A stretch of 35,933 nucleotides of DNA from Alphaproteobacteria bacterium (lineage in GTDB: Bacteria; Pseudomonadota; Alphaproteobacteria; Sphingomonadales; SMXR01), in contig DAOWAS010000006.1 of the NCBI GenBank assembly GCA_030634465.1, forward strand, positions 1 to 35,933, read 5' to 3'. Of the stretch, positions 1 to 35,933 are shown piece after piece. Position numbers and translations under genes: made by a program. Within the stretch, counting starts at the first letter, position 1. The number at the start of each line of letters is the position of its first letter. A model generated the notes under the pieces. The model ran no database searches, was not told the DNA's origin, and was given only the letters and a program-made list of their open reading frames with translations.

Positions 1-3000
1 CAATGTTGCCATGGTCGTAAACGTACATCGGGCCACTAAACTGTGCTGGCTCCTTACGCGAACCTGCTCAAGGCCTTCGCGCTTTTTTAGAAGATTGAAT
101 GGCCGTTCACCGTTTTTGCGAATATCAATTATTAGGCTTTTGCTTATCTGATCATATTCGTCAAACAATATGGGTGGGTTCATAGATGTGGATTTGACAG
201 GTAATCCGTGGGCGTCACACACAATAAATGACTTGCGATCAATATCTTTTATTAGAAGCGCGCGCTGAGCCCCTGTTTGTTCGATTAAAAACTTTAACAA
301 GGTCTGATAAAGCAATGGCTCTTCTGTTTGAATGGAGATGGTTTGAATTTGCTTTAACAGATAGGGAATGTCTTCAATGGAAAGCTTAGACAGGGTGGCA
401 TTTTTTTCACCCTCAACGCCGTGGTCATGAACGCGGCGAGAATGTTTAAATAATTTGATGTTTTTTGACTTGTTTTCAAGCTGAAATAATTTTCTTTGTG
501 CGCCCCACTTGCTATAGGCGGAATAGCTTTCCCGTTGGAAACCACTGCTAATGGTTTGGTCTCCTTGTTCCAGCCAAAAATCAGCCGCCAGTTCGTTGCA
601 AAGGGCAATGTTAATTGCACTTTTACTTTCGTTTGCAGCATTTATTGCCTTTTGAAAATAATCATGTGTTTGCCAATAGTTTTCATCTGCTTTGGCTAAA
701 AGAGCATCTATTAAAAAAAGCTGATAGTTGAAATTAATGGGTGCGGTTTTTGCCCAGTTCTCAATTATGCTGCGGTGGTGCATAACTTTGGCACGCCATG
801 TTCCATCAAGACCTTTTGCTTTGCCCCTCAGCATTAAAATGCTTAATGCATAAATATAATGATATTGGGTTACAGGGAACATTACTATTTCCAGAGAAGT
901 TTCCCGCCCATATTTGTGCATGACATCTAGCGCACCCTGATAGTCACCGTTTAAGAATAATGCTTGCCCTTTAATTATAGAATACCATGTTAACCCAGGC
1001 TTAAAGCCCTCTTCTTCCCATGACTTAAGCAATGCTGTGGGGTGCTTGTTAGCATCAAGAATGCCCTCATGGTTTTGCAATGTGGTTTGGAAACTGGTTA
1101 GGAATGAACGCAATAACTCGCATGCCTCTTGCATTTTTTCGTCATTGGTTTGGCGAATAAACCCTCGGTACTCATCAAGTTTTGCCAAGCTGTCTCTAAT
1201 GGGTTCACCGCATAATATGCCACTCCAAATTCTAAAAAATACAGCCCAAATTCCGAACAAATAGTCGCTGTTGCTTCGTGCCACTTCTGCACTTTTTTCA
1301 TACAGCGATAAATTGCTGGAAAATGGTTCTTTAAAGAAGTTTATATAGTTACAAAAAAGATTACTTACTTTTGGTAATAAAATGCGGTCATCAAATTTGC
1401 TGTTAAGCGACATGGCCAAACGGCCAAAGTCATGAGCTTGGCTGTACTTGCCGTGTGAGACATAGACCGTAGCTAATAAAACCAAACCAAAGGCGCTTTC
1501 TGACACATAACCTTTTTTCAGGCTTTGTGTTGTAATTTGCAAGGCGCAATATGTCATTAACTGGGTATCACCAGCATAATAAGCGGCTTCCCACAAATCC
1601 GTTAAAAGGCGGAAAGCAAGTGAGGTTTTGCTATCCTTTACCTTCGGTATTTTTTTAAAGGCGGAAATACCCTTAAGGTCATAAATTTCATTAATGCTTT
1701 TTATTAAGTTGTGGTTTTCTAGTGTTAGGGCATTCACATCTTTTGGCGGTTTGAAGCCCGCCTCATAGGCAATTGAAACACCAAGTGAAACTACATATGA
1801 AAACTGCTTGCCTTTATTTGTGTATATATCTTTTACAAGGGTAAAGAGCTTAATTTTCTGAGCTAACGACAATTTGCTCTTTAGTAGCTTTTCTGCGTGC
1901 TTTGACGCTATTCCATATTGGTTGCTGAGATAGCTTGTTTTTATATAAAGATAATTTGTTTCAAAACTCAATTTTGCTGTGGGTTGTTTTTTTAACTTAC
2001 CTAGCAAATTAACCGCTTCTTTTGATAGGTTAAAGGCCAGTGAAAATGCATTTTTGCTGGTGGCTTTCTCACCACATTCCAAGTTTAGCTTATGAAGCAG
2101 TATCTTTTCTTTTTCACTGCATAACGCACGTGACTTGTTTATGAAACTAACAGTTTCAAAAATATTCTCATGTTTTTTATCTGCTTTATATAGTTTCCAA
2201 CCAATTTCATAACCGGTTCTCTCACGTTTTTTTTGCGAGGCCATATTGGTGCAATATTGCAAAATACTGTCATGTTTAAAATGAATGTTATGCTTATCTA
2301 AATAAATCAGGTCATTATTTACAGCTTGCAGCAGAGAGGTAAGAATATCCTCTTCTTTTTTTGCCAGAAGAAAAGCGATGGTTTTTTGCTTGGCAACGCC
2401 ACCAAAAAACGAGCAGTAATATAAAACCTCCTTGGTTTCTTTCGGAAGCTTGTCTATGCGTGTTTTAACAAGAGTATGAATGTCTTTACTCTGGATAAAT
2501 TGGTCATAAGCCATATCCCATTTTATTTTTATGGGATTAAAAAATATTATCTGTTTCTCTAGCAAGTATTTTATATAGCTAAAAATAAAATATGGATTTC
2601 CGTCCGTGCGGGAAAAAACTTCGTGGCTTAGCTTTCTTAGGGTTACGTCATCCAAAGGAAGGGCGCCAGATATAATTTCGGTTACTTCTTTTTTATTAAA
2701 CGCCTTTAGCTCAATGTTAAAAAATGGAAAATCATGGCTGTTAAGTGATTTGAATAAAGGTGAGATTTTCTTCTCAAACTCTTTGTCATTTTGATAACTT
2801 ATGGCAAAAAATATTGAAAGGGCTCTGTTCTGGATGCAACGGCTAATACTGTCAATTACATACAAATCTGTATCGTTGCTCCACTGCAAGCCATCAAGGC
2901 AAATGACCAGTCCATTATTTTCTTGGGCAATGTAAGTTATAATTTTACACAAGGCATCAACCAGCTGAGTTCTTGATGCCTTTTCATCAAGAGCTATTTC

Positions 3001-4278
3001 TTTAAAATCATCGCCAACCAATTGTTTAAATTCAGGAAAAATAGATATCACCAAATATCCATTTGTGCCAAAAAGCTTACATAATTGCTTTTTTGTTTTC
3101 TGTTGCGCCATCGGCGAAAGCTTAAGCTTCATGTTAATATATTGGGAAAAAATGCTTGAAAACAAAGCGTAGGGTTTAGTGCTTAGTTCGTATTTACCCA
3201 GTGCTGATAAACATAGAAACTTTTTATCGTCAGCTATTTTTTTGACACGTTCCAGTAATGTTGTTTTGCCTATGCCTGAAGGCCCATTAATAAAAATAAA
3301 TGCGCCTTGGTTTGTGTGGTCCTTAACAATTTTATTTATTAACTTAATCTCGCTATCTCGCCCATATTTTTTGTTGGGCGGAATTAAATATAATGAGGTT
3401 TCGTTGCTGCTTAATTCAAAATCCTTAATGGTTGCGTTCTGTTGATATTCGTCAAGACACCGTTGCAGGTCATTTTTTAGTGAAAGCCCATTTTGGTATC
3501 GCTCCTTGGACATTTTTTGAATTAACTTATTTATTATTTCAGAAACCATATTTGGAATGCGTGGGTTAACCATAGAGGCTTTGGCGGGCATTGATGTTTT
3601 CTGAAGATAAGCAAGGTCATCAGTTTTCTTAGTGTCAAACGGGTGTTTGTCTGTAAACAATTCATAAAGCATTATTCCTAGCGAGTATAAGTCGCTGCGA
3701 TAATCTATGAACGAGCTTTTTAAGCCGCATTGTTCTGGCGAGCTGTAGGCTAGGTTTTTATTTGGGGTGTGATTTTCTATAGCATGGTCAAAGTTGCTAA
3801 GTGTGCATAGCAACAAAAACTCAACCTTAAAACTATCAGCGTCTATGAAGCAAATATCTGGTGAAAGCGACAGGTGGCACAATCTTCTTTGGTGCAGGTT
3901 ATTTAGAGCGTCGCCTAAGGTTAGCGCCCACTTTAACCCATCAGTTATGGAAATATAATTGTCCCTTCGGTACTGCGCCAAGGTTAAAGACGTAAACATA
4001 GGGTAGGAAATTATAAAATAGTTATCAGTGGTATAGAACTGCTTTGGGCTAATGGCGGAAGGTATTTTTTTATTCTTTGTGGTAACAAAAAAATTGAGGA
4101 TTTTAGCCTCTCTCATTTTATCAAGGTTTTGTCGGTTGTAACAAACCGCGATATAATTTTTTTTATCTTTTTTCTGGCAAACCGTGAAAATATAAGGCTC
4201 AGCGTTTTTGCTTAGCTCTTTAGGTTGGGAAAAACCCAGTTCTTTAAGTGTTTTTATGAGATTAGTGTTGTTAGCCAT
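1..4278 (-). CDS. Giant pseudokinase-ATPase-GAF signalling protein (partial, C-terminus off the window)
   Basis: This open frame is free of stops from the ATG at 4278 to the left edge (1426 codons), with an AAGGG ribosome site just upstream. Residues ~40-270 form a protein-kinase fold. The C-lobe is recognisable (YSSPEQ, then DYRSDLYSLGIMLYELF), but the catalytic loop reads HLSLSPD at 135-141 instead of HRDxKPxN and the DFG motif is replaced by SNF. It therefore looks like a pseudokinase. An ATPase domain follows, with Walker A GPSGIGKTT at 332-340 and a Walker B-like CLDGLQW around Asp462. A long helical, TPR-like region spans ~600-1300, and a GAF domain starts near 1310 (LLKFLIEQTGAQRALLIKD). 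This order matches the large kinase/ATPase/GAF(/histidine kinase) proteins of bacteria, so a histidine kinase or other output domain probably follows outside the window. The gene looks more AT-rich than its neighbours, which hints at a different origin. Confidence 0.85.
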   Translation of the reverse strand, partial: MANNTNLIKTLKELGFSQPKELSKNAEPYIFTVCQKKDKKNYIAVCYNRQNLDKMREAKILNFFVTTKNKKIPSAISPKQFYTTDNYFIISYPMFTSLTLAQYRRDNYISITDGLKWALTLGDALNNLHQRRLCHLSLSPDICFIDADSFKVEFLLLCTLSNFDHAIENHTPNKNLAYSSPEQCGLKSSFIDYRSDLYSLGIMLYELFTDKHPFDTKKTDDLAYLQKTSMPAKASMVNPRIPNMVSEIINKLIQKMSKERYQNGLSLKNDLQRCLDEYQQNATIKDFELSSNETSLYLIPPNKKYGRDSEIKLINKIVKDHTNQGAFIFINGPSGIGKTTLLERVKKIADDKKFLCLSALGKYELSTKPYALFSSIFSQYINMKLKLSPMAQQKTKKQLCKLFGTNGYLVISIFPEFKQLVGDDFKEIALDEKASRTQLVDALCKIITYIAQENNGLVICLDGLQWSNDTDLYVIDSISRCIQNRALSIFFAISYQNDKEFEKKISPLFKSLNSHDFPFFNIELKAFNKKEVTEIISGALPLDDVTLRKLSHEVFSRTDGNPYFIFSYIKYLLEKQIIFFNPIKIKWDMAYDQFIQSKDIHTLVKTRIDKLPKETKEVLYYCSFFGGVAKQKTIAFLLAKKEEDILTSLLQAVNNDLIYLDKHNIHFKHDSILQYCTNMASQKKRERTGYEIGWKLYKADKKHENIFETVSFINKSRALCSEKEKILLHKLNLECGEKATSKNAFSLAFNLSKEAVNLLGKLKKQPTAKLSFETNYLYIKTSYLSNQYGIASKHAEKLLKSKLSLAQKIKLFTLVKDIYTNKGKQFSYVVSLGVSIAYEAGFKPPKDVNALTLENHNLIKSINEIYDLKGISAFKKIPKVKDSKTSLAFRLLTDLWEAAYYAGDTQLMTYCALQITTQSLKKGYVSESAFGLVLLATVYVSHGKYSQAHDFGRLAMSLNSKFDDRILLPKVSNLFCNYINFFKEPFSSNLSLYEKSAEVARSNSDYLFGIWAVFFRIWSGILCGEPIRDSLAKLDEYRGFIRQTNDEKMQEACELLRSFLTSFQTTLQNHEGILDANKHPTALLKSWEEEGFKPGLTWYSIIKGQALFLNGDYQGALDVMHKYGRETSLEIVMFPVTQYHYIYALSILMLRGKAKGLDGTWRAKVMHHRSIIENWAKTAPINFNYQLFLIDALLAKADENYWQTHDYFQKAINAANESKSAINIALCNELAADFWLEQGDQTISSGFQRESYSAYSKWGAQRKLFQLENKSKNIKLFKHSRRVHDHGVEGEKNATLSKLSIEDIPYLLKQIQTISIQTEEPLLYQTLLKFLIEQTGAQRALLIKDIDRKSFIVCDAHGLPVKSTSMNPPILFDEYDQISKSLIIDIRKNGERPFNLLKKREGLEQVRVRSQHSLVARCTFTTMATL

Positions 4279-4580
4279 GACCCTTATTTCTAATAATATA
4301 CAAACAAGTAAGTATTGTTTATTTCATCTTTTGATAAAATAAAGGTTAATGTTGTTCAACTGAGGGGTTTTTGCTTGTTAATGCTTGGCGGACATCAACC
4401 AATGCTTGTGTTCTTTTGTGCAAATATTTGTAAAGTTAGCTAGTGTGGTATTTGTGCCAATCCCAGCATAAAATAACCATATTTAAACACTATTTATCTA
4501 GAACTAATTGCAATAATTATCTATATTGCTGACAAATAATATCCATTCATTACAGCGTAATAATAACAAAGGATCAATCC
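4279..4580. other. AT-rich intergenic region between divergent genes
   Basis: This 302-bp stretch separates the divergent signalling-protein and cytochrome c genes, so it must hold both promoters. It is strongly AT-rich. TATATT-like candidates for a -10 element occur on the minus strand near 4295-4305, and several AT-rich candidates lie before the cytochrome gene. The ribosome site AAAGGATC precedes the ATG at 4581. I found no good FNR palindrome, no RNA gene and no coding frame here. Confidence 0.5.
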
Positions 4581-4967
4581 ATGCTTAAAACAACTCTGGC
4601 TACCCTAACTTTATTAATGTCACTAAGTGCAATTTCAACTCCTGCATTGGCGGGTGATGCTGAAAAGGGTGCACGAGTTTGGATGAAGTGTCGTGCTTGC
4701 CACACTATTGATGAGGGTGGTCGCAGCGCAATTGGTCCAAATTTGTTTGGAATTATCGACAGACAATCTGGTTCGGTTGAGGGGTTTCGTTATTCCAAGG
4801 CCATGACAGAGTCTGATGTTGTGTGGAGCGAAGAAAACCTGAAAGCTTTTGTTGCCAGTCCTAGAACATTTATGCGTGGTACTAAAATGGGTTTTGCGGG
4901 CATTCGCAGTGAACAACAAATTGATGATTTGCTAGAGTTTATTGAAGAGCAAATGGGCGACGAATAG
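4581..4967 (+). CDS. Periplasmic class I cytochrome c (cytochrome c2-like)
   Basis: The 128-residue protein has a Sec signal peptide ending at about Ala24 (TPALA-GDAEKG). The haem-binding motif CRACH lies at 37-41, and Met103 in GTKMGFAGI is the expected sixth ligand. The surrounding IGPNLFGIIDRQSG and FRYSKAM segments are typical of small soluble cytochromes c2/c550, which carry electrons in the periplasm between the bc1 complex and terminal reductases or oxidases. Its position about 1.6 kb from the nos operon makes it a plausible electron donor to NosZ, but that is inferred from proximity. It appears monocistronic, with the convergent tryptophanase gene 47 bp downstream. The start is supported by AAAGGATC eight bases upstream. 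Confidence 0.93.
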   Translation: MLKTTLATLTLLMSLSAISTPALAGDAEKGARVWMKCRACHTIDEGGRSAIGPNLFGIIDRQSGSVEGFRYSKAMTESDVVWSEENLKAFVASPRTFMRGTKMGFAGIRSEQQIDDLLEFIEEQMGDE

Positions 4968-5014
4968 CCCCTTGCTCTGAGTTAACGCTAGGTATTCCAA
5001 TTTAAATTGATAAG

Positions 5015-6379
5015 CTAAAGCTGAGCAAATTTTGCTGTAAAGTGGCGCATGGCCTTTGGTTGCCACGTTATGGCATAGCCTCGCATATCTTTTGCTTTTT
5101 CCTTTAAGGCAATAGCACACTCTATAATGTAATCGGCCTGCGACTGGGTATAAACCCGCCGTGGCATGGCTAAACGCACCAGCTCTAAGGCGGCAGGGGT
5201 TTGGGTGCCATCAGGGTTCAGGCCAAACATAACGCTACCAATTTCACAACCACGTATGCCGCCTAGCTCGTATAGGCCAACAGCAACGGCGTGACCGGGA
5301 TATTCCAGTGGCGGAATGTGCGGTAGCATTTTGCGGGCATCAATAAACACAGCGTGCCCGCCGGCGGGCTTTACCACTGGCACACCCGCTTTATCCAACG
5401 CTTCAACCATATATTCTATGGTGCGTATGCGGTATGCCAAATAGTCTTCATCTACCACCTCGCTTAAACCCACGGCTATGGCCTCTAAATCGCGCCCTGC
5501 CAAGCCGCCATATGTGGGAAACCCCTCGGTTAGAATAAGGCGATTGCGGGCGCTTTCTGCCAGCTTGTCATCATTTAGTGCCAGCCAACCACCAATATTG
5601 GCAAAGGCATCTTTTTTTGCACTCATGGTCATGCCATCTGCCATAGAAAATATTTCGCGGACAATGTCTTTTACGGCAACATTTTTATATTTAGCTTCGC
5701 GCTGTTTAATAAACCATGCGTTTTCGGCAAAACGACATGCGTCGATAAACAATGGCTTGTTAAACTTGTCGCAAACCGCTTTTGTGTCTTTAATATTTTG
5801 CAATGAAACTGGCTGACCGCCACCAGCGTTGTTGGTTATGGTTATCATAACTATGGGAATATCATCGGCCTTTTCGTTTAATAACTTCTCTAGTTTGACC
5901 GTGTCCATATTTCCCTTAAACGGATAATTGCTTTCGGTGTCTTTGGCTTCATCCACAACAAGGTCAATGGCCTCAGCCCCTGTGGCTTCAATGTTACCGC
6001 GGGTGGTGTCAAAATGGGTGTTGTTGGGAATGGTTTTACCTGTTCCGCCAATAACCGAGAATAAAATAGCCTCCGCCGCGCGGCCTTGGTGGGTGGGAAT
6101 AACATGCTTGAAGGGCATTAGTTCCTGCACAGCTTTTTTAAAGTGAAAATAGCTGGGTGACCCCGCATAGCTTTCATCGCCCTTAATTAGGGCGGACCAC
6201 TGGTTGGCACTCATAGACGAGGTGCCGCTATCAGTTAACAGGTCAATAATTACATCGTCAGATTTTAAGGAAAACAGGTTGTAATTAGCTTTTTTAAGAA
6301 GCTTTTGGCGCTCCTCAATTGTGGTCATGCGAATGGGTTCAACCATTTTTACACGAAAAGGCTCAATAATTGTTTTCAC
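5015..6379 (-). CDS. tnaA: Tryptophanase (tryptophan indole-lyase)
   Basis: This 454-residue PLP enzyme of the beta-eliminating lyase family cleaves tryptophan to indole, pyruvate and ammonia. The PLP lysine is expected at Lys256 in MSAKKDAF. Conserved blocks include IDLLTDSGT, PTHQGR, NNAGGGQPVS and EGFPTYGGLAGRD. Tyrosine phenol-lyase is the close alternative. Here the residue in FDTTR (Asp124) is Asp, as in tryptophanase, where tyrosine phenol-lyase has Thr. The GCEIGS segment also lacks the tyrosine phenol-lyase arginine. The start is GTG with GGAGAAAG upstream. No tnaC-like leader or tryptophan permease gene is visible beside it. It is divergent from nosR, and the shared upstream region holds a perfect FNR box, so anaerobic control is possible but the box is better placed for nosR. 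Confidence 0.9.
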   Translation of the reverse strand: MKTIIEPFRVKMVEPIRMTTIEERQKLLKKANYNLFSLKSDDVIIDLLTDSGTSSMSANQWSALIKGDESYAGSPSYFHFKKAVQELMPFKHVIPTHQGRAAEAILFSVIGGTGKTIPNNTHFDTTRGNIEATGAEAIDLVVDEAKDTESNYPFKGNMDTVKLEKLLNEKADDIPIVMITITNNAGGGQPVSLQNIKDTKAVCDKFNKPLFIDACRFAENAWFIKQREAKYKNVAVKDIVREIFSMADGMTMSAKKDAFANIGGWLALNDDKLAESARNRLILTEGFPTYGGLAGRDLEAIAVGLSEVVDEDYLAYRIRTIEYMVEALDKAGVPVVKPAGGHAVFIDARKMLPHIPPLEYPGHAVAVGLYELGGIRGCEIGSVMFGLNPDGTQTPAALELVRLAMPRRVYTQSQADYIIECAIALKEKAKDMRGYAITWQPKAMRHFTAKFAQL

Positions 6380-6515
6380 GGGGCTTTCTCCAACTTATAT
6401 TTTTGCAGTTGGCACCATATGCGGGATTTATTCGCTAGTATTTGCGTTCAATCAAATGATGGGGTAGTAGACAAAAAATATGTACAGTTGGTTGATGTAT
6501 TTTATTGGTTTAGGG

Positions 6516-6529
6516 TTGATTGAAATCAA
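6516..6529 (+). promoter_or_regulatory. Perfect FNR/CRP-family box upstream of nosR
   Basis: The sequence TTGATTGAAATCAA matches the FNR consensus TTGAT-N4-ATCAA in all ten positions. Its centre (6522.5) is about 66 bp before the nosR GTG. A TATATT -10-like element lies at 6551-6556, overlapping a second copy at 6556-6561. That spacing fits a class II promoter with the box centred near -41.5 and transcription from about 6564. FNR-, Anr- and NnrR/DNR-type regulators all bind such sites, so the sequence alone does not say whether the signal is oxygen or NO. It may also influence the divergent tnaA gene. Confidence 0.8.
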
Positions 6530-6588
6530 TTATTAATGCTTGCCTGAGAGTATATTATATTGGTCGATAAACGCGGGGGTAATAGTTA

Positions 6589-8745
6589 GTGCATTTCGGA
6601 AAAAATATAACATCAAACAGATGGGTTTTTTGGTTACCCATATTGTTTTGCTTGGCTTTTTTGTGGGCTTTTCAAGGCTCATTTGCACAGGCGCAAGACA
6701 ATAAACAGTCGTTGCAAGGGTACGTTCAGGATGTTGAAGTAACTCATTTTTTTGCAGCCGCCGAAAATTTTGAAATTGTTGAGGGTGTGGTCACCTATGC
6801 ATCGGTGTTTGATGTTGGTAATAATTTGCTTGGTCACATCTTTCTAAATACAGATTTTGTCCCCTCTATCGGCTATTCAGGTAAACCTATTTACATACTG
6901 GTTGGTGTTGATGAGGCGGGAACCATTCATGGTGCCAAAATGGTCGAACACAGCGAGCCGATTATTCTTGTTGGTGTGCCCATTGCAAAAATTGATGCTT
7001 TCACAGATGGCTATAAAGGGGTTAACCCCATCGAGCTGGCAACTGAAGGCACCCACAATAAAATGCCTGTGGATATTGTAAGCGGTGCCACGGTTACAGT
7101 TATTGTTATGGATGACAGTATTCGCCGCTCTGCTAGCATGTTTATGCGCTCTCTTGGCTTGGCACCTGCACTGGTAGAGGGTACAGGGCCGCAATTTATT
7201 TTGGATGAAAGTGTTGTTCAGACATCTGACTGGCTAACACTTGCGGGCGATGGTTCTGTTCGCCGTCTGCGGCTTTCTATTGATGATGTGAACAATGCCT
7301 TTGTTTTAGCGGGTAATGAAAGGGCAATTGCCCGCCCATTGACAGGTGTGGCGGATGAAATATTTATCGATATTTATACCGCACTGGTGTCGCAAGAAGC
7401 CATTGGTCGCACACTTTTGGGCAGTGCTGAATATGCAAATTTACAAGATAAAATAGAAGACGGTCAGCAGGCTATAATAATTGCCGCTAACGGGACTTAT
7501 TCATTCCGTGGTTCAGGCTTTGTCAGGGGCGGTATTTTTGACAGATTTCAGCTTATCCAAGGTGAAAAAACCTGGCTGTTCAGGGATAAGCAATATAAAC
7601 GCCTTGGCGACTTCGCTGGTGATGATGCCCCGCATTTTAGCGAAATTGGCCTGTTTACAATTCCTAATGATGAGGGTTTCGACCCAACCAAGCCTTGGCG
7701 CATACAGTTGCTAATACAAAGGCAAATAGGCGCACTTGACCGTGCCTTTGTTACCCGCGATTTGCCTTACCATATTCCATCGCAATATCTTGTTGCCATT
7801 GCTGATGAAACCCCAGACCTTTCTTTCGAGAATAGCGATGTTGAGCCATTGTTTAAAATGATATGGGAAACCAGAAAGGCAGATGTCATTATTTTGTCTT
7901 TGGCAATTGTGTTTTTAACAGGTATTTTCTTCTCGCAAAACTGGGTGGCTTCACGACCAGTGTTGTTGGGCAGGGTTAGAACAGGGTTTCTTATTTTCAC
8001 CCTGTTTTGGCTAGGTTTCTATACCAACGCCCAAATATCTGTGGTTAATATTTTCACCTATTTCAATTCTATTTTATCAGGCTTTAGTTGGTCATATTTC
8101 CTTATGGACCCGCTAATATTCTTGCTTTGGGGTTCGGTGGCGGCGGCGCTTATAATTTGGGGGCGCGGGGTGTTTTGTGGCTGGTTATGCCCTTTTGGCG
8201 CTTTGCAAGAACTGCTAAGCATGATTGCCAAGCGTATTGGTATAAAACAAATACAAGTGCCGTGGGCAATTCACGAACGCTTGTGGCCAATTAAATATAT
8301 GATCTTTTTATCTTTATTTGGTTTGTCGCTTTATTCCCTGCCCTTGGCAGAGAGAATGGCAGAGGTTGAGCCATTTAAAACCGTAATTATTTTGAAATTT
8401 GCCCGTGACTGGCCGTTTGTAATTTATGCCCTGACATTATTGTCTGTTGGCCTGTTCATCGAGCGTTTCTATTGCCGCTATGTCTGCCCACTAGGTGCGG
8501 CACTTGCTATTCCCGGGCGGATGAGAATTAACGACTGGATTAAGCGATACCATCAGTGTGGCAGTCCTTGTCAGCGTTGTGCCAATGAATGCATGGTGCA
8601 GGCAATTCACCCTGAGGGTAACATCAACGTAAACGAGTGTCTTTACTGCCTGCATTGTCAGGAGCTTTACGTGTGTGAAGATCGCTGTCCAGTTATGATC
8701 AAGAAAAAACAAAGGAGGGAAAAATTAGAAGTAAGCAATATTTAA
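6589..8745 (+). CDS. nosR: Nitrous oxide reductase regulator/electron-transfer flavoprotein NosR
   Basis: NosR is a membrane iron-sulphur flavoprotein required for nosZ expression and for passing electrons to NosZ. The 718 residues are close to the usual ~720. The N-terminus is a signal anchor followed by a periplasmic FMN-binding domain with the flavinylation motif SGATVT at 165-170 (acceptor Thr170). Several membrane helices follow from ~430, with two CxxxCP motifs: CGWLCP at 530-535 and CRYVCP at 629-634. A C-terminal cytoplasmic ferredoxin-like region from Cys657 is rich in cysteines and would carry two 4Fe-4S clusters. The start is GTG. It is the first gene of nosRZDFYLX, 71 bp before nosZ, and the flavin donor NosX is encoded in the same operon. 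Confidence 0.95.
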   Translation: MHFGKNITSNRWVFWLPILFCLAFLWAFQGSFAQAQDNKQSLQGYVQDVEVTHFFAAAENFEIVEGVVTYASVFDVGNNLLGHIFLNTDFVPSIGYSGKPIYILVGVDEAGTIHGAKMVEHSEPIILVGVPIAKIDAFTDGYKGVNPIELATEGTHNKMPVDIVSGATVTVIVMDDSIRRSASMFMRSLGLAPALVEGTGPQFILDESVVQTSDWLTLAGDGSVRRLRLSIDDVNNAFVLAGNERAIARPLTGVADEIFIDIYTALVSQEAIGRTLLGSAEYANLQDKIEDGQQAIIIAANGTYSFRGSGFVRGGIFDRFQLIQGEKTWLFRDKQYKRLGDFAGDDAPHFSEIGLFTIPNDEGFDPTKPWRIQLLIQRQIGALDRAFVTRDLPYHIPSQYLVAIADETPDLSFENSDVEPLFKMIWETRKADVIILSLAIVFLTGIFFSQNWVASRPVLLGRVRTGFLIFTLFWLGFYTNAQISVVNIFTYFNSILSGFSWSYFLMDPLIFLLWGSVAAALIIWGRGVFCGWLCPFGALQELLSMIAKRIGIKQIQVPWAIHERLWPIKYMIFLSLFGLSLYSLPLAERMAEVEPFKTVIILKFARDWPFVIYALTLLSVGLFIERFYCRYVCPLGAALAIPGRMRINDWIKRYHQCGSPCQRCANECMVQAIHPEGNINVNECLYCLHCQELYVCEDRCPVMIKKKQRREKLEVSNI

Positions 8746-8780
8746 TACCTAGTAGCAAACAAGGCCAAGTACATGGCTGG

Positions 8781-8786
8781 TATAAT
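8781..8786 (+). promoter_or_regulatory. Possible internal promoter (-10) before nosZ
   Basis: TATAAT preceded by TGG is a good extended -10 in the 71-bp nosR-nosZ gap, about 31 bp before the nosZ ATG. No convincing -35 is present, so it may be fortuitous. A separate nosZ promoter is known in some denitrifiers. Confidence 0.25.
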
Positions 8787-8816
8787 TAGTTTCACAATAA
8801 CTTTAGGAGAGTTAAT

Positions 8817-10721
8817 ATGACTGATAAGAAAAAAACAAAAGAAGAAGCACTACTGTCTAGGCGGGATGTGTTTAAGGGGGCAGGTGCCGCCGCAGCAGTT
8901 GTTGGTGTTGGGGCGTCAGGACTAATGCAGATAAAGAATGCCGAGGCCGCAACTACAGGCGACCATTTATTAGGCCCTGGCGATTTGGACGAATATTATG
9001 GCTTTTGGAGCTCAGGACAAGCAGGCGAAATGCGTATTCTGGGTTTGCCATCAATGCGTGAGTTGATGCGTGTGCCTGTTTTCAACCGTTGTTCAGCAAC
9101 AGGTTGGGGCGACACAAACGAAAGCCGTAAAATCATGCGTGATGGCATGACCGAAGAAACCAAAAAGTTTCTGGAAGACAAAGGTGGCGTTTGGCTAAAT
9201 GGCGATTTGCATCACCCTCATATGTCATTCACAGAGGGCAGGTATGACGGTCGCTATTTGTACATGAACGACAAGGCTAACACCCGTGTTGCTCGTGTGC
9301 GCTGTGATATTATGAAAGTGGACAAAATGATTGAGATCCCCAATGCGGCGGATATTCATGGTCTTCGTCCACAAAAATGGCCTCGCACTGGCTATGTTTT
9401 TGCTAACGGCGAACATCGTATCCCACTACCAAACGATGGTAGTATTCTAGACGAGCCAGAAAAATATCATGCAGTTTTCACCGCTATTGATGGTGATACC
9501 ATGGAAATTTCATGGCAGGTTATTGTGTCTGGTAACTTGGATAATGTGGATAGTGACTATCAAGGTAAATATGCCTTTGCATCATGCTATAACTCGGAAG
9601 AGGGTGTAACCCTTGCTGAAATGATGGGTGCTGAAATGGATCATTGCGTGATCTTTGATCTTGCTCGCATTGAAGCAGGTGTTGAAGCTGGTGACTATAC
9701 AGTTATGAATGGCGTTAAAGTGTTGGACGGTCGTAAGGGTTCAAAATACACCCGCTATGTACCTGTGCCAAACAGCCCACACGGGGTTAACGTTGCACCA
9801 GACAAACGCCATGTCATGATTGCTGGCAAGCTATCGCCAACAGTAACTGTTATCGATGTAAACTTGGTGGAAGACCTGTTCACAGATAAAATTGAACCAA
9901 GAGGTGTGGTGGTTGCCGAACCTCAGCTAGGTTTAGGGCCTCTTCACACAGCCTTTGATGGTCGTGGCAATGCCTATACCACTCTGTTCTTGGACAGTCA
10001 GGTTGTTAAATGGGACATCGACAAAGCCCTTCGTGCTTATAAAGGCGAAGATGTTGATCCAATTTTGGATAAGGTCGATGTGCAGTATCAACCAGGTCAT
10101 AACCATTCATCTCAAGGTGAAACCCTTGATGCGGACGGTAAATGGCTTATCTCTCTCAACAAGTTTTCAAAAGACCGTTACCTAAACGTTGGTCCGTTGA
10201 AACCAGAGAGCGAGCAGCTTATTGATATCTCAGGTGATAAAATGAAAGTGGTGCATGATAGCCCTACTTTTGCTGAGCCACATGATTGTATCATTGTAAA
10301 AGCTTCAGACGTTAACCCTGCAACAACATGGACTAGGGGTGATAGCTATTGGGCTGAGGCAACCGCACAAGCTGAAAAAGATGGTGTTGATCTAGACTAC
10401 GGCGCTGATGTCATTCGTGATGGCAACAAGGTTCGTGTTTACATGCACTCTATTGCACCAACATTCAGCTTGGAGACCTTTGAAGTAAATGAAGGTGATG
10501 AGGTTACAGTTTATGTAACTAACATGGATGACGTTGATGACTTAACTCATGGCTTTTGCATAGGTAACTATGGTGTGGCTATGGAAGTTGGTCCGCAAGC
10601 AACATCTTCTATTACCTTCAAGGCTGACAGACCTGGTGTTCACTGGTTCTATTGTCAGTGGTTCTGCCATGCACTGCACATGGAAATGCGCGGTCGTATG
10701 TTTGTTAAGCCAAAGGCCTAG
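8817..10721 (+). CDS. nosZ: Nitrous oxide reductase, clade I (Tat-exported)
   Basis: NosZ reduces N2O to N2 in the periplasm. The 634-residue protein has a twin-arginine signal ([10 protein letters not shown], Arg15-Arg16), which marks clade I. It is followed by a seven-bladed beta-propeller that holds the CuZ site. Visible CuZ ligands include the DLHHPH motif (His132, His133, His135), SPHGVNVAP and AEPHDC. The C-terminal cupredoxin domain has the CuA site: His578, then Cys613, Trp615, Cys617, His621 and Met624 in [12 protein letters not shown]. All expected copper ligands that I could place are present, so the enzyme should be active. AGGAGA precedes the ATG. Confidence 0.97.
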
Positions 10722-10737
10722 CAAGAAGAGAGAAGAC

Positions 10738-12042
10738 GTGAAAGCCGTAAAATTGTTTCAATATTTTTGTTACATGGTTGCAGGCGCTGTATTTTTTAAT
10801 ACAGCGCCTGTGGCGGCTGACACAATTCGTGTTGCGGCAGGTGGTGACCATCTGGTTCAGGCGTTGTCACTTGCACAGGCAGGCGACAAGCTTGTTTTAA
10901 GCTCAGGGGTGCATTTTGGCCCCATTATTGTGTCCATCTCCATTGTGTTGGAGGGCGAAGAGGGCGCAGTAATAAAAGGTAACGGCGAGGGGCATGTGGT
11001 TCATGTTGCCGCACCAAATGTAACCATTAGGAATTTAAATATTAAAGGTTCAGGCATTCGCCACGAAACGCTGGATAGCGCTGTTTTCTTGGACAAAACA
11101 GCAGTTGGTGCGCAAATTATCGCCAACCACATAGAAGACAGCTTGGTTGGTGTTTATATTTGGGGTGCTAAAAATTCCCTTGTTGAAGGAAATATAATTA
11201 AAGGGCGCACTGACCTACGTATGAACGAACGTGGCAACGGTGTTTATGTGTGGAACGCACCAGGTAGCAAAGTGCTTTTTAATGATATTTCAGGTGGGCG
11301 TGATGGCATATTTGTCAACATCAGCCACCATAATGTTTTTGAAGGTAATCGTATGCGTAACCTTCGTTTTGCCATTCATTATATGTACGCAAATAACTCA
11401 ATAGTACGCAATAACCTATCAGAAAATAACGATGCAGGTTACGCTATAATGCATTCCACAACGCTAGAAATTAGCGGGAACATTTCTCGTAACGATAAAA
11501 ATTATGGAATGATGTTTAATTATACCAATGCCGCAAAAATAACTCGTAATAAAGTTATTGCTAGTAATGATAAGTGCGTATTTATCTATAATTCCCATAG
11601 AAATGAATTTACTGAAAATTGGTTTGAAGGCTGCCAAATAGGCATTCATTTTACTGGTGGGTCAGAACGTAATAGCATGTCAGGCAGCAGCTTTATTGCC
11701 AACCGTACACAGGTTAAATATGTGGGTAACAAATGGGTGGAATGGAGCGTTAACGGTGTTGGCAATTATTGGAGCGATAACCCGTCTTATGACCTTAACG
11801 GCGATGGTTTTGCCGATATTGCTTATAAGCCTAACGATATTGTTGACCAAGTAATGTGGCGTTACCCCATGGCAAAAACCCTGATAACTAGCCCGGCAAT
11901 AAAACTACTTAGGTGGGCGCAAGGCCAGTTCCCCGCCCTTAGACCCGGCGGTGTGGTTGACAGTTTCCCCCTTATGGAAGCAACCCAATTGCCTGAAAAT
12001 GAACACTGGTTAAGCAGGGGCGAGGGTTTATTACAACCATGA
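10738..12042 (+). CDS. nosD: Copper-site maturation protein NosD
   Basis: NosD is a periplasmic right-handed beta-helix (CASH/PbH1 repeat) protein that works with the NosFY transporter in building the CuZ sulphide-bridged cluster. The frame is open further upstream, but that extension overlaps the nosZ coding end. The GTG at 10738, with AAGAGAGAAG upstream, gives a proper signal peptide (KAVKLFQYFCYMVAGAVFF, cleaved near PVAA-D) and a normal length of 434 residues. Repeated parallel beta-helix turns such as GVYIWGAKNSLVEGNIIKG and GIFVNISHHNVFEGNRM run through the middle. The gene starts 16 bp after nosZ and overlaps nosF by four bases (ATGA). Confidence 0.93.
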   Translation: MKAVKLFQYFCYMVAGAVFFNTAPVAADTIRVAAGGDHLVQALSLAQAGDKLVLSSGVHFGPIIVSISIVLEGEEGAVIKGNGEGHVVHVAAPNVTIRNLNIKGSGIRHETLDSAVFLDKTAVGAQIIANHIEDSLVGVYIWGAKNSLVEGNIIKGRTDLRMNERGNGVYVWNAPGSKVLFNDISGGRDGIFVNISHHNVFEGNRMRNLRFAIHYMYANNSIVRNNLSENNDAGYAIMHSTTLEISGNISRNDKNYGMMFNYTNAAKITRNKVIASNDKCVFIYNSHRNEFTENWFEGCQIGIHFTGGSERNSMSGSSFIANRTQVKYVGNKWVEWSVNGVGNYWSDNPSYDLNGDGFADIAYKPNDIVDQVMWRYPMAKTLITSPAIKLLRWAQGQFPALRPGGVVDSFPLMEATQLPENEHWLSRGEGLLQP

Positions 12043-12962
12043 CACCATCTATAAAATTATCAGGTGCTAGCAAGTATTTTGGCGACCACACTGCGGTTGA
12101 CCATGTAAACTTGGATGTGTTGCCAGGGGAGTGTGTGGCGCTTGTCGGGCATAATGGTGCGGGTAAAACCACACTTTTTAAAATGCTGTTGGGGCTTGTT
12201 TCCCCAAGTTCTGGCGTTGTTGAGGTGTTAGGACAAGCACCATCACAAAGCAAAAAAATTGGCTTTTTACCAGAATCGGTAATATTCCAACGTGCCATGA
12301 CAGGGTTAGAGCTGTTGCACTTTTTTTCAAAGCTTAAAAATGCACCAATTGAAAATTGCCCAGAATTATTAGAGCAGGTTGGCTTAGATGGCGTTGGTCA
12401 TAAAGCCGTAGGAACATATTCCAAAGGTATGCGCCAGCGCTTGGGGTTAGCGCAGGCATTAATTGGCTCGCCCGACCTGCTAATTTTGGATGAACCAACA
12501 TCAGGCCTAGACCCCTCATCACGGCGCGGCTTCTACCGCCTGCTAGATGAAATGCGCGGCAACGGCACCACCATAATTTTATCGTCCCACGCCCTAACCG
12601 AGCTAGAGGCCTATACCAGCCGTGTGGCAATTATGAAGTCAGGTAAACTGTTGGCATATGGTCAGTTAAGCGATTTGGCTGAAAAATCTAACCTGCCTGT
12701 TAGTATAGATATTCAGTTTAGTGCGGATAAAAAAGACCATATCTTGTTACAATTAAAACCATATGAACTAGTCCCGTTAGAGCGTGATAATTGGTTCAGG
12801 CTAACATGTCCTGTGCAAGAAAAAATGCATGTATTACAACGTGTTACCTTCTTGGAAGGGGTGGTGCGAAACATAAAAATTAATGAGCCGACCTTAGATA
12901 ATGTCTATGAGTATTTTCAACAAACTAAAGATGATAACAGTGAAGTAGGGGGCGGCTTATGA
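12039..12962 (+). CDS. nosF: ABC transporter ATPase NosF
   Basis: NosF is the cytoplasmic ATPase that powers the NosFY transporter during NosZ copper-centre assembly. The 307-residue protein has Walker A GHNGAGKTT at 37-45, the signature YSKGMRQR around 127-134 and Walker B LLILDEP ending near 153. The H-loop is SSHALTE. It overlaps nosD and nosY by four bases each, which suggests translational coupling. Confidence 0.95.
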   Translation: MTPSIKLSGASKYFGDHTAVDHVNLDVLPGECVALVGHNGAGKTTLFKMLLGLVSPSSGVVEVLGQAPSQSKKIGFLPESVIFQRAMTGLELLHFFSKLKNAPIENCPELLEQVGLDGVGHKAVGTYSKGMRQRLGLAQALIGSPDLLILDEPTSGLDPSSRRGFYRLLDEMRGNGTTIILSSHALTELEAYTSRVAIMKSGKLLAYGQLSDLAEKSNLPVSIDIQFSADKKDHILLQLKPYELVPLERDNWFRLTCPVQEKMHVLQRVTFLEGVVRNIKINEPTLDNVYEYFQQTKDDNSEVGGGL

Positions 12963-13792
12963 TCAGAAGTTTAACCCTAGCCGCTATGGAAATTCGCATG
13001 GGCTTGCGCAACAGATGGGTGTTGGCAACAACGTTGTTAATGGCAACATTGTCTTTTGCTCTGGCAGCACTTGGCAGTGCGCCAACGGGTGTTATTGATG
13101 TTGATCTTTTGCTTATAACTGTGGTTTCGCTGTCTAGCCTGTCGGTGTTTTTTGTGCCGCTTATTGCTTTATTGTTATCTCACGATTCAATAGCAGGCGA
13201 GGTCGAGCAAGGCACCATGCTTTTACTGGTGTCCTATCCCATTTCTCGGAGTGAAGTGGTAATTGGCAAATTTATAGGCCAGTTTTTAATTATTACTCTG
13301 GCTATTATTGTGGGGCTGTCACTGGCGGCAGTGGTGGTTTTGTTTAAAACAGATGGCGGCATTATTTTTGAAAGCTGGCTGGCACTGTTAAACCTTGGCG
13401 GTGCTACTATTGCCCTTGGGGCGTGTTTTGTGGCCTTGGGCTTGTGGGCAAGTTCAATGGTAAAACAACGCGCGGCGGCGGCAGGAATAGCCATAAGCCT
13501 TTGGCTTTTCTTTGCGGTTTTGTTTGACTTGGGGTTGTTGAGTATTTTGGTGTCAGATGTTGGTAGCTTTATCTCAGCTGAGGTGTTTAATGGGCTTCTG
13601 CTTTTGAACCCAACCGACATATTCAGAATAATAAACGAAACAGGTGCAGGTGGCACAAGCTTGGTGTCGGGCATGGCGGGCTTGTCAGCAAAAACTGGCT
13701 TGTCACACACCGTATTGTGGGCAGCACTGGGATTATGGATAGTAATTCCATTGGTGTTGGCTGTTAGAAACTTTAAGCGAAAAGATTTGTAA
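12959..13792 (+). CDS. nosY: ABC transporter permease NosY
   Basis: NosY is the membrane subunit of the NosFY transporter. The 277-residue protein is strongly hydrophobic, with about six predicted membrane segments. It carries the typical ABC-2 cytoplasmic loop EVEQGTMLLLVSYPISRSEVVIGK after the second helix. It is coupled to nosF by an ATGA overlap and to nosL by a one-base TAATG overlap. Confidence 0.93.
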   Translation: MIRSLTLAAMEIRMGLRNRWVLATTLLMATLSFALAALGSAPTGVIDVDLLLITVVSLSSLSVFFVPLIALLLSHDSIAGEVEQGTMLLLVSYPISRSEVVIGKFIGQFLIITLAIIVGLSLAAVVVLFKTDGGIIFESWLALLNLGGATIALGACFVALGLWASSMVKQRAAAAGIAISLWLFFAVLFDLGLLSILVSDVGSFISAEVFNGLLLLNPTDIFRIINETGAGGTSLVSGMAGLSAKTGLSHTVLWAALGLWIVIPLVLAVRNFKRKDL

Positions 13793-14313
13793 TGAATATA
13801 TTAAATAAAATTGCGGTTATTTGTTTGGTCGGCTTTTTGGCTTCTTGCGGGGAAGCGGAAAATACCGTTGCACCGCCACCCCATAACTTGGCTGATGATG
13901 ATGTCAGCTATTTCACAAGCATGGTAATTGTGGAACACAACGGCCCCAAAGGGCATGTTATTGTTGAGGGTGAAGACAAACCTCTGTGGTTTTCTTCTGT
14001 GCGCGACACTCTTGCTTTTACTAGGTTGCCTGAAGAAACCAGAAAAATTTTAGCCATTTATTTAACTGACATGTCAAAAGCTGATACTTGGGATAACCCC
14101 GATAACAGCACATGGGCTGAGGCTGAAAACCTGTTTTATGTTGTGGGCAGTAGTAAAATGGGTGGCATGGGGCAGGCTGAAATGGTGCCGTTTTCAATTG
14201 TTTCTGACGCAGAAACCTTTTCACAAGAATTTGGTGGTACGGTTGTAACCTTGGACGAAATAGCAACAGATCTAATTTTATCGCCACCTGATACCAACCA
14301 ACACTCGCACTAA
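13792..14313 (+). CDS. nosL: Copper-binding lipoprotein NosL
   Basis: NosL is an outer-membrane-type lipoprotein that delivers Cu(I) for NosZ maturation. The 173-residue protein has a lipobox LASC with the lipidated Cys19. Conserved NosL segments include FTSMVIVEHNGPKGHVIVEG and the Met-rich SSKMGGMGQAEMVPF, whose methionines may help bind copper. It is the sixth gene of the operon and lies 12 bp before nosX. Confidence 0.9.
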   Translation: MNILNKIAVICLVGFLASCGEAENTVAPPPHNLADDDVSYFTSMVIVEHNGPKGHVIVEGEDKPLWFSSVRDTLAFTRLPEETRKILAIYLTDMSKADTWDNPDNSTWAEAENLFYVVGSSKMGGMGQAEMVPFSIVSDAETFSQEFGGTVVTLDEIATDLILSPPDTNQHSH

Positions 14314-14325
14314 GAAAGCATTGAA

Positions 14326-15324
14326 ATGACTAAACCTTCTGTAAATGTTGAACGCCGCCGTGTAATACAGTTTTGTGCCATTGCCGCGGGGCTGACCATG
14401 GCGGGCATGCCAGTTGCAAGTTTGGCAAAAAATAATGAAAACATATGGCGCTGGCGCGGCATTGCCTTGGGTGCTGAGGCTGAAATATTGCTGGTACATA
14501 ACGATGAAGCAGAAGCAAAACGTATTTTGGATATGGCTGTGTTGGAGCTAAAACGTTTAGAGGGCTTGTTCAGTCTTTACGACCCGCAATCAGAACTGTC
14601 AGTTTTAAATAAAACAGGGCGGTTAGATAATCCCTCGCTGGATATGGTTGAACTGCTTTCACTATCTAACGCCATATCAAAGCTAACATTTGGTGCTTTT
14701 GACATTACGGTTCAGCCATTGTGGCTGGCACATGCCAACCATTTTGCCAGTTCGCAAAAAGACGATGTCGAACAGCTTAACCATGCCATTGAGGGCGCAC
14801 GCAAACATGTTGATTATAGCGCTGTGAACGTGTCCAGAAACGAAATTAGCTTTGCCAAAAATGACATGGCGATCACACTGAACGGTATTGCCCAAGGGTT
14901 TATTACTGAACGCATTAGCGCATTGTTCTCAGGTGCGGGCATGCACAATATTTTAACTAACATGGGCGAGATAAAGGCACTGGGTCGCAAGCCAAATAAC
15001 CAGCCGTGGCAAGTTGGCATTGAGGGTTATGATGGTATGAAAATTGAGCTTAACGATCGTGCCATTGCCACATCAAAACCCGCAGGCACTATATTTGATG
15101 CTGAGGGTCGCTATCACCACTTGTTTAGCCCTAAAAGCGGTCATTCCCAAAACAGTTTTGCTCAGGTTTCGGTTGTGGCACCAAACGCCGCCCTTGCCGA
15201 TGGTTTGTCCACAGGGCTTGCGGTGTTAGAGCCAGAACTATTAACGCCTGTGTTAGAAAACATTAAAGAACTGGGCGTTGATATTTATGCAAAGCGCAAT
15301 GATGGCACATTTATTCAGGCTTAA
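14326..15324 (+). CDS. nosX: FAD:protein FMN transferase of the nos operon (NosX/ApbE)
   Basis: ApbE-family enzymes use FAD to attach FMN covalently to a threonine in a (S/T)GA(S/T)xT motif. In this operon the obvious target is NosR Thr170. The 332-residue protein starts with a twin-arginine-like leader (RRRVIQFCAIAAGL, cleaved near SLAK), so it should act in the periplasm. Family blocks include FGAFDITVQPLW, LNGIAQGFITERI, NMGEIKALGRKP and SPKSGH followed by ADGLSTGLAV. It is the last gene of the nos operon, and the convergent universal stress gene begins only 16 bp beyond it. Confidence 0.92.
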   Translation: MTKPSVNVERRRVIQFCAIAAGLTMAGMPVASLAKNNENIWRWRGIALGAEAEILLVHNDEAEAKRILDMAVLELKRLEGLFSLYDPQSELSVLNKTGRLDNPSLDMVELLSLSNAISKLTFGAFDITVQPLWLAHANHFASSQKDDVEQLNHAIEGARKHVDYSAVNVSRNEISFAKNDMAITLNGIAQGFITERISALFSGAGMHNILTNMGEIKALGRKPNNQPWQVGIEGYDGMKIELNDRAIATSKPAGTIFDAEGRYHHLFSPKSGHSQNSFAQVSVVAPNAALADGLSTGLAVLEPELLTPVLENIKELGVDIYAKRNDGTFIQA

Positions 15325-15340
15325 TTCGTTTAGGCTTAAT

Positions 15341-15745
15341 TTATGGCACTAAAACAACTGGCACATCAGTTATTTGCGCTAATGAGTTTGAAACACTGCC
15401 AAGTAACATGCCTAAAACTTTTGAACGCCCTCTGCGGCCAACAAATATTTTGTTCACACCTTCGTTTTTGGCCTGTTCATTAATCACTTCAACTGGGTTT
15501 CCCCAATATAAGTCATATTTAATTTCAATGCCTGAGTTATCAAAACGCTCTTTAAGCGGATCAAAAATTTCCGTACGTGTTGCGGCTTCCAAATCTTCGC
15601 CGCTAGATGATGATGTTCGGTGTCCAAATTGTGCTAACACCGTTATAAAATGAACTTCTGCACCTGTTTGCTTTGCCAAAGCAATGGCGCGGTCTGCGGC
15701 ACGGTCACTACACTCACTGCCATCAATGGCGACTAAATAGATCAT
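15341..15745 (-). CDS. Universal stress protein, UspA family
   Basis: This is a 134-residue single Usp domain. It starts YLVAIDGSECSDRAADRAIA and ends with the ATP-binding signature GRRGRSKVLGMLLGSVSNSL, then VPVVLVP. That signature (G-x2-G-x9-G-S) suggests an ATP-binding Usp. It is the last gene of the four-gene operon from 19739, 21 bp after the nuclease gene. AGGAGAG precedes the ATG. Usp proteins of this type are often induced by low oxygen or energy stress, which fits the FNR-like box upstream of the operon. Confidence 0.93.
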   Translation of the reverse strand: MIYLVAIDGSECSDRAADRAIALAKQTGAEVHFITVLAQFGHRTSSSSGEDLEAATRTEIFDPLKERFDNSGIEIKYDLYWGNPVEVINEQAKNEGVNKIFVGRRGRSKVLGMLLGSVSNSLAQITDVPVVLVP

Positions 15746-15766
15746 TTTATCTCTCCTGTTTTTTTG

Positions 15767-17362
15767 CTAGTGGTTTTTGCTAGTGGCTATAGTTTTTTTC
15801 AACTGCTTGATAATTTTAACACGTTGTTTGTCACTTGCGGCATCCTCTAAGTTTTTACGAATATCCAGTGTTAGTTGGGCAAGCTCATTATGCCAGTCTG
15901 GTTTGTTGAGCACGTTTGCATCAAGCCTGTGTTCGGTGCCGCGTTGTTTGGTGGTTTTACCTGAAATACGTAAATTAAACTCGTCATCTAAAGCGGGAAT
16001 TATTATTTTGTCAGGGGCAAAACCTTTTTCTATTAAAGCTTTTTGCAATGCACTTAGGGCCTCGCCCGAACCATGGGTTAGGAAAATGCTTTGTTTTATG
16101 GGTTGGCGTTCGCTTATCCAGTCCACCAAGCCATCGCTATCAGCATGGCCTGAATAAATATCTAGCGTGCGTATGTGCGCCCGCACTTGTATGGCCTCGC
16201 CCTGAATTTTAACACTTTTAACACCCGCCTCTAAAAGACTGCCCAAAGTGCCTTCGGCCTGATAACCAACTAAAAGAATGGTAGATTTTGGCCGCCATAA
16301 ATGGTTTTTCAGGTGGTGACGAATACGGCCCGCATCGCACATGCCGCTAGCCGCCATAATAATTACCCCACTGGTAAAGCGGGCAATAGACTTGCTTTCA
16401 TCAACAGTTTCGGTGAAATGAAAACGAGGGTGGTCGAAGGGATTTTCTATGTTTTCTTCCAAACTAAGGCTTGAGGCAAAGTCGGAAAAAACAGATGTTA
16501 TTTTAATGGCAAGGGGACTGTCTAAAAATACGGCGGTGCAGGGAATGGTTTTTTGGCGCAAAAGATAAGCAATATCCAACAACAGCTCTTGCGACCGCTC
16601 TACGGCAAATGATGGAATAACCAGATCACCGCCCGCTTTCATGGCGCTGTTAATTTCATGGGCTAATATCTCTCTTCGTTTTGCTACAGTGACATCATCG
16701 CGCACCCGCCCGCCATAAGTTGCCTCGCAAAACACATAATCAAAGTCGCTTGGGGCATCAGGGTCTTTGTGCATAAGCTTGTTTTCAGGGCCTAAATCGC
16801 CAGAAAACAACAGGCGCATATGTTTTGTTCCGTCCGCAATTTCTATCTCTATAGAGGATGAGCCCAATATATGCCCTGCATTCCAAAAGCGCGCTCGCAC
16901 GCCCTTGTTTGGGTCTAGCCATTTGTCATAGTTAACAGGTCTTATCTGATCTATGGACATTTCGGCATCTTTGCGGGTGTAAATTGGTTGCACAATTGGT
17001 CGCCCACGCTGTTGGTTGCGTTGGTTTAAGCGTCTAACTTCCATTTCCTGAATATAGCCACTGTCGGGCAACATATAATGCACCAGCGAACGTGTTGCCG
17101 GTGTGGTGTAGATGGAGCCTGTAAAACCAGCTTTTATAAGCTTAGGAACCAAGGCGGTATGGTCAGTGTGGGCATGGGTTAAAAGCACAAAGTCAATTTT
17201 GGCAGGGTCAAATGGAAAGGGTCTGTAATTTAATTCCTTAACTGTTTTTGCCCCTTGGAAAAGGCCGCAGTCTACCAGAAACTGACAATCGTCGGTTTGT
17301 ACCCAGTAACATGACCCTGTAACCGTACCCGCGGCACCGCAAAATTTTACTTTTACACCCAT
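15767..17362 (-). CDS. Metallo-beta-lactamase/beta-CASP RNA-processing exonuclease-like protein
   Basis: The 531-residue protein has the MBL zinc motif LLTHAHTDH near residues 60-68, the FSGDLG and ATYGGR blocks, and a beta-CASP region with PSFAVERSQELL and AASGMCDAGRIRHHL. The C-terminal RMMBL segment reads SGHADSDGLVDWI then FLTHGSGEALSALQ. About 75 extra charged residues follow. This is the CPSF73/YSH1-like branch, usually RNA endo/exonucleases. The ATG overlaps the stop of the upstream PRPP-synthetase gene by one base, with GGGGAG as ribosome site. Its place in a nucleotide-phosphorylase operon suggests RNA turnover feeding mononucleotides into salvage, which is inference. Confidence 0.88.
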   Translation of the reverse strand: MGVKVKFCGAAGTVTGSCYWVQTDDCQFLVDCGLFQGAKTVKELNYRPFPFDPAKIDFVLLTHAHTDHTALVPKLIKAGFTGSIYTTPATRSLVHYMLPDSGYIQEMEVRRLNQRNQQRGRPIVQPIYTRKDAEMSIDQIRPVNYDKWLDPNKGVRARFWNAGHILGSSSIEIEIADGTKHMRLLFSGDLGPENKLMHKDPDAPSDFDYVFCEATYGGRVRDDVTVAKRREILAHEINSAMKAGGDLVIPSFAVERSQELLLDIAYLLRQKTIPCTAVFLDSPLAIKITSVFSDFASSLSLEENIENPFDHPRFHFTETVDESKSIARFTSGVIIMAASGMCDAGRIRHHLKNHLWRPKSTILLVGYQAEGTLGSLLEAGVKSVKIQGEAIQVRAHIRTLDIYSGHADSDGLVDWISERQPIKQSIFLTHGSGEALSALQKALIEKGFAPDKIIIPALDDEFNLRISGKTTKQRGTEHRLDANVLNKPDWHNELAQLTLDIRKNLEDAASDKQRVKIIKQLKKTIATSKNH

Positions 17363-18252
17363 TATACAAGCTCCCCTTGAATGGCCTTTGCCAGCAATGG
17401 CGCAAGGTATATGTCGTTTGTGCTGTGGGTAACACTATCTGTTGAGCGCACGCCTGACACGCCAGATTTATGTATCAGTTCCAAATCTTCTTGTGAACAT
17501 AAAGCATGGGTGGCGATAACGTCTATTGTGGCGGCCCCTGCTAATTTTAAAGCCTCAGCACAGTGTGTAATTGTTGTGCCGCTTGATATTACATCATCAA
17601 CAATAACGGCGTGTGAATTTCTTAACCGTGGGTCGTCTGGCAGTTCAAATGCAATATCCCTATCACCGCGACGTATTTTTTTACCAATAATAAAAGGCAT
17701 GCCTGTTTTTTCAGCAATGGCGCTTACCCATTGTTCGGCCTCACCATCAGGCCCCACCAGAATAGTGTTATCTTTGTCTGGCAATGCATTTAAACTTTCG
17801 GCAATAGGGTCAGTTGCCAGCAGGCTTTGAGTTTGGCAATTAGGGAAAACTTCTTGCAGGTTATCAATACGGTGCAGGTGCGGGTCGACGGTTATAACCT
17901 TGTCAAAATTGGTGGCTAAAAGCTTACCAACAACACGTTGACTAACGGCCTCGCCATCTTGAAATGCTTTGTCCTGCCGCATGTAACATAAATATGGTGC
18001 CAGCAAAATAACCCTGCTTGCGCCATTATTTCGCAGGGCAGATGCGGCAAAAGCCAGTTGAATTAGTTTTTCATTGGGCTTGTTTAACCTGGCATAGACA
18101 ATCGCAGTTCCTGTCACGGGGGTGACCCGCACTTTATTTTCACCATCAGGAAAAGTGTGAATGTTTATATTGTGGGCGGCAATAGCTAGCTCTTCCGCCA
18201 ACCGTTTTGCGGCATCAGAGTTTTCAACCAAATAGTGAAGGGACGTGTTCAT
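17362..18252 (-). CDS. Ribose-phosphate pyrophosphokinase (PRPP synthetase) homologue
   Basis: The 296-residue protein is of the PRPP synthetase family, which makes PRPP from ribose 5-phosphate and ATP. Seen motifs are FPDGENKVRV, APYLCYMRQDKAF, VDPHLHR, and the PRPP-binding loop VIVDDVISSGTT. It is slightly shorter than the housekeeping enzyme (~310-320). It is overlapped at both ends by its neighbours, so it is probably a paralogue tied to the phosphorylase pathway rather than the main Prs. Whether it makes PRPP or handles ribose 1,5-bisphosphate cannot be read from the sequence. Confidence 0.85.
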   Translation of the reverse strand: MNTSLHYLVENSDAAKRLAEELAIAAHNINIHTFPDGENKVRVTPVTGTAIVYARLNKPNEKLIQLAFAASALRNNGASRVILLAPYLCYMRQDKAFQDGEAVSQRVVGKLLATNFDKVITVDPHLHRIDNLQEVFPNCQTQSLLATDPIAESLNALPDKDNTILVGPDGEAEQWVSAIAEKTGMPFIIGKKIRRGDRDIAFELPDDPRLRNSHAVIVDDVISSGTTITHCAEALKLAGAATIDVIATHALCSQEDLELIHKSGVSGVRSTDSVTHSTNDIYLAPLLAKAIQGELV

Positions 18253-19739
18253 GCATCTCTCCTGATTGTGTAGCCATCTCCTTCATTGGCAAATTTGGTA
18301 GTGAAGGCAAAGTCGGTTTCAAAACAGGCATGAATGCGGTAGATAGCGTCTCCTTTGGTTACGGCATCGCCAATTTTTTTGAAAAGATCAATGCCCGCAC
18401 CCTTATCCATTGGCGCGCCAGCAAGGCGGGCAATACGGGCAAGGCGATAACAATCAATTCCACTTATAACGCCATCTTCTTTTGCCAGAATGTCGTGGGT
18501 TAACTCACCCGCACACATTGCTTCGTTTTTACCCTGAGCCTCAATAATTTTTTCCATTGTTTGCAATGCTTCGCCTGAGTTCAGCAACTGTTCAGCTTTG
18601 GCATAACCCGAGCCACCTTTTAGGGCGGGGTCAGCTTCCAGCAACGCGCCGGCAATTTGCAGTGACTTTTCTCTTAGGTCGGTTGGGGCGTTATCTTCAT
18701 TACGCAAAACTGCCATAACATCTCTGGCCTCTAATACGGGGCCAATGCCATTGCCAATGGGTTGGGCGCCGTCTGTTACAACCACATCTACATGCAGGCC
18801 AATTTCAGTGGCAATATATTCAAACAGTTTTCGTAACCGCATGGCATCATGCTGGGTGTGAATTTTAGCCGAGGGGCCAATGGGTATATCAATTAACAAG
18901 TGGGTTGAGCCTGCGGCTAGTTTTTTAGACATGATAGAAGCCACCATTTGCTCTCGTGTATCAATGCCAAGCGGGCGTTCAACCGATATTAGAATGTCAT
19001 CAGCAGGGGACAGGTTAACATGACCGCCCCAGGCAATGCAGCCATTACAGCTTTCAACAACAGCGCGCATTTCTTGCATAGACAGGTCAACATTTGCCAA
19101 TACTTCCATGGTATCAGCAGTGCCTGCGGGCGAAGTAATGGCGCGCGATGATGTTTTGGGAATGGTCAAGCCATGTGCTGCAATAATTGGTACCACTATC
19201 ATTGAGGTGCGGTTGCCAGGAATGCCACCAATGCAGTGTTTGTCAACAACCACAGGGGCGTTCCAATATAGTTTGTTTCCTGCTTGTGCCATGGTAGTTG
19301 TAAGCGATAAAACCTCGCTTGATGTCATAAACCCAGCGCAAGAAACCAGAAAAGCCGCTATTTCCATTTCAGAATATCTGTGACTGGCAATGTCGCCAAC
19401 AATCATTTCTATTTGCTTATGGTTAAGGGTATGCCCGTGAATTTTTCGTCTTAAGTGTTCCAAGCTTTGGGGCAGTTCGGCGGGGGCAATGGTTACGGGC
19501 GAGTTTTCATCCAGACCCATTCGTTCAAAAGCCTGTTTTGATAGCCCAAGTTCATCGGGGCCAACAATGTCTTTGTTGTCGACAATTAATAATGTGGCAA
19601 GCATGCGTTTTTTGCCGCTAATAACTTCAATTTTTTTGAGAGCTTGATACTCCTCAGGGCGGTACAAGCTACAGTCTCGCGCCATAAACGCCACAGAGTT
19701 TCTGTAGGTATCAATGCCTATATTCTTTAGCTTCAGCAT
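18249..19739 (-). CDS. AMP phosphorylase / thymidine phosphorylase family protein
   Basis: The 496-residue protein belongs to the long, archaeal-like branch of the pyrimidine phosphorylase family. It has an extra N-terminal domain of about 85 residues before the glycosyl-transferase fold. Characteristic blocks are VVVDKHCIGGIPGNRTSMIV, SSRAITSPAGTADTMEVL, GGHVNLSPADDILI and GSTHLLIDIPIGPSAKI. Archaeal members phosphorolyse AMP to adenine and ribose 1,5-bisphosphate; bacterial relatives are usually annotated only as thymidine phosphorylase. The frame is open to a GTG at 19754. The ATG at 19739 with AAAGGGG six bases upstream is the better start. It leads the operon, is divergent from the P-type ATPase gene, and ends in a four-base overlap with the next gene. 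Confidence 0.85.
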   Translation of the reverse strand: MLKLKNIGIDTYRNSVAFMARDCSLYRPEEYQALKKIEVISGKKRMLATLLIVDNKDIVGPDELGLSKQAFERMGLDENSPVTIAPAELPQSLEHLRRKIHGHTLNHKQIEMIVGDIASHRYSEMEIAAFLVSCAGFMTSSEVLSLTTTMAQAGNKLYWNAPVVVDKHCIGGIPGNRTSMIVVPIIAAHGLTIPKTSSRAITSPAGTADTMEVLANVDLSMQEMRAVVESCNGCIAWGGHVNLSPADDILISVERPLGIDTREQMVASIMSKKLAAGSTHLLIDIPIGPSAKIHTQHDAMRLRKLFEYIATEIGLHVDVVVTDGAQPIGNGIGPVLEARDVMAVLRNEDNAPTDLREKSLQIAGALLEADPALKGGSGYAKAEQLLNSGEALQTMEKIIEAQGKNEAMCAGELTHDILAKEDGVISGIDCYRLARIARLAGAPMDKGAGIDLFKKIGDAVTKGDAIYRIHACFETDFAFTTKFANEGDGYTIRRDA

Positions 19740-19799
19740 TTTAACCCCTTTCACCTGAACTATATGCGTTTAGTATAAAGGAAAGAATAAGCCCCATCT

Positions 19800-19813
19800 T
19801 TGTTCTTAATCAA
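19800..19813. promoter_or_regulatory. FNR-like box between phosphorylase operon and P-type ATPase
   Basis: TTGTTCTTAATCAA matches the FNR palindrome in nine of ten positions. It lies in the 122-bp divergent gap, with its centre about 55 bp before the ATPase ATG and about 67 bp before the phosphorylase ATG. It could serve either or both operons. A TATATATATAG run at 19817-19827 may supply a -10 for the rightward gene. Confidence 0.55.
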
Positions 19814-19861
19814 GGTATATATATAGTGCTAGAGTTTAGTTTGAACCGATAAAGGAAACTA

Positions 19862-22588
19862 ATGTCAGTGAAAGAGACACAGCATAACCCAGAGAACTGG
19901 CACAATATGCCAGTCGAAAAAGTGTTTGAGAAGCTTGGCGCTGATGCTGCGGGGCTTAGTGCTGATGATGCCCGCACCCGTTTGGCGGCTTATGGTTACA
20001 ACCGTCTGGAGCCACCAAAACGTCGTGGTTCTTTCAAGCGTTTTTTAGCCCAGTTTAATAATGTTCTGCTTTATGTTTTGCTTGGTGCCGCAGTGGTAAC
20101 CGCCATGCTTGGTTTTTGGATTGATACTGGTGTTATTATTGGCGTGGTGTTTATTAATGCCGCCATTGGTTTTATTCAGGAGGGCAAGGCCGAGGCCGCA
20201 TTAGAGGCCATTCAAGCCATGCTGTCGCCACAAGCAACGGTGTGGCGTGATGGTCGTGCGCGCACGGTGCCTGCTAAGGAACTGGTGCTGGGCGACATTG
20301 TGTTGTTGCATTCAGGCGACCGTGTTCCTGCTGATATTCGTTTGATAAAAACCAAAACCCTGCAAATTCAAGAGGCTGTTTTAACTGGCGAGAGCATGCC
20401 GGTAGATAAAACACCTGAACCAGTGGCAGAAAAAACAGAGCTGGGTGACCGTGCGTCTATGGGGTTTGCGGGAACCTTGGTTACTTATGGTACAGGAACA
20501 GGGATAGTTGTTGAAACCGCAGAGCACACCGAAATTGGTAAAATTAGCTCGCTGTTAAGCGATGTAAAAACCCTGACAACGCCTTTGTTACGCCAGATAG
20601 AAGTTTTCAGCCGTTGGCTTACCGCAGTTATTCTTGTCATTGCCATCGGCACATTTGTGTACGGTCTTACGGTTATTGGTTATTCGCTTGAACACATGTT
20701 TATGGTGGCAGTTAGCCTTGCTGTGGCGGCAATTCCAGAAGGCTTGCCACCTGTTATGACCATTGCACTGGCAATTGGTGTTACCCGTATGGCGCACCGT
20801 AATGCCATTATTCGCAGCTTGCCTGCGGTTGAAACCCTTGGTTCTGTAACAGTTATTTGTTCTGATAAAACAGGCACCCTGACCCATAATGAACTGATGG
20901 TGCAGGCAGTTGTTACCGCAGATAATGCGTATGGTGCCACGGGCAGTGGTTACGCCCCAATGGGCGAGTTTATGCTTGATGGGCGGGCGGTTGAAGTTAA
21001 AAAACACTCAGACCTTTATGCCGCAGTGCATGCGGCGGTGTTGTGTAACGATGCTGAGCTTAGCAAGGTGGATGGCACATGGCACCTAAATGGCAACCCC
21101 ACCGATGGTGCTTTATTAGCGGCGGGAATGAAGGCAAAGCTTGATGTGCCTTTTGAACGCCAAGACCAACCGCGTACTGATCTTATTCCTTTTGAATCGG
21201 TTCATAAATTTATGGCCACCCTGCACCATGACCATGAAGGGCAGGGCTATATATATGTTAAAGGTGCGCCAGAGCGCATTTTAGAAATGTGTTCTTTTCA
21301 ACAAAGCGGTGGTCAAGACGTGGCATTAAACACGGAATATTGGCTTGAACATATCGAGGAGCTAGCCTCGCAAGCATTGCGGGTAATAGCGGTGGCTAGG
21401 CTGAAAACCGAAACTACCCCCAGTAACTTGCACTTTAATGATGTTGAAGGCGGGCTGACCATAACAGGTATGTTTGGCTTAATAGATCCGCCAAGCAAAG
21501 AAGCCATTGAAGCGGTGGAAAGGTGCAAAAGTGCGGGTATTCAGGTTAAAATGATAACAGGTGACCATGCCACTACCGCAGGTGCGATTGCCGCCCATTT
21601 TGGCCTTGGTCTGGAACACCCTGTTTTGACGGGTAAAGAGCTTGATGCCCTGTCACAAGAGGAATTTATTGAAATTGCGGGTAAGGCAGATGTTTTTGCC
21701 CGCGCCACCCCCGAACATAAATTGCGTTTGGTTAATGCCCTGCAAGCCACAGGCCATATTGTTGCTATGACAGGGGACGGCGTTAACGATGCCCCCGCCT
21801 TAAAGCGTGCTGACATTGGCATAGCAATGGGGCGTAAAGGTACCGAGGTTGCCAAAGAAGCCGCAGATGTGGTGCTGGCTGATGATAATTTTGCCTCTAT
21901 TGTCCACGCGGTGAAAGAGGGGCGTACGGTTTATGATAACCTTATAAAAACTATACTTGTGCTTTTGCCCACCAGTGGTGGCGAGGCCTTGACCATACTT
22001 GCCGCCACGCTTTTAAGCCAAAGTTTGCCCATAACACCGGTGCAAATATTGTGGGTTAATATGATTACAGCGGTAACGCTGGGCTTGGCACTGGCATTTG
22101 AGCCCGCAGAGGCAGGTATTATGAAACGCCCACCACGCTCGCCCAAAGCACCAATATTATCAAGATTTTTGGCATGGCGAACTGTGTTTGTTTCTATTCT
22201 GCTGTTGGTGGGTGCGTTAGGTTTGTTTAAACTGGAGCAAGCGTTGGGCGCAAGTATAGATACAGCGCGCACTGTTGCGGTTAATACCATTGTTATGGGC
22301 GAAATAGCCTATTTGTTTAATTGCCGGCGCATATCAGAAAATTCATGGAACCGAGAAGGGTTCTTTGGCTCGCCCCAAGTTTTGCTTGCGGTTGGGACTG
22401 TTTTAGGGTTGCAACTGCTGTTCACATACCTGCCTGCCATGCAAACGCTTTTCCATAGCACAGCTATTGACCTTGGCGCATGGCTTAGAATTATATCGTT
22501 TGCTGTGTGCCTGTTTATTCTGGTGGAGCTTGAGAAGCTTGTGACCAGATATTACAAGGCCTTGAGGTTAAACAAACTTCAACACTAG
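19862..22588 (+). CDS. P-type cation-transporting ATPase (P2A-like)
   Basis: The 908-residue membrane pump has the full domain order of Ca2+/Na+-type P2 ATPases. There is an N-terminal cation-ATPase domain, the actuator with [15 protein letters not shown] in M4 at 292-296 and the phosphorylation site DKTGTLT with Asp335. A nucleotide domain with [10 protein letters not shown] and the hinge [21 protein letters not shown] follow, then about six C-terminal helices. In M6 the sequence is [11 protein letters not shown] (Asn733, Ala737). The SERCA-type acidic residue after NxxT is Ala, so the ion specificity is open. As I recall, the hypoxia-induced CtpF of mycobacteria has a similar M6. The gene stands alone, divergent from the phosphorylase operon, with AAAGGAAAC before the ATG. 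Confidence 0.9.
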
Positions 22589-22620
22589 CAACATTAAGCC
22601 ACAGGTCAGCTCAAGTTAGG

Positions 22621-23079
22621 TCAGGTTAGGTGTTTTATATAATATTCAACTAAATCTGGCGTTGGCATATTGGTCAGGTTTTTGGCGTGATGCTTGCTAA
22701 CCTTGCCCTGACATGCAGGTGATAAGTTGTTCTGAATAGTTTTGTAAACATCGTCTTGCGCTATCATAACAATGGTATCATAGGTGGATATTATATTTTC
22801 TTTGCTTAAGTGTTCTGCCAGTTCCTTCAGGAAGGCGTGGCTAGCGTGTTGTTTATAGCTGGTGCGCTCTTCCACGCTGTAGCGAGATTTTGCATTTGGC
22901 CCCTGACCATGCCCATGACCAGACCTGTCTGATTTAAGGTCGTGTTCGGGTTTTCTGGCATCGTCATTGCTCATGGCAAAAATTTCCGTCAGCCCCTTAT
23001 GTTCTGGTATCCATTCAAAGATTTTAGCTTTTGCTTGATCTGCAGTTAATATCCATATTTTACCATTTTTTTTAAACAT
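22621..23079 (-). CDS. Host-attachment / BaeRF-type release-factor-like protein
   Basis: The 152-residue soluble protein starts KKNGKIWILTADQAKAKIFE and ends TPDLVEYYIKHL. These match the family annotated as required for attachment to host cells, now grouped with bacterial eRF1-like (BaeRF) proteins. It contains a histidine/glycine-rich stretch, SDRSGHGHGQGPNAKSR, in the middle. The molecular function is unknown; in other genomes such genes often sit beside universal stress and phosphoribosyltransferase genes, as here. AAAGGTG precedes the ATG. It converges with the P-type ATPase gene 32 bp away. Confidence 0.75.
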   Translation of the reverse strand: MFKKNGKIWILTADQAKAKIFEWIPEHKGLTEIFAMSNDDARKPEHDLKSDRSGHGHGQGPNAKSRYSVEERTSYKQHASHAFLKELAEHLSKENIISTYDTIVMIAQDDVYKTIQNNLSPACQGKVSKHHAKNLTNMPTPDLVEYYIKHLT

Positions 23080-23174
23080 AGAATTTCACCTTTAATTTGA
23101 AGGTTACAATATATAATCAACTTCTTATTATATGGTTAAGTTGAAGGCTCCTTCGGATATGATCGCTGAAGGCT

Positions 23175-23216
23175 CTTTGGGTTCTAACCAGTGGTTAGCA
23201 AGTGCCTGACCCAAAG
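23175..23216. repeat. Nested hairpin
   Basis: The outer arms CTTTGGGT (23175-23182) and ACCCAAAG (23209-23216) are perfect complements. Inside lies a second perfect hairpin, CTAACC (23184-23189) and GGTTAG (23193-23198), with a three-base loop. If transcription of the leftward gene started from a class II promoter at the FNR-like box (about 23208), the 5' end of the mRNA would contain the inner hairpin and most of this structure. Confidence 0.6.
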
Positions 23217-23242
23217 ATTCTATTGTATGAAGATGCCTGTCA

Positions 23243-23256
23243 ATGATTCCAATCAA
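23243..23256. promoter_or_regulatory. FNR-like box in the 23.2-kb intergenic region
   Basis: ATGATTCCAATCAA matches the FNR palindrome in nine of ten positions. It lies about 170 bp before the attachment-protein ATG on the minus strand. Its distance from that start is long, so it may drive a long leader or an untranslated RNA. Confidence 0.45.
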
Positions 23257-23384
23257 TGTAAATAAATTAGTTTGTGCTATTGTCAATTTGTTCAGTCAGG
23301 AGCGTCGTACGAAAGCTCTTTCTGGAATTGCTCTTCGGAGTAGCAAGGAAACGGTGATTGTATAATGTGATGATAGATTGAACC

Positions 23385-23458
23385 GGGGCTCGTGGCCGCT
23401 AGACATTAGAAAAGAACTTCGGTTTTGATTATGATGAAAGGCAACCACGAGTTTCCCC
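23385..23458. repeat. Long imperfect inverted repeat
   Basis: The arms GGGGCTCGTGG (23385-23395) and CCACGAGTTTCCCC (23445-23458) pair over eleven bases with a three-base bulge, enclosing about 49 bases. It lies just after the end of the phosphoribosyltransferase gene (minus strand). There is no run of T residues after it, so it is not a textbook terminator. It could be part of a structured RNA or the remnant of a small mobile element. Confidence 0.5.
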
Positions 23459-23488
23459 TATGTGGGCCTGTTATTTGCTATCAGTGTT

Positions 23489-24124
23489 TTATTTGCTGTT
23501 AGCCAGAATTTCCACAACCTCACTGTCAGGAACCTGATTAAAATGTTGGTAGTGTGGGCTTATGGCGTAAAACGGTTCAGGCGTTATCAGACAGACAATT
23601 TCATCCACGTCTTCTTCTAGATCGGTCAAGGTTTCTTTGGGGGCGAGCGGTACCGCCAACACTAAAAACTTTGCTCCTGCGGCTCTAAGGGACTTTAGCG
23701 CCACCTTAACCGTGGCACCTGTGGCTATGCCATCGTCTACCAGAATAATTGTTCGCCCCTTAACTGGCAGCACCCTGCGCGTGGCACTGTACATTTGCCG
23801 CCGTTTTGCTATTTCTTCAAGCTTATGCGCCATCTCGCCCTGAATATAGCTATCACTGGCGCCCACCAAGTTTGCATTTTTCTTATCAATAAACAACACA
23901 GGCTCAGCACCATCTGCCACGGCACCAATGGCTAGTTCCGACTGCCCTGGCGCGCCTATTTTCCGCACCAGTAACACATCAAGCGGTGCGGCAAGGGCAT
24001 CTGCCACCACCTTGCCAATGGGTACGCCGCCGCGAGGCAAAGCTAGAATGATGGGATCATCATTTTTATACCCCATTAGAGCTTTGGCTAATTGTTCGCC
24101 TGCATCTTGTCGGTCAATGAACAT
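23489..24124 (-). CDS. Phosphoribosyltransferase family protein
   Basis: The 211-residue protein has a type I PRTase fold with the PRPP-binding loop ILVDDGIATGAT around residues 127-138. The N-terminal segment ILALPRGGVPIGKVVADAL is typical of the stand-alone PRTases found next to alpha/beta hydrolases. The substrate base is unknown for this subfamily. A TTG start at 24157 is possible but would overlap the upstream gene. The ATG at 24124, with GAGGATAAG upstream and a 4-bp gap from the hydrolase stop, fits better. It is the last gene of the 26060-23489 operon. Confidence 0.85.
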   Translation of the reverse strand: MFIDRQDAGEQLAKALMGYKNDDPIILALPRGGVPIGKVVADALAAPLDVLLVRKIGAPGQSELAIGAVADGAEPVLFIDKKNANLVGASDSYIQGEMAHKLEEIAKRRQMYSATRRVLPVKGRTIILVDDGIATGATVKVALKSLRAAGAKFLVLAVPLAPKETLTDLEEDVDEIVCLITPEPFYAISPHYQHFNQVPDSEVVEILANSK

Positions 24125-24128
24125 AGCT

Positions 24129-24809
24129 TTACTTATCCTCAATGTTTGGGGTTCCAAGATAATGGCAAAACCAGTTGGCGGTCAATTGCACTACTTGTTC
24201 CAGACAGCCTGCTTCTTCAAACAAATGCGTAGCACCCGGTACAATTTCAATGGATTTAATGCAGTTGAGTTTATCAAAAGCCTGTTGGTTTAGCGTTATC
24301 ACCTCACCATCAAGACCACCAACTACAAGCAGGGTTGGGGCTTTGACAAGCTCAAGATAAGGCCCAGCAAGATCAGCTCTGCCACCACGTGATACAATTG
24401 CACTTGCGGGTGAATTTGGCACTGTTGCCGCCACAAGCGCCGCCGCCGCCCCCGTGCTGGAACCCCAATATCCAACCTTTAGGTTTACGGTGTTGGGCTG
24501 TTCCTGCAACCATGACCCCGCCATTGCCACCCGCTCGGAAAGCAAGGGTATATCAAATACAAGCCGTCTGTCATCGGCCTCATCTGGCAACAACAGGTCA
24601 AAAAGCAAGGTCGCCAAGCCGGCTTTTTGTAATTCTTTGGCGACATATTGGTTGCGGGGGCTAAACCTGCTGCTACCGCTACCGTGGGCGAAAACAACAA
24701 TACCCATAGCACCCTCGGGTATGGACAGAAAGCCCTCTAGTTGTAGTGAACCTACAAGAACATCTGATGTTATTATTTGATCAGAATTTTGGGCAATTTT
24801 ATCAGTCAT
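24129..24809 (-). CDS. Alpha/beta hydrolase (dienelactone hydrolase-like)
   Basis: The 226-residue cytoplasmic protein has an alpha/beta hydrolase fold. HGSGSSRFSPRN is an oxyanion-hole region, the nucleophile elbow GSSTG carries the catalytic Ser, and GGLDGEV and GATHLFEE supply the Asp and His of the triad. The family frequently neighbours PRTases in stress clusters, but its substrate is unknown. It lies 18 bp after the cyclopropane synthase gene. Confidence 0.85.
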   Translation of the reverse strand: MTDKIAQNSDQIITSDVLVGSLQLEGFLSIPEGAMGIVVFAHGSGSSRFSPRNQYVAKELQKAGLATLLFDLLLPDEADDRRLVFDIPLLSERVAMAGSWLQEQPNTVNLKVGYWGSSTGAAAALVAATVPNSPASAIVSRGGRADLAGPYLELVKAPTLLVVGGLDGEVITLNQQAFDKLNCIKSIEIVPGATHLFEEAGCLEQVVQLTANWFCHYLGTPNIEDK

Positions 24810-24827
24810 AATTTTTCTCTCACCAAA

Positions 24828-26060
24828 TTAGGACGCAATGTCGGAATGGGGCAGTGTTTTGGCTTCCCAATCTTCAATATAAGACCGTGTCAGTGGTACT
24901 GCATCCTGCTTTTTAGCCATTTGAATTTGAAAAACAACCAGACCACCGTTGCGAAATCCACCCTCAGCGCTCGCTAGATAAAACTCCCACATACGGCAAA
25001 AACGCTCGTCATAAATTTCTTTTGCCTTGTCCCTGTTTTTAGCAAAGCGTTGTCGCCACGCCTTAGCGGTTTCAGCATAATGTAACCGCAAAATTTCAAC
25101 GTCGGTTATATATAAACCAGCTTTCTCAATAGCGGCTGTTACCTCGGAAAGGGCAGGCATATAGCCACCGGGGAAAATGTGTTTTTTTAACCACGGGTTG
25201 GTGGCATTGGGGCCTTGCGCCCGGCCAATGGTATGTAAAAGCGCCACACCATCGTCTTGCAATAACTTGGATATAATTTTGAAAAACTCGCCGTAATGTG
25301 ACCGCCCCACATGTTCAAACATTCCCACAGATACAATTCTGTCAAACTTCTCTTGTATCTGTCTGTAGTCCTCAAGGTAAAAGCGAGCGTGCTTTGCCAT
25401 GCCTTCTTTGGTGGAGCGGGCATTGGCATAGGCTAATTGCTCCTCGGAAAGTGTAATGCCCTTCACCTCGGCATCGCAAGTTTTGGCGAGAAATATACCA
25501 AGTCCGCCCCAACCACACCCTATGTCGAGAATTTTTTGTTCCTTCTCTATACAAAGCTTGGCGGCAATATGGCTCATTTTCCGAAGCTGTGCCGTTTCCA
25601 GATCTTGGTCTGGATGTTCGAAATAGGCACAGGAATACTGGCGATTATCGTCAAGAAACAGCTCGTATAATTTGTCCGATAAATCATAATGATGGGCCAC
25701 ATTGCTTTTCGACTTGTATATGGGGATGTGTAGGGATACCCAGCGAAAAGCCCGTCTGATGCCGCCTATAAAATCATAAACCTTGTGACCAAATGCCAAG
25801 CCTATGTTTCTGGTTGCCAGATCAATAAAATCATACAGTCTGCCATCATCAACCGTAAGCGTGCCATCCATATATGCCTCACCAAGATAGACATCAGGTG
25901 CAATGGCTACTTTCCAGGGGGTAAGCTTATTGTGAAAACGTATGGTAACATCAGGACCCGCTTTACTACCTGTAAAGACATGCTCGGTTCCGCGGCAATC
26001 TACTACTTTGAGTGTACCTTGTTTAATGAAGTATTTGAGACTTAGAGAAAGCAAAAACAT
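24828..26060 (-). CDS. Cyclopropane-fatty-acyl-phospholipid synthase family methyltransferase
   Basis: The 410-residue protein has the CFA synthase layout. An N-terminal lipid-binding region is followed by HYDLSDKLYELFLDDNRQYSCAYF and the SAM site LDIGCGWGGLGIFLAK. Then come SVGMFEHVG and the C-terminal WEFYLASAEGGFRNGGLVVFQ. These enzymes add a methylene bridge to unsaturated membrane acyl chains from SAM, usually in stress or stationary phase. The frame opens upstream at 26093, but the ATG at 26060 has AGGAGAG seven bases before it and is the likely start. It leads the operon with the hydrolase and PRTase. Confidence 0.9.
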   Translation of the reverse strand: MFLLSLSLKYFIKQGTLKVVDCRGTEHVFTGSKAGPDVTIRFHNKLTPWKVAIAPDVYLGEAYMDGTLTVDDGRLYDFIDLATRNIGLAFGHKVYDFIGGIRRAFRWVSLHIPIYKSKSNVAHHYDLSDKLYELFLDDNRQYSCAYFEHPDQDLETAQLRKMSHIAAKLCIEKEQKILDIGCGWGGLGIFLAKTCDAEVKGITLSEEQLAYANARSTKEGMAKHARFYLEDYRQIQEKFDRIVSVGMFEHVGRSHYGEFFKIISKLLQDDGVALLHTIGRAQGPNATNPWLKKHIFPGGYMPALSEVTAAIEKAGLYITDVEILRLHYAETAKAWRQRFAKNRDKAKEIYDERFCRMWEFYLASAEGGFRNGGLVVFQIQMAKKQDAVPLTRSYIEDWEAKTLPHSDIAS

Positions 26061-26125
26061 AACCACTCTCCTATTCACAACAATTACAACCATGATGGTT
26101 GCTTAAGATCGATTAGGCAGTGTAA

Positions 26126-26155
26126 CATTTTTTCTACCAAGCGTGGTAAAAAATG
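26126..26155. terminator. Possible transcription terminator after the cyclase-prenyltransferase operon
   Basis: The palindrome CATTTTTTCTACCA / TGGTAAAAAATG (loop AGCG) pairs over twelve bases with a two-base bulge. It lies 11 bp past the stop of the UbiA-like gene. The core is only ACCA/TGGT and the tails are A/T runs in both directions, so it would be a weak, perhaps bidirectional, terminator. It separates the two leftward operons. Confidence 0.4.
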
Positions 26156-26166
26156 CATTAGTTTGG

Positions 26167-27066
26167 CTAGGTTGCAATAAACATCCACACACAGGTTAGG
26201 ATAAAAAGGGCTAATGGATAATAACTAGCCCTATCAAACAGCCGTGCGGCGGCGGTACCATTATTGGTGCGCCATAAATATATGGCAGGGCGTAATAATA
26301 AAAAGTAACCAACTATAAGGCTGGCTATTGCCCACGGTATGCTAGGCATAGCAGGTGAAATTATGGATAAAGATGCACTAACCAGCAATGTCGCAATTAT
26401 GCTTAGTAATATAACGATGGCAGATATTTTAGAGCCAAAGCGTGCCGGAATTGTTTTGGCGCCAATGCGTTTATCCTCATCAACATCATTCCAGTCGGCG
26501 GGTATGTTTTGACCACCAACTTCCCACAAGAAAACCCATGTAAAAACTAACAATAAATAATCAATACGCGGTGTTGCGTCTACGGCATAAATAGCGGCAA
26601 TTGGCCCGCAAGCCTTCACCACCCCGCTAAGTAAAATTCGCAGGTGTGTAACCTTTAACAGTTTGCAATATATGGCTTCAAACACCCCGCCAACCAGCAG
26701 GATTAAAACGATAATAGGGTTTAGTAAATATGCCCCGATAAAAGCGATGGATAGCCAAAAAACTATCCATGCCATTGCTGCTTTTTTGCTCAATAACCCC
26801 TGAACCAGTGGGTGGTGGTCGGGCGATGCCTCAACCGAATAGCCAGACTGCACCAAACCGCCATCGTGTTTTTCTTTATCGGCCTGATAACCCAACAAAT
26901 CGTTCAGGGCATAAATGGCGGTATAGCCAGCAAAACCTGTTGTTAGTGCGAGTACGGTAAAACCAAGTGAGGGAAAATGCCCTAACCAAAGCAGGGCGAT
27001 AAATGCAGGTGTAGCAAGGTCAATAATACCGTGTTGGGTGCGGGAAAGGGCGAAAAAACTATTCAT
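26167..27066 (-). CDS. UbiA-family membrane prenyltransferase
   Basis: The 299-residue protein has about nine hydrophobic segments. UbiA enzymes move a polyprenyl group from its diphosphate onto an acceptor, using two Asp-rich motifs and Mg2+. Here the first motif reads NDLLGYQAD, where the usual NDxxDxxxD has Asp at the fifth position; Gly replaces it. The second motif, DWNDVDEDKRIGAKT, is intact. The DGGLVQSGYSVEAS segment after the first motif is also unlike standard UbiA or MenA. The acceptor is not likely to be the usual 4-hydroxybenzoate; the gene context points to a cyclitol. It is the last gene of the five-gene operon, 21 bp after the methyltransferase, with AAAGGA before the ATG. Confidence 0.82.
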   Translation of the reverse strand: MNSFFALSRTQHGIIDLATPAFIALLWLGHFPSLGFTVLALTTGFAGYTAIYALNDLLGYQADKEKHDGGLVQSGYSVEASPDHHPLVQGLLSKKAAMAWIVFWLSIAFIGAYLLNPIIVLILLVGGVFEAIYCKLLKVTHLRILLSGVVKACGPIAAIYAVDATPRIDYLLLVFTWVFLWEVGGQNIPADWNDVDEDKRIGAKTIPARFGSKISAIVILLSIIATLLVSASLSIISPAMPSIPWAIASLIVGYFLLLRPAIYLWRTNNGTAAARLFDRASYYPLALFILTCVWMFIAT

Positions 27067-27087
27067 AAACAGTCCTTTAGGAACAAA

Positions 27088-27789
27088 TTAGCGTTTGTAA
27101 TAGGTCATGTAGTTTACATCAGCACCAGCGCGCATTTTAAAGGTTTTGCTGAACGGGTTGTACATAAATGATGCGACATCACCTAACTGAAAACCATTGC
27201 CACTGGTCCATTGCTCAATTTCTTCTGGTTTGATTAGCTTGCTGTATTCATGGGTGCCGCGTGGTAAAATGCGCAATACATATTCCGCACCAATAATAGC
27301 AAATAAAAGTGCCTTTAAATTGCGGTTTATGGTGGAAAAGAACAAGCAACCATCGGGTTTTAATAATGTGACGCAGTTATCTATAATTTGTTTGGGGTCG
27401 GGCACATGCTCTAATGCCTCAAGACAAGCAACAATATCGTAAGTACCAGCACGTTCATTAGCTAAACTTTCAACATTTTGTAAAAGATATTCTACAGAAA
27501 GACCTTGTTTTTCCGCATGTTGCCTAGCAATTTTTATGGGCATAGGGGCAAGGTCAATACCTGTTGCCACGGCACCCTCCCTTGCCAAAGCTTCGGTTAA
27601 AATGCCGCCGCCGCAACCAACATCAAGTATTTTTTTACCCTTTAAGCTGGTGTTTTTTTTCATGAAATTAACTCTAAGCGGATTAATAACATGAAGCATG
27701 GCCATAGGGCCTTCTTTGTCCCACCACATTTGAGCAAGACGGTCGAACTTTTCTATTTCGCTACTATCTACATTGGCTGTGTTGTTCAT
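27088..27789 (-). CDS. UbiG-like O-methyltransferase
   Basis: The 233-residue protein closely follows UbiG, the SAM-dependent O-methyltransferase of ubiquinone synthesis. It starts EIEKFDRLAQMWWDKEGPM, then has the SAM motif ILDVGCGGGILTEALAREGA. EALEHVPDP, FFSTINRN and PRGTHEYSKLIKPEEIE follow, and it ends ADVNYMTYYKR. It could be the housekeeping UbiG. However, it overlaps the cyclase gene by 26 bases and is followed by a prenyltransferase gene in the same operon. A paralogue that methylates the operon's own product is therefore at least as likely. Confidence 0.85.
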   Translation of the reverse strand: MNNTANVDSSEIEKFDRLAQMWWDKEGPMAMLHVINPLRVNFMKKNTSLKGKKILDVGCGGGILTEALAREGAVATGIDLAPMPIKIARQHAEKQGLSVEYLLQNVESLANERAGTYDIVACLEALEHVPDPKQIIDNCVTLLKPDGCLFFSTINRNLKALLFAIIGAEYVLRILPRGTHEYSKLIKPEEIEQWTSGNGFQLGDVASFMYNPFSKTFKMRAGADVNYMTYYKR

Positions 27790-28957
27790 GGCTTTTTCTT
27801 TCTTTTAAACCAGTGCTTTCTTGCAACCATTTTTGAAAAAATGTCACCGCACTAGTAATGTCGTTAATGGTAATGTCCTCAACGAAAGAGCAAGCGCCAA
27901 TGCTGGTTGGAACAGGAAAGCATTGCACACCATTGCGGTGGTGTTGCCGCTCTAATAACGACTGCATAAGCAGGTCTGCTTCCAAGCCGTGTGATGACAA
28001 CGGTAGCCCCAAATTTAAGGTCAGGGAAAATATGCGATCAAGGTCGGTTTTGCTAAGTATGGATTTTTCAAATGAAATAATTGAGGATAATAAGATATCA
28101 ATTACCACGGCCTCACCGTGTAGTAAGTTAAGCTCTGTTTGCATTTCTAACGCAGGCGAAAAGTTGTGACCAAAGTCCACAGCACGGGCAAGATCAGTTT
28201 CAAACAGGTTTGGCTCAAGCTCAGCTAACATGCTAGTTACGGACATGTTTAATATGTCTTCGCAGTGGCTGTTTTGAAACTGGTTATTAATACTGTCGCT
28301 ACCATGGCGCTCTAACATAAAAAACAGCTCAGGCTCTTTAACCACGGCTAGTTTTAAAATTTCACCAACACCATTTAAAATATCTCTGCGAGGCAGACTT
28401 GTGAAAAATGAGCGGTCTAGCAACACCTGTTCTGGCGGCGAAAAACAGCCTAAGCGGTTTTTATTACTATTGAAGTTTATACCTGTTTTTATGCCAATTG
28501 CGGCATCTACATAGCCCATTAAAGTGGTGGGCACATTTATGTGTGGCACCCCCCGCCGCCAGGTGGATGCAACAAAACCCACCAGATCGGTTGTTACCCC
28601 GCCGCCAATGGCAATAATGGGTTCGTTGCGACGATTAATTGGAAAGTTTTCCAACGCACTTAATACATCTAAATATTGCGGCATGGACTTGTTATCTTCG
28701 CCTGCCTCAAATGGGTGAATGTATGCGGTGATACCATTCTTTTTGAAATAGTTGGCAATGGTATCGCCATAAATATTTAGCACATTTGTATCCACCACCA
28801 CAAAGCGTCGTTTGCCACCAGTTTTATCGTTTGAAGCTAAAAGAGCTTTGTTTTCTGGATTAAGCAGGTCGTGGCAACATGAAATGTCGTAACTGACAGG
28901 GCGTTCAGTGCTTATTTTCCATGATTGTCGGGTGTGGGTCAAAACACTTGGCTCCAT
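27764..28957 (-). CDS. Sedoheptulose 7-phosphate cyclase-like protein (dehydroquinate synthase superfamily)
   Basis: The 397-residue protein belongs to the 3-dehydroquinate synthase superfamily but looks like the branch that cyclises sedoheptulose 7-phosphate (2-epi-5-epi-valiolone synthase and relatives). The NAD loop is IGGGVTTDLVGF (GGG at 118-120), and RRGVPHINVPTTLMGYVDA follows. KTGINFNSNKNRLGCFSPP at 157-175 is the valiolone-type signature in place of the dehydroquinate synthase sequence. Expected metal ligands are Glu199, His264 (DFGHNFSPALEM) and His280 (LLHGEAV), all present, so it should be active. Which C7 cyclitol it makes cannot be decided by eye. The start codon overlaps the end of luxS and no Shine-Dalgarno is obvious, suggesting translational coupling. 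Confidence 0.82.
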   Translation of the reverse strand: MEPSVLTHTRQSWKISTERPVSYDISCCHDLLNPENKALLASNDKTGGKRRFVVVDTNVLNIYGDTIANYFKKNGITAYIHPFEAGEDNKSMPQYLDVLSALENFPINRRNEPIIAIGGGVTTDLVGFVASTWRRGVPHINVPTTLMGYVDAAIGIKTGINFNSNKNRLGCFSPPEQVLLDRSFFTSLPRRDILNGVGEILKLAVVKEPELFFMLERHGSDSINNQFQNSHCEDILNMSVTSMLAELEPNLFETDLARAVDFGHNFSPALEMQTELNLLHGEAVVIDILLSSIISFEKSILSKTDLDRIFSLTLNLGLPLSSHGLEADLLMQSLLERQHHRNGVQCFPVPTSIGACSFVEDITINDITSAVTFFQKWLQESTGLKERKSHEQHSQCR

Positions 28958-29415
28958 TTATTTTGTGAAGCTATCAGGTCTTGTGCTAATTTTTTGGCAC
29001 CAGCTAGGTCATGGTGGTCAGCCTGACCGCAGTTGTCTGGCGTTGCATAAGCCACAGTGTCGGACGTTAGAATGTCATCTAAAATAGCCCTATAAACACG
29101 GCAAACTTCATCAAAGCGGCCTTCGTTTTGTAATATTAAATAAAAACCTGTTTGGCAGCCCATGGGCGCAACAGAGACAAAATTGTCGGATAAATATTTT
29201 CTAAAACCAGCTAGCAGTAAATGCTCAAACGAATGTAGGACACCTGTTGATAAATAGGTTTTATTTGGTTGGGTGGCACGCAGGTCAAAAACATATGTAA
29301 CATCGCCCGCGCTCCCTTTTAGGTAGGACGACATGCGCACATAAGGTGCAACAACTAACCTGTGGTCAATTTCGCCTAGGGTTTCAGGATCCCAACCTAA
29401 TGCTTTTACGTCCAT
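28939..29415 (-). CDS. luxS: S-ribosylhomocysteine lyase (LuxS)
   Basis: LuxS cleaves S-ribosylhomocysteine to homocysteine and DPD, the precursor of autoinducer 2. The 158-residue protein has the metal motif HSFEH (His61, Glu64, His65), the PMGCQTGFY block with the catalytic Cys87, and CGQADHHDL with the third metal ligand Cys129. FDLRATQPN supplies the conserved Arg46. The full active site is present. It lies 2 bp after the TIM-barrel gene and overlaps the cyclase gene by 19 bases. An operon with a SAM methyltransferase gives a simple reason for its presence (recycling of SAH-derived ribosylhomocysteine). A sugar-isomerase role on another substrate is possible. LuxS is uncommon in alphaproteobacteria. 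Confidence 0.92.
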   Translation of the reverse strand: MDVKALGWDPETLGEIDHRLVVAPYVRMSSYLKGSAGDVTYVFDLRATQPNKTYLSTGVLHSFEHLLLAGFRKYLSDNFVSVAPMGCQTGFYLILQNEGRFDEVCRVYRAILDDILTSDTVAYATPDNCGQADHHDLAGAKKLAQDLIASQNKWSQVF

Positions 29416-29417
29416 GA

Positions 29418-30677
29418 TTAATTACCTTGTCTTTGTGGCAGGCAATTAGACAGGTGCGTGTAACTGTCGCTAACAGCCTGTTGCCATGAGTTGATATGGT
29501 GATACAGCTCAACCGTGGCGTAGCCATCAAAGCCACCATCATCTAGTGCTTTGAAACAACTGGTGAAATCTATCTCACCATCGCCAGGAATTATATGGAA
29601 ATGCACCTTGCCAGTTAGGCTATTGGCAACCATTTTGTCCATAAATGGCAAACCTTGCTCGCGTCTGTCAGCCTGACGAAGGTAGTGAATAATTGGTTTG
29701 GCGCGGTCTAATACATAAAAACTCAAGCGTGGCACCGACAGGGCGTAGGTGAAAATTTCATCATCAAAACTGGACGAGTTTTGAGGCAGGTCGTCATATG
29801 CCACAAAAATAATTTCACTCGTACTGCCAAGTTTTTTGCTTATGGCTTTGATGTTTGCTCTGGTGCTTTCATCAACTGCTTGGTCATAAAAATAAGCAGC
29901 GCGGTTTTGCTCTAGCAATAAAAAGTCAGCAGTTTCAGGGAAATAAATTAGATAGTTGGCAAAGTTAAAGTCTAATTCTAGATTGTCAGACATCTCTAGA
30001 ATTTTTAAATTATAGCCCTCAGTTGTATCTGAAACATGCAAATATTTGGTCATGGGCGCGGCCTTGGCGATGGCGTTTATATAATCATCATCTGAGCAAT
30101 AGGCATGGCAAATATCAATATGCAGGCGAAACTTCTCTAACCCCACTTTGTTTATTAGCTCTAACCCTTGCTCCAGTGTTTCAATGTACATGCCCGGCTC
30201 AGGCTCAATGGTTAGGGTAATATCATCGTCGCCAATAAACTCGACACATTCTTGAATACTGCTTATTAGCAAAGCCTCAGGGTCGATGTGAGGGTTGTTT
30301 ACATGCTCATCCCTTATAAAACCGCTACCAAAGCTAACTATTTTAACTCCTAGTGTGCGCGCGATTGTTATTCCCTGTTTAATCAGTTTTATGCGTTGTT
30401 TTCGCCCAGCCAAGTCAACACACATAGCTGATGGGTCATGGGGGCGATCGGCCAGAAAAAACAGTGTGGGTGTTGAAATGCAAGAAGGTTTGATATTGCT
30501 GTTCTCAAAGCGTTGTTTAAGGGCGGTTAGGTCACTATCGCTCATTTCAAATGGGTTAAACTGGTCCATATGAAAGGCCAGTTCAATGCCAGAATAGCCA
30601 GCTTTTTCCACAGCATCAATTGCATCCATCAGGCTTAGGTTTATAAGCCCGTTGGTACTGTAACTTAATTGTATCAC
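29418..30677 (-). CDS. Xylose-isomerase-like TIM-barrel protein with a large insertion
   Basis: The 419-residue protein has the AP-endonuclease-2/xylose-isomerase-like barrel used by many sugar isomerases and epimerases. Probable metal ligands are Glu158 (TIEPEP), Asp188 (HIDICHAY), His214 (YLHVSDT) and Glu390 (YATVELY). The barrel is interrupted after His214 by about 138 residues (219-357) before it resumes with HFHIIPGDGEIDF. A normal family member is ~280 residues. The insertion reads as an alpha/beta segment (SEIIFVAYDDLPQ and LSFYVLDRAK), with no motif I recognise. The frame opens with a GTG at 30686. The second GTG at 30677 has GAGGTGAT at the right distance and is preferred. It is the first gene of the operon behind a perfect FNR box. 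Ebo/EDB clusters also contain a TIM-barrel protein, so a relative of EboE is a candidate identity. Confidence 0.75.
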   Translation of the reverse strand: MIQLSYSTNGLINLSLMDAIDAVEKAGYSGIELAFHMDQFNPFEMSDSDLTALKQRFENSNIKPSCISTPTLFFLADRPHDPSAMCVDLAGRKQRIKLIKQGITIARTLGVKIVSFGSGFIRDEHVNNPHIDPEALLISSIQECVEFIGDDDITLTIEPEPGMYIETLEQGLELINKVGLEKFRLHIDICHAYCSDDDYINAIAKAAPMTKYLHVSDTTEGYNLKILEMSDNLELDFNFANYLIYFPETADFLLLEQNRAAYFYDQAVDESTRANIKAISKKLGSTSEIIFVAYDDLPQNSSSFDDEIFTYALSVPRLSFYVLDRAKPIIHYLRQADRREQGLPFMDKMVANSLTGKVHFHIIPGDGEIDFTSCFKALDDGGFDGYATVELYHHINSWQQAVSDSYTHLSNCLPQRQGN

Positions 30678-30741
30678 CCGTATCACCTCGTTTTTATGCG
30701 CACAAGTGATGTTGTTTTAGTTATTCTGTTAGGTAGCTGCA

Positions 30742-30755
30742 TTGATTTTGATCAA
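30742..30755 (-). promoter_or_regulatory. Perfect FNR/CRP-family box upstream of the cyclase-LuxS-prenyltransferase operon
   Basis: TTGATTTTGATCAA matches the FNR consensus in all ten positions. Its centre lies about 71 bp before the TIM-barrel start on the minus strand. A class II promoter would start near 30707, giving a leader of about 30 bases. The -10 is weak (TAACTA near 30718-30723), as expected for an activator-dependent promoter. The box sits between the hypE stop and the operon, so it should act only on the downstream genes. Confidence 0.75.
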
Positions 30756-30814
30756 TGAATGCTATCAACATGCTGTTTTGTGAAACTGGCGTAAATTTTA
30801 AAAGGTCTGCGTAT

Positions 30815-31867
30815 TTAGCAAATACGAGGCAGAATTTCACCCACAGGCATGTCGAGAATACGCGTGCCGCCAATGGGGGTTTCCAATATGACCATGCCAT
30901 CATTACCACTGGTGGCAGTGCCGATAACTGTGCCTATAACTACTGCTTGTTGGTTATGTTTCTGCATAATTTGAAGCGCTTTATTTTGGTCTTTCGCGGC
31001 GACGAAGGCAATGAAGCAACCTTCATTGGCAATGTGAAGGGGGTCTAATCCGAGAATTTCACAGGCACCGCGCACGGCTTCGTTAACTGGAATGGCAGTT
31101 TCGCTTATGTTAATTTGAAGCTGAGCCGCAGTTGCTATTTCATTCAACACCGCCGCTACGCCGCCACGTGTGGCATCGCGCAGGCAATGTGGCGCAATGC
31201 CAGCTTGTAACATATCTAGAACAGGTTCTGCCAAGGGCGCACAATCGCTTTTTACGGCACCACTTAACGACAGGCCTTCACGCCCTGCCATTACCGCTAT
31301 GCCGTGGCGACCAATGTCACCTGACAATATAACCACATCGCCTGCTTTAACCTTGTTTGGCGCAATGGTGTGTTTATGCTCCAACACACCTATACCAGTG
31401 GTGTTTATGTAAATGCCATCACCCTTGCCACGCTCTACCACCTTGGTGTCCCCTGTGACAATTGCCACACCTGCTACCTCTGCCGCATACCCCATGGCCT
31501 GCACCACCTGCCACAGGGTTTCCATGGCAAGACCTTCCTCTAAAATGAAAGAAGCCGATATATATTTTGCTCGCGCTCCACCCATGGCCAGATCATTAAC
31601 CGTGCCGTTTATGGCTAAACTTCCAATGTTGCCACCGGGGAAAAATAATGGGTTAACCACAAAACTATCGGTGGTCATGGCAATGTGTTCCTGCGGTATG
31701 TTCACAATCGCACAATCGTTGGGCTGAACATCCGTAAAAATGGCGCAAAACATTTTATCAATTAACTGCTGCATCATTCGGCCACCACTACCGTGAGCCA
31801 TGGTTACATATGGATAGTCAGACAAGGGTAGGGGGCAGGTCATATTTTCGGGGTTAATTTTGCTCAT
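30815..31867 (-). CDS. hypE: [NiFe]-hydrogenase maturation protein HypE
   Basis: HypE dehydrates the carbamoyl group on its C-terminal Cys to cyanide, which becomes a ligand of the hydrogenase iron. The 350-residue protein has the PurM-like fold ([28 protein letters not shown]) and ends in PRIC, the required terminal cysteine. [13 protein letters not shown] is the conserved ATP-binding segment. It overlaps hypD by four bases (ATGA). Confidence 0.95.
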
Positions 31868-32973
31868 GCGACCTCCGACTTTTTTATACCGCTAATTTTA
31901 TAACGATAGTATGCGGCACATGCCCCTTCGGTTGAAACCATAGGCGCGCCAAGGGGGTGGTCAGGGGTGCAATTTTTGCCAAACTGTGGGCAGTTTATGG
32001 GTTTTTTCAGGCCTTGAATAATCTCACCACTGATGCAATCGCTACATTCTTTATGCTCACACTCAGCCATGTCAAAACGTAGTTCAGCGTCAAAATTTGC
32101 GTAATTTTTATTAAGGCTCCAACCACTTTCAGGAATCTCACCTATGCCGCGCCATTGCCGTGGGGTTACCTGAAAAACTTGTGATGTTAATTCTTGTGCG
32201 TGAGCGTTGCCACGTTCGCTAACAACACGGGCATATGGGTTTTCCACTTTTGCCTGTTCGTTTTCAAGCTGTTTGATACACATATAAATGCCCTGCAAAA
32301 TATCTACAGGCTCAAACCCCGTTACCACAATTGGTGTTTTGTATTTAACAGCTATTGGTTCATACGCTTGTGTTCCCATAACCGCGCACACATGCCCAGC
32401 GGCAAGAAAACCCTGCACCTTGCTGTCAGGGTTGGAAAGTATAGTTTCCATAGCGGGTGGCACCAATACGTGTGAAACCAGAAGTGAAAAGTTTTCAAGA
32501 CCCATTTCACTTGCCATATGCACCGCCATGGCATTGGCAGGTGCCGTGGTTTCAAAACCAATGGCAAAAAACACAACTTCTTTGTCGGGGTTGTCTTTGG
32601 CTATTTGAACCGCATCAAGCGGTGAATAAACAATACGTACATCGCCCCCAGTGGCACGAACGCTCAACAGGTCTTTGTCCGAACCCGGCACCCGTAACAT
32701 ATCGCCGAATGAGCAGAAAATAACATTTGATAGTGCGGCGATATCAAGCGCTTTATCAATTTTTTCTATGGGGGTAACACAAACTGGACAACCCGGCCCA
32801 TGCACCAGTGTTATGGCGTCTGGCAACAGCTCTTGTATGCCATAACGTATAATTGCATGGGTTTGCCCGCCGCAAATTTCCATAATTGTCCATGGCTTGG
32901 TGGTAATATCGCTTATTGCCGCAATATATTTTTGGGCGGTTTCGGCATCACGGTATTCATCGAGGTATTTCAC
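31864..32973 (-). CDS. hypD: [NiFe]-hydrogenase maturation protein HypD
   Basis: HypD is the iron-sulphur scaffold on which the Fe(CN)2CO unit is built with HypC. The 369-residue protein has CGGQTHAI near the N-terminus, [10 protein letters not shown], and a 4Fe-4S-binding C-terminal region with [21 protein letters not shown] and PLGAPMVS. It is coupled to hypC and hypE by four-base overlaps. Confidence 0.95.
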
Positions 32974-33206
32974 GTTTTCACCTCCTCGATCTGCTCTAGA
33001 TATTCAAATGTCTTATTTGCTTCTTCTTCATTCAAAACCGATATCGCCACCCCAGCATGAACCAGAACATAATCACCTTTTTTTGCCTCGGGAACCAAAA
33101 GCAAACTGGCTTCACGGGTAATGGTGCCAAATTCCACCACGCTCATACGGGTTAAAGTGTCATCTCCGTTGATGGTGATAATTTTCCCCGGTATTGCCAG
33201 ACACAT
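32970..33206 (-). CDS. hypC: [NiFe]-hydrogenase maturation chaperone HypC
   Basis: HypC carries the iron-cyanide-CO unit to the large subunit and needs a Cys directly after the initiator Met. The frame opens at 33221. The ATG at 33206, with GGAGG eight bases upstream, gives the required MCLAIPGKI start and 78 residues, normal for the family. The central [20 protein letters not shown] is also typical. Confidence 0.95.
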
Positions 33207-33227
33207 TATTGGTTCCTCCAAAGCGTT

Positions 33228-35507
33228 TTATAGTTGCGCCATTATTTGCGCCATTACTTGCCCTGAGGCCAAGCCACCATCATTGGGCGGAATACGGTTA
33301 TGCCAAAAAACGTCAAACCCTGCGGCTTCCAGTTTTTCAACCGTGCGTTCAAGTAGAAGCTTGTTCTGGAAGCAGCCCCCTGTCAAGAGCACCTGTTTTT
33401 CTGTTTGCCCAATGGCAGCGGCAACTATTATGTCCGTAAGCGTATTGTGAAATTTACGGGCAATGTCGGCGGCTGAAACTTTATTCTCTTGGTCAGCTAC
33501 ATCTTGGTCAGCAAAAATCTGTGATAGCATTTTTTGCCAGTTAATAATGCCGTCCTGTATATCAAAATCATAGCTTTCTGTGCTGCCCGAAGTCATGGCG
33601 GCAAACTCAAGCGCCATGGCGGCTTCACCCTCAAAACTGTTTTCGGTCGCAACCCCAGTAATATAGGCTATGGCATCGAACAATCGCCCGACACTGCTGG
33701 TCATGGGGCAGTTTATGTTTTTATCCAATGCTTGTTTTAAAAGCTTTTCTTCGCTTGTTTCAAGGCCTGTATTTTTTAGCAAACCCGCTTCATATAAAAG
33801 CCCAAATGCGGCTCGGCTTGGGTTTTTTGCCGCGGAATCGCCGCCAGATAATGGAAATGGTCTGAAGTGAGAAATGCGTTCATAAACCTTTTCGTTAATT
33901 CGTAAAAACTCACCACCCCAAATGGTACCATCGTCGCCGTAACCAGCCCCATCCCAAACCACAGCCAGTGCTGGGGGCGTTATTTCATTATCCAACAAAC
34001 ACGCCAGTGCGTGGGCGTAATGGTGTTGCACTGGGGTTATGTTGCCACCATATTTTTTTGCCACATGTGTTTCTGCCATACGTGTGGATGCATAATTGGG
34101 GTGCTTGTCACAGGCAACCATGTCTGCTTCAACCCCATACAGTTGGCACAATGTATTGATAGCATTTTCATGGGCTGTTAGTGCTTGGGGGCTGTCCAGA
34201 TCGCCAATATGCGGGCTTAAAATTAACTTGTCAGCCACCGCAAGTGCGACAGTGTTTTTCAAATGCCCGCCCACGGCTAAAATAGTTCGGGATGTTTGCT
34301 GTTTTAGCATCAGGGGCAGGGGGGCATAGCCTCGTGCTCGGCGTAAGACCATTTCCTGACCCGCCATAAAGCGCACAATGCTATCCTCAGCACAGTTTTT
34401 TATGGGGCGGTTATGCACTAAAAACAGATCGGCAATGCCAGATAGGCGCTCAAGTGCGTCATGCTCATCGGTGCAAATAGGCTCATTAGCGCGGTTGCCA
34501 CTTGTGGCAATGATGGGTCTTTCCACCTCCTGCATTAATAAATGGTGTAACGGCGTTGAGGGCAACATAACGCCATAACATGGGTTTTCAGGTGCGACAT
34601 ATTGAGAGATTTTTGAAGATTGTTTCTTACCTAGCAAAACAATAGGTGCTTGCGGCGATTGTAGTGTTTTTTCTTCCGCCCCTGACATTACGCAATATTC
34701 TTTTGCCTGTTTCAGGTTTGCCACCATAAGGGCAAAGGGTTTGCGTGGGCGGTGCTTGCGTTGCCGCAATGTGTTTACCGCCGTATCATTGCCAGCATCT
34801 GCTATCAGGTGAAAGCCACCAAGACCTTTTAGGGCTAAAACCTTGCCTGCCTTAACAGCTTCGCTGGCTTGGGTTAGGGCATCGTCATGGCTAGCAATGA
34901 CATTTCCTGCCTTGTCCCACAATTCCAAGTGAGGGCCGCAGTTTGCACAGGCAATGGGCTGAGCATGGAAACGACGATCAAGCGGGTCTTTATATTCGCC
35001 ACTACAGCAGTTGCACATTTTAAATTCAGCCATTGTGGTTTGCGGGCGGTCATAAGGCAGGCCAATGACAATGGTAAAACGTGGCCCGCAATTGGTGCAG
35101 TTAATGAAAGCATAGCGGTAACGAAAGTTCGCAGGGTTGTTCATTTCCACAAGACAATCAGGGCAGGTGGCAAGGTCAGGAAGTATTGAGGCGGATATTT
35201 CTGCGTCTGTGTCACTATCAACAATTGTGAAAGAACTGTCATTTTTTAAGGCCAACTGTTCTGCTGCAAAACTAGTGATAACAGCATTTGGCGGGCTGTT
35301 TTTTTGCAACAGTTCGGCAAAGCGGCTAATGTTGGTGCTACTACCTTCAACCTCAATGATAACACCTGACGCATTGTTCTGCACCCAGCCGTTTAGGTCA
35401 TGTTCAATTGCCAGACGGTAGATGAAAGGGCGAAACCCCACCCCCTGCACAGCGCCGTCCACTGTGTATTTACGGCGTTCATGTTTTTTATGCTTCAACT
35501 TCGACAC
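33228..35507 (-). CDS. hypF: Carbamoyltransferase HypF
   Basis: HypF makes the carbamoyl group for the cyanide ligands from carbamoyl phosphate and ATP and transfers it to HypE. The 759-residue protein has its domains in the usual order. The acylphosphatase comes first (VQGVGFRPFIYRLA near 20-33), then zinc-finger motifs (CPDCLVEM, CTNCGPRF, CNCCSGEY, CANCGPH). A YrdC-like domain (ALKGLGGFHLI) and the Kae1-like carbamoyltransferase (HHYAHALACL, VLLTGGCFQNKLL) follow. The start is GTG at 35507 without a strong ribosome site and overlaps hypA by 20 bases, so it may be translationally coupled. Confidence 0.95.
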   Translation of the reverse strand: MSKLKHKKHERRKYTVDGAVQGVGFRPFIYRLAIEHDLNGWVQNNASGVIIEVEGSSTNISRFAELLQKNSPPNAVITSFAAEQLALKNDSSFTIVDSDTDAEISASILPDLATCPDCLVEMNNPANFRYRYAFINCTNCGPRFTIVIGLPYDRPQTTMAEFKMCNCCSGEYKDPLDRRFHAQPIACANCGPHLELWDKAGNVIASHDDALTQASEAVKAGKVLALKGLGGFHLIADAGNDTAVNTLRQRKHRPRKPFALMVANLKQAKEYCVMSGAEEKTLQSPQAPIVLLGKKQSSKISQYVAPENPCYGVMLPSTPLHHLLMQEVERPIIATSGNRANEPICTDEHDALERLSGIADLFLVHNRPIKNCAEDSIVRFMAGQEMVLRRARGYAPLPLMLKQQTSRTILAVGGHLKNTVALAVADKLILSPHIGDLDSPQALTAHENAINTLCQLYGVEADMVACDKHPNYASTRMAETHVAKKYGGNITPVQHHYAHALACLLDNEITPPALAVVWDGAGYGDDGTIWGGEFLRINEKVYERISHFRPFPLSGGDSAAKNPSRAAFGLLYEAGLLKNTGLETSEEKLLKQALDKNINCPMTSSVGRLFDAIAYITGVATENSFEGEAAMALEFAAMTSGSTESYDFDIQDGIINWQKMLSQIFADQDVADQENKVSAADIARKFHNTLTDIIVAAAIGQTEKQVLLTGGCFQNKLLLERTVEKLEAAGFDVFWHNRIPPNDGGLASGQVMAQIMAQL

Positions 35508-35751
35508 TATCTAAAAGAATGTCCTGCGCGTTGGGGTCTTTTTGATCCTCTAGCTGTATCACACTCAGCTTCGCACCTTCGGCAGGGGTTCCTTTGGCAA
35601 ACTCATCAAAATGCTCAGCGAAATGGTCTGGAGTAATATGCGATAGTGCGCCCAGTTTTACGGTAACACCGACAATTTTGCTGCCATCATTGTCTTGTGA
35701 AATATGTTCGATTTTGGAAAACAAATCTGCCATCAGGGAAAATTCATGCAC
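35488..35751 (-). CDS. hypA: HypA/HybF-like nickel metallochaperone lacking the zinc ribbon
   Basis: HypA delivers nickel to the hydrogenase large subunit together with the GTPase HypB. The protein begins MHEFSLMADLF, with the Ni-binding Met-His-Glu start; the GTG at 35751, with AGGAGA upstream, is therefore chosen over the GTG at 35757. The N-terminal domain is intact (VTVKLGALSHITPDHFAEHF). The two CxxC pairs of the zinc ribbon are absent, and KLSVIQLEDQKDPNAQ passes straight into the C-terminal strand DILLDSVEVE. The result is 87 residues against the usual ~113. The frame is clean on both sides, so it looks like a domain deletion rather than a frameshift. No hypB lies between it and hypF. 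Confidence 0.82.
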   Translation of the reverse strand: MHEFSLMADLFSKIEHISQDNDGSKIVGVTVKLGALSHITPDHFAEHFDEFAKGTPAEGAKLSVIQLEDQKDPNAQDILLDSVEVEA

Positions 35752-35933
35752 CCACACTCTCCTTAATCTCTTGTTCTATACGCAGTTTAACATCTTCCAT
35801 TGCCGTTGTCATTTCGGGCGATAAGGTTTGGGCGGCGGCAAATGATTTTCCCTCCACCCCGTAAAAAACAATTTTTGGCGGCAGTTTATTTAACACGCGC
35901 GCTAGTTCTATGGCCTCAGCAATGCCAAATGCA
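35744..35933 (-). CDS. Hydrogenase maturation protease (partial, N-terminus off the window)
   Basis: The last 62 codons of a minus-strand gene end with TGA at 35744, overlapping the hypA start by eight bases. The readable part includes ELARVLNKLPPKIVFYGVEG, then KSFAAAQTLSPEM and an amphipathic C-terminal helix. This matches the C-terminal part of HyaD/HybD/HoxM-type endopeptidases, which trim the C-terminus of the [NiFe]-hydrogenase large subunit after nickel insertion. It suggests that the hydrogenase structural genes lie just beyond the right edge. Confidence 0.8.
   Translation of the reverse strand, partial: AFGIAEAIELARVLNKLPPKIVFYGVEGKSFAAAQTLSPEMTTAMEDVKLRIEQEIKESVGA

Follow-up and report, generated by a model that had tools for sequence, protein, structure and literature searches.

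What five adjacent genes of an alphaproteobacterium, encoding a xylose-isomerase-like TIM barrel, a LuxS-like protein, a sugar-phosphate cyclase, a UbiG-type methyltransferase and a UbiA-superfamily prenyltransferase, might make together is the question raised by this locus. Our analysis of the 35,933-nucleotide stretch of DNA that carries them (the window), together with related loci, suggests that the operon probably turns a seven-carbon sugar into a methylated ring with a prenyl chain, with the help of a repurposed LuxS-like enzyme.

A five-gene operon shared by Pseudomonadota and Chloroflexota

The genes lie in the above order on the minus strand (Table 1), and the junctions between them are, in order, +2, -19, -26 and +21 bp. 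Gene coordinates and family assignments, made with Pfam profiles and for UbiG also with NCBIfam, thus confirm the tight packing of the five families described in the original prediction. The operon contains no oxidoreductase, and no match to phage protein families was found.

Table 1 Features of the operon and its upstream region (positions within the window)
Feature	Position	Strand	Evidence and remarks
FNR-type palindrome TTGAT-N4-ATCAA	30742..30755	.	Exact match; upstream region of the operon
Xylose-isomerase-like TIM barrel, 422 aa	29418..30686	-	PF01261, E 4.6e-35; likely metal-dependent isomerase/dehydratase
LuxS-like protein, 158 aa	28939..29415	-	PF02664, E 4.5e-33; Asp78 replaced by Ser, catalytic residues retained
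Predicted sedoheptulose-7-phosphate cyclase, EEVS type, 397 aa	27764..28957	-	PF01761; PDB match, tree, residues
UbiG-type O-methyltransferase, 233 aa	27088..27789	-	Methyltransf_23/11; TIGR01983; second copy besides the genome's canonical UbiG
UbiA-superfamily prenyltransferase, 299 aa	26167..27066	-	PF01040, E 1.7e-27; own clade; first motif NDxxGxxxD

The five families had been expected to co-occur in other genomes, and 15 further loci from Pseudomonadota and Chloroflexota were found to carry them. Since all 16 loci, window included, share the five genes in the same order and on one strand, the arrangement is not due to chance. The distribution across phyla is patchy, and most of the 19 operon genomes are drafts. 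In the cultured Desulforadius tongensis DSM 29799 (Bacillota), the TIM barrel and the LuxS-like protein are fused into one gene, which adjoins the cyclase gene. This strain has the ring-making genes only, without UbiG, and the one UbiA-family protein that it encodes resembles MqnP, indicating a different fate of the ring there. Clustering of the flanking ORFs revealed no conserved sixth gene, and no transporter, regulator or tailoring gene was conserved. Our literature search found LuxS, UbiG and a prenyltransferase together in one 2022 paper only (PMC8756737), whose Table A1 contains xylose-isomerase-like, LuxS, EEVS, UbiG and UbiA ORFs in this order (RJP53741-RJP53745); in the accessible part of that paper, they are merely tabulated as the ORFs adjoining nirS in SURF MAG 42 (Chloroflexi), with no proposed function.

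The cyclase and the TIM barrel

The best PDB match of the cyclase is ValA (4p53, 290.6 bits). In the phylogenetic tree, the operon cyclases form a clade (100/100) nested in the EEVS/DDGS group (100/99), and in the alignment the enzyme carries EEVS-type residues, differing from the residues of DDGS and from those of AroB (Asn, Lys), at positions taken to be diagnostic. A 3-dehydroquinate synthase (AroB) is ruled out by tree and residues; the enzyme is predicted to be a sedoheptulose-7-phosphate cyclase of the EEVS type, and its placement in the tree upholds the original assignment as sedoheptulose-7-phosphate-cyclase-like. Mycosporine and gadusol pathways likewise couple a sedoheptulose-7-phosphate cyclase (DDGS or EEVS) to subsequent methylation (PMC4426668), but they have no prenyltransferase, and their DDGS residues are unlike those of the operon cyclase.

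In the TIM barrel, E161, D191, H217 and E393 are invariant in 17 orthologues, and nearest to its AlphaFold2 model (pLDDT 88.6) are the isomerase Art22, a keto-glucal hydratase and ketose 3-epimerases. The protein is likely a metal-dependent isomerase/dehydratase.

Probable loss of the usual substrate in a LuxS-like protein

The LuxS-like protein has in common with the S-ribosylhomocysteine lyase LuxS the fold, the Fe/Zn ligands and the catalytic Cys and Glu; the metal ligands, Glu57 and Cys84 are kept in all 84 LuxS sequences compared, operon and ordinary. It differs from LuxS in that the operon proteins form a separate clade (100/100) and all 18 copies have Ser at position 78, where each of the 66 ordinary sequences has Asp, a substrate-binding residue (PMC2656534). 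The operon genomes also generally encode an SAH hydrolase (AhcY; 17 of 19, source genome included). MTAN, the nucleosidase supplying S-ribosylhomocysteine to LuxS, exceeded the cut-off of TIGR01704 in a single operon genome out of 19 and had no match in the source genome, which is 95.8% complete. Residues and gene content thus suggest that this clade has probably lost the usual substrate.

Were the protein instead a normal S-ribosylhomocysteine lyase, recycling the UbiG by-product or making AI-2 outside the ring pathway, this would fit the intact catalytic and zinc residues as well as the production of SAH by the operon methyltransferase. This explanation is nevertheless highly improbable given the presence of SAH hydrolase, the scarcity of MTAN, the Ser at position 78 and the situation in Desulforadius, where the LuxS-like protein is fused with the TIM barrel and occurs without UbiG. 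If the repurposing is correct, it would be, to our knowledge, the first metabolic role for LuxS beyond S-ribosylhomocysteine cleavage.

A near-canonical UbiG, which points to an aromatic ring, and a distinct UbiA

The operon UbiG scores 275.5 bits against the UbiG equivalog model TIGR01983 (cut-off 103), retains the UbiG-specific C-terminal region and is 48% identical to E. coli UbiG, compared with 42% for the genome's own canonical copy (299.6 bits, at C129). The source genome also encodes two UbiA-family proteins besides the operon copy. The UbiA/UbiG pair is thus not the only one in this genome, in agreement with the original prediction; the second UbiG rules out the operon UbiG as the sole ubiquinone copy, and because canonical UbiG and UbiA are also present, the operon is not the genome's only source of ubiquinone. 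In the Chloroflexota operon genomes, the operon UbiG is the only copy. In G289, G290 and G304, only the operon UbiG was found at E 1e-25, reflecting either draft gaps or real substitution. The operon UbiA proteins form their own clade (100/99), apart from the UbiA, CtaB, MenA, MqnP and EboC rows of the tree, and in the window protein Gly replaces the middle Asp of the first Asp motif, NDxxGxxxD.

Canonical UbiG methylates aromatic polyprenyl catechols, and the near-canonical operon enzyme therefore favours an aromatic prenylated catechol or quinol over an alicyclic cyclitol. A membrane-anchored, O-methylated prenyl cyclitol had been predicted; a prenylated, O-methylated, C7-derived ring lipid synthesized without O2 is still the most economical reading, but the alicyclic ring is disfavoured. 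A non-aromatic C7 cyclitol used as a membrane lipid or anchor, with UbiG acting on a vicinal diol, seems rather unlikely, although EEVS products are usually cyclitols and precedents exist. In the accessible part of PMC5133447, an isoprenoid-cyclitol is proposed for Ebo, and BE-40644 biosynthesis in Actinoplanes is cited, in which an EEVS product is later farnesylated by a UbiA-family enzyme, as in our proposal. BE-40644 is, however, a secondary metabolite of one actinobacterium, with no mention of LuxS or UbiG in that part, and a cyclitol product would leave the two extra isomerase/lyase-type enzymes of the operon without a clear job.

Ebo/EDB clusters, predicted to make an isoprenoid-cyclitol (PMC5133447, PMC6282210), have three superfamilies in common with the operon, namely UbiA, a sugar-phosphate cyclase and a xylose-isomerase-like TIM barrel. 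The likeness noted originally holds at the superfamily level only, and an Ebo/EDB variant would provide a prenylated carrier moving metabolites to the periplasm. We consider such a variant very unlikely. The EboD clade (100/98) is separate from the operon cyclases; the operon UbiA lies outside the EboC rows, shows the opposite motif loss and does not have the EboC model NF035940 (cut-off 250) among its listed families; and the hhalign comparison of the TIM barrel with EboE (78.8% probability, 18% identity over 182 columns) reflects superfamily kinship only. The operon is not an Ebo cluster, because its UbiA is not EboC; membership is also ruled out by the cyclase clade and by the absence of EboA, EboB and EboF from the operon, which has LuxS and UbiG in addition.

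A proposed O2-independent route to a methoxylated quinol

In the aromatic pathway that we favour, the cyclase would convert sedoheptulose 7-phosphate to a C7 cyclitol, probably 2-epi-5-epi-valiolone (EEV), which the TIM barrel and the LuxS-like enzyme would isomerise and dehydrate in series. LuxS chemistry needs no redox cofactor and comprises a carbonyl migration and then a beta-elimination from which a methyl group results; here it would act on the cyclitol in place of S-ribosylhomocysteine, and the loss of two waters would yield a ring of the tetrahydroxytoluene type. By formula calculation, EEV minus 2 H2O is C7H8O4, the formula of tetrahydroxytoluene, and the conversion is redox-neutral. 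The substituents of tetrahydroxytoluene are arranged as in the ring of ubiquinone, C7H8O4 being the ubiquinol ring before methylation and prenylation. Trihydroxybenzyl alcohol is an isomer of the same formula. The UbiA enzyme would then add a polyprenyl chain to the single free ring carbon, and UbiG would O-methylate one or both inner hydroxyls.

We see an even chance that the operon is a complete, undescribed pathway to a ubiquinol-like, methoxylated benzoquinol of the membrane made without O2. If so, the ring oxygens would already be in place and neither O2 nor UbiU/UbiV would therefore be required, and a pentose-phosphate sugar, not chorismate, would be the source of a respiratory quinone ring. 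Our literature search returned nothing linking EEV to quinones and no quinone of the proposed kind from Chloroflexota. The proposal is also weakened by the Gly in the first Asp motif of the UbiA, by the different fate of the ring in Desulforadius, by the canonical UbiG and UbiA of the source genome and by the isomeric trihydroxybenzyl alcohol.

The classical and UbiTUV ubiquinone pathways also use UbiA- and UbiG-type enzymes, and anaerobic expression of ubiTUV is likewise FNR-linked, but their ring derives from chorismate/4-hydroxybenzoate and is then hydroxylated (PMC6747719, PMC11707229, PMC13386864). The search for the O2-independent route covered the UbiV-type model NF011991, for which E. 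coli alone among the controls was above cut-off; none of the 19 operon genomes was above cut-off, a count with no background rate for comparison, and the source genome had no match. That the operon is a complete route, needing no O2, to ubiquinone proper or to a demethyl-ubiquinone, via 2,3,4,5-tetrahydroxytoluene from sedoheptulose 7-phosphate, is a tentative and somewhat doubtful extension. Chorismate, decarboxylation, C-methylation and every hydroxylase would then be dispensed with, and the range of ubiquinone-like quinones would come to include Chloroflexota, which a 2026 survey counts among the phyla whose quinone pathways often cannot be found, suggesting that more quinones await discovery (PMC13386864).

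Anaerobic and denitrifying setting

The FNR-type box starts 69 bp ahead of the GTG codon with which the TIM-barrel gene begins. When up to one mismatch is allowed, the window holds nine boxes where 1.97 are expected, and nine was reached in none of 100 shuffles; only two boxes are perfect, one before the operon and the other before nosR. The perfect box reported originally is thus present and suggests that the operon may be induced at low oxygen under FNR control, but relatives conserve it weakly or not at all, conservation being partial (L119 and L030), which weakens the case for an FNR-controlled operon. The box and the nos genes, as well as nrdDG upstream of the operon in L119 and nirS next to the five ORFs of PMC8756737, indicate an anaerobic, denitrifying setting.

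This setting argues against a prenylated aromatic or C7 meroterpenoid that acts outside respiration, as an antioxidant, signal or antibiotic, as does the restriction to five genes with no conserved transporter, regulator or tailoring gene. We therefore judge such a product fairly improbable, even though the patchy distribution, the BE-40644 precedent and the ring-making part alone in Desulforadius would suit it. The proposed quinol would instead serve to respire N2O, nitrate or O2 at low levels, and the operon, as a genetic marker, would point to denitrifying Chloroflexota and Pseudomonadota with a high-potential quinone that has so far stayed hidden. A complex I subunit is present in 18 of the 19 operon genomes.

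Conservation of the five-gene unit

The operon layout of the original prediction was recovered in full, with five minus-strand genes in the described order (junctions of +2, -19, -26 and +21 bp) behind a perfect FNR-type box, and family searches bore out all five assigned gene families. Some 85,000 species genomes were scanned with the LuxS of the window, and tblastn was then performed with the other four operon proteins. All five genes were found in the same order at 15 other loci, as the predicted co-occurrence implied. Operon loci include a complete, ordered copy in a relative belonging to the same class (L119), further Pseudomonadota loci (L017, L018, L028, L032 and L035) and Chloroflexota loci (L020-L027, L029 and L031), with a contig end falling within the TIM gene of L023. 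The contig of L030 breaks off past the cyclase start. Identities span a range of about 80% to 45%. Of the 66 ordinary LuxS loci, none carries any of the other four operon genes nearby. No flanking genes are conserved around operon loci, so the five-gene set looks complete. The set is inherited as one unit, conserved and previously undescribed. The same five ORFs are tabulated beside nirS in a Chloroflexi MAG, and the part of that paper presenting them proposes no function (PMC8756737).

In the cultured Desulforadius tongensis (Bacillota), the TIM barrel and LuxS-like protein form a single 592-codon reading frame adjoining the cyclase, and UbiG and the operon UbiA are both absent from the locus. 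This fusion suggests that TIM and LuxS-like proteins catalyse consecutive steps, and that a ring-making module (cyclase, TIM, LuxS) can stand apart from a lipid one (UbiA, UbiG). Chorismate synthase-like genes adjoin the operon in two distant loci (L021 and L032), possibly by chance; L021 also has a shikimate dehydrogenase-like gene.

Coordinates of the operon and of associated features (window unless a locus is named)
Feature	Position	Strand	Remarks
Five-gene operon	26167-30686	-	TIM barrel, LuxS-like, cyclase, UbiG, UbiA
Perfect FNR-type box	30742-30755		between hypE and operon
hypE, hypD, hypC, hypF	30815-35507	-	hydrogenase maturation; directly upstream of operon; read from translations
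Second perfect FNR-type box	6516-6529		just ahead of nosR
nos cluster	6589-15324		nosRZDFYLX-type nitrous oxide reduction; 6516-15324 with its own FNR box; read from translations
Nucleotide-related genes, P-type ATPase	15767-19754		tightly packed genes, then ATPase
nrdD, nrdG	L119 4633-8840		anaerobic ribonucleotide reductase; directly upstream of operon; read from translations
Chorismate synthase-like genes	L021 2272-4326; L032 112-1425		adjoining operon
EboD fusion	L117 9498-11387	-	Pseudomonas-type EDB/Ebo cluster

Enzymes of the operon

The solved structure closest to the operon cyclase is the 2-epi-5-epi-valiolone (EEV) synthase ValA (4p53, 290.6 bits), compared with 214 bits for a DDGS and 125 bits for a 3-dehydroquinate synthase (DHQS) structure. 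An IQ-TREE analysis that included EEVS, DDGS, EboD and AroB references placed all 18 operon cyclases in a single clade (100/100) nested in the sedoheptulose 7-phosphate cyclase group, as predicted, and outside the EboD (100/98) and DHQS (100/99) clades. At ValA positions 281 and 360, which we take to be diagnostic, the alignment has Asp and His, the EEVS pattern, versus Ala/Thr in DDGS and Asn/Lys in DHQS. Tree position and these residues rule out a 3-dehydroquinate synthase. In the window's own assembly the operon cyclase is the sole DHQ-synthase-family protein found and shikimate kinase (PF01202) has no match; its aroK-aroB probably fall in an assembly gap.

The operon LuxS-like proteins form one clade apart from canonical LuxS (100/100). 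In B. subtilis numbering, all 84 LuxS sequences share Arg39, His54, Glu57, His58, Cys84 and Cys126, whereas position 78 is Ser in 18/18 operon proteins and Asp in 66/66 others, and Arg65 is retained in 5/18 versus 61/66. Glu57, Arg65 and Asp78 are reported to be important for substrate binding (PMC2656534), and the LuxS mechanism comprises carbonyl migration followed by beta-elimination (PMC3907816). MTAN, the nucleosidase providing the LuxS substrate, exceeds the cut-off in a single one of the 19 operon genomes, with no match in the window's own genome, and SAH hydrolase was found in 17 of the 19. Taken together, the kept catalytic residues, the Asp78 replacement and the scarcity of MTAN where SAH hydrolase is common suggest that the catalytic machinery has been kept and the substrate has changed.

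In the TIM barrel, E161, D191, H217 and E393 are invariant among orthologues and are read as the metal ligands of the superfamily. The structures nearest its AlphaFold2 model (pLDDT 88.6) are the isomerase Art22, a 2-hydroxy-3-keto-glucal hydratase and ketose 3-epimerases, all enzymes that shift carbonyls or add or remove water.

By sequence, the operon UbiG is near-canonical: its score of 275.5 bits lies above the cut-off of the UbiG equivalog model, and it shares 48% identity with the E. coli enzyme, against 42% for the genome's own canonical copy. All operon UbiGs split from canonical ones (100/99); L154 and L155, labelled 'canonical?' within the operon clade, are operon copies themselves. 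In three operon-bearing Pseudomonadota drafts (G289, G290 and G304) the operon copy is the only UbiG at E 1e-25, and may also serve ordinary ubiquinone synthesis unless the drafts are incomplete. The operon UbiA forms its own clade (100/99); its first motif reads NDxxGxxxD, and its second Asp motif is intact.

Comparison with Ebo/EDB clusters

The family sharing with Ebo/EDB clusters raised originally goes no further than the superfamily: the TIM barrel resembles EboE remotely (hhalign 78.8%, 18% identity), and, with five Ebo reference clusters for comparison (L117, L130, L131, L132 and L134), the operon cyclase falls outside EboD and the operon UbiA outside EboC. With EboA, EboB and EboF also absent, the operon is ruled out as an Ebo cluster. 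The first Asp-rich motif is kept and the second missing in 5/5 EboC proteins, the reverse of the operon UbiA, which raises the possibility that EboC is not a typical prenyltransferase. In L117, EboD is fused C-terminally to a membrane domain, DedA-like in appearance, which may bear on the proposed Ebo transport role.

A possible oxygen-independent route to a quinol

EEV is 5-hydroxymethyl-2,3,4,5-tetrahydroxycyclohexanone, with oxygen on C1-C4, OH and CH2OH on C5, and C6 free. Elimination of the hydroxyl at C5, which lies beta to the ketone, would give a valienone-type enone; movement of the carbonyl toward C4 and elimination of the C7 hydroxyl would then leave a methyl group. LuxS forms the methyl group of DPD by the same chemistry, a carbonyl shift followed by beta-elimination that needs no redox cofactor. 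The conversion would be redox-neutral overall, and no oxidoreductase is encoded among the five genes. EEV minus two waters is C7H8O4, the formula of 2,3,4,5-tetrahydroxytoluene, and the isomer trihydroxybenzyl alcohol would fit it too. Tetrahydroxytoluene has four adjacent oxygenated carbons, a neighbouring methyl and one free carbon, a pattern that matches ubiquinone (oxygens at 1-4, CH3 at 5, prenyl at 6). In the classical pathway UbiG is responsible for both methoxy groups, so ubiquinol could in principle be within reach of the five enzymes. We infer that the product is a quinol, prenylated and methoxylated, whose synthesis needs no O2, and the operon may be a route to ubiquinone itself starting from sedoheptulose phosphate.

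With one mismatch allowed, 9 FNR-type boxes were observed in the window versus 1.97 expected. In L119, the FNR-like boxes TTGACCTAGGTCAA and TTGATTCAGATCGA precede the TIM gene. UbiV (NF011991), of the known O2-independent ubiquinone route, exceeds the cut-off in E. coli, the positive control, but in 0/19 operon genomes; known ubiTUV loci are likewise FNR-linked (PMC11707229). A complex I subunit is present in all but one of the 19 genomes. Two of the operon-bearing Chloroflexota have a confirmed MenA, and sequence likeness and tree place one in a third, so in these bacteria the operon would contribute a further quinone. Elsewhere in the window, metallo-beta-lactamase nuclease-like, PRPP synthetase-like and AMP/thymidine phosphorylase-like genes form what looks like a low-oxygen nucleotide-salvage island.
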